This document shows, one piece after another, positions 1 to 64,000 of a stretch of 64,000 nucleotides of DNA (the stretch's first letter is position 1; every line of letters starts with the position of its first letter). This DNA is from Verrucomicrobiota bacterium (GTDB taxonomy: Bacteria; Verrucomicrobiota; Verrucomicrobiia; Verrucomicrobiales; DEV007), in contig JAGWVU010000006.1 in the NCBI GenBank assembly GCA_018970725.1, positions 1 to 64,000 on the forward strand, in the 5' to 3' direction. The notes beneath the pieces were generated by a model, which saw only the letters and a program-made list of their open reading frames with translations, was not told where the DNA came from and did not search any database. Made by a program: the position numbers and the translations under genes.

Positions 1-571
1 TCCAGCTCTGGAGCGCATCGGCATGGCAGGGAAAGCCGTTTTGTCTGGCCTTTCCTGGCTACATCCCCGCACGAGGGCCCTTGCCCGCTCCGTTATTCGA
101 GGCCAAGCCGCTGCCCTCAGCCGCTCACCGACCATCGCACCCCCACGAGTGGCACAGTCAAGCAGCTGGAATGCTCCGCAAGAACCCTATCAACCTGCTT
201 GATGGTCGGGGCAGTTCCAGGCATTTAACCTGCTTGATGGTGTCGCGTCAGCCTGAAGCGGGCGGCGGAGGGCGGACGCTACGTCAACTTTCAACCTGCT
301 TGATTGTCGAGCGTCCTGCGGCTGCTGGTGCGCGGGAGGAGGATTTTTGCGCTTTGTTGGTGTTCTGGGTTTTTGGGACGAATCGACGGGGAATGATGGG
401 GCTGAGGGGGGATGACGACAGAACCCTATCAACCTTCTTGATAGTGCTGGTGGAGCCGGGCCGCTTGATCCGCGGCCGCGGCGTCGCAAGGATGAATCCC
501 GTTTTGCGTGTGCGTTTTCCATCAGCGTTGACTCTGGATCCGGAGTGCCTTTGAATCCGGTTTCTTCATCC
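1..571. other. Gene-free region with palindromic repeats
   Basis: No convincing coding region is seen here. The open frames that cross it read through the repeat motif and are low-complexity. The notable content is the set of four related palindromic motifs between about 181 and 444, annotated separately. The region lies directly upstream of a small membrane-protein gene, so the motifs could act as operators for it or belong to a dispersed repeat family. Confidence 0.6.
181..444. repeat. Four copies of a TCAACCTGCTTGA-type palindrome
   Basis: The copies read ATCAACCTGCTTGAT (189-203), TTTAACCTGCTTGAT (224-238), TTCAACCTGCTTGAT (290-304) and ATCAACCTTCTTGAT (428-442). Each is an inverted repeat of the form (A)TCAA-N5-TTGA(T); the fourth extends to perfect 7-base arms (426-444, CTATCAA/TTGATAG). 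Copies 1 and 4 also share an identical 16-base block, AGAACCCTATCAACCT, at 181-196 and 420-435. A fifth, perfect copy lies 26 kb away at 26661-26675. Spacing between copies is irregular and roughly doubles each time (35, 66, 138 bases). They may be operator sites for an HTH regulator or a REP-like dispersed repeat; the sequence alone does not decide. Confidence 0.75.
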
Positions 572-925
572 ATGTATGAGCATCATTCCAAAGGGTTGTT
601 AAGCTGGACCGAGTTTTTCGGCCGCGTCCTCCGGCACCTGTTCCTGGCCTCGGCCTTGCTGACGCTGGGCTTGGGAATCGGGGTGGCCGGTTATCACTTC
701 GTGGGCGGACTTGGCTGGATCGACTCCCTTCTGAACGCCTCCATGATCTTGGGTGGCATGGGGCCCGTGGATCCGCTATCCTCACCGGCGGCGAAGCTCT
801 TCGCGGCGGGCTATGCGCTCTTCTCGGGACTCTTCTTCATCGGAGTCGCCTCGCTGATGGTCGCCCCCTTTGCCCACCGCATCCTGCACACGTTTCACGC
901 ATCCAATTCAAAGCCCAAAACCTGA
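572..925 (+). CDS. Small membrane protein, function unknown
   Basis: A product of about 117 residues from the ATG at 572; an in-frame GTG at 545 would add nine residues. After a short polar N-terminus it has a hydrophobic segment (about residues 20-45), a second weakly hydrophobic stretch around GWIDSLLNASMILGG, and a third segment near residues 75-100, so two to three membrane passes. The middle segment resembles the re-entrant loop of small ion-channel-like proteins, but no selectivity-filter motif is visible and I do not assign a function. The C-terminus is polar and basic. It is preceded by the palindromic repeat array and followed 101 bases later by the ComEC-like gene on the same strand. 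Confidence 0.6.
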   Translation: MYEHHSKGLLSWTEFFGRVLRHLFLASALLTLGLGIGVAGYHFVGGLGWIDSLLNASMILGGMGPVDPLSSPAAKLFAAGYALFSGLFFIGVASLMVAPFAHRILHTFHASNSKPKT

Positions 926-1026
926 GTCGCCGCCCTGTATCGAGCCGCGGACATGAAAAGCGAATCGTTGGGCGATCGATTTCCCTTTGCAAACACCGAA
1001 ATACAGGTGTCAGGATAGGGCTTTAT

Positions 1027-3363
1027 ATGCCCGACCTGCTTTACCGCCTGTTCAGGCGCGACCCGCTTTTCTTCATGGCTTGGTCGGCTTTCCTGGGGAT
1101 ATTGGGCGCATTCGCAGGTCTACCGATCCCGCTTTGGCTGGCCGCCGGATTCTTTTCCGGTTTCCTAATGTTGGCCCGACTCCCCGGCTGGAGTGGGATC
1201 ATCCTACCCGGAACGGCTTTGCTGTTCGCGGGGTGGACCGATCATCGGAAGTGTGATCCGGCGACGCTCGCGTTGGTGTGGTCCCATGAAGAGGCGGTGC
1301 CTGCGGAGCTGGAAGGGACGATCGTCAGACGAATGGAGGCGGATCGGGGCCGCTCCCGATTTTGGGTGCAGGTCCGCGGTTTGCGCATCGCGGAAGGGCC
1401 GTGGCTGCGGGAGCCGTTGATCTGTCAGGTCTCGGGTCCGCTGCCCGGATTGCGACTTGGGGAACGCGTCCGTGCCACCGGAATGCTCAAGGGTCTGGCG
1501 CCGCCCCGGAACCCGGGGGAAAGGGGACGGCGGGGCTACGCGAGAGCGGCCAACCAGGCCGTGGCGGACTTCTTGATTGCCGCCCCCCACCGGCTCTCGC
1601 GCGAGGGCAGGGACTGGCCGGGCCCGGTGCTGGAGTTCGCCGAAGCAACGCGGGACCGTCTGAGCCGGACCATCCTGAATGGTCTCCCGCCGGATGCGGA
1701 GGAAGCAGCCCTGCTCAACGGCATGGTTCTCGGGGTCACAGCCGACATCAGCCCGGAATCCGAGGAAGCATTCCGGCGGAGCGGAGGGATGCACCTGTTT
1801 TCGGTCAGCGGGCTGCACGTGGGGATCTTCGGCAGCGTCGCCTGGCTCATCCTGAGGGTTCTCGGGGTTTCCCGCCGCCCGGCAATCGGGGTGATCGTCC
1901 TGCTCGGGGGTGCCTATGCGCTGGTGACGGGATTGCCATCCCCCGCGGTCCGTGCAGCCATCATGCTCGGCGTTTTCCTGGGCGGGTTTGTGGTGCGCCG
2001 ACAGCCCCGGGTGCTGAACAGCGCTGGCCTCGCGGCCCTGGTCATTCTGGCCTTCGATCCGCATCAGGCCTTCTCTATCGGGTTCCAACTTTCCTTCGCG
2101 GTGTTGGTCGCCATTGGGATATTGGATGGCCCGATGCGGTCAGTAACGAGGCGATTTCTGGCACCGGACCCCTTCATCCCGGCCTCACTGGTGCCCCGCT
2201 GGAGGCGCCGGGTGCAGTTCAGCGGACAATATTTCGCGGACATCGTGACCGTCTCCGCCGCCGCCTTCGCGGGATCGGGCCCGTTGCTTTGGTGGTATTT
2301 CGGCACCGTGACCCCGGCTGGAATAGTCGCCAACTGCGCCCTGATCCCGCTCTCATGGTTGGTCATGGCGCTGGCGACATTGAGCATGCTGACGGGGGCC
2401 TGCGGCCTCGGGCCGTTGTCGATCGCCTGCAATCAAATCAACCTGCCATTGGTCGGCCTGGCCAAACAGTCGGCCGCTCTCTTCGCGGCGTTGCCAGGGG
2501 GGCACTTTGAAGTGGCTCCGGCGGCGGATCTTCTGGGGCAAGGACCGGAGGCGGACAGGGCGGAGATGATCGTTTTTGATTCAGGGCTCGGTTGCGGGCC
2601 GCAAGCCTTGAGATCTTGGTCCGGCGGGGAGGCGGGAGCGCGCGCAGGCGTTTGGTTGATCGATTGCGGTGACGAGGCGGGTTACAGCCGGGCGGTCCGT
2701 CCATGGTTGCTCCGTCACGCGCCGCACCGGTTGGAAGGTTTCTTCGCGACTCATGCGGACCGTGCCCACCTTGGCGGCTACGGGAAACTGGCGCGGGACT
2801 TCTCCATCCGGCGGAGGTTGACGGGTGTCGGCTTCGAAGAGCTGGAGCCCGGCGCGGCGCGGGCGGGGACCGCCCTGGAGAAGGTGAGCGCGGGAGCCTG
2901 TTGGAGCCCGGGACCGCGGCTGGGGATCGAGGTCGTCTTTCCGCCGGCGGATCTTCAAGGCCAAAGCCGGCCGGACGACGAGTGCCTGGTCCTCTTGATT
3001 TCACTGGGCCCGTGGCGGGTCTTGTCCATGGCGGACAGCGGGTTCAAGACGGAAAAATGGATCCTCCGGAACCGCCCCGGGCTGCGGGCGGACGTGTTGG
3101 TGATGGGCCGGCACGGATCGGACTTTTGCGGCTTGCCAGAGTTTCTGGATGAAATCGCGCCGCGCGCAGTCATTGCCAATTCGGCACCCTTCGCGGCGAG
3201 CGGAACCGTGCTGGAGACGACCCGGGCCAGCCTGCGGAAAGCCGGGATCACCCTGTTCGATCAGGAGGTCTGCGGGGCCGTCGAAATTTGGCGGGAACAG
3301 GAAAATTTAGTTTTGCGAGGCTTCATCGACGGGGTGATGGTGAAGATTGAGCGTCGCTATTGA
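1027..3363 (+). CDS. comEC: ComEC/Rec2-family membrane protein
   Basis: A 778-residue protein with the ComEC layout: N-terminal membrane segments and a soluble DUF4131-like region (about 1-230), the Competence membrane domain (about 235-500) with the family motif HLFSVSGLHVGIFG and FSIGFQLSFAVLVAIG, and a C-terminal metallo-beta-lactamase-like domain (about 515-760). In characterised relatives ComEC forms the inner-membrane channel that passes single-stranded DNA during natural transformation. In the C-terminal domain the usual zinc motif (H-x-D-x-D-H-x-G-G pattern) reads THADRAHLGG, so the second aspartate is alanine. This suggests altered or lost nuclease activity. The start ATG at 1027 directly precedes the first membrane segment. 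No com partners are seen nearby, but type IV pilus retraction ATPases lie 16 kb away. Confidence 0.9.
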   Translation: MPDLLYRLFRRDPLFFMAWSAFLGILGAFAGLPIPLWLAAGFFSGFLMLARLPGWSGIILPGTALLFAGWTDHRKCDPATLALVWSHEEAVPAELEGTIVRRMEADRGRSRFWVQVRGLRIAEGPWLREPLICQVSGPLPGLRLGERVRATGMLKGLAPPRNPGERGRRGYARAANQAVADFLIAAPHRLSREGRDWPGPVLEFAEATRDRLSRTILNGLPPDAEEAALLNGMVLGVTADISPESEEAFRRSGGMHLFSVSGLHVGIFGSVAWLILRVLGVSRRPAIGVIVLLGGAYALVTGLPSPAVRAAIMLGVFLGGFVVRRQPRVLNSAGLAALVILAFDPHQAFSIGFQLSFAVLVAIGILDGPMRSVTRRFLAPDPFIPASLVPRWRRRVQFSGQYFADIVTVSAAAFAGSGPLLWWYFGTVTPAGIVANCALIPLSWLVMALATLSMLTGACGLGPLSIACNQINLPLVGLAKQSAALFAALPGGHFEVAPAADLLGQGPEADRAEMIVFDSGLGCGPQALRSWSGGEAGARAGVWLIDCGDEAGYSRAVRPWLLRHAPHRLEGFFATHADRAHLGGYGKLARDFSIRRRLTGVGFEELEPGAARAGTALEKVSAGACWSPGPRLGIEVVFPPADLQGQSRPDDECLVLLISLGPWRVLSMADSGFKTEKWILRNRPGLRADVLVMGRHGSDFCGLPEFLDEIAPRAVIANSAPFAASGTVLETTRASLRKAGITLFDQEVCGAVEIWREQENLVLRGFIDGVMVKIERRY

Positions 3364-3404
3364 AGAGTTTCCTGTTATGATTTTTTTGCAAGAAGCACTT
3401 TGCT

Positions 3405-5009
3405 GTGGCATCATTCCCTTTCAACTCTCATTCCGGAGTGGCCACGGCCCTTGGAACACACAATATTTTCGGCACGCTGAAGAGTCTCATCACAGGAACA
3501 TTGGCCAGCCTTTTGTTAAGTCTGGCATGCGCTCAGGAAGCTCCGCAGAACCGGGTCTGGACGAATCTGGACGGACGCAAGCTGGAGGGCCGGATGAGTG
3601 ATCTGGGCGATGCCGAGGTGGAAGTTCGCCTCATGAACGGCAAGGCGGTGAGGATTCCGCTGGCTTCGCTGTCCGCCGCGGATCAAGCCTACGTGAACGG
3701 ATGGCAGGATCTTGGATTTGGGATCAAGGTGGGCCGTTGGCCGCAGGAGTTGCGCCCGATGCTGAACTTCACGGCGCGGGAATTGGAACGGAAACCGGAG
3801 GGCGAGTGCGTTTACGCCACGCCGAATTTCCGCTACATCTGCGATGCCCCGTTGGCTGCCAGCCTGATCAAGGAATACGCCCTGGCCTTTGAAGGCACGT
3901 ATTACGCCATTAAGAACCTGCCGTTGCAACTCGACCCCCGCCCGCCCGGCAACGGTCACTTCGTGGTGCGCCTGTTCCGGAACCGTGAAGATTACCTTCG
4001 GGCGGGAGGCCCCGAGGGATCCTCCGGGGTCTACGTGGTGCGCACGAGGGAGATTCTGGTTCCGATGGATTCCCTGGGCGTCCGCACGGTCGGTCGTCGG
4101 GTCGCGATCGATCCGCGCGCCTACGACGCCGGGACCCTGATCCACGAAATCACGCATCAGGTGATGCACGACTGGCTGAACGTGCTTCCCGTGTGGTTCG
4201 TCGAAGGGATTGCGGAATACATGGCGGCCGTGCCGTTCGACGACGCCCGATTCGATTTCCGCCGGATGGAAGAGGGGCTTGGCGGGTATCTGGAAACCGC
4301 CTACCACGTCGCGCGCCGGAAGGAAGGAAGCCTCCCTCTGGACATGGTGGCCCCTGAAGCATTGATGGCCATGACCCACCAGCAATGGGCTTCGGCCTTG
4401 TCCGAGCCGGGGGCGGCCGCCCTCAATTATCGCTCCGCCCTCCTGCTGGTTTACTACCTCATTCACCTCGATGGCAAGGGGGACGGCAGCTCAATCGTCG
4501 CCTATCTCCGCCAAGCTTGGACCAAGCAAGGTGAGATGGAGCACTTTGTCAGGGAATACAACGAGGCGGTGAATCGCTACAATGCCTCGTTGGCCGCCTA
4601 CAACGACTCGGTCCGCCGATACAACCAGGAGCTGGTCGACTTCCGGGAAAGCGTGGAGTCCTACAACAACAAGGTGCGGATCTTCAACGGCCAGTTGCGG
4701 CGCGGCGTGGCGGAGCAGGATTTGATCGAGGTCGGGGATGAACCGGGATTGGCGCCCGAACCGCCGCTCAAGCCGGAGCTGCCGCGGATTCTTGCGGAAC
4801 GCCCCGACGGAGGCGGCGTGGTGGATTTGAGCCGGGCCGAACTGGAGGCTCGCCGGGCCATCTACCGGTCCCGGAATCCGAGCCAACTGTGGTCGGACAT
4901 GGAGCGAGCCTTTGCCGCGCAAGGGCTGAAGTTGCGCCCCGTCCAAGCCGAAGCGGCGCGGAGCGGGACCCGGGCGATTCCTCTTTCGCCTCCGAAAAAG
5001 GCTCCGTGA
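3405..5009 (+). CDS. Secreted SHD1-domain zinc metallopeptidase
   Basis: A 534-residue product with a GTG start and a hydrophobic export signal at about residues 26-43 ending in LACAQ. The mature N-terminus (about 50-100) is an SHD1-like module, WTNLDGRKLEGRM...VRIPLASLS, a small beta domain common in Verrucomicrobiota and Planctomycetota secreted proteins. It is followed by a gluzincin-type protease region with HEITH (about residues 246-250) and the downstream EGIAEYM glutamate, which together would hold a catalytic zinc. The C-terminal third (about 385-440) is a Tyr-Asn-rich coiled coil (YNEAVNRYNASLAAYN and similar heptads), then a proline- and charge-rich tail. The substrate is unknown; an envelope or cell-wall target is an inference. 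It converges with pyrE across 9 bases. Confidence 0.8.
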   Translation: MASFPFNSHSGVATALGTHNIFGTLKSLITGTLASLLLSLACAQEAPQNRVWTNLDGRKLEGRMSDLGDAEVEVRLMNGKAVRIPLASLSAADQAYVNGWQDLGFGIKVGRWPQELRPMLNFTARELERKPEGECVYATPNFRYICDAPLAASLIKEYALAFEGTYYAIKNLPLQLDPRPPGNGHFVVRLFRNREDYLRAGGPEGSSGVYVVRTREILVPMDSLGVRTVGRRVAIDPRAYDAGTLIHEITHQVMHDWLNVLPVWFVEGIAEYMAAVPFDDARFDFRRMEEGLGGYLETAYHVARRKEGSLPLDMVAPEALMAMTHQQWASALSEPGAAALNYRSALLLVYYLIHLDGKGDGSSIVAYLRQAWTKQGEMEHFVREYNEAVNRYNASLAAYNDSVRRYNQELVDFRESVESYNNKVRIFNGQLRRGVAEQDLIEVGDEPGLAPEPPLKPELPRILAERPDGGGVVDLSRAELEARRAIYRSRNPSQLWSDMERAFAAQGLKLRPVQAEAARSGTRAIPLSPPKKAP

Positions 5010-5018
5010 TCCGACGGA

Positions 5019-5591
5019 TCAGACGAAAAACTCGCTCTTACGGAAAGCGGAAACAACGGGGTAGCCCCGGCCCTCAATCGCCTCCTGCCCGCCCTCCTCC
5101 CGATTGACGAGACAAATAACGAAAGCAACCCGGCCTCCCTCGCGCTCGACCGCCTCGATGGCCTTGAGAGTGGAGCCACCGGTGGTGATGACATCGTCCG
5201 CGACGGCGACCAGATCGCCTTGGGTGAAAGGTCCTTCGATCTGGCGTCCCATCCCATGGGCCTTAGGTTCCTTGCGAACGCAGAAGGCGTTGACCGGGTT
5301 GGGATCACCCGCCAAGGACGAACGGATGGCAATCGCGAGGGCGATCGGATCCGCGCCCATGGTGAGCCCGCCCACGCCTTGGAGCCGAACCCCCAACTCG
5401 GTCTCCTTGGCTCGGAGGAGCGGGTGGAGAACCTCCCCGATCAGGGCGGCACCGCGGGCATGGAGAGCCGTTTGGCGGCAGTCGACATAGAAGTTGCTTT
5501 TGGCCCCGGACTGCAGGGTGAATTCCCCCAGGCGGACGGATCGTTCGGCGAGCAGGGCGAGAAGTTCGGAGCGAGAAGAAGCCGTGGGCAT
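5019..5591 (-). CDS. pyrE: Orotate phosphoribosyltransferase
   Basis: A 190-residue enzyme from the ATG at 5591; a GTG eight codons upstream (5615) is a possible alternative. It transfers the phosphoribosyl group of PRPP to orotate to give orotidine monophosphate in de novo pyrimidine synthesis in the cytosol. The PRPP-binding loop VAVADDVITTGGST is intact near residues 118-131, and the N-terminal FTLQSGAKSNFYVDCR block with the G-AD-IALAIA segment matches the PyrE family. Length is typical. The gene stands alone, convergent with the upstream peptidase and downstream of the terminator of the beta-barrel gene, so it must have its own promoter in the short gap 5592-5644. Confidence 0.92.
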   Translation of the reverse strand: MPTASSRSELLALLAERSVRLGEFTLQSGAKSNFYVDCRQTALHARGAALIGEVLHPLLRAKETELGVRLQGVGGLTMGADPIALAIAIRSSLAGDPNPVNAFCVRKEPKAHGMGRQIEGPFTQGDLVAVADDVITTGGSTLKAIEAVEREGGRVAFVICLVNREEGGQEAIEGRGYPVVSAFRKSEFFV

Positions 5592-5644
5592 GAGGCATGA
5601 GAGCGGTGATGGCACCCCGGGTCAATGGCGCACGGCGCCCAGAT

Positions 5645-5680
5645 AAAAAAAAGCCGGATGACCACGAGGATCATCCGGCT
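5645..5680 (-). terminator. Rho-independent terminator of beta-barrel gene
   Basis: Read on the minus strand, a perfect 10-base-pair stem (AGCCGGATGA pairing with TCATCCGGCT, 5652-5661 with 5671-5680) encloses a 9-base loop and is followed by eight T residues (5645-5652). It lies 37 bases beyond the stop of the outer-membrane protein gene and upstream of pyrE, so it separates the two transcripts. Confidence 0.9.
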
Positions 5681-5716
5681 AAGAAAAGCTATCGAATCTA
5701 GTTGCTGAAACCGCGA

Positions 5717-6562
5717 TTAGAAGGACACGGAAACCTTGGCTCCGCCGTAGAGGTCGTTGGCGCCCTCAATGGTGTTCAGCTGCTCGCGAGCTTCGAGAGC
5801 GAAGTTCGCTCCGATGTAGGGCACGAACGCGGCGCTCGGGGTAAGTTGGATCGGGGCGCTCAGCATCGCGCGGGCATGGGTGAGGCCTTGGTCAACACCC
5901 GAAACTTCCTGGTAGGTGTAGTATCCGATGCCGTAGCCAAGGGCCGCGGAGGGAACGAGGGACATCCACGGAGTCACGGCGAAGGTGTAGTCGCCACCCA
6001 CTTCGAAGTAATGCGCGTCGATTTTGAAGTCGAACGCATAGGTCCCGTAGATCTTACCGGCGTCGAAAACCGGAACGGAAGCGGTCAAAGAAAGATCGCT
6101 AGCACCCGTCACGGTGGAGTCCGGGGACTGAGGGAAACCGAAGGTGGAACCGTTCACGGAACCGGAGAAGGTATCCATGAAGAAGTATTGGGTGTAGGCC
6201 AACGTGAACGCGGCGAAGCCGGCGTCGTAGGTGATCCCGCTGAACAGGTCGATCTCCGAATACTCAAGTTTGCCACCTGGAACGTTGGTGTCGAGAGAGA
6301 CGGTGTAAAGGCCACCGACGTTCACGCTCACCTTGTCGCTGAGGCTGGTGGACCAGTTCAGACCGCTGTAAACGTTGTTGTTGGAGAACCACAGACCGCG
6401 GAAGTAATAAGCGGTCTCGTAACCGGCGTCGAGCGTGAACCCGGCGTCGTCCACCAGATAGTTCTGGGGTTCGATGACGTTCTTGGAGATGTCACCGCCT
6501 TGAGCGCTGAGGGCAGCGACCAAGGGCAGCAACGCGGCTGTCTTGATGAGGATGGACTTCAT
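5717..6562 (-). CDS. Outer-membrane beta-barrel protein
   Basis: A 281-residue protein with a cleavable signal peptide (MKSILIKTAALLPLVAALSA, then QGGD) and alternating hydrophobic beta-strand pattern rich in Tyr, Gly and Ser through to the end. It terminates in KVSVSF, the C-terminal phenylalanine expected of barrels inserted by the Bam machinery. The early GYETAYYFRGLWFSNN segment resembles the Gcw_chp-type (TIGR02001) barrel family, which has no firm function. The gene has a clear own terminator and a long AT-rich leader, and its codons are less GC-extreme than its neighbours, consistent with a strongly expressed envelope protein. It could be a porin or a structural barrel; the cargo cannot be read from the sequence. 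Confidence 0.82.
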   Translation of the reverse strand: MKSILIKTAALLPLVAALSAQGGDISKNVIEPQNYLVDDAGFTLDAGYETAYYFRGLWFSNNNVYSGLNWSTSLSDKVSVNVGGLYTVSLDTNVPGGKLEYSEIDLFSGITYDAGFAAFTLAYTQYFFMDTFSGSVNGSTFGFPQSPDSTVTGASDLSLTASVPVFDAGKIYGTYAFDFKIDAHYFEVGGDYTFAVTPWMSLVPSAALGYGIGYYTYQEVSGVDQGLTHARAMLSAPIQLTPSAAFVPYIGANFALEAREQLNTIEGANDLYGGAKVSVSF

Positions 6563-6790
6563 TTTCTTCAGTTGTTGTTGGCTGTGTCGTGTTGTTGTTG
6601 AGCTTCCCGTCCGTGAGGACCAAAAGCCCGAACCATCGTAAGGAAGTTTCCCAAAGAAGCAAACTAATGGTTTTTTAGGTTGCGCAAAAAATCAAAGCAA
6701 GCGCCAAAACCGAATCTTTTTCTTCTTGATCTTGATAATCAGATTTATTTGATTTCACGTATTTGGGGCTTTTCAAGAGATTGAGCTGAC
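6563..6790 (-). promoter_or_regulatory. AT-rich leader with CAACAACAAC direct repeats
   Basis: Upstream of the beta-barrel gene, on its coding strand, two exact copies of CAACAACAAC (6571-6580 and 6591-6600) flank a 10-base spacer just before the start codon. No Shine-Dalgarno sequence is present (the context is GAAGAAAATG). Such unstructured CA-rich leaders can favour ribosome access. The stretch 6640-6775 is markedly AT-rich against a GC-rich background and is the likely promoter region, but I cannot fix -35/-10 boxes with confidence. Confidence 0.5.
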
Positions 6791-6827
6791 CTTCGCGATG
6801 CCCGGCGGAGGGCCTGTCCCTCCTGGC

Positions 6828-7691
6828 TCAAGCGTGACCGGAGGCATCCGGGGCTCCGCGACGGACGACGTAACTGCCGGATTTCTCGTCCTCCTCGAGC
6901 CGAAGCATTCCACGCTTTTGGGCTTCTTTGAGTACGTCGCTGAAACTGCGGAATCCGTAATCCCTTTCAATGAACCCGGGCCTTTGCCTCTTGATGGTCT
7001 GTTTGACCATGGAAGCCCAGATGACGGTTTCCTCCCCCCGTTCCTCGAGCAGGGTATCCAGCGTCTCGGCCACCAGATCGATGGCCTCGTCCCGCCGGTC
7101 CGGTTGCGGGTTGTCGGGCGATGCGGCCCCGGACGAGGCGCGTTTGGGAGAGGGTTTGGCGCGGTTTTCGACCTTGCGGACGAGATCGTCGTAGAAAATG
7201 AACTCGTCGCAGTTGGAAACGAATAGGTCGGAGGTGGAGTGGCGGACGCCCAGCCCGATGACCAACTTGTTGTTTTCCCGCAACTTGCTGACCAAGGGGG
7301 AGAAATCAGAGTCTCCGCTGATGATCACGAAGGTATCGACGTGCGGCTTGGTGTAACAGAGGTCGAGGGCATCGACCACCATCCGGATGTCGGCCGAGTT
7401 TTTGCCGCTCTGGCGGAAATGAGGGATGTCGATGAGTTCGAACGCAGCCTCGTGCATCGACCGTTTGTAGGTTTCGTAGCGGGACCAGTCGCAATAGGCC
7501 TTTTTGACGACGATGTTTCCCTTGACCAACAGGCGTTCGAGGACCTTGGCGATCTCGAAGCGGGCGAATTTGGCCTCACGGGCACCGATCGCGACGTTTT
7601 CGAAATCACAGAAAACGGCGAGGATGGAGGTGTTGTTGCGTTCGGAAGCGATGGAGTTGACGTGGTTCAAGGACGCAGGACTATCGCGCAC
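6828..7691 (-). CDS. NYN (PIN-like) nuclease with OST-HTH/LOTUS domain
   Basis: A 287-residue protein with a GTG start. Residues about 23-170 form a NYN/LabA-type PIN-like domain: the first acidic motif is FCDFENV and the central one is SGDSDF, with a further aspartate in NSADIRMVVDAL, giving the acidic site used by this RNase superfamily. A charged linker (about 172-200) leads to a C-terminal winged-helix OST-HTH/LOTUS-type domain (about 200-280, with GFIERDYGFRSFSDVLKEAQ), which in relatives binds RNA. The likely role is RNA cleavage or RNA quality control in the cytosol. Its start overlaps the stop of the upstream M50 gene by 11 bases, suggesting translational coupling with that cassette. 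Confidence 0.85.
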   Translation of the reverse strand: MRDSPASLNHVNSIASERNNTSILAVFCDFENVAIGAREAKFARFEIAKVLERLLVKGNIVVKKAYCDWSRYETYKRSMHEAAFELIDIPHFRQSGKNSADIRMVVDALDLCYTKPHVDTFVIISGDSDFSPLVSKLRENNKLVIGLGVRHSTSDLFVSNCDEFIFYDDLVRKVENRAKPSPKRASSGAASPDNPQPDRRDEAIDLVAETLDTLLEERGEETVIWASMVKQTIKRQRPGFIERDYGFRSFSDVLKEAQKRGMLRLEEDEKSGSYVVRRGAPDASGHA

Positions 7692-9951
7692 CCGTGGCTT
7701 CTTCCCAGCGATTTGTGAGATACACGATGACTTTTTCGCAGAGCCAGGCGCCGAGCCTTGCGTCGGCCACGTTTGCGAGTTTTACGTAACCCCAGACGCC
7801 CTCGCAGAGTCGTCCGGGAAGAGATTCCCCGGCCTGCAGCGTGGCGTGGGCGGCGAAGCGGGCCTCGGTGAGTTCCTGGGAAGCGAGGGCTTCGGACTCC
7901 TGGTCCAGTCCGGCGAAGTGGCTTCGCTCGGGATCCCCGGCCCTTTCCCTCGCCAACCCGGTTTGCCGCCCGGCGTGGTCCTGCGGACGGCCGCGGACCG
8001 GCAAAGGTCCGCCGCCGGTGGAAAGCAGGGCAAGATGAGGCACGGCGGTGGTGGCGCTGGCTTCCGGACGCTCCAAAACGGCCTTCCAGGTCCCGGTCTG
8101 GCCGCGGAGGCGGAGCACCACGGGTTGACCGCGGTGGGCATCGAGAATGGCCCGGTGTTTTTGGGCCACGGAAAGCAAGACGGTGGGAGCGGAGTCGGGG
8201 ATCACCGTGAGGAGCGCGGTGCCGGGATGGAGATAGCGCCCCTTGAGCGAGGGCAGTTCCGCGCCGAAGACCCGCCCGGTCATGGGAGAGCGGAAGGTCA
8301 TGCTGTCGGTGAGTTCCTGGGTGGCGGCGAGCTTTTCCCGGAGACTGCGGAGGTGTTCGCTCTCCGCTTGGTAGGCGCTGAGGCGCTCCTCCTCGAAGTA
8401 TTGGCGGCGGCGCAACTCGGAGTGTTGGATGTCGAGTTTGAGCTGGCCCAGTTCGGCCGATTTCCCGGGGTTGAGGAGCACGGCGAGCACCTGACCGGCC
8501 TCCACGATCTGGCCGTTGGTGCAGTGCACCTCCTCGACGAATCCCGGGCAGCGGACACGGAGGATGGCCTTGCCGGCGAATTCCATGACGGCGGGAGCCT
8601 TGGGCGCGGGGCTGATCCGGATGAACCAACCCGCGGCGAGAAGGGAGGCTCCGACGAGGGCGAGACGAAGCAGTGCCCGGCCGAGATGAGGCCGGGGACC
8701 GCCGCCGCCCGTCAGCAGGAAGGAGACGGTTTTCACGGCGCCGGTCAGGAGCAGGCCCGCGACGGAAAACGCCGCGAGAATGATCCCGGCCCCCTTGAAG
8801 AGGAGGGCCACCGCCGTCATGATCCCGATCCAGACGACCCACCGCCAGACGAAGGCCAGAATCCCGTAGGTGCCGATGGCGAAAGGTTGCGCGAGGAAGG
8901 CGGGCGGTGGTTGGTCCCGGATGCCGAAAAAGAGTTTCCGGCCGAGCCACTGGACGAACTGCTGTCCCTTGGCCGCGAGGTTCGGAATGCGCAGCAGATC
9001 GGAGAGGATGTAATACCCATCGAACCGCATCAGAGGATTGGCATTGAACAGCACCGTGATCGTGGACGCCGCGAAAATGGTGTTGTAAGCGACCGTGTTG
9101 GCAATGCCGGGACCGGTGTTGACCCAGACAAGCGTCGCCGCCGCGGCGAGAAAGAGTTCGATATACATTCCCGCCGCGGCCACTTGGATGCGGTGCCAGC
9201 GACTGGCGAAGCGCCAGCTGCCGCTGGCATCGACATAGGTCATCGGCGTCACGAAAAGGAGGAGCTGCACGCCCCACTCGGGCACGACGGCCCCGTGTCG
9301 TTTGGCGAAGATCCCGTGCCAGACCTCGTGGACCAGCTTCAAGGTCACATAGGTGAGTCCGAGGTAAAACCAGTTCCGCGGGAGCACGGCGGAGGTGGTG
9401 GCCTGCACGAAGGTCTGCCAGTTCCGGGCGAGCGAATAGGCGGCGACCATGACAAACGCGATCCAGACCACGAGGAAAACGGGCCCGGTGGCCCAGCGCA
9501 AGCCGGAGAGCCAGATGCCCAGGACGCGGTCCGGGTTGCCGACGGGAAACTTGAGGAAGAGGAGTTGTTGGAGGATCGATTGCTTTTGCGGGGCCGGTCT
9601 GCCGGCGGCGCTGCGGTTGCGGCGGTCCGATTGATCGGCCGAATCCGTTTCCAACAGTTTCTGCTCCACCAACCAGCGCAGGATCACTGACGCCTCGGGT
9701 TCGCTCAGGGCCCGTTCACCGATGTCCCGGGCATTCCTCGCCAACAATTCGGAAGCGGTGCGGCGCCCGTCCATGCCGCGGAGGAACTGATATTCCGCGA
9801 GGCCGATCTGGAAATAGCGCCGATGGGTTAGGTCCTCGAGGATGTAGCTGGGGCGCCCGCGCAGGTCCTGAAAGGTGAACCGGAGGTCCCGCCGCAGCCT
9901 CGGGCGGGAGACGCTCAAATCGCGGACCGAATGATCTGGCGTGTGCGTCAT
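7681..9951 (-). CDS. PqqD-like/M50 protease/lipoyl-domain membrane protein (YydH-like)
   Basis: A 756-residue protein from the ATG at 9951, 11 bases after the upstream stop; in-frame starts at 9963 and 9987 would overlap that gene. Residues about 30-105 form a small PqqD-like winged-helix region (RRYFQIGLAEYQFLRGMDG). A polytopic membrane region (about 140-430) carries the S2P-type zinc motif LVHEVWHGIF (near 205) and the second motif NANPLMRFDGYY (near 300), as in intramembrane M50 proteases. After further helices, residues about 460-560 are a biotinyl-lipoyl/HlyD-like hairpin (GFVEEVHCTNGQIVEAGQVL) with a coiled coil, then a beta-barrel-like tail. Relatives are annotated as peptide zinc metalloproteases of the YydH kind. 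Substrate peptide and exporter are not visible. It lies between a GAF-HlyD adaptor and a NYN nuclease in one unit. Confidence 0.82.
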   Translation of the reverse strand: MTHTPDHSVRDLSVSRPRLRRDLRFTFQDLRGRPSYILEDLTHRRYFQIGLAEYQFLRGMDGRRTASELLARNARDIGERALSEPEASVILRWLVEQKLLETDSADQSDRRNRSAAGRPAPQKQSILQQLLFLKFPVGNPDRVLGIWLSGLRWATGPVFLVVWIAFVMVAAYSLARNWQTFVQATTSAVLPRNWFYLGLTYVTLKLVHEVWHGIFAKRHGAVVPEWGVQLLLFVTPMTYVDASGSWRFASRWHRIQVAAAGMYIELFLAAAATLVWVNTGPGIANTVAYNTIFAASTITVLFNANPLMRFDGYYILSDLLRIPNLAAKGQQFVQWLGRKLFFGIRDQPPPAFLAQPFAIGTYGILAFVWRWVVWIGIMTAVALLFKGAGIILAAFSVAGLLLTGAVKTVSFLLTGGGGPRPHLGRALLRLALVGASLLAAGWFIRISPAPKAPAVMEFAGKAILRVRCPGFVEEVHCTNGQIVEAGQVLAVLLNPGKSAELGQLKLDIQHSELRRRQYFEEERLSAYQAESEHLRSLREKLAATQELTDSMTFRSPMTGRVFGAELPSLKGRYLHPGTALLTVIPDSAPTVLLSVAQKHRAILDAHRGQPVVLRLRGQTGTWKAVLERPEASATTAVPHLALLSTGGGPLPVRGRPQDHAGRQTGLARERAGDPERSHFAGLDQESEALASQELTEARFAAHATLQAGESLPGRLCEGVWGYVKLANVADARLGAWLCEKVIVYLTNRWEEATGAR

Positions 9952-9962
9952 GGCTTCCGGCA

Positions 9963-11846
9963 TCACCAGAGGTTGAGCCTCACCCAATCCCAGAGGCGGT
10001 GGAACAAGGTCCAGCCGAGGAAGCGGTGCCCCGTTTCAACGCGCGCTTTGCCCAGCATCCCGGGCCGCAACCCGCCACTGGAGTTGTCCACGGTCGAGAG
10101 GCTCACGAAAATGTTTCTTCCGTCCCTGACCTCGGAGATGGGATACACCTGACTCACCACGCCCCCGTGCCTGAAACGGGCTTGAGCCTCAAGGCGGAAC
10201 CGCACTTTTTGGCCGGTGGCGACCTGGGCGACCTCGGAATCCGGCACCTCGATTTCCAATTCGAGACGGTCGAGCGGGGCGATGTCGAACAGTTTCTGCC
10301 CGGTGGTCACCGGGACTCCCTCGGACCGCTCGAGGTTGCCGCTGATGAGGCTGCCGGAGATGGGGGCCCGCACCTCGAGGTGGTCCTTCTGGTAGCGCAG
10401 CAGATCGACCTGGAGCCCCAAACCATCGGCCTGGAGTTGCGCCAGTTGTTTGGCGGCGATGTCACGGGCGGCCATGGCTTGGTCGCGCTCCTTGAGGGCG
10501 GCCTCCCGCTTGGCGATGGCCTCGGCGAGTTTCCAGCGGATCTCCTTGCCATCGAGCACCGCCAGAAGCTGGCCGGCCTCGACCGTTTGGCCCGGTTTGA
10601 CCAAAGCCCGTTCCAGAATCCCGTCGAAAGGCGCGGCGACCTGGCGGGTCACTTCGGGTTGGAGCCGGCAATTCGCGGAGACGTGGTAGGGAACGGGGAG
10701 GAACATGGCCACCAGGAAAAGGATGGGGGCGGCGATGGCGGCGGTTTTCCGGTATTGGCCGGCGGTCGCCCAAAACCGTTTCCAGGCGCCCGGCAGGCCC
10801 CGGGGCAGACTCTCCCCGCAGAGATAGACCAGCGCGGCGAGGTGGGGGGCCGCGGCTTGGAGCAACTCGATTTCCTGTCTCCGGGCCGGACGCTCCCGGT
10901 CCCAAAGCAGCAGGATGGCCCCCACCGTCTCCGGCGTTTTCGTGCCTGCCGGTTCCGTTTTGAGCGGGATCGCCAGCGCTTCGGCCGCGCTCATGGTGTC
11001 CAGCAGGGGCGTGTGATTGGCCGCCGTCAACACCCCGGTCCCGTCGTTCCGCTCCGGCCAGGCCAAGGGGGAATCCACCCCGATCGATTCCCGCATCAGC
11101 GCGGAGATTTGGGAGGTGGCCTGGCTCGAATCCTCCACGTGGCCGGCCCCCGAGAGGGCATGCACCCTGCAGTGCAGCTGGTCCCCGGCCCCGATGGCCA
11201 CCCGGGCCGCGCCGGTGAGTTCCGCCAGCTCGTCGCAAATCATCGCCATGCCCGCCCGGAACTCCCTCGCCTTGGCCACCCGGCTGAAGAGATCGACCAG
11301 CAACGTCGCCTGATCGAACCCCGACTGCAGACGCTTCGCATGATCGCCGAAAGCGCGCCGCACAAAAATCTGGGTGACGAGATGCAGCACGGTGAAGACC
11401 GATTCCACGGCGGAGGCACGCTCCGGTCCGAGCAGCAGGGCCAAGGCGGCGGGGGGACGCCCCGTGATGGTGAACGGTACGCAGAGGAGGGCGTATCTGC
11501 CGGTCGCGAGGGAGATGGTGGCCCGCTGGCTGGCCCCCTTGGCGACAGCGGAGGTGGCGATGAGATCGACCTGTTGTTGCGCGGTGAATCCGGCGGCCTG
11601 GGGATCGTTGGCCACAATGACCTTGGCAAGGAGATGGGGGCCGGACTGCTCGTAAAGGAAACCGAAGCGGCTGGCGGTCAGCGCAACGGTCAGGGCCACC
11701 GCGGCTTGGTCGAAAGCGGGGGCGTCGAGATCCGCAAACAAGCGCTCGATTTCCGCCAGGGTCTGTTCCGGGCGGGATTCCGGGTCACCGGCCACCGTTG
11801 GCGTCGCGATTTGGTCCGGGGCGGCGGATGGGGGAAAGGGGCTCAC
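9963..11846 (-). CDS. GAF-domain HlyD-type membrane fusion protein
   Basis: A 627-residue product with a GTG start. The N-terminal half (about 25-350) is cytosolic and appears to contain one or two GAF-like sensor modules (for example FRAGMAMICDELAELTGAARVAIG and the EALAIPLK...GAILLLWDRE block). A single membrane helix follows at about 367-388 (AAIAAPILFLVAMFLPVPYHV). The periplasmic half has a lipoyl half (VAAPFDGILERALVKPGQTVEAGQLL), a coiled-coil hairpin (about 440-490), the second lipoyl half and a beta-barrel domain typical of adaptor proteins. The layout implies an export adaptor whose activity is controlled by a cytosolic ligand. It is first in the minus-strand cassette with the M50 protein and shows no neighbouring ABC, RND or TolC gene. 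Confidence 0.82.
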   Translation of the reverse strand: MSPFPPSAAPDQIATPTVAGDPESRPEQTLAEIERLFADLDAPAFDQAAVALTVALTASRFGFLYEQSGPHLLAKVIVANDPQAAGFTAQQQVDLIATSAVAKGASQRATISLATGRYALLCVPFTITGRPPAALALLLGPERASAVESVFTVLHLVTQIFVRRAFGDHAKRLQSGFDQATLLVDLFSRVAKAREFRAGMAMICDELAELTGAARVAIGAGDQLHCRVHALSGAGHVEDSSQATSQISALMRESIGVDSPLAWPERNDGTGVLTAANHTPLLDTMSAAEALAIPLKTEPAGTKTPETVGAILLLWDRERPARRQEIELLQAAAPHLAALVYLCGESLPRGLPGAWKRFWATAGQYRKTAAIAAPILFLVAMFLPVPYHVSANCRLQPEVTRQVAAPFDGILERALVKPGQTVEAGQLLAVLDGKEIRWKLAEAIAKREAALKERDQAMAARDIAAKQLAQLQADGLGLQVDLLRYQKDHLEVRAPISGSLISGNLERSEGVPVTTGQKLFDIAPLDRLELEIEVPDSEVAQVATGQKVRFRLEAQARFRHGGVVSQVYPISEVRDGRNIFVSLSTVDNSSGGLRPGMLGKARVETGHRFLGWTLFHRLWDWVRLNLW

Positions 11847-12027
11847 GGGAAGCGGGACTCGAACGTCCGTGGTTGGACGGAAGACGGACCTTGAGTTTGG
11901 TGCGGATCCGGAGGAATCTCAAGACGGAACACGTCCGGGACTGCGAACGGAATCGCGTGACAAAGTTGATCGATCGTGAATTGATAGGGTAGGACCGGGA
12001 GAAACGAAGAGCCGGTCGGGAGCAACC

Positions 12028-12729
12028 ATGGCCTACGATCCGCTTTACCTCGTCATCATGCTCGGGAGCATGGCCCTCAGCTGGCTGGCGGGGAGCCGGC
12101 TGCAACACGCCTTCCAACGCTATTCCCAAGTCCCGATGAGTCTGACCGGCCGGGAGATCGCGCTGCGGATGCTGGCGGACGCGGGCATTGGCGATGTCGA
12201 GGTCACCGGGGTGCCCGGGCAGTTGACGGATCATTACAACCCGGCGACGAAGCGGGTCAACCTCAGTGAAGCGGTCTATGGCACCCGCAGTTTGGCGGCG
12301 GCGGCGGTGGCGGCCCATGAGTGCGGGCACGCCGTCCAGCATACCAAGGGGTATTCCGCCCTCCGGATGCGCTCCGCTCTGGTCCCGGTGGTGCAGATTT
12401 CCAGCCGCCTCGCGCAATACGTGATCATGGCGGGTCTCGTCCTCATGGGAGTGGCCCAGGGAGGCTTCCCCTGGGTTCTTCTGGCCGGGATCATTCTTTT
12501 CGGCTTCTCCACCCTCTTCAGCCTGGTCACCCTGCCGGTGGAATTCGACGCCAGCCGCCGGGCGCTTCTCTGGTTGGAACAAACCGGGGTCGCGCGGGGT
12601 GAACAACACGACATGGCCAAGGATGCGCTCAAATGGGCCGCCATGACCTATGTCGTCGCGGCGATCGCCTCCCTGGGGCATCTTTTTTATTACGTAATGG
12701 TCTTCCTCCGAGCCCGGAATCAAGATTGA
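12028..12729 (+). CDS. Membrane zinc metallopeptidase (YugP family)
   Basis: A 233-residue protein of the putative neutral zinc metallopeptidase family (Zn_peptidase_2, YugP-like). It has an N-terminal membrane helix, the conserved DHYNPATKRVNLSEAVYG block, the zinc-binding AAHECGHAVQ motif near residues 94-103, and two to three further membrane segments (about 125-180 and 210-228). The third conserved block EFDASRRA supplies another likely metal or structural residue. It probably acts in the inner membrane, with unknown substrate. It is divergent from the GAF-HlyD gene across 181 bases and is followed by secG. Confidence 0.88.
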   Translation: MAYDPLYLVIMLGSMALSWLAGSRLQHAFQRYSQVPMSLTGREIALRMLADAGIGDVEVTGVPGQLTDHYNPATKRVNLSEAVYGTRSLAAAAVAAHECGHAVQHTKGYSALRMRSALVPVVQISSRLAQYVIMAGLVLMGVAQGGFPWVLLAGIILFGFSTLFSLVTLPVEFDASRRALLWLEQTGVARGEQHDMAKDALKWAAMTYVVAAIASLGHLFYYVMVFLRARNQD

Positions 12730-12802
12730 GTCCCCCGGACCCGCACGGGATGCGAGGTCGGCGCTTTACAAATCCGTCCGAACGCTCATATTGCGCCCTC
12801 CC

Positions 12803-13309
12803 ATGGGTATTCTGTTCAACATCCTGCTCTTTCTCCACATCGTCGTTTGCTTGCTGCTGGTGCTGCTGGTCATCATGCAGCGTCCGAAACAGGAAGGGCT
12901 GGGCGCCGCCTTTGCCTCCGGAATGATGAACGAATCCTTCGGAGCCCAGGCCACCGACGTGTTGCAACAAGGCACCCGCTACCTCGCCATTCTCTTCTTT
13001 GTCCTCTCGGTGGCCATGGCCGGCATCAAATCCCGGGAGAACCGGGACCGCTACGCCCCCATTCCCGAGGAACCGGCCGTCGTCACGCCGACTCCTTCCC
13101 CGGCTCCGGCGCCCTCCCCCACCCCGGCTCCAGCGCCCGCAGCCCCGGCCCCGGCCTCTAAACCCGCTGCCGAGGCACCCAAGCCTGCCACTCCGGCCCC
13201 GGCTTCCAAACCTGCTGCCGAGGCGCCCAAGCCTGCGGTTCCGGCTCCTGCTTCCAAACCTGCTGCCGAGGCGCCCAAGCCTGCGGTTCCGGCCCCGGCT
13301 ACCCGCTGA
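12803..13309 (+). CDS. secG: Protein translocase subunit SecG with Pro-Ala tail
   Basis: A product of about 168 residues from the ATG at 12803; an in-frame TTG at 12791 is less likely. The first 75 residues match SecG: two membrane helices linked by the IMQRPKQEGLGAAFASG loop and the ATDVLQQGTRYLAILFF second helix. SecG assists SecYE during preprotein translocation. Beyond the usual SecG length there is a 90-residue cytosolic tail rich in Pro and Ala that ends with three 16-residue repeats of the form APASKPAAEAPKPA(T/V)P. The gene lies between the YugP-like peptidase and the LPS fusion gene on the same strand. Confidence 0.88.
   Translation: MGILFNILLFLHIVVCLLLVLLVIMQRPKQEGLGAAFASGMMNESFGAQATDVLQQGTRYLAILFFVLSVAMAGIKSRENRDRYAPIPEEPAVVTPTPSPAPAPSPTPAPAPAAPAPASKPAAEAPKPATPAPASKPAAEAPKPAVPAPASKPAAEAPKPAVPAPATR
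13148..13291 (+). repeat. Three 48-base tandem repeats in secG tail
   Basis: Three consecutive 48-base units (13148-13195, 13196-13243, 13244-13291) encode the 16-residue repeat APASKPAAEAPKPA(T/V)P. The second and third units are nearly identical at the DNA level, which points to recent slippage or unequal recombination; the copy number is therefore likely to vary between strains. Confidence 0.85.
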
Positions 13310-13357
13310 TTCCCCGTGCGGGTTCGGAGGGAGCCAAGGACCAAGCGGAACGCCGCG

Positions 13358-15316
13358 ATGATCGTCGTCCACTATCTGGTGTTCCTCCTCTATCGCGGTT
13401 TGGAGACCGCGGTCTTCTTCCTCCCGTTGTGGGTCTGCTCCCTGCTCGGCGGATTTATCGGAAATCTCGCCTATTTCCTTCTCCCCGGTCCGCGCCGGAC
13501 GACCGTGGGCAATCTCCTCATCGCGTTCGGGGGCGAAATGGGAATCGGCGAGTGTCGGCATATCGGACGACGCCACTTCGCGGCCTTGGGCAGGAACTTC
13601 CTCTGCGGGCTGAAACTTTCCCAGATGCGGCCGCGGTCCGTGGAAAAGCGGGTGCGCCATGAGAATGCCCAGAACGTTCTGGAGGCGGTCGAGGAACAGC
13701 GCGGGGTGATCGGGGTGATCCTCCACATGGGACCATGGCCGCTGCTGAACCGGATTCCGCTCTTTGGACCCGGCGTTTCCCAGGCCCATCTTTTCCAACC
13801 CTGGGGCAACCCGTTTCTGGACCGTCACCGGCTGCGCGCCCGGTCTGGTGACGACCTGATCTTGTTCGATCCCCGCCAAGGCTACCATGCCGCGATGCAG
13901 CATCTCCGGGAAAGGGGAGGCATCACCCTTTTCGTGGACGGGCACGCCGGTTCGAGCGGGGTCTGGTGTCCGTTTTTCGGTCGCTTGGCGTCGACCACGA
14001 ATCTTCCGGCCTTGCTCGCGTTGAGAACCGGGGCCCCCATCGTGCCGATTGGGATTCATCCCGACGGTTTGGCCCGGTGGCGGGTGGTTTACGGGGAAGC
14101 GATCCGCACCCGGGATGAAGGCGGACGGGAGATCGGCAGCGCCAAGCTCACGGCCACCCTCAACCAAGCGGCTGAACGGCTCGTGCGCCGCGTGCCGGAA
14201 GAGTGGTTCTGGATTCACGAGCGCTGGAAAACGCCCCGTCCGGAGTTTCTCCTGAGCGCCTACCGGCGGGGAGTGGAATACCCGCCCGGGTTCCGCCAGG
14301 AACATCTGAAGCCCTTCCGCATCCTGATCCGGTCATCGAACTGGCTGGGAGACGCCTGCATGTCCGTTCCCACGGTGCGCGCCATCAAGCTGGGTCGGCC
14401 CGACGCCGAAATCACGGTGCTCTGCAACGAGAATCTGGCGGAACTCTGGCGCGCCGTCCGCCATGTGGATCACGTCGTGGCCCGCCCGCGCCGCGCTTCG
14501 GTTTGGAAGGCCGCCGGGCTGATCCGCCGCGCCGGGAGGTTCGACGCGGGCGTTCTCTTCCCCAACTCGCTCCGGTCCGCGCTGGAGATGAAACTGGCCG
14601 GGGTGAACCTGGTGACCGGTTTTTCGAATGCCCTGCGCGCCCGATTGATCGATCTCCCCGTCCCCGAGCGGCAGGCGCCGGGGCCACCGGAACACCACGC
14701 CTGGCGTTACCTGCGGATCGCCCACGCAATTGGGGCGGACAAATCGGACCCCGACCTCTACGCCTCGCGCGAGCACCGGCCGGAGTTCGGGGGAACCTGG
14801 AGGATCGGCCTCTGTCCGGGAGCGGCGTATGGGGACGCGAAACGCTGGCCCGCGGAGCGCTATGCCAAGGCCGTCGCAGCCCTGCAGCAAAGGCTCGGGG
14901 GCAAGGTGGAGTGGTCCGTTTACGGCGCACCCAACGAGGCCGCGCTGGCGGCCAGCCTGACCGCTGCTTGCCCGGTCCCGCTCGAAAACTTGGTGGGAAA
15001 GACCAGCGTCTCCGAGCTGATGGAACGTTTGCAGACGCTGCACGTGCTGATCACAAACGATACCGGCACGATGCATCTGGCGGGGCTGTTGGGGGTGCCC
15101 ACGGTCTCCATTTTCGGCTCCACCGAACCGGCCCTAACCTCGCCGCTGGGGAAAAACCACCGGATCCTGCGCAAGCACGTGGCCTGCAGTCCCTGTTTTT
15201 TGCGCGAGTGTCCGCTCGATTTCCGCTGCATGACCGGGATCGAGGTCGGGGACGTCGTCGCGGCGACGCTCGAGCGGTTGGAGCAAGTCCCCGGTGGACG
15301 GACGACGCCGGGATGA
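13358..15316 (+). CDS. Lipid A acyltransferase-heptosyltransferase fusion
   Basis: A product of about 652 residues from the ATG at 13358; a GTG at 13316 is an alternative. Residues about 1-300 match the LpxL/HtrB lysophospholipid acyltransferase-like family (membrane anchor, then ILHMGPWPLL, DGHAGSSGVWCPFFG and the ALLALRTGAPIVPIGI block). Residues about 315-645 match ADP-heptose:LPS heptosyltransferase II (RSSNWLGDACMSVPTVRAIK, LCPGAAYGDAKRWP, NDTGTMHLAGLLGVPTVSIFGSTEP). The fusion would join lipid A acylation with inner-core heptose addition at the inner membrane. The catalytic HX4(D/E) motif of the acyltransferase half reads HMGPWP, so the acid is replaced by proline and that half may be inactive or altered. 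A heptosyltransferase alone is the minimum safe assignment. Confidence 0.85.
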   Translation: MIVVHYLVFLLYRGLETAVFFLPLWVCSLLGGFIGNLAYFLLPGPRRTTVGNLLIAFGGEMGIGECRHIGRRHFAALGRNFLCGLKLSQMRPRSVEKRVRHENAQNVLEAVEEQRGVIGVILHMGPWPLLNRIPLFGPGVSQAHLFQPWGNPFLDRHRLRARSGDDLILFDPRQGYHAAMQHLRERGGITLFVDGHAGSSGVWCPFFGRLASTTNLPALLALRTGAPIVPIGIHPDGLARWRVVYGEAIRTRDEGGREIGSAKLTATLNQAAERLVRRVPEEWFWIHERWKTPRPEFLLSAYRRGVEYPPGFRQEHLKPFRILIRSSNWLGDACMSVPTVRAIKLGRPDAEITVLCNENLAELWRAVRHVDHVVARPRRASVWKAAGLIRRAGRFDAGVLFPNSLRSALEMKLAGVNLVTGFSNALRARLIDLPVPERQAPGPPEHHAWRYLRIAHAIGADKSDPDLYASREHRPEFGGTWRIGLCPGAAYGDAKRWPAERYAKAVAALQQRLGGKVEWSVYGAPNEAALAASLTAACPVPLENLVGKTSVSELMERLQTLHVLITNDTGTMHLAGLLGVPTVSIFGSTEPALTSPLGKNHRILRKHVACSPCFLRECPLDFRCMTGIEVGDVVAATLERLEQVPGGRTTPG

Positions 15317-15345
15317 AGCGGAGCGGCGCGCTCGAGGGATTCCCC

Positions 15346-15374
15346 TTGCCAAGGTATTCTGTGCTTGCTAGGCT
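15346..15374 (+). promoter_or_regulatory. Candidate sigma-70 promoter for DUF350 operon
   Basis: TTGCCA (15346-15351) and TAGGCT (15369-15374) are separated by 17 bases and lie immediately before the ATG at 15380. If real, the transcript would start at or near the start codon and be almost leaderless. Only consensus similarity supports this. Confidence 0.3.
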
Positions 15375-15379
15375 CGGGA

Positions 15380-15622
15380 ATGCCGCTTCCGCATATTCCG
15401 CTGTTCGCTGAGACCACCCCATGGGAAGGCCTCAGCCTTTTCGCCATCTACGGTCTCGCCGGCATCGTGCTGGCGGCGGTGAGTTACAAGTTGTTCGACA
15501 AGCTGACGCCCGGGGACCTGCACCGCGAGATCTTTGAAAACAAGAACGCGGCCGCCGCCATTCTGGCCGCCAGCGTGATCATCGGGGTCTCGTTGATCCT
15601 GGCGGCCGCGATGGGCGGTTGA
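15380..15622 (+). CDS. DUF350 membrane protein (YjfL-like)
   Basis: An 80-residue protein from the ATG at 15380 with two membrane helices (about residues 17-35 and 57-78). The central KLFDKLTPGDLHREIFENKNAAAAILAAS block is characteristic of DUF350, a family usually found as one or two tandem units and represented by E. coli YjfL. Function is unknown. It is followed 12 bases later by a lipoprotein gene and then an ATP-grasp ligase, the same partner set as in the E. coli yjf region, so the three probably act together in the envelope. Confidence 0.82.
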   Translation: MPLPHIPLFAETTPWEGLSLFAIYGLAGIVLAAVSYKLFDKLTPGDLHREIFENKNAAAAILAASVIIGVSLILAAAMGG

Positions 15623-15634
15623 GGTCTTCCGGAA

Positions 15635-16135
15635 ATGAAGCGCAGCCGCATTGTCCTTTTGACGTTGGCCGGGGTGAGCCTCGGGTTCACCGGATGCCGC
15701 CGTTCCCCGGGAGCCGGTGGCATCCTGTCTCCGGACCAATTGCCTCCCGCGTTCCGCGCCTCCCTGCCCAACGGCTACGTGCCGGGCACGGATGTTTCGG
15801 CCGGGGAACCGCCTCACAATGCCTACGACCCGCGGCTCGGTTATTTCCATGAACCCTGCCAGGCTTGGTATCCCTACCCTTACAATCACCACGATCTCCG
15901 CTGGGGCTACTACCGGTGCGGGCGCTGGTTCGGTTCTTCGCGCGTCTGGTCCCGGCCCGTCGGTTTCTCCCGGACTTCGGGCGCACCGGTCGAAGATTAC
16001 AGCCCGCAGCCGCCCGGGGCGCCCCAACACGCCGGACTGGCCCATAGCGACGCCTCCCGTTCCCTTGCGGCAAGCACCCACCGCGGCGGGTTCGGCGGCA
16101 CCGGTCGTTCTTTCGGATTCCGTTCGCCCTCCTGA
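15635..16135 (+). CDS. Lipoprotein of the DUF350/ATP-grasp operon
   Basis: A 166-residue product with a lipoprotein signal peptide: basic MKRSR, a hydrophobic core, and the lipobox LGFTGC with the cysteine at about residue 21. The mature part is rich in Tyr, Pro, His and Gly (for example YPYPYNHHDLRWGYYRCGRWFG) and ends in a Gly-Ser-Phe-rich tail, RGGFGGTGRSFGFRSPS. Lipoproteins with such a tail accompany DUF350 and glutathionylspermidine-synthase-like genes elsewhere. It may be the substrate or anchor for the adjacent ligase; that is inference. Confidence 0.72.
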   Translation: MKRSRIVLLTLAGVSLGFTGCRRSPGAGGILSPDQLPPAFRASLPNGYVPGTDVSAGEPPHNAYDPRLGYFHEPCQAWYPYPYNHHDLRWGYYRCGRWFGSSRVWSRPVGFSRTSGAPVEDYSPQPPGAPQHAGLAHSDASRSLAASTHRGGFGGTGRSFGFRSPS

Positions 16136-16146
16136 CACCGCGCACG

Positions 16147-17265
16147 GTGCAACGCATCCTCACCCAACCGCGTCCCGATTGGCAGGCTCAGGTCGAGTCG
16201 CTCGGCCTGACCTACCATACCCTCGACGGCGAACTCTACTGGGACGAGTCCGCCCACTATCGCTTTACCTATGCGGAGATCCTTCGTCTGGAACGCGCCA
16301 CCAACGAACTGCAGCGCCTTGCCATCGCCGCCGCGGAACGGGCCATCCGGGAGGACTGGCGGGCGCGGCTCGGCATTGCGGAACCCGCCTGGCGGGAGGT
16401 CATCGCCTCCTGGGAGCGTGACGATCTCTCGCTCTACGGTCGTTTCGATCTGATGTGGGATGGAAGCGGGGATCCGAAGTTATTGGAATACAATGCGGAT
16501 ACCCCGACCGGATTGCTGGAGGCCTCCGTGGTGCAATGGCAGTGGCTCCAACAAACCCACCCTCACGGAGATCAATTCAATTCCATCCACGAACTCCTTC
16601 TGGCCTCGTGGCCGGCCTGGCCCACGGATCGCGTTCACTTCTGCGCCCAGCGGGACGCCGAGGAAGACTGGCGAACCCTCCTCTATCTGATCGACACCTG
16701 CCGCCAATCGGGAAAAACCACGGTGGACCTGGCCATCGAGGATCTCGGTTGGAACGAAGGCGCGCGGTGCTTCGTGGACCACGAGGACCATCCGGTGGAC
16801 TGGTTGTTCAAGCTCTATCCCTGGGAATGGATGTGGAGCGAGGCTTTTGCCTGTCACCTGCCCGGCCGGTGCGGCAAATGGATTGAGCCGGTCTGGAAGA
16901 TGCTCTGGAGCAACAAGGCGTTTCTGGTCCTGCTCTGGGAATGTTTCGAGGGGCATCCCAACCTGCTCCGGGCCGGTTTCACTCCGGATGGATTCGGCGG
17001 GAGTTATGTGGAAAAACCCTTCTTCGGGCGGGAAGGGACGAATGTGAGGATCGTGCGCGAAGGCCGCGTCCTGGAAGAGAGCGAGGGTCCCTGGGCCCAG
17101 CAACCGAGCGTCTGCCAAGCCCTTCATCCCGAGGTCGTTTTCGAGGGAAATCACCCCGTCATCGGCTCCTGGATCATCGGCGGCGAGGCGGGCGGGATCG
17201 GCATCCGGGAAGACACCGGCCGGATCACCGCGAACGGCAGCCGGTTCGTGCCCCACCGTTTCTGA
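16147..17265 (+). CDS. Glutathionylspermidine synthase-like ATP-grasp ligase
   Basis: A 372-residue protein with a GTG start, of the YgiC/YjfC family of C-terminal GspS-like ATP-grasp enzymes. Diagnostic blocks are LYGRFDLMWDGSGDPKLLEYN and ADTPTGLLE (about 98-125), KLYPWEWMWSE, SNKAFLVLLWE and the phosphate-binding GGSYVEKPFFGREGTN (about 282-297). Family chemistry is ATP-dependent amide bond formation, but in this subfamily the natural substrates are unknown and the peptidase half of classical GspS is absent. It starts 12 bases after the lipoprotein gene and is last in the DUF350 operon, so a peptide or polyamine modification of the lipoprotein or envelope is plausible. Confidence 0.85.
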   Translation: MQRILTQPRPDWQAQVESLGLTYHTLDGELYWDESAHYRFTYAEILRLERATNELQRLAIAAAERAIREDWRARLGIAEPAWREVIASWERDDLSLYGRFDLMWDGSGDPKLLEYNADTPTGLLEASVVQWQWLQQTHPHGDQFNSIHELLLASWPAWPTDRVHFCAQRDAEEDWRTLLYLIDTCRQSGKTTVDLAIEDLGWNEGARCFVDHEDHPVDWLFKLYPWEWMWSEAFACHLPGRCGKWIEPVWKMLWSNKAFLVLLWECFEGHPNLLRAGFTPDGFGGSYVEKPFFGREGTNVRIVREGRVLEESEGPWAQQPSVCQALHPEVVFEGNHPVIGSWIIGGEAGGIGIREDTGRITANGSRFVPHRF

Positions 17266-17280
17266 GGATTCCGGCCCGGC

Positions 17281-18381
17281 TCAGAGGCGCCAACCGCCCT
17301 TTTTCTTGCGGTCCGCGGCCTCGATTTCGTCGATCACCTTCTGGATCGCCTCGCGGTCGCGGCAGTGGCCCAGAGCATCCTCTCCCAGGATGACCCGTTG
17401 CCGGAGAAGTTTGCCCAGGCTCTCGTCGATCGTGTGCATCCCCTCGTTCCGCCCGATCTCGATGAGCCCGAGGATCTGCTCGAACTTCCGGCCCCGCAGA
17501 CAGTTGCGGATGGCGTAGTTCATCATCATCACTTCGGAGGCCAGCACCCGGCCCTGGCCACTGGCGTGGGGCAACAGATGCTGCGAGACCACCGCCTGCA
17601 GACAGTTCGCCAGTTGCGCGATGATCTGCCCCTGCTGATCCGCCGGAAACGCGTCGATCATCCGGTCCAGCGCTTTGGGCGCGTCGATCGTATGCAACGT
17701 GCTGAGCACGAGGTGACCGGTTTCCGCCGCCGTCACCGCCGCCTGCATCGTTTCGTAGTCCCGCAGTTCACTCACCAGGATGACATCCGGGTCCTGCCGC
17801 AAAACGTGCCGCAAGGCGCGGCTGAAACTGAGGGTATCGTTCCCGATCTCTCATTGTTTGATCAGGCTGCGGCCGTGCTGGAAGACGTATTCGATCGGGT
17901 CTTCCACGGAGATGATGACGCCGCTCCGGGTCTCGCTGATCCGTTTCACCATGGACGCCAGCGTGGTGCTCTTGCCGGAGCCGGTGATCCCGGTGACCAG
18001 CACCAACCCCCGCTGTAATTTGCAGAGCGATTCAAGCACCGGCTCGTGGCCGAGGGTCGGCAAATCGGGAATTTCCGCCCGGATATGCCGGAACGCGGCT
18101 TCCAGCGATCCCCGGTTATAATGCGCGTTGCCCCGGAACCGGCCCAGTCCGGTCACCGACACGGCAAAGTCCAGTTCCAGATTTTCCTCCAAAGCGGCTC
18201 GCTGGGCTTCCGAAAGGATTCCCATGACCATCTGGTAACTGGTGTCCCGGTCCAGCGGTTCCGTGGAGACCGGTCGCAACTCGCCATCCACCCGGATCGA
18301 GGGAGGAGCACCGACCGACAAATGCAGATCGGAACCGCGATGGTTGACCATGGCTTGCAGCAGTTCGACGATGTGGGGCAT
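17281..18381 (-). pseudogene. pilT: PilT retraction ATPase interrupted by in-frame TGA
   Basis: From the ATG at 18381 this reads as a PilT-type twitching motility ATPase: the N-terminal PAS-like region (about 1-110), Walker A GITGSGKST (near 130) and the Asp box VEDPIEYVF. At 17851-17853 a TGA interrupts SLIKQ[13 protein letters not shown]; the frame then continues without shift through [22 protein letters not shown], the Walker B region, and TLHT to the normal C-terminus (total about 366 codons). The conserved residue at that place is arginine, present as QREVG in the neighbouring paralogue, so a single CGA-to-TGA change explains the break. This may be a true nonsense mutation, a sequencing error, or readthrough. 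It begins 26 bases after the upstream paralogue. Confidence 0.88.
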
Positions 18382-18407
18382 GAGAGGCGGGGTGGTCGGT
18401 TCGGGAC

Positions 18408-19463
18408 TCAGGTCGTGATGCCCAGCTCCATCCGGTCGAACTCGTGCGGATCCGGGAACGCGCCACGGGCCGTCGCTTTGGAGAGAAGACCGGCCCGATA
18501 GGCGGCCGTGATCGATTGGGCGAACGTCACATTCCCGGAATCCTGGTTGCGCGCCATGAAGTCGACGATTTCGAGGGCCTTCCCCTCGCGCAGCCACTTG
18601 CGGATCGCCCCGGAATTGGCCAAATGCTCCACCACCACCTGCAACCCGCCGGTCTCGGACGGCAGAAGTTTCTGGCAGAGGATGCCGACCACCTGTTTGG
18701 AGAGCACGAGCAGGGCGCTCTCCCGCTCTTCCGGAGGAAACAGGGCGGTCAGGCGCTCGATCGTTTCGGCCACATCCGAGCTGTGCAGGGTGGTCAGGAC
18801 GAGATGCCCCGTCTCACAAGCTTGCAAGGCCACCCGGGCCGTTTCCACATCCCGGATCTCCCCCAGCATGATGACGTCCGGACTCTGCCGCAAAGCGGAA
18901 CGCAAGCCGGACGCGAAGGAATCGGTGTCACCCCCGACTTCCCGTTGCGTGATCAGGGAACCGGCCGGCCGGAGGACATACTCGATCGGGTCCTCGATGG
19001 TGACGATGTGGGTTTGGCGGCTCTCGTTGATCCACTTGAGGCAGGAAGCCAGAGTGGTCGACTTCCCGGAATTCGTCGCGCCGGTCACCAGCACCAAACC
19101 GCTCTCCCGGGAACACCAATCCCGCAATCGTTCCGCCGGCAAACCCAATTCCCCGAGGCCTGGCACATCCCCCTTGATCGGCCGCAAAGCCGCCCCGAGA
19201 CGCCCGAGGTGCCGGAAGAGACTCACCCGGAACCAATGTCCGTCCGGACTCATCCAACGAACGTCCCGCTCCGTGGTCGTGGCCGGATCACAGCCGCAAG
19301 CCAGCCAGAATTCACCCAGCACCTCGTTGGTCAGGATATCATCGGTCAGCCGGTAGATCTGTCCCTGGATCCGCGCGCCCGGACATTCGTTCGGCTTGAG
19401 GAAAACATCCTGGGCTTGGTGCGCCACCGCCGCGGCGCAGACCTGTTCAATCACGGAAGACAT
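18408..19463 (-). CDS. PilT/PilU-type secretion ATPase
   Basis: A product of about 351 residues from the ATG at 19463 (a GTG-type start 13 codons upstream is possible). It has the PilT fold: N-terminal region ending in the LGRLGAALRPIKGDVPGL block, Walker A GATNSGKST, Asp box TIEDPIEYVL, QREVGGDTDSF, Walker B region SPDVIMLGEIRD and His box ETGHLVLTTLHSSD. These hexameric ATPases power type IV pilus retraction. Divergence from canonical PilT in the N-terminal domain suggests a PilU-like accessory ATPase. It is upstream of the stop-interrupted pilT and probably co-transcribed with it. Confidence 0.88.
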   Translation of the reverse strand: MSSVIEQVCAAAVAHQAQDVFLKPNECPGARIQGQIYRLTDDILTNEVLGEFWLACGCDPATTTERDVRWMSPDGHWFRVSLFRHLGRLGAALRPIKGDVPGLGELGLPAERLRDWCSRESGLVLVTGATNSGKSTTLASCLKWINESRQTHIVTIEDPIEYVLRPAGSLITQREVGGDTDSFASGLRSALRQSPDVIMLGEIRDVETARVALQACETGHLVLTTLHSSDVAETIERLTALFPPEERESALLVLSKQVVGILCQKLLPSETGGLQVVVEHLANSGAIRKWLREGKALEIVDFMARNQDSGNVTFAQSITAAYRAGLLSKATARGAFPDPHEFDRMELGITT

Positions 19464-19533
19464 CGTCCGCTTTTCTATAACAGGGATCCGCGGACAAGGC
19501 AATCACCGGCAAGGGAGATCGGCGGTTCCGGCC

Positions 19534-20904
19534 TCACCGCACCTGAATGTCGTAGTCGCTCGCGTCCATCTCCGCTTCCCAGGCCTTGAGCTTCGCCTTC
19601 AGGTCCGCGCTGATCCCGGGATGACGGGAATATAAATTAACGCGCTCGCCGGGATCGGACTCGAGATCGAAAAGCAGGTCCATCGTCCCTCCGTCGTCGA
19701 TGTATTTGTATTGGCCGTGACGGACCGCCTTCATCTTCCGGTTGGTGCGGTTGATGCGCCAGAAAAAGGAACGGTCAATCACCGGTTCTGCTCCGGTGAG
19801 GCGGGGGATGAGGTCGATGCCGTCGAACGGAAGATCGGTCGGCAAAGTGCCGCCGGCCGCGGTCAGGAACGTGGCGGTCAGGTCCATCGTGATCCCGGCT
19901 TGGGAGGAGATTTTTCCCTTGGGCAGGACGCCGGGCCAACTCATGAGACAGGGCACCCGGATGCCTCCCTCCCAGAGCGTGGCCTTGTGATGAAAAAAGG
20001 GCCGGTTGCTCGCCCAGCGCTCGCCGCCATTGTCGCTCGAGAAGACAATGAGGGTGTTGCCGAGGATTCCGGCCCTCTCCAGTTCGGCGTAAATCATGCC
20101 GACCCCGGCATCGACGCGTTCCACCATGGACTTGTAGATTTCGCGGCTGCCCCGGAGCATCGATTCCTTGGTCACCGGTGGCGTTTCCGGCGCGTCGGGC
20201 GGTTGGAACGGGGCGTGGACGGCAAGGTGGGGGACATAAAGGAAGAACGGTTTTTCCGCCGAATTGGCGATGAAGCGGGCGGCGCGTTCGTTGACGAGAT
20301 CGGTGAAATAGCGGCCGTCCATCTTCACCGTCCGGAGTCCTTCGCGCAGGGCCGCGGTGCCGTCGTAATAGGTGTGCCGGTAATAATCGGCGTGGCCCAG
20401 CAACTCGCCGAAATATTCATCGAAGCCGCGGTGCACCGGGTTGTAGATCTCCTTGAAGCCGAGGTGCCACTTACCGAACGCCCCGGTCGTGTAACCGAGA
20501 TCCTTGAGATGGTTCGCCACGGTGCGGGCCTTGAGCGGCAACCCGAGCGCGTGAATATCCGGTTCGGGCACCCATTTCCCTTCCACCAGCACGTTCTGCT
20601 CCACCTGGTAACCGAACGCGAACTCGATCCCGAGGCGTTGTTGCCAGCGACCGGTCATGAACCCGGCCCGGGTCGGCGTGCAGACCGGTGCGTTGGCGTA
20701 AAAATCGGTGAGCCGGACCCCGTCCGCCGCGATGCGGTCGATGTTCGGAGTGCGGATGTCCCCGGCCCCGGTGCAACCCAGGTCACCGTAACCGAGGTCG
20801 TCCACGAGAATAAAGACGATATTGGGCGGCGCCGCGGCGGCGGAGACAAGGGCGAGTCCGAAAGTGGCGAGGACCGTCATGGCCGCGGGGGCGTGGGATC
20901 TCAT
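19534..20904 (-). CDS. Secreted sulfatase (arylsulfatase family)
   Basis: A 456-residue protein with a Sec signal peptide (about 1-25). It begins with the sulfatase metal-binding block PNIVFILVDDLGYGDLGC and carries the sulfatase signature VCTPTRAGFMTGRWQ, in which the cysteine (CTPTR, CxPxR type) is converted to formylglycine by an FGE in active enzymes. Later blocks include GKWHLG, the SSDNGGE metal site and the WEGGIRVP loop. It hydrolyses a sulfate ester, most likely on a sulfated polysaccharide or glycan in the periplasm or outside. The gene is divergent from the triple-SUMF1 protein gene across roughly 400 bases. Confidence 0.92.
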   Translation of the reverse strand: MRSHAPAAMTVLATFGLALVSAAAAPPNIVFILVDDLGYGDLGCTGAGDIRTPNIDRIAADGVRLTDFYANAPVCTPTRAGFMTGRWQQRLGIEFAFGYQVEQNVLVEGKWVPEPDIHALGLPLKARTVANHLKDLGYTTGAFGKWHLGFKEIYNPVHRGFDEYFGELLGHADYYRHTYYDGTAALREGLRTVKMDGRYFTDLVNERAARFIANSAEKPFFLYVPHLAVHAPFQPPDAPETPPVTKESMLRGSREIYKSMVERVDAGVGMIYAELERAGILGNTLIVFSSDNGGERWASNRPFFHHKATLWEGGIRVPCLMSWPGVLPKGKISSQAGITMDLTATFLTAAGGTLPTDLPFDGIDLIPRLTGAEPVIDRSFFWRINRTNRKMKAVRHGQYKYIDDGGTMDLLFDLESDPGERVNLYSRHPGISADLKAKLKAWEAEMDASDYDIQVR

Positions 20905-21315
20905 GGCGCGAACCTACCGGATGAGTCCTCACCGACCAAGCAAAAACAGGGACGGATTGGCGGACCGCCGAATGGATAAATCTTGTCACATGAGCGCGAC
21001 GCGGAACAACTCCTCCCACACACCTCTCCAATTCACGATGCACCCTGCCCAACCGTTATCCACGCCCCCCGGTCTTTCCCGCGCCGCGGAAACTTCCTCT
21101 ACGGACTTTTCGTCCCCCCGGAACCTTCGGCAAGCGCACTAGCGCGAAATTCAGCCGAGAAATATTCGCCATCCCCGCCGGCCGCTGGCCAGGCCAAACT
21201 CCCAGCCAAACGACCGCTCGCGGGACCGCGACTTCCGTGAAGCTTGAAACACGAGTTATTCAGGCATTTTTGACTAACGAAGTTACTGTTTTTACTCAAT
21301 ATCCACGTGCTGCTT
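20905..21315. other. Intergenic region between sulfatase and SUMF1 gene
   Basis: No gene is supported. The last 70 bases are AT-rich against the background; a TTGACT at 21270-21275 could be a -35 element for the downstream gene, but no good -10 sits at the right distance. The region should hold the divergent promoters of the sulfatase and of the large surface protein. Confidence 0.45.
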
Positions 21316-24300
21316 ATGAACTTGCACATTTTCCGCTTTCCCCTCCCCTTCCGCGCCTTCCGGGCGCTCGTATTTCTTCTGGCTTTGCTCAACGGCCCTC
21401 TGCACGCCCAGCCATCGGTGTCGAACCTCACGGCCGGCAGGAAATCCGGGACCAGCCTGGTGAGCATCGGTTATGATCTCTCCGCGCCCGGAAGCCCGGG
21501 AGTATCCGTGAGTCTCGAGGTTTCCAGCGACAACGGCGCCACTTGGAACGTTCCGGTGTTGACCGTGAGCGGACAGGTCGGAAACCGGGTGGTGCCCGGC
21601 CTTGGAAAGGAAATCCTTTGGGACTGGGGCAAGGACTGGCCCCAAGGCAAGATCACCACGATGCGCTTCCGGGTGCGGGTGGATGACAGGGCCGGCGACG
21701 GCTCGAATCTCCTGCAGAATTTCTCTTATATACCCCCCGGAGAGTTCACGATGGGACGGGTCGGCGGGGATGCGGACGCGGATGCCCCGCCGGTGAACGT
21801 GACCGTCAACGGCTTTTATCTGCAGGCGAAGGAGACCACCAAAGCGGAATGGGACCTGGTGAGGACTTGGGCCTCGGAGAACGGCTACACCGACCTTGCG
21901 CCCGGCGCCGGCAAAGGCCCCGACCATCCGGTGCAATCCGTGAACTGGTGGGATGTGGTGAAGTGGTGCAACGCCCGCAGCGAGATGGAGGGCCTGACAC
22001 CCTGTTACAACGTGGCCGGCGCGGTGCTGAAAAGCGGAACCGCGCCCCCCACGGTCAACTGGCACGCCAACGGCTACCGTATGCCCACTGAAGCCGAGTG
22101 GGAAAAGGCGGCGCGCGGCGGCGTGAGCGGAAGGCGGTTTCCGAACGGCAAGGATACGATCGGGGCGAACGAGGCCCGTTTCGGCGGGTCGGAATCCACC
22201 GTGCCGGCCGGGAGCTTTCCCTTCAACGGCTTCGGCCTGGGCGACATGGCGGGCAACGTCGGGGAATGGTGTTGGGATTGGTATCAACCCGCCTATTACA
22301 CCGTGGGAGCGACCGATCCCCGGGGGCCCGCCAGCGGCGCCACCCGTGTCGTCCGAGGCGGGTCGTTCGAGAGTGCAGCCGTGTCCCTGCGCTCCTCTAA
22401 TCGCTCCGCGTCTTCATCCAACACCCGATCCAACGCGACCGGCTTCCGTCCCGCGCGCGGCCGTCTTCCCAGCGAGTTCGTGGAAATTCCAGCCGGCGAG
22501 TTCACCATGGGCCGGACCAGCGGCGATTCCGACGCGGATGCGCCCCCCGTGACGGTGAACGTCAGCGCGTTCCAGATGCAACGGACGGAAACCACCAAGG
22601 CCCTGTGGGACGAAGTGCGGGCCTGGGCGTTGCTCCATGGGTATCCCGACCTCGCGCCGGGCGGAGCCAAGGGACCGCAACATCCGGTCCAGTCCGTGAG
22701 CTGGCGGGACGCGGTCAAGTGGTGCAACGCGCGCAGCGAAATGGAAGGGCTCACCCCGTGTTATCTCGTGGCCGGTGCCGTCCTCAGGTCCGGGACGGCG
22801 GCCCCGGCCGTGAACTGGAACGCCAACGGCTACCGGCTCCCCACCGAGGCGGAATGGGAAAAGGCGGCCCGTGGCGGCGCCGAGGGCCGGCGTTTCCCCT
22901 GGGGCACGGACACGATCGGCCATGACCGGGCCAACTACTACGGCAGCGGAGCCTCTGCCTATGACCAGAGTCCGGTCAACGGCTTTCACCCGGAACACGC
23001 GTCGGGCGGGCAACCCTACACCGCGCCGTCGGGAAGTTTCGCGACCAACGGTTTCGGCCTGCACGATGTGGCCGGCAACGTCCAGGAATGGTGCTGGGAT
23101 TGGTATGGCGGCACCGCCTATGCCCAAGCGGCCAGTGATCCCCGCGGCCCCGCCACCGGCACCACCCGGGTCTTGCGCGGCGGTTCCTGGGGCACCGGAG
23201 CCATCAACGCGCGATGCGCCCACCGGGGCAGCGTGGCCCCGGGCTTCCAAAACTCCTCCACCGGTTTCCGGACCGCGCGGGGGAACGCGTTCAACGGCTT
23301 CGCCGGGATCCCGGGTGGAGCCTTCACCTTGGGACGGACCAGCGGGGATCCGGACGCGGACGCGCCTCCCGTGCTGGTCGGGATCGACCGGTTCTTCCTG
23401 CAACGGACCGAGACGACCAAGGCGCAATGGGACCTGGTGCGGGACTGGGCGCTGGTGAATGGCTACACCGATCTCCCGGAAGGCGGCGGCGAAAACCCGC
23501 AACATCCGGTGCACTCGGTGAACTGGTGGGACGTGGTGAAGTGGTGCAATGCCCGCAGCGAAATGGAAGGGCTCACTCCCTGTTACACTGTCGGGGGCAG
23601 CGTGATGCGAATCGGGAACATGGTCCCGTCGGTCGTCTGGAAAGCCAACGGCTACCGTTTGCCCACCGAAGCGGAATGGGAGAAAGCGGCGCGGGGAGGA
23701 ATCGCCGGAAAGCGTTTCCCCTGGGGGACCGATTCCATCGACGAAACCCTGGCCAACTACTACGCCGGCCGATGGTTCGACTATGACCAAGGCGGCTTCA
23801 CGGATGCGGGCACGGTCGCGGCCGGCGGTTTTCCCGGCAACGCCTTCGGCCTGAGTGAAATGGCCGGCAACGTGCGGGAGTGGTGCTGGGATTGGTATGG
23901 CAGCAACTCCTACCAAGCCTCGGCCGACAATCCGCGCGGTCCGGACTCCGGCGCCAACCGGGTGACGCGAGGCGGCGGCTGGAGCGACTTCGCGATCCGT
24001 CTCCGGAACGCCCACCGCTCCAGCGAAGGACCCGGCGCCCGCAACCGTCTCATGGGATTCCGTCCGGCGCTTGGCGGTCCCCGGGTGGAGCCCCGTTCCA
24101 TCGTGAGCGCGCAGAGCCCTCCGCTGGAGCTCGACTCGCGGCAAGCTCCGGCCGTGTCCCTGCCGGTCGCGACGGTCATCTCGGGGACGGGCGCAAATCT
24201 GGGAGGTCAGGTGACCGGTGATGGCGGCGCGCCGGTCACCGAGCGCGGCGTGGTCTATTCCCTCGGCACGGTGAACTTCGATCCGATGATCGGGGGGACG

Positions 24301-26616
24301 GGCGTCGTCAAGATCGCCAACCCGGGAACCCTGGGCACCTTTGCGGTTCCGGTCAGCGGATTGATCCGAGGGGCCGGATACAGCTTCAAGGTGTATGCTT
24401 CCAATGCCATCGGAACCAACTACTCCGCGGTTTCCACTTTTGACACCCTGCCTCCGGACGCCCGGCTCAACGGACTGGAACTGATGGGAGCAAGTCTCAG
24501 CCCGACCTTCGCGAGCGGGGTATTCCGTTACTCCGCGGAGGTGGGATTTGGCATGGCGTCGGCCTCGGTCCGCGCCTTCACCGAAGAGGACGCGCCCACC
24601 ATCAGGGTCCGGGTCAATGGCGGCACGAATCAGGTGGTGGCGGCCAGCACTTGGATCCCCTGCCATTTGAATGCGGGCGCCAACCGCATCGAAATTCTCG
24701 TCACCAGCCGGGATCGAACCAAGCAGCGAACCTACACCCTGACGGTGACGCGCCGGGCCGCCCTGCCGCAGGCGATCACCTTCGCCCCTCCCCGCTCCGT
24801 CTACCGGGGGGACAACCGCTTGATCCTGACCGGATCGGCTTCTTCCGGACTGCCGTTGAGTTATCGGGTTGTCGACGGCCCCGCCACCCTCTCCGGAACT
24901 CAACTGACTTTCACCGGGGCGGGAGCCCTCACCGTCGAGGCCACCCAACCCGGGGGCGGAAACTTCGCGCCGGCCGCCCCGGTGCGGCGCTCCATTCTGG
25001 TCCACCCGGATCCCGCCACCCTCACCCTGACCGGATTGAACCCAATCTACGACGGGCTACCCAAACCCGTCACCGTCCGCGGCGGCGTTCCGGCGACCGT
25101 CACCTACACGGTCGGCGGCAAAGAGACCGCAACACCGCCCGTCAATGCCGGGAGCTACCCGGTCCGGGCCGTGGCCGGGTCGAGGGTCCAACGCGCCACC
25201 CTGGTCATCGCCAGGGCTCTGGTCATGGTGACCCCGCGCGATGCCAGAAAGCTCATCGGCCAACCCAACCCGGTGTTTTCCGCGACTTACAGCGGGTTCC
25301 GCGGTTCGGACAACGAGGGCGTCCTGACCCAACCCCCGGCTTTGACCACCAAGGCGACGGACATGAGTCCGGGCGGGAACCATCCGATCACGGCCAGCGG
25401 TGCCTCCGCCGCCAACTACCGCTTCACCTATCGGACGGGCACCCTGACGATTGATTCGTTTGCCGGTCGATACGAAGGCCTGGTGAGCGAAACCGGCATT
25501 CTGCCGCTCGGCAAGCTCTCGATTCTCGTGACCGACCGCAACAACGGGTTCACCGCCAGACTGAACTCGGTTTCGGAGCCGGGTGAGCTGTCCTTCCGCG
25601 GAACGCTGGAGATCAATGCCCCCAATGGCAGGGCCACTGGAACCGCGGCTTCCAAAACCAATGGCGCCGCCTACTCCATCAGCTTCTCCCTGCCGCTGGA
25701 CGGTCCCGCCACCATGAGTGTCACCCGCAACGACGCCCCGTTCGGTTCCACCGGAAACGGCCGGAAATTGCCGGCGCTGGGGAATGTGCCCTACCGCGGG
25801 ACCCACACCGCCATCCTGCAGCCCGCCACCCCGGCCGACGGTCCGGTCCCCGCCGGGTCGGGTTGGGCCACGGCCGATATCGCCGCCAACGGCACCCTCA
25901 CGCTAACGGGCAAGTTGGCCGACGGCACCGCGTTCACCACCGCGCTGGCTCCCGATGGACAAGACAACCCGGGCTACCGTCTCTTCGTTCAACCCTACCT
26001 TCCCGCCCGGGCCGGCTCCTTCCTCACCGGGGAGTTCAACCTCACTCCCCACCCGGACCTGCCCGACCGCCGGCACCTGGAAGCCTCCAGCCTGACGTGG
26101 GCCAAGGCCGCCCGGGAGACCGACGCCACCTACCCGGCGGGCTTCGGAGCGGTTGTCACGAGCTTGGGAATCGATCCCTGGCGGCCGCCCGTGGCCGCGA
26201 CCGGCTCCACTCCCGCCGTGACCTTGGTCCAGCGCTTGTTGGGGCCGACCGCCGCGACCAGCCTGATCGACGTGGCCCATAGCCCGACCGGGAGCAACTC
26301 GAACGCCGATCTGCCGACGGTGGTGCAGCTGGGAGCGGACAACCGCGTCACGGTCGTCGCCCCGCTCACCAACCCAATCAACCGGACCAACTGGAAGGTC
26401 ACCTTCGAGCCGAAGCGGGGAACCTTCACCGGCAGCTTTGAACTCCGCGACGGGCCCCGCAAGCGCGTGGTTCCCTTCAGCGGGGTTCTGCGCCAGGCGC
26501 CCGGCACCAGCATGGACGCGGTCATCGGGGACGGTCACTACCTCATGCCGCCCTTGAATCCGGCATCCGGCGGAACCCGGAGCGGCGAGATCCTCCTGCA
26601 AACGCCGGAAGATTGA
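21316..26616 (+). CDS. Large surface protein with three SUMF1 domains
   Basis: A product of about 1766 residues from the ATG at 21316, with a signal peptide ending LHAQ. After a beta-sandwich N-terminus (about 30-135) come three tandem formylglycine-generating-enzyme-like (SUMF1) modules at about 136-385, 386-655 and 656-920, each with CNARSEMEGLTPCY, RLPTEAEWEKAARGG-type and GNV(G/Q/R)EWCWDWY blocks. All three lack the cysteine pair that true FGEs carry after RGGS(F/W), so they are probably binding or structural modules. Then follow an Ig-like region, a cadherin-like beta-sandwich (about 1050-1150), an Ig-like and an MBG domain (about 1300-1380), and a C-terminal beta region (about 1385-1766). 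The end of that region resembles the partial protein at the right edge of the window. It is likely secreted or surface-attached. Confidence 0.85.
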   Translation: MNLHIFRFPLPFRAFRALVFLLALLNGPLHAQPSVSNLTAGRKSGTSLVSIGYDLSAPGSPGVSVSLEVSSDNGATWNVPVLTVSGQVGNRVVPGLGKEILWDWGKDWPQGKITTMRFRVRVDDRAGDGSNLLQNFSYIPPGEFTMGRVGGDADADAPPVNVTVNGFYLQAKETTKAEWDLVRTWASENGYTDLAPGAGKGPDHPVQSVNWWDVVKWCNARSEMEGLTPCYNVAGAVLKSGTAPPTVNWHANGYRMPTEAEWEKAARGGVSGRRFPNGKDTIGANEARFGGSESTVPAGSFPFNGFGLGDMAGNVGEWCWDWYQPAYYTVGATDPRGPASGATRVVRGGSFESAAVSLRSSNRSASSSNTRSNATGFRPARGRLPSEFVEIPAGEFTMGRTSGDSDADAPPVTVNVSAFQMQRTETTKALWDEVRAWALLHGYPDLAPGGAKGPQHPVQSVSWRDAVKWCNARSEMEGLTPCYLVAGAVLRSGTAAPAVNWNANGYRLPTEAEWEKAARGGAEGRRFPWGTDTIGHDRANYYGSGASAYDQSPVNGFHPEHASGGQPYTAPSGSFATNGFGLHDVAGNVQEWCWDWYGGTAYAQAASDPRGPATGTTRVLRGGSWGTGAINARCAHRGSVAPGFQNSSTGFRTARGNAFNGFAGIPGGAFTLGRTSGDPDADAPPVLVGIDRFFLQRTETTKAQWDLVRDWALVNGYTDLPEGGGENPQHPVHSVNWWDVVKWCNARSEMEGLTPCYTVGGSVMRIGNMVPSVVWKANGYRLPTEAEWEKAARGGIAGKRFPWGTDSIDETLANYYAGRWFDYDQGGFTDAGTVAAGGFPGNAFGLSEMAGNVREWCWDWYGSNSYQASADNPRGPDSGANRVTRGGGWSDFAIRLRNAHRSSEGPGARNRLMGFRPALGGPRVEPRSIVSAQSPPLELDSRQAPAVSLPVATVISGTGANLGGQVTGDGGAPVTERGVVYSLGTVNFDPMIGGTGVVKIANPGTLGTFAVPVSGLIRGAGYSFKVYASNAIGTNYSAVSTFDTLPPDARLNGLELMGASLSPTFASGVFRYSAEVGFGMASASVRAFTEEDAPTIRVRVNGGTNQVVAASTWIPCHLNAGANRIEILVTSRDRTKQRTYTLTVTRRAALPQAITFAPPRSVYRGDNRLILTGSASSGLPLSYRVVDGPATLSGTQLTFTGAGALTVEATQPGGGNFAPAAPVRRSILVHPDPATLTLTGLNPIYDGLPKPVTVRGGVPATVTYTVGGKETATPPVNAGSYPVRAVAGSRVQRATLVIARALVMVTPRDARKLIGQPNPVFSATYSGFRGSDNEGVLTQPPALTTKATDMSPGGNHPITASGASAANYRFTYRTGTLTIDSFAGRYEGLVSETGILPLGKLSILVTDRNNGFTARLNSVSEPGELSFRGTLEINAPNGRATGTAASKTNGAAYSISFSLPLDGPATMSVTRNDAPFGSTGNGRKLPALGNVPYRGTHTAILQPATPADGPVPAGSGWATADIAANGTLTLTGKLADGTAFTTALAPDGQDNPGYRLFVQPYLPARAGSFLTGEFNLTPHPDLPDRRHLEASSLTWAKAARETDATYPAGFGAVVTSLGIDPWRPPVAATGSTPAVTLVQRLLGPTAATSLIDVAHSPTGSNSNADLPTVVQLGADNRVTVVAPLTNPINRTNWKVTFEPKRGTFTGSFELRDGPRKRVVPFSGVLRQAPGTSMDAVIGDGHYLMPPLNPASGGTRSGEILLQTPED

Positions 26617-26660
26617 ACCAACCGGCCCCGCGCCCGCGGGTCCCGCCCCCACCGCCGACG

Positions 26661-26675
26661 GTCAAGCAGGTTGAC
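26661..26675. repeat. Fifth copy of the palindromic motif
   Basis: GTCAAGCAGGTTGAC is a perfect inverted repeat with 5-base arms and a 5-base centre. Its reverse complement, GTCAACCTGCTTGAC, shares the TCAACCTGCTTGA core with the four copies at 189-442. It lies in the 134-base gap between the surface protein gene and the DUF1552 gene, about 76 bases before the latter's start. Confidence 0.75.
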
Positions 26676-26750
26676 GCTCCGGCTTGAAATCCCATCGCAC
26701 AAAAACCGCGCAACCTTCCCGCGGGCCGGGGGGTTTGGGAAAGAGTCACC

Positions 26751-28076
26751 ATGAAGAACCCGCTCGATCGCAGAAGCGCCATCCGTTGCCTAGCCGCCGG
26801 GGCCGGAGCCGTTTTCGGGGCCGCCACGGAATCCGCCATCCCCGCCCCGGGCTCAACTTCCGGAGGTCCGCGGAGGATCATTTTCTTCCTCCAGAATCAA
26901 GGGTTCGACCCCGCGACCTGCGTCCCCGCGGAAATGACCGGGAGCGGCTCCCTGGCCGGGGTCAAGTTGCCCGAACCGATCCAGCCGCTCGAAGCCTACA
27001 AGGAGCGGCTGCACATCATCACCGGGCTGCACGGACTGCACACCAGCCCGTCCCACAGTGCCTTTTTCGGTGCACTCGGCGGCTATCGCGGCGGGGATGG
27101 GGTCCCTCCGAGCGCCTCCACGATCGACTACGAATTGAGCAAGGTGCTGCCGGAGACGCTCCTGCCACATCTCTGCATCGGAATGGATTCAATGGAAAAC
27201 ATGACGGCCAAGCCCACGATCGCCAATCTCTCGGCGAGCGGCGCCGGTCAGCCGATCTTCATGCACTCCAACCCGAATCATCTCTACCAGATGCTCTACG
27301 GTGGCATCTCCGAGGGGGAGATCCGCAAGCAGCACGAGGCGCGGACCGGCTTGTTCGAGCGAATGGAGAAGCTGGCGGCGGCCAAGGGCAACGGGTTGCC
27401 GGCCGCCGAACAGCCGCGGTATCGAGGCTACGTGGGCGGGTTTCACGAGATCAACGACCTCCGCGGGCGTCTCGGAGGCGTTTCGGAAACCTTGCGGAAA
27501 TTCGCGCCTGCCGTGGACCAGCGTTACACCGCACCGAAATTCGAGACGGACTGGCACGATGTCCTCCTTGATCTGGGTCTCTCCGCCCTGAAGTCCGGCC
27601 TCACCAGCGTCCTCACGATCGGTTCGGGGCGCGGCGAAATCTTCGGATCGTGGAAGGGGCTCGGCATCGATCAGCAGGGGCACAACCTCGGGCATATGCC
27701 GCAGCCGGACAATCCGATCTGGATCAAGATCCGCCAATACAATAGCCGCATGCTGGTGCGCCTCATGGAAGGACTCGAAAGTGTCCCCGAGGGCAACGGC
27801 ACCATGATGGATCACACCCTGATCGTCTACACCAGCAACAACGCGGACGCCCAGCACACCAGCGGTGCCAACTGGCCCGTCATGCTGCTGGGCCACTGCG
27901 GCGGCGTGTTCAAGTCCGGCCGGCTCACCCGCCTCGACGGCAAACGTCCCATCAACGCGCTTTATACCACCTTGTTGCGCAGCGCCGGCGTCCGGCTGGA
28001 CCACTTCAACCTGAGCGCCCCGATGGCGGCCAAGTTCGATTCCGCCTCCGGCCCGCTCAAAGAAGTTCTGGCATGA
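26751..28076 (+). CDS. DUF1552 secreted protein
   Basis: A 441-residue protein beginning with a Tat-like signal ([23 protein letters not shown]; the RR pair is followed by a hydrophobic stretch). It matches DUF1552: [43 protein letters not shown]-type and [17 protein letters not shown] blocks. This family is related to the alkaline-phosphatase-like DUF1501 proteins and is of unknown function. Its stop overlaps the start of the next gene by 4 bases (ATGA). In Planctomycetota and Verrucomicrobiota it almost always pairs with a DUF1592/DUF1588/DUF1585 cytochrome, as here, suggesting a joint periplasmic redox role. Confidence 0.88.
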
Positions 28077-30709
28077 AGCCACTCCGCCTCGCCTTCGCCG
28101 TGGCTACCCTCGTCCTGCCCGGACCCGGGTCCGGCGCGGAGCGGACTTATACCCCGGGCGAACCGGTCCGCGGGACCTTCGACGGCTTCATCCAGCCTTT
28201 TCTCGACCAACATTGCCTCGAATGCCACGACGACTCGGTGGCCAAGGCCGGCCTCAACCTCCTCGACCTCGGCCCCGTCGATGAAACCAACGCAGCCGTC
28301 TGGAAATCGGTCTGGGCCCAGGTCTCCCTGCGCGAGATGCCTCCCGGCAAGAGACCGCGGCCGGAAGTGATCGACCGGCTCCAATTCACCGACTGGGTCG
28401 TGGACGCGTTGCAGGAGGCCATGAAAGACAAGGGCGGCTTCCAAGCCCATCTCGATCCGAAAAAAGCGAACTTCCTCGAACACGATCTCCTGTTCCGCGA
28501 TCCGCCCGCCGGCATCCATCTCAAGCCCACCTCTTCTCCGGCCCGGCTCTGGCGCGTCACCCCGCAGGAGCACATCACCCGGCTCAACGAGCTGATCAAC
28601 GTGGAGCCACCTTACAATCCCGCCAAACCGGGGCTGCGGACCCACGGCGACGCCGTGCCCACCAACCATGGCGGCGAGTTGAAGCTCTATTTCGGCACGG
28701 ACAACATCCTGCGCTGGGAAGGGGGGACCGTGGCCTACGCGACTGCGGTGAAAAGCGTTCCCGCCGTCCTTTCCCTGGCGCGGAAACACGGACTCAAGAA
28801 CTACCCCGGCTTCTATTCGGTGAACAGCGCCGAAGCCACCCAGATCCTCGGCAAAGCGGAGGATATCCTCCAATACATGGCCAGCGGCCCGCTCAGCCTC
28901 GTCGGCATGCCCGAACAGATCACCGACGATCCCCGGACCTACGACAAGGTCAAGCCCCCGGGCGATCTGCGAGGCCTGCCTACCGCGATTGTCTACAGCA
29001 CGAAATTCCTTCGCCCCGCGACTCCCCTCCTCAACCTGATGAAGGACGACGCCCTCCCTTCCGACGAGGCGCTCCGTGCCACGGTGGACCATCTGTTCGA
29101 GGCGCTCGCCTTCCGTCCTCCCTCGACCGAAGAGGCGGACGAATATATCCAGCTCGTCAGGGAATCGATCGCGAAGATCGGCAAAACAGAGGGAGTCTTT
29201 CTGGGTCTGTCAGCCATTTTCCTCGACCGCGACGCCCTGTTCCGGCCCGAACTGGCGGAGACCGGTGAGCCCGACGCCCACGGCCGCGTCATGCTGCGGG
29301 ATTGGGAACTCGGTCTGGCCGTCAATCACGCCTTGCGCTACCTCAAACCCGACCCCGCGCTCCGCGCCGCCATTGTTGGGGGAAAGATGCGGACGCGGGA
29401 GGACGTCGAACGCGAGGTCACCCGCATGCTGCGGGACGACACCATCCGCAAACCGCGCATCCTCCAATTCTTCCGGGATTACTTCGATCACGATCTCGCC
29501 GGAACCATTTGCAAGGACAACCGGGCCCTCGCCGCGACCGGCATCACGGCCCGCGGGGACGATCACTATCTGGCCATGTTCGATGCCGCCGCCAGCACCG
29601 ACCGCCTGATCGAAATCATCCTGAAGAACGACCGGGAGGTTCTCAAGGAACTGCTCACCACCCGACAGGTCGTCGCGACGGAGACCGACAGGATCTATTT
29701 CGGCAGAAAACGCACCGCGCAAGAAACCAAGGTGGCCGCCGCGGAGCACGCCAAAGCCGAGGCGGCGACGACCGCGGAGGAAGAGGCGGCCCTCTCGAAA
29801 ATCCGGGCGGAGATCGCCTCCATCCAGATCCGGTCGCAGGAAACCCCGGGCGAACCTGCCACCGCCAAATCGCTCGACCGGAGGGCAAAGGCGCTCGACG
29901 CGGAGATGAAACGGATCCTGCAACAGCGCAAGCGGCGCCAGCAGAATGCCGCCTTGGAGGTGGCCCCCGCGTCCCTCAGCGGTCCACCGACGGAGGCCCG
30001 CGTGAGCCGCCCCTCTTTCGGTAGCGGCTCAATGAAGCCGGAACGGATTCTCGCGACCGTCCCCGAAGGAGAGCGTCTCGGGATTCTGACCCATCCCAGC
30101 TGGCTCGTATCGCATTCGGACGCGATGGACAACCATGCCATCCGGCGCGGCATCTGGATCCGGGAGCGGCTTCTCGGCGGCGGCATTCCGGACGTGCCGA
30201 TCACGGTGGATGCCAAACTTCCGGACGAACCGCACAACACCCTCCGCGAGCGGATGCGGGTGACGCGGGAGAACTACTGTTGGTCCTGCCATGAGAAGAT
30301 GGATCCCCTTGGCCTGCCTTTCGAGATCTACAACCACGCCGGCCTCTATCGCACGACCGAACTGGACAAACCGGTGGATGGCCGCGGCGAAATCAAGGAT
30401 TCCGGCGACCCCGCGCTCGATGGCCCGGTGGCGAACGCGATCGAGATGATCCAAAAACTCGCCGCCAGCGAGCGCGTCGAGCAGGTCTTCGTGAGGCACG
30501 CCTTCCGGTTCTGGATGGGCCGCAACGAGACGCTCAACGACGCCCCGGTCCTTCAAGCCGCCCATCGGGCCTATCGGGACAACGGCGGAAGCCTGAACGC
30601 CCTGATCACCTCCCTCCTCACCTCGGATGCCTTCCTCTACCGGGTGGTCGACCGCAAGGGCTCAACGGACCTCACCGCGCTCCGGTTTCCAGAGTGTGCG
30701 GATCCTTGA
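28073..30709 (+). CDS. Periplasmic c-type cytochrome, DUF1592/1588/1585
   Basis: An 878-residue protein with a signal peptide (ending GSGAE). A first haem-binding motif, HCLECHDD, sits in an N-terminal PSD1-type cytochrome region (about residues 40-110). DUF1592-like helices follow (about 300-520), then a long charged helical insert rich in Ala, Glu and Lys (about 550-630). A DUF1588 block contains a second Cxx[16 protein letters not shown] (about 735-745), and the C-terminus is DUF1585-like ([20 protein letters not shown]). It is a likely dihaem electron carrier or oxidase partner of the DUF1552 protein, translationally coupled through ATGA. Its 3' end overlaps the convergent HAD gene by 48 bases. 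Confidence 0.87.
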
Positions 30710-31351
30710 CAGGCTGATGTCCGTGAGACGGTTCACCACCAGGTCCGCCAGCGGTTCCAAGCTGGGGACGGGATGGGTGGTGGCCACGCCGACAGCCTTC
30801 ATGCCACCGCGCCGGGCCGCCTCCAGACCGACGAAGGCGTCTTCGAAGACCACGCAATCCCGGGGGGCCCGGTTGATCCTGGAAGCGGCCACGAGAAACA
30901 CCTCGGGATCCGGCTTGCCGTTGCGGACATCCTCGGCGGAAGTCACGGCGGCAAAGAACGGGCCGAGCCCCGTGATCTCCATCACGGTGCGGATGTTCTC
31001 CCGGGGCGTGGAGGACCCGACCGAGCAGGGCACGCCGTGCTCGCCGAGTTCTTCCAACAACTCAAGCACGCCCGGCAACGGATCGATCCCGGTCTGCTGG
31101 AGGATGTCCCGGTAAATCTGTTCCTTGTGATCGGCCAAGGTGGACATCCGCTCGGTGTCCGCGGGGTCTACCCAGCCCAGAAGGGGACCGAGGATGCTTT
31201 GGTTGCGCATGCCGAAGCACTTGGCGAACAACTCGTCCGAGAACGGTTTTCCCAGCTCCCCGGCCAATTGGTAGAAGGCGCGGCGGTGCTGCTCGTGGGA
31301 GTCGATGATGACGCCATCCCAATCGAAAATTACTCCAAGCGGCCGGTCCAT
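30662..31351 (-). CDS. HAD-family sugar phosphatase or phosphomutase
   Basis: A 229-residue HAD hydrolase. Motif I is IFDWDGVIIDSH, with the nucleophile aspartate near residue 10 and the second Asp two residues on; motif II is CSVGSSTPR; motif III with IV is NGKPDPEVF...VVFEDAFVGLEAARRGGMKAVGV. The helical cap and the ED-A signature place it with beta-phosphoglucomutase-like and small-phosphate-ester phosphatases. The exact substrate cannot be read. Its start codon overlaps the stop of the upstream PDZ protein gene by one base, so it belongs to the HtrA operon, and its 3' end overlaps the convergent cytochrome gene. Confidence 0.87.
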   Translation of the reverse strand: MDRPLGVIFDWDGVIIDSHEQHRRAFYQLAGELGKPFSDELFAKCFGMRNQSILGPLLGWVDPADTERMSTLADHKEQIYRDILQQTGIDPLPGVLELLEELGEHGVPCSVGSSTPRENIRTVMEITGLGPFFAAVTSAEDVRNGKPDPEVFLVAASRINRAPRDCVVFEDAFVGLEAARRGGMKAVGVATTHPVPSLEPLADLVVNRLTDISLSRIRTLWKPERGEVR

Positions 31352-32877
31352 CAGTCGAGACGCTCGAGGGACTTGATGCCAAGGCGGGGCCCGAACTGCG
31401 CGTTCACCGCTTCGGCCATGCGGGCATCGAGGTAAATCACCTTGGGAAAATCATCAAACTCGATCTTGTGGATGCCGTTTTCAGGCTTGGCGAAGGCGGC
31501 GCCAAGGTCCTTGATGGAGCGGATGTCCTGACCATTCACCTTCGTGACCTGGATGTTCCCGATCTGTTCATAACCGACCGTGGCGGGCGTCAGCACGACC
31601 GCGCTGAGGATCACCAGCTTACCACCCTGCTCCTCCTCGAGGAGTTCCTGGTTCGCGTGAGCGTGGACCAGTTTGAAAGGGGCCCGGTTGGCCCACTGGT
31701 CGCCCCAAGCCTTGAGATAGGGCAAGGTCAACTCCTGGAAAATCAGGCCGCCGAGGATTTTGAAGCGCGGCCCGCGGTCGAACATGTAAGGATCAATGTG
31801 ATAGGCCGTGGGCGGCTTGCGGGTCAGCTCGAGGCTCAGCGTGATCTCTTGGTCCGCGCGATGCACCTTCACCGGAACTTTCTGACCCACCTGGGCATCG
31901 CCCCGGACCAGATGGCTGAAGTTCAATTTGCCATATTTGGGGTGATCATAGTTGCCCCGGGCATCGATCGGGTGGCCGTCGATCTCAAGAAGGATGTCAC
32001 CCGCCTGGATACCGGCCTGTTGGGCGGCCCCGTCCCGGGAAACGCGGCGCACATAGATGCCGCCCTCCAGTCCGTCCAGCTTGACATACTTGCGCAACTG
32101 TTCGTCCAAGGTCGGCGCATAACTCAATCCCAGGTTGGGAAAACCCGCGTAATTCCCATCCGCAAGATCCTCAAGAAAATGCGCGATGATGGGCGCGGGC
32201 AGGACATCACTGGTTTGCTCCTTGGAATCATAAGAGAGCAACAAGCCTGCCAGACGTCCCTCCTTGATCACGGGCAGGGTGAAACTGCTGGTGCGGTATT
32301 GCAAGGAACCGCGCAACACGTAGTTCAGGAAAAACGATCCATCCACGAAGTAACGCCCCACCCCGACTTGAATCACCGTGCCGTCGGTGCTTGCGGGAGT
32401 GCCGTTGTCCTCCAACTGCCACACCTCCAACCGGTCGCCGGGCACCGCGCTTGAATCGAGTTCCAAGGGCTTCATCCGGCTGAAGAAGGCCGCTTTCTTC
32501 TGGTCATCGACCGGTTCCAGCATCGCGAGGTTGGCCTCGTAATCCAGCCCCACCACCTTGGCCGGGGTCTTCTCCCCGGTATCGGGCAGCTCCAGTTCGA
32601 TGTAAGTGTGATCCACCACCAACTCGGCCGTGACCAAAACCCGCCCTCCTTCCACCAACGGCCCCAGACCGCTGCGGCGGGTGGCCTCCAGTTTCTCCCA
32701 GGGACGGACGAAATTGTAGCCTTGGTTGGTGGCGTGGACGCGGACGACCGAGGTCGCGGCCGTGGTGGCCGGTGCCCCGCCGAAGTTGAAATTGAAGGAA
32801 ATCTCCTTCTCGACACAGGAACCGAGCAGAAGCGGAAGCCCGGAGGCGGCGACCAGAAGAAAAAACCGTTGCATCAT
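31351..32877 (-). CDS. Lipoprotein pseudo-protease with PDZ domain
   Basis: A product of about 508 residues from the ATG at 32877 (a neighbouring ATG at 32874 and an upstream GTG at 32913 are also in frame). It starts with a lipoprotein signal, LPLLLGSC. The fold follows the downstream architecture of the adjacent HtrA protein: a trypsin-like region (about 40-240), a PDZ domain with GGIYVRRVSRDGAAQQAGIQAGDILLE split as expected, and a second PDZ-like region (about 400-500). However, the serine motif GNSGGP is replaced by IKEGRLAGLLLS and the histidine and aspartate motifs are not recognisable, so it is probably catalytically dead. It overlaps both neighbours and may act as a scaffold or regulator of the active protease. 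Confidence 0.75.
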   Translation of the reverse strand: MMQRFFLLVAASGLPLLLGSCVEKEISFNFNFGGAPATTAATSVVRVHATNQGYNFVRPWEKLEATRRSGLGPLVEGGRVLVTAELVVDHTYIELELPDTGEKTPAKVVGLDYEANLAMLEPVDDQKKAAFFSRMKPLELDSSAVPGDRLEVWQLEDNGTPASTDGTVIQVGVGRYFVDGSFFLNYVLRGSLQYRTSSFTLPVIKEGRLAGLLLSYDSKEQTSDVLPAPIIAHFLEDLADGNYAGFPNLGLSYAPTLDEQLRKYVKLDGLEGGIYVRRVSRDGAAQQAGIQAGDILLEIDGHPIDARGNYDHPKYGKLNFSHLVRGDAQVGQKVPVKVHRADQEITLSLELTRKPPTAYHIDPYMFDRGPRFKILGGLIFQELTLPYLKAWGDQWANRAPFKLVHAHANQELLEEEQGGKLVILSAVVLTPATVGYEQIGNIQVTKVNGQDIRSIKDLGAAFAKPENGIHKIEFDDFPKVIYLDARMAEAVNAQFGPRLGIKSLERLD

Positions 32878-32909
32878 CGGTAGGATGGGGATGGGGGTTT
32901 GAACGGGGT

Positions 32910-34481
32910 TCACGGGGCCATCACGGAACCACCGAAACGATGATCCTCGCTCACGTTGTATTTCTCCGCCACCCGTTGATTGGCGGCCGCCACCCGGGAG
33001 GCCTCGATCACCATGGGGCGCCCCTCCCCGAGAAACCGGATCACGTGGAAACCGCCCTCAGGCTGCGGATTGCCCAAGGCTTTGTGGACATCCTCGAGGG
33101 TCCGGATTTTCCTGCCGTTGATCTCATCCACCGCCTGATGCCGGAAAAGATCGAAGTGGGTGTTGATCTCGTCCGGTAGAATGTCCGTGAGGACCACGAT
33201 CTGGGGCCGGTCCTTGTAGACCTCGTCCTGACTGTAGAAGTTGAACAGGTAGCGGACGTTCAGATTGTTCACCCCGTGCGCCGCCATCATGTTGCGGTCG
33301 ACCGGTTGGAAGAGCAGCCCGGCAAAGACGACATACTGCGGCTTTTGGTCATACTGGTTCGCCTGGATGAGATACGGCAAAAAGCGTTTCAGGGTGATCT
33401 CCAGATCCATCGCCTTGCCTTGCCGGATCACCTTCAGCTTGACCACATCCCCCACATATTTCCGCTCCACGATCTCGTTCATGTTCACCCGGGAACCGAG
33501 CATGTTGACAAAGCCGTCGCTCGAAACCGGGAAGCCGTCCATCGCCACGATGATGTCCCCGGTCTGAAGCAACCCGCCAGCTGAACCCGCGCTGTCCGCA
33601 GAGGCGACCATCACCCCGATGCCGTCGTTGGGCAGGTTCAACGCCTTGCGCTGGGCCGGATTCTGCAGGTTGAAATGCGAGATCGCGAGGTCCGGGTAGT
33701 GATCGTATGTCCCGTCCGAGACATCTTCCAGGAAGCGATGGATCACCGGCACGGGAATCATGAACCCGGTGCTTTGGGCCACATCCCCGCTGTAGCCTTG
33801 GAAGGCCACTCCCACCACCATGCCCTCCTGGATCACCGGTCCTCCGCTGTTCCCGGGATTGATCGCCGCGTCAACCTGGATCGCCAGGTGGAAATCCACC
33901 CCGGAATGGGCGAACGATTGGAAGTCGATCCGCGACACGACGCCGCGTGTCACGGAAATCCGCTGCCCGCCGATGGGATACCCGACCGCGATGACGGTGC
34001 TGTTGAGAAGCGGAACGCCACCCAAGCGGAGCGGCCGGACGTTTTCAAAGGCGGAAGGATCCTTGAGAGCGAGCAGCGCGAGATCACAGTCGTGGGCGAT
34101 GTGCACGATCTCCGCCTCGTAAGGCTTCGGATCGTCCACCTTCTTCACGTACAGCAGACGGCTGTCACTGACCACATGGGCATTCGTCAAAAACCGGTTG
34201 GGCGCGATGAGGAAACCGGTGCCCACTCCCCCGCCCGTCCCTCCGGAATTCCACGGCACCCGGTAATTCGGTTCCCAGGATTGGTTTTCCACCCGCACAA
34301 TGGCGGCGAAGATGGCCTCGCCATCGGCCGGGGCCGGGGCGGCGGCTTGAGGAGGAGCGGGCGGTGCCGGTGCCGGGACCGGAGCGACCGGGACGGGTGC
34401 GAGCTGGGCCGGAGCCAGCGCCGACCCGGCAAGCAAGGCGGCCATTACCCGGAAGGCAAGATTCAGTTTCGGGATCATCAT
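32910..34481 (-). CDS. HtrA/DegP-type serine protease with PDZ domains
   Basis: A 523-residue exported protein (signal peptide ending about LAPAQ, followed by a Pro-Ala-rich linker to residue 50). The trypsin-like domain (about 55-250) has an intact triad: TNAHVV, HDCDLALL and NPGNSGGPV. A PDZ domain follows (about 275-370, with SADSAGSAGGLLQTGDIIVAMDG) and a second PDZ-like domain lies near the C-terminus (VLTDILPDEINTHFDLFRHQAVDEINGRKI). It would handle misfolded periplasmic proteins. It is first in an operon with a pseudo-protease paralogue and a HAD phosphatase. Confidence 0.87.
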   Translation of the reverse strand: MMIPKLNLAFRVMAALLAGSALAPAQLAPVPVAPVPAPAPPAPPQAAAPAPADGEAIFAAIVRVENQSWEPNYRVPWNSGGTGGGVGTGFLIAPNRFLTNAHVVSDSRLLYVKKVDDPKPYEAEIVHIAHDCDLALLALKDPSAFENVRPLRLGGVPLLNSTVIAVGYPIGGQRISVTRGVVSRIDFQSFAHSGVDFHLAIQVDAAINPGNSGGPVIQEGMVVGVAFQGYSGDVAQSTGFMIPVPVIHRFLEDVSDGTYDHYPDLAISHFNLQNPAQRKALNLPNDGIGVMVASADSAGSAGGLLQTGDIIVAMDGFPVSSDGFVNMLGSRVNMNEIVERKYVGDVVKLKVIRQGKAMDLEITLKRFLPYLIQANQYDQKPQYVVFAGLLFQPVDRNMMAAHGVNNLNVRYLFNFYSQDEVYKDRPQIVVLTDILPDEINTHFDLFRHQAVDEINGRKIRTLEDVHKALGNPQPEGGFHVIRFLGEGRPMVIEASRVAAANQRVAEKYNVSEDHRFGGSVMAP

Positions 34482-34518
34482 GAAAACAAAACGTTGCGGA
34501 ACAGCAGACGGACCATGA

Positions 34519-35634
34519 TCAGACGTTGAAGCGGAATTCCATCACGTCTCCATCTTTGACGACATACTCTTTCCCTTCGATCCGGAGTTTGCCGGCCTCG
34601 CGGGCCTTGGCGTGGGAACCGAGGGAGACGAGGTCCTCGAACGCGACCACTTCGGCGGCGATGAAGCCACGCTCGAAATCGGAGTGAATGACCCCGGCGG
34701 CCTGGGGGCATTTGGCACCCGCCGGGATGGTCCAGGCCCGGGTCTCCTTCTCCCCGGTGGTGAGGTAGGTGCGCAGGCCGAGCAAGGCATAAACCTCGCG
34801 GATCAGGTTGGAAACGCCGCTGTCGGTCACCCCCATGTCCTCGAGGAAAGCCGCTGCCTCCTCGGGCGCCAGATCGATCATCTCCTCCTCGATCCTCGCG
34901 GAAATGACCACCGCCCCCGCGCCGAGATGCGAGGCGGCGTAGGCGCGGACCTTGGACACCATCGGATGCGAGTCGGGGTCTTTTTGCGCGGAAGCCAGTT
35001 CCTCTTCGGCGACGTTGCAGGCGAAGAGCGTCGGCTTGGAACTCAACAAAAAGAATTCCCTGAGGACGGGGCGCTCTTCCTTGGGGACTTCCAGAGTGAT
35101 CGCCGGTTGTCCGGAATCGAGATGCGGAATGAGGCGTTCCATCAGATCCACCTCGCGCTTCGCTTCCTTGTCACCGGACTTCGCCTTTTTCTCGCGGGAG
35201 ACCATCCGCTTCTGCAGCGCCGCCAGATCGGACAGGATCAATTCGGCGTTGATGATCTCGATGTCCCGGATCGGATCGACCGAGCCCATCTCGTGGATGA
35301 TGTCGGGGTTCTCGAAACAACGGACCACCTGCACCACGGCGTCCGTCTCCCGGATGTTTGCCAGGAACTGGTTCCCGAGGCCCTGACCCTGGCTCGCCCC
35401 TTTGACCAGACCGGCGATGTCGACGATCTCGATCGCGGCAGGCACGGTTTTTTGGGATTTGGAAAGGGCTGACAAGACGTCGAGCCGCCGGTCCGGCACC
35501 GTCACCATCCCGACGTTCGGATCGATCGTACAAAACGGGAAATTCGCCGCCTGCGCCTTTCTCGTGCGGGTAACCGCATTGAAGAGCGTGGACTTTCCGA
35601 CGTTGGGCAATCCGACAATGCCTGCCTTTAACAT
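34519..35634 (-). CDS. ychF: Ribosome-binding ATPase YchF
   Basis: A product of about 371 residues from the ATG at 35634 (MLKAGIVGLPNVGKS), which fits the family length; upstream in-frame starts would add an unlikely extension. It has the Obg-family G domain with P-loop GLPNVGKST, the NFPFCTIDPN switch segment, DIAGLVKGASQGQGLGN, then the helical coiled-coil insert and a C-terminal TGS domain (TYLTTGEKETRAWTIPAG...DGDVMEFRFNV). YchF binds ATP rather than GTP and associates with ribosomes. It is divergent from the uracil-DNA glycosylase gene. Confidence 0.95.
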   Translation of the reverse strand: MLKAGIVGLPNVGKSTLFNAVTRTRKAQAANFPFCTIDPNVGMVTVPDRRLDVLSALSKSQKTVPAAIEIVDIAGLVKGASQGQGLGNQFLANIRETDAVVQVVRCFENPDIIHEMGSVDPIRDIEIINAELILSDLAALQKRMVSREKKAKSGDKEAKREVDLMERLIPHLDSGQPAITLEVPKEERPVLREFFLLSSKPTLFACNVAEEELASAQKDPDSHPMVSKVRAYAASHLGAGAVVISARIEEEMIDLAPEEAAAFLEDMGVTDSGVSNLIREVYALLGLRTYLTTGEKETRAWTIPAGAKCPQAAGVIHSDFERGFIAAEVVAFEDLVSLGSHAKAREAGKLRIEGKEYVVKDGDVMEFRFNV

Positions 35635-35722
35635 GGCGGCCAGACTAAACGACGCCCCCGGTATCGCACGTGAAAAATTGGTCTTTGCATCCATTCCCGG
35701 CCGGACGCATGCTCCGGGCAGG

Positions 35723-36457
35723 ATGACATCCGCCGACCGCATGCTGGCCGCCGCCGGGCAACTGACCGCTGTTCTGGAGGGATTCGCCTTTGGCGGCGGG
35801 GTGACCCATGTCTACAACCCCCTGACCTACGCGCACCGCCCTCACGAGGCCTACCTGCGCCGTTTTGGCGAGGGCCGGAAACGAGTGCTCTTCATGGGCA
35901 TGAACCCGGGCCCGTGGGGGATGGCCCAGACCGGGGTGCCATTCGGGGAAATCGCTGCCGTCCGGGATTGGATGGGGATCGAGGAGCCGGTCGACCGCCC
36001 GGAGCGGGAACATCCGAAACGGAGGATCGAGGGGTTCGCCTGCCAGAAATCGGAGGTCAGCGGCCGCCGCCTCTGGGGGCTCTTCGCCGCACGATCCGAT
36101 GGCGCAAACGCTTTTTTCCGGGAGCATTTTGTGATCAACTATTGCCCGCTCGTCTTCATGGAAGCCAGCGGCCGCAACCGGACCCCGGACAAACTCTCCG
36201 CGGTCGGGCAAGCCTTTCTGGAGAAGGCCTGTGACGCCTGCCTCGCGACGGCGATCGCCGCGCTGGAACCGGAGTGGCTCATCGGCGTGGGCGCGTATGC
36301 CGAAGCCGCCTTGCAGAGAGTGGCCTCCGCCTCCGGCGCGCGGGTCAAAACCGGCAGGATCCTCCACCCCAGCCCCGCCAGCCCGGCCGCCAACCGCGGT
36401 TGGGCGGAGGCCGCGACCCGCCAGCTGGAGGCCCAGGGCGTCTGGCCGATCCGATGA
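35723..36457 (+). CDS. SMUG1-type uracil-DNA glycosylase
   Basis: A 244-residue protein from the ATG at 35723, which has GGGCAGG just upstream. The signature GMNPGPWGMAQTGVPFG (about 57-73) is almost identical to that of SMUG1, and the C-terminal HPSPASPAANRGW forms the minor-groove motif. The enzyme would excise uracil or oxidised pyrimidines from DNA in base excision repair. Length fits the bacterial SMUG family. Its stop overlaps the start of a 33-codon open frame (ATGA at 36454-36457). Confidence 0.9.
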   Translation: MTSADRMLAAAGQLTAVLEGFAFGGGVTHVYNPLTYAHRPHEAYLRRFGEGRKRVLFMGMNPGPWGMAQTGVPFGEIAAVRDWMGIEEPVDRPEREHPKRRIEGFACQKSEVSGRRLWGLFAARSDGANAFFREHFVINYCPLVFMEASGRNRTPDKLSAVGQAFLEKACDACLATAIAALEPEWLIGVGAYAEAALQRVASASGARVKTGRILHPSPASPAANRGWAEAATRQLEAQGVWPIR

Positions 36458-36555
36458 CCACGCCCAAGACGGACGCGCTCCTTCTCGGCGGGAACTCCCT
36501 TTACGCGAGCCTCTGCCTTCTCGGAGCCGTCTTCTTCATCCTCCGCCCGGACTGA
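36454..36555 (+). CDS. Possible 33-residue membrane microprotein
   Basis: An ATG at 36454 overlaps the stop of the glycosylase gene as ATGA and opens a 33-codon frame with one hydrophobic segment (SLYASLCLLGAVFFIL) preceded by a polar N-terminus and ending RPD. The overlap suggests translational coupling. No family is recognised and the frame is short, so this could be chance. Confidence 0.35.
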   Translation: MTTPKTDALLLGGNSLYASLCLLGAVFFILRPD

Positions 36556-37070
36556 AAACCCGCCGGAAACAGCGGCACCGCAAAAACCGGACGTCGAAAA
36601 TCGCAAGCCGGAGGGAAAGAGGAGGAAGGAAAGGGAAAATCCCGCCATTCCTACGGGGAGAGCGTCAGGATGCTGAAAATTCAGCTTGTCTGACAAGCTC
36701 AATTCTGAGAAATTCGAACGAGATCAGGGGAAGGAGCGTCCAATAGATTCCAAACCGTTTCACCTGAGTGGTGGAAGAGGGAAACCGGGTCCGAGGGCCC
36801 GCGACGCCCGCCATGACCCGATGAGGGGCAAGCCCGTGAGGGAAGGAGACAAGCGACCGGAACAAAAAGGAGAAGCGATCGAAACGACCCACACCGCCCG
36901 ACCGATTGGCAAAAAGCCCGGGACCAACCCGAAAAAGCACCCACGTGGGAACGATTCCTGCGCCAAGGGGGTTAGAGCGGGCGTGGTGGCATTCTTGATC
37001 CTCCCTCCCCTCCCCTGACAGCTGAACCAAGAACCGAAAACAAACAAGATCCACAGCCCAGCACAAAAAC
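36556..37070. other. Long leader region upstream of sigma factor gene
   Basis: About 515 bases without a convincing gene; a 110-codon frame from a TTG at 36686 is very basic and low-complexity and is not accepted. The region contains a perfect palindrome at 36683-36699 and a small CCCACGTGGG palindrome at 36940-36949. It probably carries the promoter and long untranslated leader of the sigma factor gene. Confidence 0.5.
36683..36699. promoter_or_regulatory. Perfect 17-base palindrome, candidate operator
   Basis: AGCTTGTCTGACAAGCT has perfect 8-base arms around a single T. Its core TTGTCTGACAA fits the TNGT-N3-ACNA pattern reported for FadR-subfamily GntR repressor operators. It lies about 370 bases upstream of the sigma factor gene in otherwise gene-free DNA, which favours a regulatory site over chance. 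No GntR gene is seen in the window. Confidence 0.5.
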
Positions 37071-38042
37071 ATGTCCAATCTTGAATTAGACGGAGGCATT
37101 AAGATTTACCTTCGGGAGATCGGAAAAACCCCGCTCCTCACGCGTGAGCAGGAGGTGGAACTCGCCGAGCGCATCAAGGCGGGTGATCTCGACGCGCGAG
37201 CCCACATGATCAAGGCCAACCTCCGCCTGGTCGTGAAAATCGCCCAGGACTACGCCAACTACGGCCTGCCCCTGCTCGACCTCATTTCGGAAGGGAATAT
37301 CGGCCTCATGAAGGCGGTGGAACGTTTCGATCCCAACAAGGGGGGCAAGCTCTCCACCTACGCTGCTTGGTGGATCAAGCAATCCATCAAGCGCGCCCTG
37401 GCCAACCAGTCCAAGACGATCCGTCTCCCAGTCCACATGGTGGACAAAATCTCCAAGATGCGCCGCCTCGCCATGGTGCTCGCCGAAGAGCTCGGCCGTG
37501 AACCGACCGACGAGGAATTGGCCGAGGAGATCGGGATCGACCGCGCCAAGCTGGCTCATCTCAAGGCGGCTTCGTTGCGGCCCGCGTCCCTCGACGCGCC
37601 GATCAGTGACGATGACAACACCGAGTTCGGTGAAATCATCGGCGATGACCGGGCGCAGACCCCCTTGGAGCTTCTCAGCCACAAGAACATGCACGGGCAG
37701 CTCGACGGGCTTCTCGGGGTTCTCGATGAGCGGGAGCGCCGCATCGTGGATGCACGCTTCGGTCTCAACGGGGAAAAACCGAAGACCCTCGAGGAAGTCG
37801 GCCAGGAGTTCGGCGTGACCCGGGAACGGATCCGCCAGCTGCAAAACATCGCCCTGAAAAAACTGCGCCGCGCGCTTCAAAAACGCGAGGACCCCGGCCC
37901 GAAACCGGCCAAGGGCCTGACGGCGAACCTTCAGGAGCACAAGGAAAAGGTCAGGGCACGCCGCGCCGCGGAAATGGGCGATTCTTACGGGGATTTCGAT
38001 TCCGAGGAGGAAGAGGCCATGGCCGAGGCGGGCGAGATCTGA
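37071..38042 (+). CDS. RpoD/SigA-type sigma-70 factor lacking region 1.1
   Basis: A 323-residue sigma-70 protein with region 1.2 (DGGIKIYLREIGKTPLLTREQEVELAERI), region 2 (NLRLVVKIAQDYANYGLPLLDLISEGNIGLMKAVERFDP and the STYAAWWIKQSIKRAL DNA-melting helix), region 3 (AMVLAEELGREPTDEELAEEIG) and region 4 with the helix-turn-helix KTLEEVGQEFGVTRERIRQLQ. Region 1.1 and the non-conserved insert of E. coli RpoD are absent, and a 45-residue tail ending in an acidic run follows region 4. The protein is either the housekeeping sigma of this lineage or a close group 2 relative. Confidence 0.88.
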   Translation: MSNLELDGGIKIYLREIGKTPLLTREQEVELAERIKAGDLDARAHMIKANLRLVVKIAQDYANYGLPLLDLISEGNIGLMKAVERFDPNKGGKLSTYAAWWIKQSIKRALANQSKTIRLPVHMVDKISKMRRLAMVLAEELGREPTDEELAEEIGIDRAKLAHLKAASLRPASLDAPISDDDNTEFGEIIGDDRAQTPLELLSHKNMHGQLDGLLGVLDERERRIVDARFGLNGEKPKTLEEVGQEFGVTRERIRQLQNIALKKLRRALQKREDPGPKPAKGLTANLQEHKEKVRARRAAEMGDSYGDFDSEEEEAMAEAGEI

Positions 38043-38132
38043 GACTCCCCGATTTTCGCCCCGGCGCCGCCGCGTTCAGGCTCCCTGTCTGGACGCGGCG
38101 GCTCCCGGAGCCCCTTCCCCTTTTCGCCGCCC

Positions 38133-39308
38133 GTGAAACTCGCCTCCGGTTCGCATCTCGCCTACTGCACGAACATCCATCGCGGCGAGTCCTGGGATGA
38201 AACCTTCACCGCCCTCCGGCAGCATACCCTTGCCGTGCGCCAGGCGGTGGCCCCCGGTGCACCTTTCGCCATCGGCCTGCGTCTCGGAGCCCGCGCCGCC
38301 GAAGAACTCCGGCGCGAGCCCGGCCTCCTGAGTGCGTTCCGCTCCTGGCTGGACCGGGAGAACTGCTACGTGGTTTCCCTCAACGGATTTCCCTACGGCC
38401 AATTCCATGGAACCAGGGTCAAGGAACAGGTCTATGCACCGGACTGGTCCACCCCGGAACGTCTGGCCTACACCCGGACGCTTTTCGACCTGCTCGACCA
38501 AATCGCGCCCCCGGGCGAGTCCATTGGCGTGAGCACTCTCCCGGGATCGTTCAAGGAGTTCATGGAGGGCGACGACGGGTCCCGGCTCACGCGGATCGAG
38601 GACCATCTGCTCGCCTGTTCACGCCATATCGACGAATTGCGGGAACGCGGCGGGCGGGACATCCATCTCGGACTCGAGCCCGAGCCTCTCGGCCTTTTTG
38701 AAACGTCGCGGGAAACGGTGGACTTCATGGAGCGGTTGCTCCAGCGCGCCGGTGATCCGGGTTCCGTCCTGAGAAACATCGGGGTGAATTACGATACCTG
38801 CCACCTCGCGGTGGAGTATGAGGAAGCCGGGGAGGCCTTGGCCCGGCTCCGCGGCGCCGGCTTGCGCATCAGCAAGTTGCATCTCAGTTCCGCCCTTCGT
38901 TTTCACCCGGATGCGGTCTCCCTCGCCGGGGTGGAGGCGTTCCGGGAAGAAGTCTATCTCCATCAGGTGATCGCCCGCCACGCCGATGGTTCCCTGACCC
39001 GCCACCGGGACCTTCCTCCCGCTCTGGCCGCGGTCGCGGCGGGAAACCCGCCGGGGGAGGAATGGCGGGTCCATTTTCACATCCCGCTGCACGAAGCCCC
39101 GATGTCTCCGTTCGGGGATACCCGGGATCACCTGCTCGCGACCCTCGACGTCTTGCGGGAGGACCCGGGTTTCTGTCCGCATCTGGAAATGGAGACCTAC
39201 ACATGGGAAGTCCTGCCCGGGAGCCTGCGGGATGCGGAAGTGAGTCTCCAGTTGATCCGGGAATACGAATGGACCCTCACCGCGCTCCGGGCCCGCAATC
39301 TGGCATGA
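38133..39308 (+). CDS. eboE: EboE-like TIM-barrel metabolite traffic protein
   Basis: A 391-residue protein with a GTG start (no better ATG nearby). It has a xylose-isomerase-like TIM-barrel pattern: TNIHRGESWDETF at the N-terminus, the NGFPYGQFHGTRVKEQVYAPDW block, GLEPEPLGLFET, NIGVNYDTCHLAVEYE and HFHIPLH, which supply candidate metal ligands (Glu, Asp, His). These are hallmarks of EboE. The ebo cluster is found in cyanobacteria, other bacteria and some algal endosymbionts and is linked to making or moving a prenylated cyclitol-like metabolite. Its stop overlaps the start of the UbiA-family gene by 4 bases. Confidence 0.85.
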   Translation: MKLASGSHLAYCTNIHRGESWDETFTALRQHTLAVRQAVAPGAPFAIGLRLGARAAEELRREPGLLSAFRSWLDRENCYVVSLNGFPYGQFHGTRVKEQVYAPDWSTPERLAYTRTLFDLLDQIAPPGESIGVSTLPGSFKEFMEGDDGSRLTRIEDHLLACSRHIDELRERGGRDIHLGLEPEPLGLFETSRETVDFMERLLQRAGDPGSVLRNIGVNYDTCHLAVEYEEAGEALARLRGAGLRISKLHLSSALRFHPDAVSLAGVEAFREEVYLHQVIARHADGSLTRHRDLPPALAAVAAGNPPGEEWRVHFHIPLHEAPMSPFGDTRDHLLATLDVLREDPGFCPHLEMETYTWEVLPGSLRDAEVSLQLIREYEWTLTALRARNLA

Positions 39309-40162
39309 GCCGGAGGCATGGCCGCACCCTTCTGATCCTCGGGAGGGTGTCGAATCTTCCGACCGTCTGGGCCAATGTCCTCACCGGCTGGTTTCTCGGG
39401 GGAGGCACCCCGGATGGCCGGCTCCCCGTCGCCATGCTTGCTGCCAGTCTGGTCTACTACGCGGGGATGGTCTGGAACGACGTTCACGACGCGGAATGGG
39501 ACCGGGAACACGGCAAGCGCCGACCCATCCCGCTGGGACAAATCTCCCGGAACGCGGCTTTCGGGGTCGCCTCCTTCACCACTCTGGCCGGATTCGGCAC
39601 CCTTTGGCGCCTCGGCGCGGCACCGGTCTGGCTGGCGGGGCTGGCGCTCTCGATCGGTCTCTACACGGTCCTGCACAAACGTTGGGCCGGCTCCATCTGG
39701 TTGATGGGTGCCTGCCGGCTCTTTCTGCTCGTCTCGACCGCCTCGGTCCCGGGGACTTCCCCGCCCGCCGTCTGGTTGTGGGGAGGGAGCCTCCTGCTTT
39801 ACGTGGCCGGAATCACCCTCGCGGCGAGGGGCGAGGACGGGGATGGCCGGGTTCCCTGCACGGCCCGACTGCTGCTCTGGACCCCGGCGGCGCTCGGCCT
39901 TGCGTTGACCGGGCAGACCGGACCGCCAGGGATTTGGGCTGCCTTGGGCGCGGTGATCCTCTTTCTCGGCTGGCAATGGCGGGTCCACCGCGGTTTTTTG
40001 AAAGGAACCACCCCCGTAGGACCGTTCATCGGTCAACTGCTGGCGGGCATGGTGCTCGTCGATGCCATGGCCCTTGCCCCTCTCAGCCTTCCGGCCGCTG
40101 CGGTCTGCGCGGCCCTGCTGCCCCTGAACCGCGGGCTGCAACGCCTCGTGCCCGCAACCTGA
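39305..40162 (+). CDS. eboC: EboC-like UbiA prenyltransferase
   Basis: A 285-residue integral membrane protein with about eight hydrophobic segments, starting at the ATG (39305) that overlaps the eboE stop. It carries the UbiA aspartate-rich motif NDVHDAEWDREHGKRRPIP, which binds the Mg-pyrophosphate of the prenyl donor; the second Asp-rich motif of typical UbiA enzymes is not obvious, as is usual for EboC. It would attach an isoprenoid chain to the cyclitol-type product of the next gene, in the inner membrane. It is the middle gene of eboE-eboC-eboD. Confidence 0.85.
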   Translation: MSRRHGRTLLILGRVSNLPTVWANVLTGWFLGGGTPDGRLPVAMLAASLVYYAGMVWNDVHDAEWDREHGKRRPIPLGQISRNAAFGVASFTTLAGFGTLWRLGAAPVWLAGLALSIGLYTVLHKRWAGSIWLMGACRLFLLVSTASVPGTSPPAVWLWGGSLLLYVAGITLAARGEDGDGRVPCTARLLLWTPAALGLALTGQTGPPGIWAALGAVILFLGWQWRVHRGFLKGTTPVGPFIGQLLAGMVLVDAMALAPLSLPAAAVCAALLPLNRGLQRLVPAT

Positions 40163-40237
40163 AGCCCGCGGACTTGACGCTCCGCCCGCCAGAGCGGAAA
40201 TTCCCCGTTTCCGCTCCCCCGCATCCTCTCCCGCCCG

Positions 40238-41434
40238 ATGATCACCCGGACCATTCAGTTGACCTACGAGCACCGCGTGATCTTCACGCGGTCCATCTTC
40301 GATCCGGCCAACCCGGTCTTGCGGGATCTCATCGCCACGGCCCGCGGGACCGGCCGGCACCCGGTCAAGACCCTACTCGTTGTCGACCAAGGCCTTGCGA
40401 CCGCCGATCCCCTGCTGGAAGAGCGGATCGCCCGTTACGCGGAAGCTCACCGGGAAGTCATCGGGTTCACCGGCGCGCCCCTCCTTCTTCCCGGCGGGGA
40501 GGCCTGCAAGAATGATTGGAGCTTGGTCGAACGCATCTGGCAACGCATCCATGCCGATGGCATTTGCCGCCACTCCTTCGTCATCGCCGCCGGAGGCGGG
40601 GCCTTGCTCGACCTGACCGGATTCGCCGCGACCACGGCGCACCGGGGGATCCGGCATATCCGCCTCCCCACCACCACCTTGAGCCAGGGCGACGGCGGCG
40701 TCGGCGTGAAGAACGGAGTGAATTACTTCGGCAAAAAAAATTGGGTTGGCACTTTCGCCATCCCCCACGCCGTCGTCAACGATCTCGATTTCCTCCGCCT
40801 CCTTCCTCCGCCGCAACGCCGGGCCGGGATCATCGAGGCCATCAAGGTCTCCCTCATCCGGGACCGTTCCCTCTTCGAAACCATGGAGGCGATGTCCGGT
40901 TCGCTGGCCCAGCTGGAGGAGCAGGCCCTGGAGACCGTCATCCGGCGGAGCGCGGAATTGCACATGAACCATATCGCCCTCGGCGGGGACCCCTTCGAAC
41001 TGGGCTCCGCCCGGCCGCTCGATTTCGGGCATTGGTCCGCCCACAAGTTGGAACAGATCTCCGGGTTCCGCCTCGGCCATGGCGAAGCGGTGGCCATCGG
41101 CATGGCCGTCGACCTGATCTACGCGCACCGCCTCGGTCTGCTTTCTGCCGAGGATGAACAACGCGCCCTGAGCCTGATCCGCGCGGTCGGCTTTGATCTC
41201 CATGCCCCCGAACTCACCATCCGTCAGAACGGGGAACTGGTCATCGTCCGCGGTCTGGAGGAGTTTCGGGAGCACCTCGGAGGAGAACTCACCATCACGC
41301 TGGTCACCGGGATCGGCCGCGCCGTGGAGGTTCACGAAATGGACACCACGGTGCTGTCCCAGGTGCTCGACGAACTGACGGTCCGCTTCGGATCCGCCCA
41401 AGCCGGCCCGGTCTCCGCTTCGCGGGTAGCCTGA
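40238..41434 (+). CDS. eboD: EboD-like sugar phosphate cyclase
   Basis: A 398-residue member of the sugar phosphate cyclase (dehydroquinate synthase-like) superfamily. NAD-binding and metal blocks are visible: AAGGGALLDLTGFAA, RLPTTTLSQGDGGVGVKNGVNYFGKKN, IIEAIKVSLIRD, DFGHWSAHKLEQ and GHGEAVAIGM, the last three providing the Glu-His-His zinc site. The GVGVKNGVNYFGKKN segment is closer to EEVS/EboD enzymes, which cyclise sedoheptulose 7-phosphate or a related sugar, than to AroB. It begins 75 bases after eboC and completes the local ebo set. Confidence 0.88.
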   Translation: MITRTIQLTYEHRVIFTRSIFDPANPVLRDLIATARGTGRHPVKTLLVVDQGLATADPLLEERIARYAEAHREVIGFTGAPLLLPGGEACKNDWSLVERIWQRIHADGICRHSFVIAAGGGALLDLTGFAATTAHRGIRHIRLPTTTLSQGDGGVGVKNGVNYFGKKNWVGTFAIPHAVVNDLDFLRLLPPPQRRAGIIEAIKVSLIRDRSLFETMEAMSGSLAQLEEQALETVIRRSAELHMNHIALGGDPFELGSARPLDFGHWSAHKLEQISGFRLGHGEAVAIGMAVDLIYAHRLGLLSAEDEQRALSLIRAVGFDLHAPELTIRQNGELVIVRGLEEFREHLGGELTITLVTGIGRAVEVHEMDTTVLSQVLDELTVRFGSAQAGPVSASRVA

Positions 41435-41510
41435 TCCCGCCGTGGCTTTTCCGCTTGACCTCAGGGGTCTTCCGTTGCGAGCTTGCAGGGAGAACCAGCT
41501 CTCACCCTCC

Positions 41511-41879
41511 ATGCGAAAGTCCCTGACCGTCCTTTTCCTCGCCGCCGCCCTCACTTCCTGCGAAACCCTGCCCTTCCCCCAAGCAACCGGTCAGGGCGAG
41601 CCCCGGGCCAAAACCGTCCTCACCGAGGAACAGGCCGCCCGGAAATTCTTTGAAGCCTACAAACACCACAACCGTCTAGCCGCCTCACAGGTCGCCAGCC
41701 CCGCGGCGATCGGCAAGCTGAACTGGAATCCGCTGGCCGGTTCCGCCTCCAACCTTCAGCTGCAGGAAACTCCGGAAGGGTTCGCCATCACCTACGATGG
41801 CGGAGCCATTCACCTCGTGATCCTGGGAGACGGCCATGTCGGCCACAACGTGACGGACGTGCGGGTCACGGCGGATTGA
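41511..41879 (+). CDS. Small lipoprotein, function unknown
   Basis: A product of about 122 residues from the ATG at 41511, preceded by GGGAGAACC. It has a signal with lipobox ALTSC (cysteine near residue 17). The mature part includes the TEEQAARKFFEAYKHHNRLAASQVASPAAI segment and a beta-rich tail ending HNVTDVRVTAD. No family is recognised with certainty; the pattern resembles small envelope proteins that pair with LysM proteins, and a LysM lipoprotein is convergent 18 bases away. Confidence 0.65.
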   Translation: MRKSLTVLFLAAALTSCETLPFPQATGQGEPRAKTVLTEEQAARKFFEAYKHHNRLAASQVASPAAIGKLNWNPLAGSASNLQLQETPEGFAITYDGGAIHLVILGDGHVGHNVTDVRVTAD

Positions 41880-41897
41880 AGGGCCCCGCCCCCGGGC

Positions 41898-42290
41898 TCA
41901 CGGAAGCTGGAGCACCTGACCGGGCCGGATCGTGTCTCCCGTCAGGTTGTTGGCCGCCTTGAGTTTCGCCACCGTGGTGGAATTCCTCCGGCTGATCCCG
42001 TAGAGGGTATCCCCCTTTTGCACGGTGTAGGAGCCTCCGGAGGAACCTCCTTCCGGGTAGGAGGGAGCTTGGTAGTTCCCGCCACCACCCGCCTCCCCCA
42101 CCGGTGCCACTTGCACGTAGTCCGATTCCGCGGGATATCCACCCTGGCGGCCACTGTAACCCGGAGGATTGCCATAGGCATTGCCCGGGGGCGGCTCTTG
42201 TCCGGCCGCGGCGGGACCACCCGTTTTGCATCCGGTGAGGAACGAAACGAGAAGGGAGGAGGAGACAATCACAAGGGCAGAGGATCTCAT
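41898..42290 (-). CDS. LysM-domain lipoprotein
   Basis: A 130-residue protein from the ATG at 42290 with lipobox FLTGC (near residue 21). A Pro-Gly-Tyr-rich linker (about 25-85) leads to a single C-terminal LysM domain, YTVQKGDTLYGISRRNSTTVAKLKAANNL split as expected, ending PGQVLQLP. LysM binds N-acetylglucosamine in peptidoglycan, so the protein probably tethers the outer membrane to the cell wall or is a small wall-associated factor. Confidence 0.82.
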   Translation of the reverse strand: MRSSALVIVSSSLLVSFLTGCKTGGPAAAGQEPPPGNAYGNPPGYSGRQGGYPAESDYVQVAPVGEAGGGGNYQAPSYPEGGSSGGSYTVQKGDTLYGISRRNSTTVAKLKAANNLTGDTIRPGQVLQLP

Positions 42291-42436
42291 GGGAGGATCG
42301 TTGGTTGTTTTGCAAGAATCCTTAACTATCAACCACGGGTCCGTCAATCTGGAGATGGCGATTGATTTGCAAGAGGATCGGATTCACCCCGCGTCAGGAT
42401 TCTTGCGCAACCCGCCACCCTGCGGCAGGTTCCCCC

Positions 42437-43354
42437 GTGACGGTCGCCCGCCTTGTCCCCTTCAGCTTGCCCGGCCCGGTGCTTCCCCGGCTTCTGGGCC
42501 TGTGCCTGTCGCTGGCCGGGCCGCTCCCGTCCGCGCACCCGGAAATCGATCTCCGGGGGGCGGCGATCCGTTTGGACCTGATTTCCGAAGTACGTTCCAT
42601 CCGCCCCGGAGAGCCGTTCCGTGTCGGGCTCCGCATCCATCACGAACCCGGTTGGCACACTTATTGGCGGCAACCCGGGATCGTCGGAATTCCACCGAGC
42701 CTGACCTGGGCTCTCCCCGCGGGATTTGCGGCCGGGCCGATCCAGTGGCCGACTCCGGAGCGGGTCCAAATGGGGGGGCTCACGGCCTGGGGATTCGAGC
42801 GCGACGTCCTCCTGATGGTGCGAATCACTCCGCCGCCGCAAGGGGCCGGGACCCGCTCCGTCACCCTGCGGGCCAAAGGCGCGTGGATGGCCTGCGCCCG
42901 CACCTGCCACCCGGGCTGGGGGGACTTCCAGCTCTCCCTGCCCATCGGAGAGCGCACGGTTCCGGATTGGGACCCCGCCCATCGCGCCCTTTTTGTCCTC
43001 GCGGAGAAGGAACTTCCGCCCGCCTTGGAAGGTTGGCAGGCGACGGCGCGGACCGACCCCGGGGGAAACCTCCGCTTGCGCCTGCTCCCCCTGGATCCAG
43101 CCTTGGCCCCGGCTCCGGATGAGCGATGGTATTTTTACGGCTACCACCGTCAGGTGCATTCCGATGAACCGCAGGCGGTGGTCCAGCTTCCCGGGGGTGG
43201 GGTGGAATTGATCTTGCGCCCGTTTCCGATCCCGGACCCGCCCTCGGATCATCTGGAAGGGGTGCTCGAAGTGCCGGCATCCGATGGCTCCCACCGCGTC
43301 TTCGCCATCCGGGCCCCGTGGCACGAGCGCCCCATTCCTCCGGACCCGCCATGA
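42437..43354 (+). CDS. Stand-alone DsbD N-terminal-like protein
   Basis: A product of about 305 residues; I choose the GTG at 42437, which places a signal peptide (LPRLLGLCLSLAGPLPSAHP) at the start. The body is a DsbD alpha-type immunoglobulin fold: EPGWHTYWRQPGIVGIPP, WPTPERVQMGGLTAWGFE and KGAWMACARTCHPG, in which the two cysteines (CARTC) could form a redox pair. Full DsbD has a membrane domain and a C-terminal thioredoxin; both are missing here. It may pass electrons to, or share, a separate DsbD. Its stop overlaps the start of the SET-domain gene (ATGA). Confidence 0.75.
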   Translation: MTVARLVPFSLPGPVLPRLLGLCLSLAGPLPSAHPEIDLRGAAIRLDLISEVRSIRPGEPFRVGLRIHHEPGWHTYWRQPGIVGIPPSLTWALPAGFAAGPIQWPTPERVQMGGLTAWGFERDVLLMVRITPPPQGAGTRSVTLRAKGAWMACARTCHPGWGDFQLSLPIGERTVPDWDPAHRALFVLAEKELPPALEGWQATARTDPGGNLRLRLLPLDPALAPAPDERWYFYGYHRQVHSDEPQAVVQLPGGGVELILRPFPIPDPPSDHLEGVLEVPASDGSHRVFAIRAPWHERPIPPDPP

Positions 43355-43866
43355 CTCCATCCCAAAGCCGAGGCCGCTCCAAACTCTGCGAAGTCCGTGA
43401 TTCCCGGATCCACGGCCGCGGAGTTTATGCCAAAACCGCCATCCGGGACACCACCCGGATCATTGAATATATCGGGGAAAAGATCACGAAGGAAGAATCC
43501 GAGCGCCGCGGCAACCTGCAGATGGAGCGTTCCCAAGCCACGGGCGAGGCCGGCGTCTATATCTTCACGCTGGATGAGAAATGGGATCTTGACGGTGGAT
43601 TCGAGGGGAACATCGCCCGCCTGATCAATCACAGTTGCGACCCGAACTGCGAAGCCTACAACGAAAGGGGCCGCATCTGGATCTGGTCCATCCGCAACAT
43701 CGAAGCAGGCGAGGAACTGCTCTTCAACTACGGGTTCGATCTGGAAAACTACCGGGATCACCCCTGTCGCTGCGGCAGCCCGCGCTGTCCCGGATATATC
43801 GCGGGCGAGGAATACTGGCCGGAACTCCGGCGCCTGCTGGGATTGCCTCCGGAAGACGCGCCTTGA
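43351..43866 (+). CDS. SET-domain protein lysine methyltransferase
   Basis: A 171-residue protein from the ATG at 43351, which overlaps the upstream stop. The SET fold is complete: HGRGVYAKTAIRDTTRIIEYIGE, the SAM-binding and active-site RLINHSCDPNCEA, the GEELLFNYGFD tyrosine motif, and a post-SET zinc cluster CRCGSPRCPGYI. Such enzymes methylate lysine using S-adenosylmethionine. Bacterial members are minimal, with unknown targets. It could modify a ribosomal or DNA-binding protein. Confidence 0.85.
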   Translation: MTPSQSRGRSKLCEVRDSRIHGRGVYAKTAIRDTTRIIEYIGEKITKEESERRGNLQMERSQATGEAGVYIFTLDEKWDLDGGFEGNIARLINHSCDPNCEAYNERGRIWIWSIRNIEAGEELLFNYGFDLENYRDHPCRCGSPRCPGYIAGEEYWPELRRLLGLPPEDAP

Positions 43867-43882
43867 GCCCCCTTGGCTCCCT

Positions 43883-45559
43883 TCACCGGCGCGCGAGGAG
43901 TTTCTTCAAACTCAGCTTGGGCAGCTCCTTGTTTTCCGAGCGGATGTAAAACAGGACCACTCCCACCAGGAACAGGATGAGGTTGGGGGCCCAGGCCCCG
44001 AGCCAGGGCGCCAGATCTCCCGTCTTCCCCAATTCGAGGAAGACCCCGTCCAGAAAAATCAGGCCGAAGAGGATGCCAATGGCGGCGGCCACCCCACCCA
44101 ACACTCCGCGGCGCGAATGCACGATCCCCAGAGGTGTGGCCATGAGCACGATGAAGAGGCAGCGGAAAGGTTCCGCCCAGCTGAAATGCCAGGTGGCGCG
44201 GTAGGAGGACAACTTGTTCTCCGGAAGCATGGCGTTGGTTTGCAGATACGTCGTCAGTTCCGGGACCCCCAGATATTCGGCATTGTAGGAGGAACTGAGG
44301 ATATGCCAGGGGGTCTCATCCCAATCCCGCACGGTGAGCTTGGGATAGCGGTTCATCCGCGCGGTCCCGAAAGGATCATAGTCGTAGGTCTTGCAGTCCG
44401 TGAAGCTCCACTCGCGCGTGAGGTGATTCCATTTGGCGCTGGCGGCCTTGTAAGTCCGGAAAATCCTGCCCGACTCATCCTGCCACCAGATGGCCACGAA
44501 CCGCATCTCTCCCTTCACCAGATCCGCGGGAACCCCGCCCACCACCCAGGTGCGGTGATTCTGCGAGTTGCGATACATCCAGCCCCGGGCGGCATAACGA
44601 TCCCGACCGCTTTTCTCCGCGGTCTCCTTGCCGCGCCGATCGTGCAACTCCTCGAGGATGGCCTGCCGCCGCGCCTCGGCCCGGGGCGCCCACTGGTAAT
44701 TCAGGGCGAGGCACGCGAGGGAACAAAAAAGGCCGGTCGCCAACAAGGGACGGGTCACCGTGAAGAGACTTTTTCCCGCGCCAAGCATGGAAATGATCTC
44801 GTTGGAACGCGACATCCGCCCCAGGGTGTAAAGAAGGGAGAGCAGGAGCGTCACGGGAAGCACGAGGAGGACCATCTGGGGCAGTTGGACCAGATAATAC
44901 ACGCCGAGTTGGCTCAGCCCGTTGTCGGCGTAAAAGAACGTGGTGCCGTTGTCAGTGAGATCGATCACGATCCAGATGGCGAGGAAGCCACCGAAGCAGA
45001 GCCCGGCCGGAAGGGCGAATCCCCGGGCCATGTAGCGGTCGAGGATCGAGGCGCGGAGATAGAGAGCCAGGACAAAGGGCGGACTGAGGATCAGGGCCGT
45101 GGTCAACCCGAGTTGGATGAAGAAAGTCCACGGAGCGGGAATCTCTCCGACCTTGCTCACGGAAATGGTTTCCAAGTCCTGCCAGAGGCTCCAGCCGGCC
45201 CAACTCACGGCCCCGGGAACACAGGCCAGCGTCAGGGCGATTCCCTGCCCGGGCCGGGTCTTTCCGAAGAGAAGGCTGACGAGGAGGCCCAGAGCCGCCG
45301 CCGCCGTGCTGGAACCGAGCATCACGACCAGCCAGGAGGGCGGAACCCGAACCACCAACGAGTCCGCGGCCTCCTCGGCATCGGCCGCCGCGGCTCCGGC
45401 CGGGGCCTCGGCGCTGGTCATGGCCTGCTCCCGTTGCCCTTGGAGGAAGGCGTTGGACGTGTTCGAAGCGCAAAGCGCGAGGATGCCGGTGGCCAGCAGC
45501 GAAATGAACCGGATCGGGTTGGCGGTGCGGGACGCCGTAGGGGCGGAAGAGGACGGCAT
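43883..45559 (-). CDS. LptG/LptF-type LPS export permease with extra N-terminus
   Basis: A product of about 558 residues from the ATG at 45559. Residues about 180-540 match the YjgP/YjgQ (LptF/LptG) permease: LDRYMARGFALPAGLCFGGFLAIW, the helix 2-3 region, GRMSRSNEIISMLGAGKSL, a periplasmic jellyroll (about 290-460), and C-terminal helices with FRCLFIVLMATPLGIVHSRRG. The first 175 residues hold about four further membrane segments and an Ala-Glu-rich linker not present in ordinary LptG. The protein would be the inner-membrane half of the Lpt bridge moving LPS to the outer membrane; LptB is not in the window. Confidence 0.82.
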   Translation of the reverse strand: MPSSSAPTASRTANPIRFISLLATGILALCASNTSNAFLQGQREQAMTSAEAPAGAAAADAEEAADSLVVRVPPSWLVVMLGSSTAAAALGLLVSLLFGKTRPGQGIALTLACVPGAVSWAGWSLWQDLETISVSKVGEIPAPWTFFIQLGLTTALILSPPFVLALYLRASILDRYMARGFALPAGLCFGGFLAIWIVIDLTDNGTTFFYADNGLSQLGVYYLVQLPQMVLLVLPVTLLLSLLYTLGRMSRSNEIISMLGAGKSLFTVTRPLLATGLFCSLACLALNYQWAPRAEARRQAILEELHDRRGKETAEKSGRDRYAARGWMYRNSQNHRTWVVGGVPADLVKGEMRFVAIWWQDESGRIFRTYKAASAKWNHLTREWSFTDCKTYDYDPFGTARMNRYPKLTVRDWDETPWHILSSSYNAEYLGVPELTTYLQTNAMLPENKLSSYRATWHFSWAEPFRCLFIVLMATPLGIVHSRRGVLGGVAAAIGILFGLIFLDGVFLELGKTGDLAPWLGAWAPNLILFLVGVVLFYIRSENKELPKLSLKKLLARR

Positions 45560-45763
45560 GAAAACGATCGGAAAGGAGGCGGTTCGGCGCTGCGCAACGG
45601 GGCCATCGCCCACTCGTCATCCTGACGTGGATCCCCGGCCCGGTCAAGTTGCACTTCCCGCTCTGGGGAATGGGCGCGAACCGGCCCCGGATTATTCGAA
45701 ACCCGTCGGCAAATTCCATTGAGCCCCGCCGGGCACTGGCGTATCGGTATCCCTCCCCTGACA

Positions 45764-47767
45764 ATGATCTCAATCGAGGAACATGGCGCCGCCTCGCGGT
45801 TTGCGGACGAGATTCACCATCTCTTCTCCGCCAGCGGCCGCCTGTCCCGCTCCCCGGATTTCGAATACCGCCCGGAACAACAGCAAATGGCGGTGGCGGT
45901 GGCGGAGTCGTTGCAGTCCGGCACCCCGCTGATCGTCGAGGCGGGCACGGGGGTGGGAAAATCCCTCGCCTACCTTGTCCCCTCAATCCTCTACGGTTTG
46001 GACCACGGCCACAAAGTCGTGGTCTCGACGCATACCATCAATCTTCAGGAGCAGCTGATGGGCAAGGATCTTGCGATCGTCCGGAAGCTCATCGACCGGG
46101 AATTCACCTCGGTCTTGTTCAAAGGCCGGGGGAATTTCCTCTGCCCGCGCCGTCTCGAGCTGACCGGGCAGCAGCAGGGGGATCTCTTCGGCACCGGTGA
46201 TCTCGCGGAGTTGGCGGAAATCGCCGCCTGGGCGCGGGAAACCAAGGACGGGACGCTGGCAGATCTCCCGTTCACGCCGTCCCCGAGGGTCTGGGCGCAG
46301 GTTTGCAGCGAGCCACACATCTGCACGGTCAAGGCCTGCGGCCCGGTGAAATGTTTTTACCAGAAGATGCGTCGCGAGGTGCTGGCGGCCAACGTGGTGG
46401 TGGTCAATCACACCCTTCTCTTCACCCTGCTCGCCTCCCAGGATGACCTCGGGGACGACGAGCGCGAGGCCGGCATTCTTTTCCCGAATGACATCACGGT
46501 GCTGGACGAAGCCCATACCCTGGAAGACGTCGCCGCCCGCCAACTCGGGATGAGCCTGAGCCAGTCCTCCCTGAAATTCACGGTACAACGCCTCTACAAC
46601 CCCCGCAGCCGCAAAGGGTTGTTCCAAGCGACCAAGAACATCGACGGCGTCCGGGCCGCCTCCAGCCTGCTCGATGGGATCGACGATTTTTTCGACGAAA
46701 TCGAGCAGGCCTGCCAATTTGACGGCGCCGCGCGCGAGTTCCGCGTCCGTCGGCCGAACTTGGTCAACGACTCCCTCTCCGCTCCCCTGCTCGAGATCCA
46801 AAAGCTCATCTCCACCTCCGCCGAGGACGTGAAAAACGAGGGAACCAAGGCGGAACTGGCGGACATCGGGCGCCGTCTGCGCGACGCCCGGCTCGGGGTG
46901 GCTTCCTTCCTCGACTTGTCGACCGAGGATCACGTCTACTGGACGGAACGGGGCGGTGGCGATGGCGGCCGGCCAGTCAACTACACGCTCCAAGCCGCCC
47001 CGCTCGATATCTCCGAGCGACTCCGCCAGATTTTCTTCCGGCGCGGGGCGCGCTGCGTTCTGACCAGCGCGACCCTCGGCGTGGGCGATGACCAGTTGCG
47101 CTATTTCCGGGAACGGGTCGGGGCGGGCCCGGCGCGTTGCCTCGTCATCGGGAGCCCCTTCAATTACGCGGAGCAGATGAAGCTCTTCCTGGTGCGTTCG
47201 ATCGCCGATCCGCGGGATGCGGTCTACGAGGGTCAACTGGCGGAATGGATCCGCCACTTCCTCGATCTTTCGGAGGGCAGGGCCTTCGTGCTATTCACCA
47301 GCTACCGCACGATGCGGGCGATGGCGACCGAGCTGGAGGGGTATTGCGCCAGGAAAAAATTCGATCTTTTCGTGCAAGGACAGGGGGATTCCCGGTCGGT
47401 CATGCTCGAACAATTCAAGAAATCCGGCCGCGGGGTCCTGCTGGGAACCGACAGCTTCTGGACCGGTGTGGACGTGCCGGGCGAGGCCTTGTCCAACGTC
47501 ATCATCACCCGGCTTCCGTTCGCCGCGCCGGACCATCCGCTCACTGAAGCCCGTTGCGAGCAAATCGAGGAGCGCGGCGGCAATCCGTTTTATGAATACT
47601 CGGTCCCCGAAGCGATTCTCAAGCTCCGGCAGGGGCTCGGCCGTTTGATCCGCTCCAAAAAGGACAAGGGGATGGCGGTCATTCTGGACAACCGCGTTCT
47701 CGGCAAAGCCTACGGCAAGGCGTTTCTCCGGGCGATGCCCCCGGCCACCCGTCAAATCGTCGGATAA
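45764..47767 (+). CDS. DinG/XPD-type ATP-dependent DNA helicase
   Basis: A 667-residue superfamily 2 helicase from the ATG at 45764. Motifs are intact: Walker A EAGTGVGKS (about 57-65), VSTHTINLQEQL (Ia), DEAH box VLDEAHTLED, and the C-terminal motifs LGTDSFWTGVDVPGEAL (V) and KLRQGLGRLIRSKKDKG (VI). Cysteines in NFLCPRR, QVCSEPHIC, KACGPVKC and the CFYQKMRREVL context form a likely 4Fe-4S cluster region, as in DinG. It would unwind D-loops, R-loops or damaged DNA. The gene is preceded by a divergent lptG-type gene. Confidence 0.88.
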   Translation: MISIEEHGAASRFADEIHHLFSASGRLSRSPDFEYRPEQQQMAVAVAESLQSGTPLIVEAGTGVGKSLAYLVPSILYGLDHGHKVVVSTHTINLQEQLMGKDLAIVRKLIDREFTSVLFKGRGNFLCPRRLELTGQQQGDLFGTGDLAELAEIAAWARETKDGTLADLPFTPSPRVWAQVCSEPHICTVKACGPVKCFYQKMRREVLAANVVVVNHTLLFTLLASQDDLGDDEREAGILFPNDITVLDEAHTLEDVAARQLGMSLSQSSLKFTVQRLYNPRSRKGLFQATKNIDGVRAASSLLDGIDDFFDEIEQACQFDGAAREFRVRRPNLVNDSLSAPLLEIQKLISTSAEDVKNEGTKAELADIGRRLRDARLGVASFLDLSTEDHVYWTERGGGDGGRPVNYTLQAAPLDISERLRQIFFRRGARCVLTSATLGVGDDQLRYFRERVGAGPARCLVIGSPFNYAEQMKLFLVRSIADPRDAVYEGQLAEWIRHFLDLSEGRAFVLFTSYRTMRAMATELEGYCARKKFDLFVQGQGDSRSVMLEQFKKSGRGVLLGTDSFWTGVDVPGEALSNVIITRLPFAAPDHPLTEARCEQIEERGGNPFYEYSVPEAILKLRQGLGRLIRSKKDKGMAVILDNRVLGKAYGKAFLRAMPPATRQIVG

Positions 47768-47849
47768 TCCGCAATTTGTTGTCAAAGAGGCCCCGGGGCG
47801 ATTAGAATGGGTCTCCAGCCGCACGCCCCCCCTCTCCGTTCCCTCCCGC

Positions 47850-48821
47850 ATGATTCAAGTTCAGGGCCTTACCAAGACCTACCGGGGCCGCGCGGTGGTC
47901 GATGACATTTCCTTCGAGGCCGGGCGCGGGGAAATCGTTGGATTCCTCGGCCCCAACGGCGCCGGGAAGTCGACCACGATGCGCATTCTCTCCGGCTTTC
48001 TGCTGCCGACCGCCGGCAAAGTGGAGATCGCGGGCCACGACATCGTGGAAGAATCCCTGCAAGCCCGCCGCCATTTGGGTTACATGCCGGAGGATGTGCC
48101 GCTCTACCCGGAGATGCGGGTGGAGGAATATCTCCGCTACCGGGCCGGGATCAAAGGGGTCTCCCGGGAACGATTGGCCGGGCGGGTGCACGAGAACATG
48201 GAGCGCTGCGGCGTCAGCGAGGTGCGGCGGAAACTCATCGGCACGCTCTCCAAAGGCTATCGGCAACGGATCGGGTTGGCGGACGCCTTGGTCCATGATC
48301 CCTCGATCCTGATTCTCGATGAACCGACCAACGGTCTGGATCCCAACCAGATCCGCTCAGTGCGGGAAATCATCCGTTCGCTCGCGGGTCGGCACACGGT
48401 CCTCCTCTCCACCCACATCCTGGCGGAAGTGGAGGCGGTTTGTGAACGGGTCATCATTCTGGACCGGGGACGGATCAAGGCCACGGGTGATCCGTCGAGT
48501 CTGGCGCGCCGCTTGGAGCGCGGAGCCCGCCTCATCCTCGAGGCGCGGGGAGCGGGGGTCGCCACCCTCGGGACCGCGTTGCGCAAGGTGCCAGCCGTCA
48601 CCGGGGCCCGGGAGAACGACTTGGCGGACGGTTGGCGGCGCTTCGAACTGGATGTCCGGGGCGGGGAAGATCCCCGGGAGAGCCTCTTCCGCGCCGTGCA
48701 GGCGGAGCAGTGCACCTTGCGGCATCTCTCGATGGAACCAGCGACCCTCGAGGAAATCTTCGCCGGCTTGACCGCCGCGGAGAACCGGGAACCGGAAACC
48801 CAACCCGCCACCGACGCCTGA
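47850..48821 (+). CDS. gldA: ABC transporter ATPase (GldA-like)
   Basis: A 323-residue ATPase with Walker A GPNGAGKST (about 35-43), signature LSKGYRQRIGLADALVHDP, Walker B ILILDEPTNGLDPNQ and the His switch LLSTHILAE. A C-terminal extension (about 215-320) has the GldA/NatA-type regulatory pattern. It energises the adjacent permease. The three downstream genes follow with 2-9 base gaps, defining a four-gene operon. In Bacteroidota the homologous Gld proteins are needed for gliding, but in this lineage the substrate is unknown. Confidence 0.9.
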   Translation: MIQVQGLTKTYRGRAVVDDISFEAGRGEIVGFLGPNGAGKSTTMRILSGFLLPTAGKVEIAGHDIVEESLQARRHLGYMPEDVPLYPEMRVEEYLRYRAGIKGVSRERLAGRVHENMERCGVSEVRRKLIGTLSKGYRQRIGLADALVHDPSILILDEPTNGLDPNQIRSVREIIRSLAGRHTVLLSTHILAEVEAVCERVIILDRGRIKATGDPSSLARRLERGARLILEARGAGVATLGTALRKVPAVTGARENDLADGWRRFELDVRGGEDPRESLFRAVQAEQCTLRHLSMEPATLEEIFAGLTAAENREPETQPATDA

Positions 48822-48823
48822 AG

Positions 48824-49585
48824 ATGGAACCGGCCCGCCGCTTTCTGATCCTGCTGCAGCGCGAACTCGCGTCCTTCTTTTTTTCGCCCATGGCGTATTT
48901 CATCCTCGCCATGGTGATGGGCCTGAACGGCGTTGCCTTCCGCTTCGCCACGGCGCTGATGGACGGACGCGTCCAGCCCCACAGCCTCGTCTCCCTGACC
49001 TTCAACTCATTCTGGTTCCGGATGATCTTCTTCCTCCTGTTCCCGTTGCTCACGATGCGGCTCTTCGCCGAAGAACGCAAAATGGGAACCTTTGAGACCC
49101 TGATGACGGCTCCGGTGCGGGTCTCGGAGGTGGTGCTCTCGAAATACCTTGCCTGCCTGGTCTTTTACGGTGCGCTCTGGGTGCCCGTGCTGGGGAACTT
49201 CATGCTCTTCCGGATGCTCACCGGTTCCCAAGCCGCCTTTGCGGACGGCGCGTTGGTTTCCTCCGCCCTGTTGCTGCTCCTTTTGGGCGCGTTCAACATC
49301 GCCCTCGGTTGCCTGGCCTCCGCGCTTTCACGCAACCAGATCGTGGCCGCCGTAGCCGGTGGAACCCTCGTGCTGCTGCACTTTTTCCTCGGCTTCCTCG
49401 CCGGGTTTGCCAAAGTCTCGCCCGAAGTGCTTGAGCGGGTGCAATACTTCTCCAGCCTGGACCACATCAATTTCTTCGCGCAGGGACTGATCGATTCCCG
49501 GCCCGTGGTCTATTATCTCTCCGCCACCCTGTTCCTCTTGTTCCTGACGCATCAGGCCATCGGGCATCGCCGCGGCGGCCTCTGA
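48824..49585 (+). CDS. gldF: ABC transporter permease (GldF-like)
   Basis: A product of 253 residues from the ATG at 48824, two bases after the ATPase stop, preferred over upstream in-frame starts that would overlap it. It has six hydrophobic segments and the family block FEERKMGTFETLMTAPVRVSEVVLSKYLA (with the first residue as alanine) of ABC-2 permeases. A large conserved SSLDHINFFAQGLIDSRPVVYYLS block lies before the last helix. It forms the membrane channel of the Gld-type transporter. Confidence 0.88.
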   Translation: MEPARRFLILLQRELASFFFSPMAYFILAMVMGLNGVAFRFATALMDGRVQPHSLVSLTFNSFWFRMIFFLLFPLLTMRLFAEERKMGTFETLMTAPVRVSEVVLSKYLACLVFYGALWVPVLGNFMLFRMLTGSQAAFADGALVSSALLLLLLGAFNIALGCLASALSRNQIVAAVAGGTLVLLHFFLGFLAGFAKVSPEVLERVQYFSSLDHINFFAQGLIDSRPVVYYLSATLFLLFLTHQAIGHRRGGL

Positions 49586-49587
49586 AG

Positions 49588-51069
49588 ATGAACCTCTCCC
49601 GCCTCAGACCGGCCCTGACAAACCTCTCCCGGCAGCCCTGGATGCGGGGGCTGTCCCGGACATGGCACGTCCCGGCGCGCCTGCTCGCCGCCGTGTTGTT
49701 CCTCGTTCTGGTGAACGTCGTTTCGTTCCGCCACTACCATCGGTCCGACCTCACGGAAAACGCGCGGTTCACCCTCTCCGGGGTCACCCAATCCCTGATC
49801 AAGAGCCTGAAGCAGGAGGTCGAGGTCATCGGCGTCTTTCTTCCGAGCTCGGAAATCGCCGACGACGTCCGCACCCTGGTCGACGAATACCGCAAGGCTT
49901 CCGGGAAAAAGATCCGGGTGGAATGGATCGATCCGGCGCGTCAGCCGGACCGGGTGGAAGCCATCAAGGCGCGGCACAAGATCACCCTCCGCGGAAGTTC
50001 GCTCATCGTGGCCCGCGGCGCGCAACGCCGGGTCTTGCGGGAGGAAGACCTCCTGCAACGGGACGGCTCGGGCCTGATCGCGAAATTCAACGGGGAAATC
50101 GCCCTCTCGGCCGCACTCATCGAAGTCCTCGAGGAAAACCCGCGCAAACTCATCCTCGTCACCGGTCACAGCCCCGCCCCGGAATTGCAGGCCGCCGCCG
50201 AGGAACTCCGCGTGCCCGGCTCCCGCCAGAACGTGAAGCTCGAGTATGCCTCCCTCCAAACCGGCGGGATCCCGGCCGATACCAGCGTCGTGGTGATCGC
50301 CGCCCCCCAAACCGATTTCTCAGCCACCGAGATGCGCGAGCTGGAACGTTTCTGGTCGGACGGCCGCGGTTCCGTCTTCGTCAGCCTGAATCCCGACAGC
50401 CCGACCCCGCGCCTCAGGGCCTTCATCCGCGCCCTGGGCGTGGCTCCCCGTGGCGACCGGCTCATCTACCTCGAAGGGCGCCGCGGACAGCCGGAGGCCA
50501 AAATCTTCTCCGTGACCGCGTCCATCCGTCCCGGCTCCGCCATCACCCGGGACTTCGCGGGCATGGACCTTCATCTCGGCGGGCGCAGCGAGTCGCTCGA
50601 ACTTTTCCCGGACGCCGACCTGATCCGGGCCCAGAACATCCACCTGACCCCCCTGCTGGTGGCCGATCCCCGGTTCTGGGGGGAGACCGACTTCAACGCG
50701 GAGCCGATCCGCCGGGACCGCACGGATGACCACTCCGGCCCCCTCTACCTCGCCGCCGCTGTGGAGAAGGGAGCCGTGGACGATCCCAACCTGCGGGTCG
50801 ATACCCAACGGCTCGTCGTGGTGAGCAATCCCGCCATTTTCCACGGAGGACTGGACCGGGACCAGACCCAGGCGGACTTCGTCATGTCCTGCCTGAACTG
50901 GCTCATGGACCGGACCCATCTCGCCGGGATCTCGCCCAAGGAACCGGCCCGCTACGCCGTGGAACTCTCCGAAAAACAGCGCGGGCGCCTCGAACGCTTC
51001 CTCCTTTGGATCGGCCCGGGCCTCGCCATGCTGGCCGGTCTCTGGGTGGGCTGGTGGCGCCGGAAGTGA
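49588..51069 (+). CDS. gldG: GldG-like ABC auxiliary protein
   Basis: A 493-residue protein with an N-terminal membrane anchor (about 28-48), the family-typical YHRSDLTENARFTLSGVTQSLIKSL start of the soluble domain, a periplasmic alpha/beta region (about 65-400, ABC_transp_aux/GldG type) with VTGHSPAPEL, and a C-terminal membrane helix (WIGPGLAMLAGLWVGWWRRK). It is coupled to the permease by a two-base gap. In other genomes it is a structural partner of the same transporter. Confidence 0.87.
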   Translation: MNLSRLRPALTNLSRQPWMRGLSRTWHVPARLLAAVLFLVLVNVVSFRHYHRSDLTENARFTLSGVTQSLIKSLKQEVEVIGVFLPSSEIADDVRTLVDEYRKASGKKIRVEWIDPARQPDRVEAIKARHKITLRGSSLIVARGAQRRVLREEDLLQRDGSGLIAKFNGEIALSAALIEVLEENPRKLILVTGHSPAPELQAAAEELRVPGSRQNVKLEYASLQTGGIPADTSVVVIAAPQTDFSATEMRELERFWSDGRGSVFVSLNPDSPTPRLRAFIRALGVAPRGDRLIYLEGRRGQPEAKIFSVTASIRPGSAITRDFAGMDLHLGGRSESLELFPDADLIRAQNIHLTPLLVADPRFWGETDFNAEPIRRDRTDDHSGPLYLAAAVEKGAVDDPNLRVDTQRLVVVSNPAIFHGGLDRDQTQADFVMSCLNWLMDRTHLAGISPKEPARYAVELSEKQRGRLERFLLWIGPGLAMLAGLWVGWWRRK

Positions 51070-51078
51070 CCGAACCCC

Positions 51079-52977
51079 ATGCTGCCACGCCGCACCATCG
51101 TCACCCTCGCCTCGCTCGGCTCGGCGCTTTCGGCCACCGTTCTGGTGGTCGCCTTCGAGGGCCGTCCTTCGCTTCACCCGTCCGTTTTGACCGCGTTCCG
51201 GGCCGGGTCCGTCCTCGAGGCGGAGATCACCGGGCCGGCGGGGAAAACCACCTTGCGGCGGACCGGGGACCGTTGGGCCTTCCTCAAACCGGTCGAGGAT
51301 TGGGCGGACGCGACCGAAACGGGGAAACTGCTCGAGGGGCTTTCCCATTTGGGGATCCGGGAAACCATTCCGGACGGTGAGATCAAGGACTCCGGGGTTG
51401 GGCTCAACCCTTCCAAGGCGATCAACGTCCAGCTCGGCTTCGGGCAGGAAAACAAGCGGTCGGAGCGCCTGCTCTTCGGCCGGCCTGGTCCCTTCGAGGA
51501 AACCGTTTACGCCCGGATCGCGGGCCATCGGGAACGCCGCGGTGTCTTTCTCGTGGACACGCCCTTGCTCCCCGTGCTGCTCGATCCCGACGAACATTTG
51601 CGGGAGCGCCGTCTCTTCGGCTTTCCGGCCGCGGCGGTCCGTTCTTATTCGTTTCGCCAGGGCGGCCTTGATCTGGAGTTGACCCGGGATGAAAAGGAAC
51701 CGCGCTGGTTCCTCACCAAACCGATCCGGTGCCGGGCTAACGACGACATCGCCTATTCCATCCTTGAGGAACTCGCCTCCCGGCGCGCCTCCCGATTCAT
51801 CGAGGACCGCACCCTGTCCGCGGGAACCCAGGTGGGCCAGAGTGCCGCCACCTTCGAACTCCGTCCGCGGCAGGGTCCCTCCACCAAGCTCACCCTGGAA
51901 CCTGGAAACCCCGGACCATCCGGTCCCTCCATGCTCGCCCATGTCGAAGGCAGGGCGACGGTTCTCCAGATCGATGACGACCTCGTGACCCGCCTGCCCC
52001 GCTCCCTCGAGCAGTTTCGTTTTCCCTACCTGATCGAGTTCGACAAGGATACGGTCGCCCGGATCACCATCGAAAGCCGGAGCGACCCGACGGTCGAGCT
52101 CAAGAGCGACGGGCGGCGGTGGGATCTCTTCAGCCATGGTCGGTCCTGGCCGGCCCGGGAGGAACGCCTGAAACGATTGCTCGACGCCCTGCTCGCCGAG
52201 CCGGTGCTCGATTTCCGCTCCAACAGCTCGGCAGACCTCCAGCGTTTCGGCCTCGACCGCCCGGACGTTCGCCTCACCGTGACCACCAGCGGCATCGAAG
52301 CCAAAGCTTACGATGCCTACCGTCGTGAACTGGCCAAGGCGCAGGCGGAAGGACGGGATCCGGCTGGCATCCCCGCGCCGGAAGTGGAGGTCGTAAACCA
52401 TGTTCTCGCCTTCCGCCTGGGCTCCGACGGCCTCCTCAACGTCAACCAGAAGGGGACGCCGTTCATCCACGGGATCGATCCCGCCCTTTTGAGCGATGCC
52501 CTCCCGACCCATCCGCTGAAATGGCGGGATCCCCGGATCCTTACCTTCAGTCTCTTCGAAACCCGCGGCCTGTCGGTCGCCGAAAACGGGATGCCGGAGC
52601 TGAAACTCACCTATGACTACCTGCAAAACAGTTGGTCAGGGACCTTGGGCGGAACCGGGATCGACCGCCGGATCGATCCCCGCCGCGCCGAAAGACTTGC
52701 GACCGTATTGGGAAACCTGCGGGCCCGGGACTTCCTGACAGACCGGACGGATGCCTACCAAGCCCTGCGGAATCCCACGTGCACGGTCTCCATCCGCACC
52801 GCCGGACGAGGCGGCGGGCCCGGGACCGAACAGAACCTGATCTTCGCGGCGGCGGTGCGCGGGTCGGACATCGAATTCTACTACGGACAGTTCGCCGGAG
52901 AACCCGAGGTGTTCGTGATCGATGCCGCCGTCTACGGGCAAATCGTGCAGCCCGTGATCCGACCGACGGTGGAGTGA
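51079..52977 (+). CDS. DUF4340 protein of Gld operon
   Basis: A 632-residue protein with an N-terminal membrane anchor (IVTLASLGSALSATVLVVAF), followed by repeated DUF4340-type beta-alpha units, for example TTLRRTGDRWAFLKPVEDWAD and VELKSDGRRWDLFSHGRSWPA. Tandem units at about 45-130, 190-330 and 330-470 are followed by a final beta-rich region. DUF4340 proteins accompany GldF/GldG genes in many phyla and are thought to work with the transporter on the periplasmic side. It is last in the operon. Confidence 0.82.
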   Translation: MLPRRTIVTLASLGSALSATVLVVAFEGRPSLHPSVLTAFRAGSVLEAEITGPAGKTTLRRTGDRWAFLKPVEDWADATETGKLLEGLSHLGIRETIPDGEIKDSGVGLNPSKAINVQLGFGQENKRSERLLFGRPGPFEETVYARIAGHRERRGVFLVDTPLLPVLLDPDEHLRERRLFGFPAAAVRSYSFRQGGLDLELTRDEKEPRWFLTKPIRCRANDDIAYSILEELASRRASRFIEDRTLSAGTQVGQSAATFELRPRQGPSTKLTLEPGNPGPSGPSMLAHVEGRATVLQIDDDLVTRLPRSLEQFRFPYLIEFDKDTVARITIESRSDPTVELKSDGRRWDLFSHGRSWPAREERLKRLLDALLAEPVLDFRSNSSADLQRFGLDRPDVRLTVTTSGIEAKAYDAYRRELAKAQAEGRDPAGIPAPEVEVVNHVLAFRLGSDGLLNVNQKGTPFIHGIDPALLSDALPTHPLKWRDPRILTFSLFETRGLSVAENGMPELKLTYDYLQNSWSGTLGGTGIDRRIDPRRAERLATVLGNLRARDFLTDRTDAYQALRNPTCTVSIRTAGRGGGPGTEQNLIFAAAVRGSDIEFYYGQFAGEPEVFVIDAAVYGQIVQPVIRPTVE

Positions 52978-53023
52978 TCTCGAATCGCTTGTCCGGGAGC
53001 GCCGCAGGCGTAGGTTGGCCGGG

Positions 53024-55252
53024 ATGCGCTCCCGTTTCCCCCGCCCCGGCGTTTCCCTGTTCTCCCTCGCGTTGCTCTCCCTCGCCATCCCTCCGGTTGG
53101 TGCCGTGGAGTTGCATCTGAGCGCACCGCTCGACTATCAGGTCGTGCAGCGTGACAGCCCGGGGAAAGGGTTGCTGCGCCTCGCGGGCGAGTTGTCCGAG
53201 GCGCTGTCCTCGCCCGACCTGACGATCGAGGCGAGACTGGACAACGGCACCATCCAGACCGGTTGGCAACGGGTCGGCGGCACGGTCAAGGCGGGCAAGC
53301 TGACCGGTGCGGTGGAGATGCCTTCGGGCGGTTGGTGGAAGCTGGAGACAAGGATTTTGCAGGGTGGCAGGCAACTCGCGCTCGGCAGCGTGGCGCATGT
53401 CGGCATCGGCGAGGTGTTTGTCCTCGCGGGACAATCGAACTCGGCGAACCATGGCGAGGAGCGGCAGCGCACGGAAACGCGCCGTGTGGCGTCGTTCGAT
53501 GGCAAGGGCTGGCGCCTCGCGGATGATCCCCAGCCGGGCGCAAGCGGGGCCGGGGGGAGTCTGGTCCCCGCCTTCGCGGATGCGGTGGTGAAAAAAGAAA
53601 ATGTGCCCGTGGGAATCATCGCCTGCGGCATCGGCGCGACGAGCGTCCGCGAATGGTTGCCGAGGGGAGCGACGTTTCCGAATCCGCCGACGTTGCCGGG
53701 CCGCGTCGAACAGCTCCCGGATGGTCGCTGGGCCAGCCTTGGTGCGGCCTATGAGACCTTCATCGCAAGGATGAAGTCCGCGGGGCCGCGGGGCTTTCGC
53801 GCCGTGCTCTGGCATCAGGGGGAGAGCGATGCAAACCAACGGGACCCGGCCCGGACGCTGTCCGGCAAACTCTACCGCGAATATTTGGGGAAAATCATCC
53901 GCGACTCCCGGCGCGACCTCGGCTGGGCCGCCCCGTGGTTTGTGGCTCTGGCGAGTTATCACGTGCCCGGAGACGAGGGCAGCGAGGACATCCGAGCCGC
54001 GCAAGCCTCCCTGTGGAAAGACGGCATCGCGCTCCAAGGCCCCGACTCCGATGCGTTGAAAGGCCTGCTCCGGGAGCGGCAGGGCCAGGGCGTTCACTTC
54101 AGCGGTCCCGGCCTGCGGGAACATGGCGCGCGTTGGGCGGAGAAAGTTCTCCCGTGGCTCGACCGCCAATGGACCGAGCCTCACCCGGCCGACCACGGCA
54201 CGGAGTGGAGCGATTTCGCGCCGCTCCCCGAGTGCCACAGCCTCGGTTGGGTGAACGCTCACGTGCAGACGAAGGATACCACGAGCTGGAACGGCGTGCT
54301 CGATGAGGCGAAATGGGGCACCCCGGATCCGCAACAGGTCGTGAGCCGCAACTGGGATTGGAAGGTGAGCGAATCGCAATGGCTCGAGGCCGTGCAGCAA
54401 AAGGGCGGGGGCGGTCGCGAGGAAGTGCGCTTTGATCTTTGGCTTCCCGACGACCGGCCATCCGTCCGCGGCATCGTCGTGATGTCCGGCCACGGCAGCG
54501 GAGATTCGCTCTTCAAGCGCGCCGACCTGCGCCAGATCGCCGGGGAACTGGGCCTCGCCCTGTTCAAATTCACGGGGAACCCCATGCAACGCGGCTTCTG
54601 GCCGCAACACCTGCTTTTCGATCGTTTGCGGTCGTTTGGTGGGAAAACGGGCCATCCGGAGCTGGAGCATGCGCCCCTCTTTCTCTACGGCCATTCCAAT
54701 GGCACCGGTTTTTCCGCCATCTTCCCCTCGTATGTGCCGGATCGCGTCTGGGCTTGGGTTGCGATGCGCCCGGGCATCACCTTTCAAGTTTACCAGCCCG
54801 GAGCCGCGTCAGTACCCGGTCTCGTCATCTTCGGCGAGGACGATCCCTTTCTCGCGAGACCCTCGAAAGAGGAAAACCTCGCGGTGGTGCCCACCCTGCG
54901 CCAAAACCATGGCGCCCTCTGGAACATCGCCGTCGAGCCAAAGACAGGCCATGGCCCGGGCGAAAAAACCTGGCCTCTCGTCTTCAGTTTTCTCCGGCAC
55001 AGCTTCGCCGCCCGCGTGCCCTCCGCGGCCGATGCGGAAACCGGCCCGATGAAACTGCGCCCGCTCGCTCCGGAAAGCGGGTTGCTGGGGCGGAACTGGC
55101 AGGCCCGGCCCGGCGGCTACCAAAAGCTCGAGGTCGCCCCCTTCGCCGAATTCCCCGGAGACAAAGCCACCGCCTCCTGGTTGCTCAACGCCGGATACGC
55201 GGCGGACTGGCAGCGCTTCCAAGGCACCGGAGAAGTCGCACCGGGAAAGTGA
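53024..55252 (+). CDS. SASA-type esterase fused to alpha/beta hydrolase
   Basis: A product of about 742 residues from the ATG at 53024 with a signal peptide (ending PVGAVE). Residues about 120-390 form a sialate O-acetylesterase (SASA) domain of the SGNH kind: FVLAGQSNSANHGE (nucleophile serine), WHQGESDANQ and GQGVHFSGPGLREHG (Asp/His region). A linker leads to a second hydrolase domain (about 480-660) with RGIVVMSGHGSGDS and the nucleophile elbow YGHSNGTGF, later GEDDPF and TGHGPGEK as likely acid and histidine. Both domains should remove ester groups, most likely acetyl groups from a polysaccharide. The two-domain fusion is unusual. Confidence 0.8.
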   Translation: MRSRFPRPGVSLFSLALLSLAIPPVGAVELHLSAPLDYQVVQRDSPGKGLLRLAGELSEALSSPDLTIEARLDNGTIQTGWQRVGGTVKAGKLTGAVEMPSGGWWKLETRILQGGRQLALGSVAHVGIGEVFVLAGQSNSANHGEERQRTETRRVASFDGKGWRLADDPQPGASGAGGSLVPAFADAVVKKENVPVGIIACGIGATSVREWLPRGATFPNPPTLPGRVEQLPDGRWASLGAAYETFIARMKSAGPRGFRAVLWHQGESDANQRDPARTLSGKLYREYLGKIIRDSRRDLGWAAPWFVALASYHVPGDEGSEDIRAAQASLWKDGIALQGPDSDALKGLLRERQGQGVHFSGPGLREHGARWAEKVLPWLDRQWTEPHPADHGTEWSDFAPLPECHSLGWVNAHVQTKDTTSWNGVLDEAKWGTPDPQQVVSRNWDWKVSESQWLEAVQQKGGGGREEVRFDLWLPDDRPSVRGIVVMSGHGSGDSLFKRADLRQIAGELGLALFKFTGNPMQRGFWPQHLLFDRLRSFGGKTGHPELEHAPLFLYGHSNGTGFSAIFPSYVPDRVWAWVAMRPGITFQVYQPGAASVPGLVIFGEDDPFLARPSKEENLAVVPTLRQNHGALWNIAVEPKTGHGPGEKTWPLVFSFLRHSFAARVPSAADAETGPMKLRPLAPESGLLGRNWQARPGGYQKLEVAPFAEFPGDKATASWLLNAGYAADWQRFQGTGEVAPGK

Positions 55253-55260
55253 TTCCGGGA

Positions 55261-55611
55261 TCAGCGAACCCGGACGTATTCGGCGGCATCCGGATACGGA
55301 TTGAACCCGGCGGGACGGACCAAGGAACGGGTCGTCTGCGGCTTCGGATTGTCCGGCCAGAGATGACGCCCGTTGGAGTAGTAGTTGCGCGGGTAGGTGG
55401 TCCGCTCGTAGATTTGCTCCCAACGATACGGGTGATCCTTGCGCACGTAATGTCCGGCGTAGGTATGCCGGTAAGTCCGCGCCGGTTTCGGATTCTTGTA
55501 GAGACCGATGTAGGTCCGGTCATAATGCCGGTAGCAATCCTCGGCAGTCAATGCCGGGGTCAGGGCGGAGATGGCCAAAGCCAGAAAGGAAAGGCGCAGG
55601 ATGGTCTTCAT
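55261..55611 (-). CDS. Small secreted Tyr-rich protein, unknown
   Basis: A 116-residue protein from the ATG at 55611 with a signal peptide (MKTILRLSFLALAISALTPALT). The mature part is rich in Tyr, Arg, His and Pro (for example RHYDRTYIGLYKNPKPARTYR and YRWEQIYERTTYPRNYYS with gaps). No known domain is recognised. It is convergent with the esterase fusion across eight bases and may be an envelope protein. Confidence 0.6.
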   Translation of the reverse strand: MKTILRLSFLALAISALTPALTAEDCYRHYDRTYIGLYKNPKPARTYRHTYAGHYVRKDHPYRWEQIYERTTYPRNYYSNGRHLWPDNPKPQTTRSLVRPAGFNPYPDAAEYVRVR

Positions 55612-55757
55612 GAGCGTCGCTCCTTTCTCTTTCGGTCCTCGCGCCTTGCGAGTCAAGCCTACCGTTCGGCCCGCCTCCTGAAAAATTCATGGTGCGGGGA
55701 CACGGGGAAAAATGACCGCTTGGGAAATCCGGACCGTCACACGATATTCCCGGGGAG

Positions 55758-56549
55758 ATGCCCGTGCCCGGTCCTTTCTACGACGCCCACTGTCATTTGC
55801 AGGATCCGCGTTTCGGCCCCGGGGTCGGTTCCCTGCTGGCGGAGTGCCGGGCGCGGGGAATTCACCGGCTCGTGGTCAACGGCACCCGGGAATCGGATTG
55901 GGACCGGGTGGCGGATCTCGCCGCGCGTCACCCGGAGCTGGTGATCCCGAGCTACGGTCTCCACCCCTGGTGGTCCCGGGACCGATCACCGGCTTGGCTG
56001 GAGGATCTCGAGGCCCGCTTGCGGGCGGACCCCGGGGCAGGCGTCGGAGAGACGGGCTTGGACCGTTGGATGCCGGACCCCGATCCGGCGGATCAGGAGG
56101 CGGTCTTGCTGGCGCATCTGGATCTGGCGGCCCGGTTCAACCGACCGCTCTCGCTTCACTGCCTGCGCGACTGGGGCCGGATGGAGGCGATTCTCCGAAC
56201 CCATCCCCGTCCTGCGCGGGGGTTCCTCCTTCATTCCTATGGCGGCCCCGCTGAAATGGTGGCTTCCCTGGCCGCCCTGGGGGCTTATTTCTCCCTCCCC
56301 GGAGCCTTCCTCCACCCTGCCCAAGCCAAAAAACTCGCGGCCTTCCGCCTCGTGCCGCAAGACCGTTTGCTAATCGAGTCCGATGCTCCGGATCAACTGC
56401 TTCCTGCAGAACTCGACGCCTTTTCCCTTCCGGAGACCGGGACCGGGCGGCGACTCAATCACCCTGGCAATGTCCCCGAAATTTACCGGCATTGGCCTGC
56501 GGCGGATCCATGGGTCGTGGAATCGAATTTCCTGCGATTCTTTACTTGA
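55758..56549 (+). CDS. TatD-family metal-dependent hydrolase
   Basis: A 263-residue TIM-barrel hydrolase with the TatD metal motifs in order: YDAHCHLQDPRF (first HxH), SYGLHPWW, VGETGLDRW (Glu), LHCLRDWGRM, LLHSYGGP and IESDAPDQ (final Asp). TatD enzymes act as 3'-5' DNA or D-aminoacyl-tRNA hydrolases. EboB of the ebo cluster is also TatD-like, but this gene lies 14 kb from eboE-C-D and reads as an ordinary TatD. It is followed by an unrelated GYF-RDD gene. Confidence 0.87.
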   Translation: MPVPGPFYDAHCHLQDPRFGPGVGSLLAECRARGIHRLVVNGTRESDWDRVADLAARHPELVIPSYGLHPWWSRDRSPAWLEDLEARLRADPGAGVGETGLDRWMPDPDPADQEAVLLAHLDLAARFNRPLSLHCLRDWGRMEAILRTHPRPARGFLLHSYGGPAEMVASLAALGAYFSLPGAFLHPAQAKKLAAFRLVPQDRLLIESDAPDQLLPAELDAFSLPETGTGRRLNHPGNVPEIYRHWPAADPWVVESNFLRFFT

Positions 56550-56602
56550 ATCCCTTCGCTTGCAAAACGCCCCGCGCGCGTTTACTCCCGGGGAAGAGAA
56601 TC

Positions 56603-57340
56603 ATGACATCCTACCACATCGCCCAAAACGGCGCGCCTGCCGGGGTCTTCACCGAGGCTGAGATCCAGTCCGGACTTCAGTCAGGGCGGTTTTCCCCCAA
56701 CGACCTGCTCTGGTCCGAGGGCATGAGCGAATGGTTGCCGGTGGCCACCCGCTTTTCCGTTGCTCCGGCCGCTCCATCCACTCCGCCGGTCGCCACCCCC
56801 TACCCCAGTCCCCAATCCGGACCAAGTCCGACGGCCAATCCCTACGCTCCCTCCGCCTCGGTCATCGCAATGGAGATGCCGCCGCTGCGGCTTGCCTCGC
56901 TCGGGTCGCGCGTGGCGGCCATTCTGCTCGATAGCCTGGTCTTTGGCCTGGCCACGATCCCCGTGGGCATCGGGTTGTCCATTCTTCCTGATTCCCCTGA
57001 CCCCACAAGCCCCGCCGCGGAACCCGCAACCATTTTCATGGCGGTGGGTGCGTTGCTGTCTCTCGTGGTCATCGCCATCAATCTTTATCTCCTGGCCGCC
57101 CGGGGACAGACGCTCGGCAAGAAATGGATGCACATCCGGATTGCCTCCCACCCCAACGGAGGAAACCCGGGCTTGGTCAGAACGTTGTTGCTCCGGGGAT
57201 TCGTCAACGGGTTGCTGAGTAATCTCACCTCCGGGATCTACGGCCTCGTCGACTTCTGTTTCGTCTTCCGGGAGGATCGACGCTGCCTGCATGACCTGCT
57301 CGCGGGAACGGTGGTTCTGGCGGGAGATCCGGAGTCCTGA
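56603..57340 (+). CDS. GYF-RDD membrane protein
   Basis: A 245-residue protein from the ATG at 56603, preceded by GGGGAAGAG. The N-terminal GYF_2-type module (YHIAQNGAPAGVFTEAEIQ through LLWSEGMSEWLPVA, about 1-52) is followed by a Pro-Ser linker and a C-terminal RDD membrane domain (about 95-235) with LGSRVAAILLDSLVFG and the GKKWMHIRI and RRCLHDLLAGT blocks. Function is not known; RDD proteins have been linked to ion transport. The start is preferred over an upstream in-frame ATG at 56492, which would overlap tatD. Confidence 0.8.
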   Translation: MTSYHIAQNGAPAGVFTEAEIQSGLQSGRFSPNDLLWSEGMSEWLPVATRFSVAPAAPSTPPVATPYPSPQSGPSPTANPYAPSASVIAMEMPPLRLASLGSRVAAILLDSLVFGLATIPVGIGLSILPDSPDPTSPAAEPATIFMAVGALLSLVVIAINLYLLAARGQTLGKKWMHIRIASHPNGGNPGLVRTLLLRGFVNGLLSNLTSGIYGLVDFCFVFREDRRCLHDLLAGTVVLAGDPES

Positions 57341-57341
57341 C

Positions 57342-59213
57342 TCACCCGCCCCATTCCCGCGGCTTGGCTGGGCGCCGCGCCGCCCGGGTCCTGACCAAGC
57401 GCCAGAGACAGACAAGCGCCAGCAAACCCGCCATCGCCTGCCCGAACCAATCGCCATGGCGCGCGTAAAACGTGGTGACCGGTGAGGAATCGAGGGATAG
57501 TCCAACAAACAGGGCCCCGGCCAAAAACGGACTACCCGCTTGGTCTGTCAGGACCTGCGGGCGCCCGGTGCCTTGCGCAGTGGCCAAAGCGCCGAACTCG
57601 TCGATCGCGCAAGTCAGGCCGGTGTTGGCGCACCGGATCATCGGACGCTTCAACTCCACGCACCGGAACTTAGCGTTCGCCAAATGCTGGGCGTTGGCCT
57701 CGCTCTTTTCAAACCAGCCGTCGTTTGTCAGGTTGACGATGAGTTGCGGTCCCTTGGCTTCATCCGTCACAAAGCGGCGGGTCAAGCCGCCGATGGTGTC
57801 TTCAAAACAGATCGAGGGAATGAGTTCCACCCCGGTTCCGGCCAACGTCAGGCGCTGCGTCGAGCGGCCCGGCTGATAATCTCCCGGGATCAAGCGGCCG
57901 AGGACCCAACGGAACAGGGGGAAACTTTCCCGGAACGGGATAAACTCCCCGAACGGGACGCGGTGGATCTTCTGATAAGCCTGACGCTCGTCGAACGACC
58001 CTTTCATGAGATACATCGCATTGAACACTTCGTAGGTGCCGTCCTGAAGGAAATCCACCTGCTCCATCCCGGTGAGAAAGTGAAAGTCTCCCATGCTGAG
58101 AATGTGATTCACATAACCGACCGCCCGCTCGTCGTGCGAAGCATAGGGAAGCGGTGTTTCCGGCCAGACCACCAAGTCCACCTTTCCGGTAAGCGCGGAG
58201 GCGGTCAATTCCTCGTAGAGCGGAAGAATGTCAGGGGAACGACTCAGGTCATTGCGGATCGACATCGGCACGTTGCCTTGGACGAGGAGCGCATTCAGCT
58301 CCACCGGCGCTTCCACCGTGTGCCGGTGCCGGGCCTGGATGCCATACATCAAAGCAAGGACGATCAGGCACATGGCACTGACAAAATCGAGCCGGGGCCG
58401 CAGGGCTCCCCTGCCGATCTCCAGGGAAAGCCGGACCACGGTCGCCACCGTGGCACAGGTCACGTAGACCGGCAAAAACGCCAGCCCTGCCACTCCCACC
58501 ACATCCACGATCTGGATGAGGTGCGGGGAGCCATGCAACGCCACGCCCAAGCCGTTCCAGCCAAACCCGGTGAACATCCAGCCGCGGATCCACTCCAAGG
58601 CCACCCAACATCCGGCATTGAGTCCCGCCACCCGGATCGTATGGAACGAAGGGCGCCAGATGTCCGGACCGGTCAGGGCACTGCCCCAACCCGTCTTGGA
58701 GGGGGGCGGCTCCGGTGGCGTGACCTCAAGTTTCTTGCGGTCGATCCGCCCCACCGTGGCGGCGAACGCGCCCCAGAGCCCGAAGTAAACAGCCAGGTAG
58801 GCGGCCAGAAGAATCCATCCCGGCCAGGCCACGTGCCGGAGCCAGTGGAGATTGATCCCAAAAAAGGCAAACCCGGTCAGATACCCCACCTTGAATCCCC
58901 AGGCCCCGCGCCCCTGGTTTTCCCCTCCGTCCAAAACCCAATCGATCCCGCGGGCGGGCAGGGTGAAGAGAAGCCCCCAACGCGGACCGCGGAGTCGCGC
59001 CGGGAGACGCGGCACGAGGCGCCACCGGATCAGGGATTGGGCCGGCCGGTCGTAGAACCAGAGCACCAGAAGCACCGGTGCCTGCCAGATCCAAATGAGT
59101 TGGCTCCGGTCCCAGTTCGGAAAACAGAGCGCAAGGAGAACCCCGCTCAGAATCGCGGCGATCCAGGGACGATAGGGAGAATTCCAAGCCATGAATCCGC
59201 ACGCCCGGCTCAT
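57342..59213 (-). CDS. lnt: Apolipoprotein N-acyltransferase
   Basis: A product of about 623 residues from the ATG at 59213 (another ATG lies at 59192); the upstream phosphohexomutase gene ends two bases away. It has N-terminal membrane helices, a nitrilase-like domain (about 310-570) and a C-terminal helix. All three catalytic residues are visible: Glu in VVWPETPLPY, Lys in KIHRVPFGEF and Cys in PSICFEDTIG. Lnt adds the third acyl chain to lipoproteins at the inner membrane. The protein is over 100 residues longer than E. coli Lnt, mainly through a soluble insert near residues 55-100. Confidence 0.9.
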   Translation of the reverse strand: MSRACGFMAWNSPYRPWIAAILSGVLLALCFPNWDRSQLIWIWQAPVLLVLWFYDRPAQSLIRWRLVPRLPARLRGPRWGLLFTLPARGIDWVLDGGENQGRGAWGFKVGYLTGFAFFGINLHWLRHVAWPGWILLAAYLAVYFGLWGAFAATVGRIDRKKLEVTPPEPPPSKTGWGSALTGPDIWRPSFHTIRVAGLNAGCWVALEWIRGWMFTGFGWNGLGVALHGSPHLIQIVDVVGVAGLAFLPVYVTCATVATVVRLSLEIGRGALRPRLDFVSAMCLIVLALMYGIQARHRHTVEAPVELNALLVQGNVPMSIRNDLSRSPDILPLYEELTASALTGKVDLVVWPETPLPYASHDERAVGYVNHILSMGDFHFLTGMEQVDFLQDGTYEVFNAMYLMKGSFDERQAYQKIHRVPFGEFIPFRESFPLFRWVLGRLIPGDYQPGRSTQRLTLAGTGVELIPSICFEDTIGGLTRRFVTDEAKGPQLIVNLTNDGWFEKSEANAQHLANAKFRCVELKRPMIRCANTGLTCAIDEFGALATAQGTGRPQVLTDQAGSPFLAGALFVGLSLDSSPVTTFYARHGDWFGQAMAGLLALVCLWRLVRTRAARRPAKPREWGG

Positions 59214-59215
59214 TG

Positions 59216-61159
59216 TCAGGCCAAGCGCCGCTCGATATCGGAGCGCAGGGCCGACCAAAGGGACGTCAGGCCGGCGCTCACCTCCGCCTTGATTTCGGCC
59301 AAATCACCACCGCCGCCCGGTTTGCCCCCAAAGAGGTAATACTTGATTTTCGGTTCCGTGCCACTGGGACGCACCGCGAAACTCCGTCCGTCGGCCAAAT
59401 CCACAATCAGCATTTTTTCCGCGGGGATCTCGTCCCCTTCCTCGTCGATCACGCCCCCGTTGAAGAAATTCCTGACCCGGGAAACGGCCGAGCCATCCAC
59501 TTCGGCGGGAGGATGATCCCGGTAGGAGTTCGCCAGTTTCTGGATGCGGGCCGCCCCCGAGGCTCCCTCCATGGAGATCGATTCCCCACGCTCCAGAAAA
59601 TAGCCAAAGCGTTCATAAATTTCATCGAGGAGATCGATCAGGGTCAGGCCGCGGGACTTTGCATAGGCCGCCACCTCGGCAAACATGACCGCCGCGCCGT
59701 TCCCGTCCTTGTCCCGCAGGAAATCATCCCCGAGATATCCGTAACTTTCTTCCCCGCCGAACACGAAAAAGCGGGAATGATGCAACCGGGCGGCCCTGGA
59801 TTCCGCCGAGGAAAGTTCGCGGTAACGGGCTTGGATTTCCGGCGGGAGGCTCCGCTCGTATTTGCGCAATTTCTCCCCGATGTATTTGAAGCCGGTCAGG
59901 GTATTGACGCAATGAATCTGGAATCCCCGGGCGATCGCATCCTGAAGCGGCGAGGTGACGAGTGTTTTGACCCATACCGCATGATCGCGGTTTCCCTCGT
60001 TGAGAATCCCGAGCTCGAAGAACGTTTTGATCCGGTAATAACCGATCAAGCAGCCGATCATGTTCCCCGTGAGCAGTTGCAACCGGCCCTCCCGGTTGCG
60101 CACCGCCACGCCCATCCGGTCGCAGTCCGGATCCGTCGCCAAAACCAGATCGGCCCCTTCCGCATCCGCCTGCTCCATCGCCATTTGCAACGCCGGACCG
60201 TTTTCCGGATTGGGGGAATCGACCGTGGGAAAACGCCCGTCCGGCACATCCTGGGCCGGCACGGTGGCACACTGGAACCGGAGGCGCCGCAGCATCGCGG
60301 GCGTGATGGCCCCGCCGACACCGTGCAAATTGGAGAAGACGATTTTCAGGTCGTTCTGCGACGCCACCAGAGCGGGTTGGAGAAGCAGGGATTCCAGCCG
60401 ATCCATGTAGAGTGCATCGTTCGCGGAACCGATCTCGAAGATCGTGCCCTGAACGGCGCGGGGCAGGGCGGTGTAAGACTCGCTGGGAATCGTGGCGAAC
60501 TCATTGATGATGCCGCTGGCATGGGGTTGCACCACCTGGGCCCCGTCGTTGAAATAGACCTTGAACCCGTTGTCGTGCGGCGGGTTGTGACTCGCGGTAA
60601 GCACCACCCCGGCCGTGGTCCCGATCTGCCGGACCGCGAAGGAAAGCTGGGGGGTGGAACGGGGGGCCGCAAAGAGATGGACATCGCATCCATTTTCCGC
60701 CGCCACTTGCGCGCAAAAGACGGCGAACTCCCGGCTGAAATGACGGGTGTCGTGGGCAATCGCGAGGGATGGTTTCCCGGCCAGCCCCTCCCGCGCCACG
60801 TGGGCGCGCAGGTAGCGCACCAGCCCTTGGGTGGCCCGGCTCAAGTTGAAATAATTCAAACAGTTCGTCCCCACCGCGGGAAACTCCGGGCGCCCCAAAG
60901 CGGTGGGGGTTCCCCGCTCCGCCTCGGTAACCACCCTGCCAATCGTCCGCGCCCGCATCCCGCCCGTGCCAAAAGCCAGTCTCTGGAAAAAGCGGTCATT
61001 CAACTCCGACCACTCACCGGCCGCCACCAATTGCCCGATGCTCTCCGCATAGAGAGCGTTGGACCCGCACTGCAACAAAGCGGCAATGTTCTCGCGGCTG
61101 GCGGGCAGGAGGACACCGCTGGCGACGGCGGCATCGAGACGATCGGTCAGGGTGTTCAT
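59216..61159 (-). CDS. Phosphoglucomutase/phosphomannomutase family
   Basis: A 647-residue alpha-D-phosphohexomutase from the ATG at 61159. The active-site serine loop is TASHNPPHDNGFKVY (about 187-201), the Mg loop is DPDCDRMGVAV, the sugar-binding loop is FGGEESYGYL, and the phosphate-binding C-terminal motif is VRPSGTEPKIK. Long eukaryote-like PGM/PMM enzymes of this kind interconvert hexose 1- and 6-phosphates, giving precursors for glycogen, LPS and capsule. It ends two bases before lnt, so the two may be co-transcribed. Confidence 0.92.
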   Translation of the reverse strand: MNTLTDRLDAAVASGVLLPASRENIAALLQCGSNALYAESIGQLVAAGEWSELNDRFFQRLAFGTGGMRARTIGRVVTEAERGTPTALGRPEFPAVGTNCLNYFNLSRATQGLVRYLRAHVAREGLAGKPSLAIAHDTRHFSREFAVFCAQVAAENGCDVHLFAAPRSTPQLSFAVRQIGTTAGVVLTASHNPPHDNGFKVYFNDGAQVVQPHASGIINEFATIPSESYTALPRAVQGTIFEIGSANDALYMDRLESLLLQPALVASQNDLKIVFSNLHGVGGAITPAMLRRLRFQCATVPAQDVPDGRFPTVDSPNPENGPALQMAMEQADAEGADLVLATDPDCDRMGVAVRNREGRLQLLTGNMIGCLIGYYRIKTFFELGILNEGNRDHAVWVKTLVTSPLQDAIARGFQIHCVNTLTGFKYIGEKLRKYERSLPPEIQARYRELSSAESRAARLHHSRFFVFGGEESYGYLGDDFLRDKDGNGAAVMFAEVAAYAKSRGLTLIDLLDEIYERFGYFLERGESISMEGASGAARIQKLANSYRDHPPAEVDGSAVSRVRNFFNGGVIDEEGDEIPAEKMLIVDLADGRSFAVRPSGTEPKIKYYLFGGKPGGGGDLAEIKAEVSAGLTSLWSALRSDIERRLA

Positions 61160-61352
61160 GAACGCGCCTACACTGCATGACAAGCCGGGCTTTTCAACGT
61201 GTGCGTGGCGCGAATTTGCGGGGGCTTCCTCTCGGCGGCCCCACGAGGTCGCGAAGGGCTTGAGGCTGTGAAAGAAAGGGGGGAGTGGCGTTTCGCTTCG
61301 CGTGACCGGGGAAACCGGCGGGTGGCTGGATTCCAAAGAGACTGGAGCCGCT

Positions 61353-61631
61353 TCACCTCTCCGCCGCGAAGTCCTCCAGGGACGCGCAAACCCCGGCCCG
61401 GCGGACCAGTTGGCGCAGGTGGGTGAGGTCGGTCACCTGAAGAACGGATTCACGCAGCGCCACCGGGATTTCCGTGAACCGTGTTTCCAGCAGATCAAAG
61501 ATGGCATCACGCAGCGCTGAAAGGTGACCTTCCAGCCGTCCCTCGACCCGCCCTTCCCGGCGACCTTCGACCCGCCCTTCCCGGCGACCTTCGGCACGTC
61601 CTTCCTCCTTCAGCATTTCCGCAGTGCTCAT
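61353..61631 (-). CDS. Predicted intragenic RpnS-like protein
   Basis: Within the Rpn gene, at residue 254, an ATG (61631) is preceded on the coding strand by GGAGGAAAAGGAGCAATTC. This is a near-perfect Shine-Dalgarno sequence (AAGGAG) six bases before the start, much stronger than almost any other in the window. It would give a 92-residue product made of the repeat region and the C-terminal helices. In E. coli, rpnS genes are translated in just this way from inside rpnL and their products inhibit the nuclease. This is inference from position and ribosome site. Confidence 0.6.
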   Translation of the reverse strand: MSTAEMLKEEGRAEGRREGRVEGRREGRVEGRLEGHLSALRDAIFDLLETRFTEIPVALRESVLQVTDLTHLRQLVRRAGVCASLEDFAAER

Positions 61632-62390
61632 GAATTGCTCCTTTTCCTCCGGCGGGATGGTTTCTTCCACAATGCGCCGAACCTCCTCACCTCGCAAGTC
61701 CGACGCTTGAAGGAGAAAGGTCCAGAGCAGCGCAGCCAAATCCGTGGCCACTTCCCGGTGCTCTTCCTCGAACAGTTCGCCCACGATCCGGCGCACCTCT
61801 TCAAAGCCCATTGGTCCCTGACGTTCGGCCTGCAGCGCCGCCAGAATGGCCCGGGCCAAGTGACCTTCGGCCAGTTTTTCCCAAGGCACACCCGCCAGCT
61901 CCACGAGACAAAACCCACCATCCGGCGCAAAGGTGTCCGCCCAATGGCGAAGATCATCCGGCACGTCGATCAACTCCCGCAACCGCCAGAGTTTGCCCCA
62001 GGCTTTCGGTCCCGGATGCAGGACAATCGGCACCACCAGCGGCAAACCGGCGCCGGCCAGATCGGTCTCGATGCCTTCGGTCTCCGCTTCGCTGCGCCAT
62101 TGCCGCCAAATCAGGAGCACATACTCCAGCATCCTCAGGGCCATGCGTCGGGGGATGGCCACTTGATGCTCGACGAGGATGTAGAAATGCACCTCGCGCC
62201 CCGCCGCTTTGAGCCGGTAAACCACGTCCTCGCGCCGTTCGGCCAGAGCTTCGTTGATTCCCGCGATCTTGCGAACCTCCAAGCTGGACCAGTCCACCAA
62301 GTCCACAAAGACCTTGGGCAACCAGGCACTCAAGAACTGACGGGCCACCAACGGATTGGAAAACGCACCGCGGAACAGGGAATCGCTCAT
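61353..62390 (-). CDS. Rpn-family putative nuclease (RpnL-like)
   Basis: A 345-residue member of the Rpn/PD-(D/E)XK family (Transposase_31-like). It begins MSDSLFRGAFSNPLVARQFL, has the characteristic REDVVYRLKAAGREVHFYILVEHQ nuclease core in which D55 and E74 flank the lysine-containing strand as active-site candidates, and LRMLEYVLLIWRQW. The C-terminal third is charged, with 8-residue repeats of the EGRREGRV type, and a helical end. Rpn proteins are recombination-promoting nucleases and, in E. coli, antiphage toxins. A second start with a strong ribosome site lies inside the frame (see the next entry). Confidence 0.82.
   Translation of the reverse strand: MSDSLFRGAFSNPLVARQFLSAWLPKVFVDLVDWSSLEVRKIAGINEALAERREDVVYRLKAAGREVHFYILVEHQVAIPRRMALRMLEYVLLIWRQWRSEAETEGIETDLAGAGLPLVVPIVLHPGPKAWGKLWRLRELIDVPDDLRHWADTFAPDGGFCLVELAGVPWEKLAEGHLARAILAALQAERQGPMGFEEVRRIVGELFEEEHREVATDLAALLWTFLLQASDLRGEEVRRIVEETIPPEEKEQFMSTAEMLKEEGRAEGRREGRVEGRREGRVEGRLEGHLSALRDAIFDLLETRFTEIPVALRESVLQVTDLTHLRQLVRRAGVCASLEDFAAER
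61541..61609 (-). repeat. 24-base tandem repeats in rpn gene
   Basis: Roughly three units of 24 bases encode GRREGRVE-type octapeptides. Two units are identical at DNA level (CCCGCCCTTCCCGGCGACCT on the plus strand). They form the flexible hinge between the nuclease body and C-terminal domain and may vary in copy number. Confidence 0.7.
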
Positions 62391-62410
62391 GGGCAGGCGT
62401 CCCTACGGTT

Positions 62411-62468
62411 GCCTTGCGTCTGATGCAAGTCGTCAATCCGCAAGCGATATGTTCAATTGACGCAAGGC
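62411..62468. repeat. Inverted repeat upstream of rpn gene
   Basis: GCCTTGCGTC (62411-62420) and its exact reverse complement GACGCAAGGC (62459-62468) flank 38 bases and lie 20-80 bases upstream of the Rpn gene start. It could be a repressor site or transcript structure controlling that gene. Confidence 0.55.
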
Positions 62469-62562
62469 TTCACGATTTTCCTTGCACGGACTTGGGGACT
62501 GCGTCGAATGAACAGAGTCCGTGAGACCGCATTGCCTCTCCCGGGGTTTGGACCTACTGAGG

Positions 62563-63537
62563 TCAGAAACGCCACACCACTCCGGCCCGGAGGATCCCGT
62601 CGGGGGCTACCGGCGTCAGACCCATGCCGATTCCGGCGCGCAGAGTCACATTGTGGTGCGGCAGATAGAAGGCCCCGAGATTGATTTCCTGGTAGCCGTT
62701 GGAGGCGAAATCACCCGTCGCCTCCACACTCATGGAGAAGGAATGCGTGAACTGGTGCCGCATCCCGGCCGCGTAACCCCAGCCGGCCGCGCCATCGTCC
62801 GCGAGCACGTTGATGAGGTTGAAAACCACTTTGTCGTGATCCGTCAGGGTTCCCTCCACCACCAGAGTCCCGAAAAAGGCATTGTCCCCGTGGGTGTGCG
62901 TGGAGCCCGCATGGCTGTGCTGATGCCCCCCGGAAGCGTTGGAACCCTGCCCGTTCACCGTCGTGGTCTGGCTCGTGCCATCGGCCTTGACCACGGTCCG
63001 GACGATTTGGGTGTGGACATGCCCCCCTGCGCCGGGGTCGTCCGGATTCCCGCTCGAGCCGGAGCCATGCGGGTGCACCGTCCGAATCACCTTGGTGATC
63101 ACCCGCTCGCCCGAGGACAAGGTGGAGCGCTCCACGGACACGGACGGGTCGGGCGTTTCCACACTTCTGGCGAATTGATAACGCGCGGAAAAACCGACCC
63201 GGATTGGGAAATCGGACTCCGGGGGCGTGATCTGATAGTAAAAACCAGGCATGACGCTCTCGTAGCCCCACGGGGATCCCATTGGATCGTCGAAGCTCAG
63301 GGAGACCCCAAGCGCCGCCCGCGGGAAGACGCCGAAAATCAGTTGGGGCTCGAGGCCGAACTCGAACTCGCTCCCCGTTTTCGTGGTCTCGAATCCTCCG
63401 ATGAGAACCCCGTTGAACATTTCCGGCAGGTAGAAATCCTGGAGCACGAGAAAGTCCCGGCCATGATGGGCCCGCGCCTCGGGCCCCGAAAACAGGGCCC
63501 CGGCCATGAGGCAAAGGGTGATCGAGAGTCGGCGCAT
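62563..63537 (-). CDS. Outer-membrane protein with His-rich loop
   Basis: A product of about 324 residues from the ATG at 63537 with a signal peptide (ending PEARA-HH). It has an alternating beta-strand pattern and ends in VVWRF, the terminal Phe expected of beta-barrels. Between about residues 130 and 235 a long loop is rich in His, Gly, Ser and Asp (HPHGSGSSG, GGHVHTQ, GGHQHSHAGSTHTHGDN), suggesting binding of divalent metals such as zinc, nickel or copper. No family is recognised with certainty. It may be a metal-related outer-membrane sensor or channel. Confidence 0.72.
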   Translation of the reverse strand: MRRLSITLCLMAGALFSGPEARAHHGRDFLVLQDFYLPEMFNGVLIGGFETTKTGSEFEFGLEPQLIFGVFPRAALGVSLSFDDPMGSPWGYESVMPGFYYQITPPESDFPIRVGFSARYQFARSVETPDPSVSVERSTLSSGERVITKVIRTVHPHGSGSSGNPDDPGAGGHVHTQIVRTVVKADGTSQTTTVNGQGSNASGGHQHSHAGSTHTHGDNAFFGTLVVEGTLTDHDKVVFNLINVLADDGAAGWGYAAGMRHQFTHSFSMSVEATGDFASNGYQEINLGAFYLPHHNVTLRAGIGMGLTPVAPDGILRAGVVWRF

Positions 63538-63589
63538 CGGGAGGGCGGTCACGAGGGAAGCGAATAAAGCGGAAGTCAAGGGAGGAAGA

Positions 63590-63618
63590 GGGCCGCAGAG
63601 ACCATTGCTCCGCGGCCC
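63590..63618 (-). terminator. Strong GC hairpin after partial gene
   Basis: GGGCCGC (63590-63596) pairs with GCGGCCC (63612-63618) and the inner GAG/CTC pair, with one mismatch, around a 7-base loop. It lies 18 bases beyond the stop of the minus-strand partial gene. On that strand it is followed only by TCTTCC, so it is a weak candidate for intrinsic termination. Confidence 0.5.
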
Positions 63619-63636
63619 AAAGACGAACCGGCCAAC

Positions 63637-64000
63637 TTACGGCGCCAACGGCTCGAGCAAGACTTTGCCCGACCGAACCGGGCTGGTGCGCAGCGTCGTC
63701 GCCGGCGGACCGGCTTGCGGCAGTTCCGGCAGGAGGAAGAACCCGAACAGCTTCGGCACCGCGCCATCATGGACGATCATGCCGCGAAACGGGGTCACCC
63801 GGGTGTTCGCCCCGTTCCCCAACGTGAACTGCCCCGTGCTCGCTCCCGTCAGCACGGCGCGCACACCTGGAGCGGCGAAAGGACGGCGCGTCACCAAACT
63901 CACCAGACCCGGATTCGCCCCGATCATGGAGGCAGCTTGAGCCTCACCCGGCTTCACTTCGACATTGGTATCCAATCCGGTTTCCGGAGCCCCGCCATCG
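63637..64000 (-). CDS. C-terminal part of a surface protein (cut by window)
   Basis: The frame is open to the right edge and ends at TAA (63637-63639), giving the last 120 residues. The QFTLGNGANTRVTPFRGMIV segment followed by LFGFFLLPELPQAG resembles the end of the triple-SUMF1 protein (SFELRDGPRKRVVPFSGVL, then GHYLMPPL), so both share the same C-terminal beta domain. The rest of the protein lies outside the window. Confidence 0.7.
   Translation of the reverse strand, partial: DGGAPETGLDTNVEVKPGEAQAASMIGANPGLVSLVTRRPFAAPGVRAVLTGASTGQFTLGNGANTRVTPFRGMIVHDGAVPKLFGFFLLPELPQAGPPATTLRTSPVRSGKVLLEPLAP

Follow-up and report, generated by a model that had tools for sequence, protein, structure and literature searches.

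The GAF-HlyD protein and the PqqD-M50-HlyD protein encoded side by side in the window, that is, the whole 64,000-nucleotide stretch of Verrucomicrobiota DNA analysed here, are probably the components, at the inner membrane, of an export machine spanning the envelope, which would be completed by a SecA-like motor and an HlyD adaptor encoded on another contig (C75) and by one of the genome's TolC-family outer-membrane channels, and which would carry a giant protein bearing the LEPR-XLL signature as its cargo. This reading is offered as the best explanation of the sequence evidence, namely locus membership, conservation of catalytic motifs, co-occurrence across genomes and gene order; the working steps of the machine are those that we infer.

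Three genes on the minus strand make up the unit, and both the genes and the domain reading given to them in the first-pass annotation were confirmed, the open reading frames by their positions and the domains by Pfam, NCBIfam and structure prediction. The first gene (9963..11846) encodes a 627-aa protein with a cytosolic GAF-like region, a single transmembrane segment at about residue 368 and a periplasmic adaptor. Its GAF-like domain (residues 202-338, 10833..11243, minus strand) scored 20.2 bits against PF01590, for which the cut-off is 22.4, and GAF was matched by 12 of 26 relatives, at best with 3e-8; the HlyD/RND-type adaptor (residues 398-606, 10029..10655, minus strand) matched PF16576 (HlyD_D23) at 6.7e-19 and PF13437 (HlyD_3) at 2.1e-17. 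The second gene (7681..9963, minus strand, the likeliest start being ATG 9963) lies in a frame that is open from TTG 9987 (7681-9987, minus strand, 768 aa) and encodes a PqqD-like domain, an M50 protease and an HlyD region in one protein; it matched HlyD_3 (5.6e-8), Peptidase_M50 weakly, and daptide_HExxH at 6.1e-42, under the curated cut-off of that family. The third gene (6828..7691, minus strand) encodes a 287-aa NYN-OST-HTH protein (NYN 9e-36; OST-HTH 22.7 bits versus a cut-off of 23.8). In the window proteins the Pfam matches to GAF, M50 and OST-HTH each fell slightly under the cut-off, and it is from relatives, NCBIfam and structure prediction that GAF and M50 were assigned.

The exact junctions of the three genes depend on which start codons are used. 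The 11-base gap that had been placed before the M50 gene is obtained if the next ATG is taken, whereas ATG 9963, the likeliest start, overlaps the stop codon of the first gene by 1 nt (TGATG). Similarly, the 11-nt overlap described between the M50 and NYN genes is found with GTG 7691 as the NYN start, but this start is uncertain, as the alignment with orthologues begins no earlier than about residue 18-20.

The M50 protein carries the zinc motifs HEVWH (9316..9330, minus strand) and NANPLMRFDG, the latter within the stretch NANPLMRFDGYY (9010..9045, minus strand), which contains the third zinc ligand, an Asp. Both HExxH and NxNPLxxDG were kept in 40/40 relatives, and in the alignment (A3) the N-x-N-P-L and D-G-Y positions were invariant. 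The mean pLDDT of the AlphaFold model of the whole protein was 80.6, and a phmmer search of the protein against the PDB returned zero matches. Pfam and Foldseek identified residues 463-641 (8065..8601, minus strand) as an HlyD/MexA-like adaptor, the Foldseek matches being TMexC, MacA and MexA adaptors (best E 4e-11).

The PqqD-like winged helix that had been proposed at the N-terminus of this protein (residues 27-112, 9652..9909, minus strand) was upheld by fold prediction, Foldseek and a profile search of PDB sequences. Its core was modelled with a pLDDT of 89-96 as a three-strand, three-helix winged helix matching the structures of RiPP recognition elements (RREs), and the top six Foldseek matches were RRE structures determined in the presence of leader peptides (5v1u, 5v1v, 6jx3), with probabilities of 0.85-0.99 yet E values of 0.04 or weaker. 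The profile search, which is independent of Foldseek, placed PqqD first (E 0.014-0.016). When the profile of the N-terminus was compared with a PqqD-like sequence that is not a database record, the probability was 97.6, which serves as a lead only. The Pfam family PF05402 was matched in just 4 of 31 relatives (best E 0.015). The domain shares with known RREs and PqqD (TbiB1, 5v1u; PqqD, 3g2b) a predicted winged helix, and these are its best structural and profile matches; it differs from them in that sequence similarity alone is weak and in being fused to a membrane protease-adaptor. Since the PqqD-like fold is supported and its nearest folds are leader-peptide-binding RREs, it is plausible that the M50 protein reads a leader by means of this domain.

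To identify partners of the pair, neighbourhoods of about 20 kb around 40 relatives were collected, their open reading frames were clustered, and counts were obtained by a tblastn rescan. Three further genes recurred beside the GAF-HlyD and M50 genes. One encodes a TolC-family channel (PF02321, 3e-41) and another a second HlyD adaptor, which is secreted; the product of the third is a SecA-like ATPase that is short, at about 670 aa (SecA_DEAD 1.8e-78, P-loop_SecA 4e-44), and has an invariant Walker A sequence, TGEGKTL. By the rescan, 14 of the 40 loci contained the SecA-like gene, 15 contained TolC and 21 the second HlyD. The GAF-HlyD and M50 genes themselves were adjacent in 30/40 loci, two further loci showed them in unchanged order across a longer gap, and the commonest gene order was TolC, HlyD, GAF-HlyD, M50, SecA-like. 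All five genes were present in the locus L068, whose M50 protein (46% identity) is, outside the genus, the one that joins the window protein in the tree of M50 sequences with strong support. No ABC transporter was found next to the pair or in the gene clusters that recur at its side across the 40 loci. Of the two recurring partners that the first-pass annotation had suggested looking for, TolC was thus found and a short peptide gene was not, among open reading frames of at least 60 aa.

A locus of this composition, with SecA_DEAD, M50, GAF-HlyD, HlyD and in some cases TolC, has already been published (Kamneva, Poudel and Ward, PLoS One 2015; PMC4452313). Its authors proposed SecA as the ATPase and the M50 protein as the membrane pore, stated that parts may sit elsewhere in the genome, and called the biological role "completely unknown"; neither LEPR nor giant proteins nor PqqD are mentioned in their paper. 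The genes studied here and that locus have in common a Peptidase_M50-HlyD protein, a GAF-HlyD protein, an HlyD/biotin_lipoyl protein and a secondary SecA_DEAD protein lacking the wing-scaffold domain; some of the loci also include an OEP channel. The genome under study contains an M50-HlyD protein with HExxH, an adjoining GAF-HlyD gene, a secondary SecA_DEAD gene elsewhere, and a separate HlyD gene with the SecA-like gene. Judged by its sequences, the window pair is a member of this locus, known since 2015, split from its motor; the differences from the published description are this split of the pair from the SecA and HlyD genes, and the cargo that is proposed here.

The motor candidate in the source genome is a sole SecA-like gene on contig C75 (G000:C75:23080-25023; 788 bits) with intact TGEGKT and NMAGRGT motifs, and no match to SecA_SW, the wing-scaffold domain, was reported in its product. 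It is overlapped by the gene for a separate HlyD adaptor with a signal peptide (L089:8206-9063). Upstream of the SecA-like gene lies a gene which was considered as a TolC gene and rejected, being one for a transporter of the ShlB/FhaC type whose place is not conserved in another genome of the genus (G027). About a dozen OEP genes (25 OEP-domain matches) were found in the source genome, none adjoining the pair or the SecA-like and HlyD genes. The genome also encodes one clear LEPR protein (G000:C89:1772-1828, E 1.8e-5) in a 658-aa open reading frame that ends at the contig end; for most of its length this frame shares 68-77% identity with the LEPR proteins of the two other genomes of the genus, and in one of these (G027) the LEPR open frame is 18,596 aa long. 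A large protein within the window (21307-26616) was examined as cargo and rejected, as its N-terminus is of the ordinary hydrophobic kind and bears no LEPR signature; its domains are FGE-sulfatase and MBG. The assembly is a draft in which three separate contigs carry, respectively, the pair, the SecA-like and HlyD genes, and the gene for the LEPR protein, so that their link in this genome rests on the single copy of each and on the relatives. The remark that the unit has no visible exporter is thus correct for its immediate surroundings, where no ABC, RND, TolC or peptide gene adjoins the pair, but the parts are found elsewhere in the genome and, in relatives, in the same operon; the exporter is absent beside the pair because the loci are split. 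The early guess of an export device appears to have been right.

Very long open reading frames were found beside or between the machine genes, of 11,336 aa (G049), 10,303 and 8,451 aa (both G165), 9,770 aa (G113), more than 7,111 aa (G021), 5,502 aa (G056), 4,681 aa (G076) and 4,265 aa (G047). Seven of these eight long frames carried the motif LEPR-[VIL]-L-[YF]-S in their first 70 residues, and all six that were tested against the NCBIfam model NF012209 (LEPR-XLL, LEPR-8K) scored over its cut-off. Some neighbouring giants lack LEPR, and the 5,502-aa protein of G056 has an ordinary N-terminus. In operons of the TolC-HlyD-GAF/HlyD-M50-SecA type, the LEPR giant lies 3' of the SecA-like gene on the same strand, its length ranging over four genomes from 10,591 to 11,734 aa, and in the phylum sample several LEPR giants reach 18,000 to 20,466 aa. 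The LEPR N-termini are devoid of a signal segment of hydrophobic character, the maximum over 15 residues being 0.0 to 0.8.

The co-occurrence of machine and giant was examined in an order sample of 190 genomes and a phylum sample of 388, which are not independent points. The SecA-like gene was present in 47/190 genomes of the order and 26/388 of the phylum, and every one of these (47 and 26) was also M50-positive. LEPR was detected in 44/47 SecA-positive versus 4/143 SecA-negative genomes of the order (p 9e-35, genomes being treated as independent), and in 23/26 versus 6/362 genomes of the phylum (p 1.7e-28, phylogeny being ignored). The six matches in SecA-negative genomes of the phylum were weak and lay in open reading frames of 138-636 aa, and a LEPR protein went undetected in three SecA-positive phylum genomes. 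The SecA-positive genomes cover about a dozen families. M50 genomes without the SecA-like gene displayed no link to LEPR (1/55, p 0.10).

The same gene order was observed in another phylum, on alphaproteobacterial plasmids. The Pseudosulfitobacter plasmid NZ_CP085155 carries, in order, a giant annotated as LEPR-XLL, HlyD, a site-2 protease, SapC, a SecA-like gene and HlyD; the Methylosinus plasmid NZ_AP022333 carries a giant, DUF3467, HlyD, an M50 gene annotated as "PqqD family", SecA-like, HlyD and TolC; and the Alisedimentitalea plasmid NZ_CP123586 carries a giant, HlyD, M50 and SecA. The LEPR annotation is that of the Pseudosulfitobacter protein, the other two being giants by size. Culturable carriers include Pseudosulfitobacter sp. 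DSM 107133, with its operon on plasmid pDSM107133_a, and Methylobacterium extorquens AM1, whose genes 2402-2399 are named in PMC4452313. Taken together, the long frames and the co-occurrence with LEPR supersede the earlier YydH-like, peptide-processing reading of the M50 protein: its cargo is most likely a LEPR-XLL giant surface protein and not a small peptide.

One other possibility is that the M50 protein is a leader protease of the YydH or daptide type acting on a small RiPP, whose product the adaptors export. The M50 core and the N-terminal region are indeed homologous to those of the daptide (NF041824) and YydH/LiaK (NF058609) proteases, the daptide_HExxH model being matched by 31/31 relatives and the LiaK/YydH model by 30; an RRE-like domain is typical of RiPP enzymes, and in two loci (L071 and L079) genes for a radical SAM protein and a 2OG-Fe(II) oxygenase lie directly downstream. 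The window protein, however, falls far under both curated cut-offs (144.1 versus 300 bits for daptide, 34.3 versus 225 bits for YydH/LiaK), has an extra HlyD region and stands in no RiPP context. Clustering of the 40 neighbourhoods revealed no recurring short precursor gene among frames of at least 60 aa, it is with giant proteins that the genes are tightly associated, and a LEPR giant lies beside the radical SAM pair too. We therefore consider a small-RiPP role unlikely.

Another reading, that of a small-molecule efflux pump dependent on TolC, with the M50 domain as a structural remnant and the GAF domain as sensor of the solute, would account for the HlyD/MexA-like adaptor folds and the presence of a GAF sensor, and M50-HlyD-TolC sets without SecA do exist: such relatives (TolC-HlyD-HlyD-M50) were found in Kosakonia and Magnetospirillum. 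In the M50 tree, a quick tree with SH-aLRT support values, these form a distant branch, and the proteins without SecA fall into one separate group (SH-aLRT 94), whereas the window protein belongs to the SecA-linked clade, which tracks the LEPR giants. A remnant is also at odds with the HExxH and Asp motifs being retained in every relative aligned, and the efflux pump is accordingly a very improbable reading.

The first-pass annotation had also linked export to RNA decay through the NYN-OST-HTH gene. In the order sample the M50 protein was found in 66 genomes (three of these being HlyD-only matches) and the NYN protein in 113, and the NYN gene adjoined the pair only in the window genome and two others of its genus. 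Outside the genus its orthologue, 60-70% identical, lies on another contig or megabases away, as on the complete chromosomes G049 (NYN at 0.05 Mb, M50 at 1.72 Mb) and G056 (NYN at 7.85 Mb, M50 at 5.12 and 6.12 Mb); pairs without an adjacent NYN gene, an outcome that the first-pass annotation had itself named as refuting the linkage, are thus the rule in all other genomes seen. As the adjacency is confined to this genus, the proposed link to RNA decay fails, and we judge the gene to be a chance neighbour standing outside the machine. That the nuclease is a functional third member coupling export to RNA decay is highly improbable: its tight same-strand packing is kept in all three genomes of the genus and it co-occurs mildly with the M50 gene across the order (42/63 M50 genomes versus 36/127), but the orthologue is commoner than the M50 protein and is located elsewhere in every other genome, complete chromosomes included.

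In the export machine favoured here, whose cargo would be giant surface proteins with an LEPR-XLL segment at their start and no Sec signal peptide, the PqqD/RRE-like domain of the M50 protein would bind the LEPR leader, and the SecA-like ATPase would thread the unfolded chain. The M50 membrane domain would form or gate the inner-membrane passage and cut the leader, the three HlyD modules together with TolC may provide the conduit through the periplasm and the outer membrane, and the GAF domain may sense a ligand and gate the assembly. Such a machine would share with type I secretion (HlyB-HlyD-TolC), whose typical cargo includes giant adhesins, the HlyD-type adaptors and, in relatives, TolC. 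It differs in having no ABC transporter, a SecA-like ATPase and an M50 membrane protein standing instead, and in a signal that is apparently N-terminal (LEPR), where that of type I substrates is C-terminal. On balance, we favour the view that the SecA-like, M50-RRE, GAF-HlyD, HlyD and TolC proteins constitute a secretion system in its own right, free of ABC proteins and dedicated to the giants with LEPR-XLL, with an intramembrane protease and its built-in leader reader as the substrate gate and a SecA paralogue as the motor. Divergent SecA DEAD domains have reportedly been noticed inside giant proteins as well, in a preprint on giant genes of Omnitrophota.

LEPR-XLL has been an orphan domain without a known exporter, mentioned by just two of the papers searched, whereas here a transport machine is proposed for it; a giant of Vibrio that has RTX features carries the domain too, in a paper that assigns the domain no transport machine (PMC10868602). 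What may be new is the candidate cargo for the 2015 locus, though later or unpublished links are possible, the literature searched being published papers. Two orphans would thereby be joined: the secretion locus of 2015, for which no role is known, and a signature without a known exporter with which some of the largest proteins predicted in bacteria begin. If the proposal is true, these bacteria possess an ABC-independent exporter for proteins of 4,000-20,000 residues, and as the whole operon is found on a plasmid in culturable alphaproteobacteria, the question is open to gene deletion.

The GAF-HlyD and M50 genes of the window belong to a proposed export set that also comprises a SecA-like ATPase, a second HlyD protein and TolC. 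A branch of this set without SecA, consisting of M50-HlyD and one or two HlyD genes, was found in loci L056-L063, L153 (a Kosakonia plasmid) and L154 (Magnetospirillum pMSR-1); TolC is present in L153, L154 and L063. Plasmids of Escherichia and Citrobacter also carry matching relatives. The Kosakonia set adjoins a gene for a 2,348-aa Ig-like protein. In the window's own genome, the SecA-like gene lies on another contig, C75, and its directly upstream neighbour is a ShlB/FhaC two-partner-secretion transporter gene (L089:11183-13063; PF03865, 2.5e-26), in the place held by TolC in relatives.

Elsewhere in the window, a single plus-strand ORF (13316-15316) fuses a lipid A acyltransferase domain with a heptosyltransferase-type GT9 domain. 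The gene at 21307-26616 (plus strand) encodes a protein of 1,769 aa that has an ordinary signal peptide and carries FGE-sulfatase, cadherin-like and MBG domains; a DUF1552 / DUF1588-DUF1592-DUF1585 pair adjoins it (26751-30709). Two adjoining PDZ_3 genes occupy 31351-34481 (minus strand); one encodes a DegP-like trypsin-PDZ protease, and its paralogue contains PDZ domains with no trypsin match.

A small DUF3467 (PF11950) protein is recurrently encoded upstream of GAF-HlyD (L071, L075, L079, L082, L083, L146 and L152, the last from Methylosinus), spanning two phyla, and is a candidate cytosolic partner; the window's genome has one such gene, on contig C82. A SapC-family gene (L155:14212-15033) was seen within the Pseudosulfitobacter LEPR/M50/SecA operon.

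Directly downstream of the M50 gene in two loci, radical SAM and 2OG-Fe(II) oxygenase genes (L071:11113-13112; L079:6848-8954) adjoin that of a LEPR giant, the very long LEPR-XLL protein proposed as cargo. One possible explanation is that these enzymes modify the giant ahead of its export.
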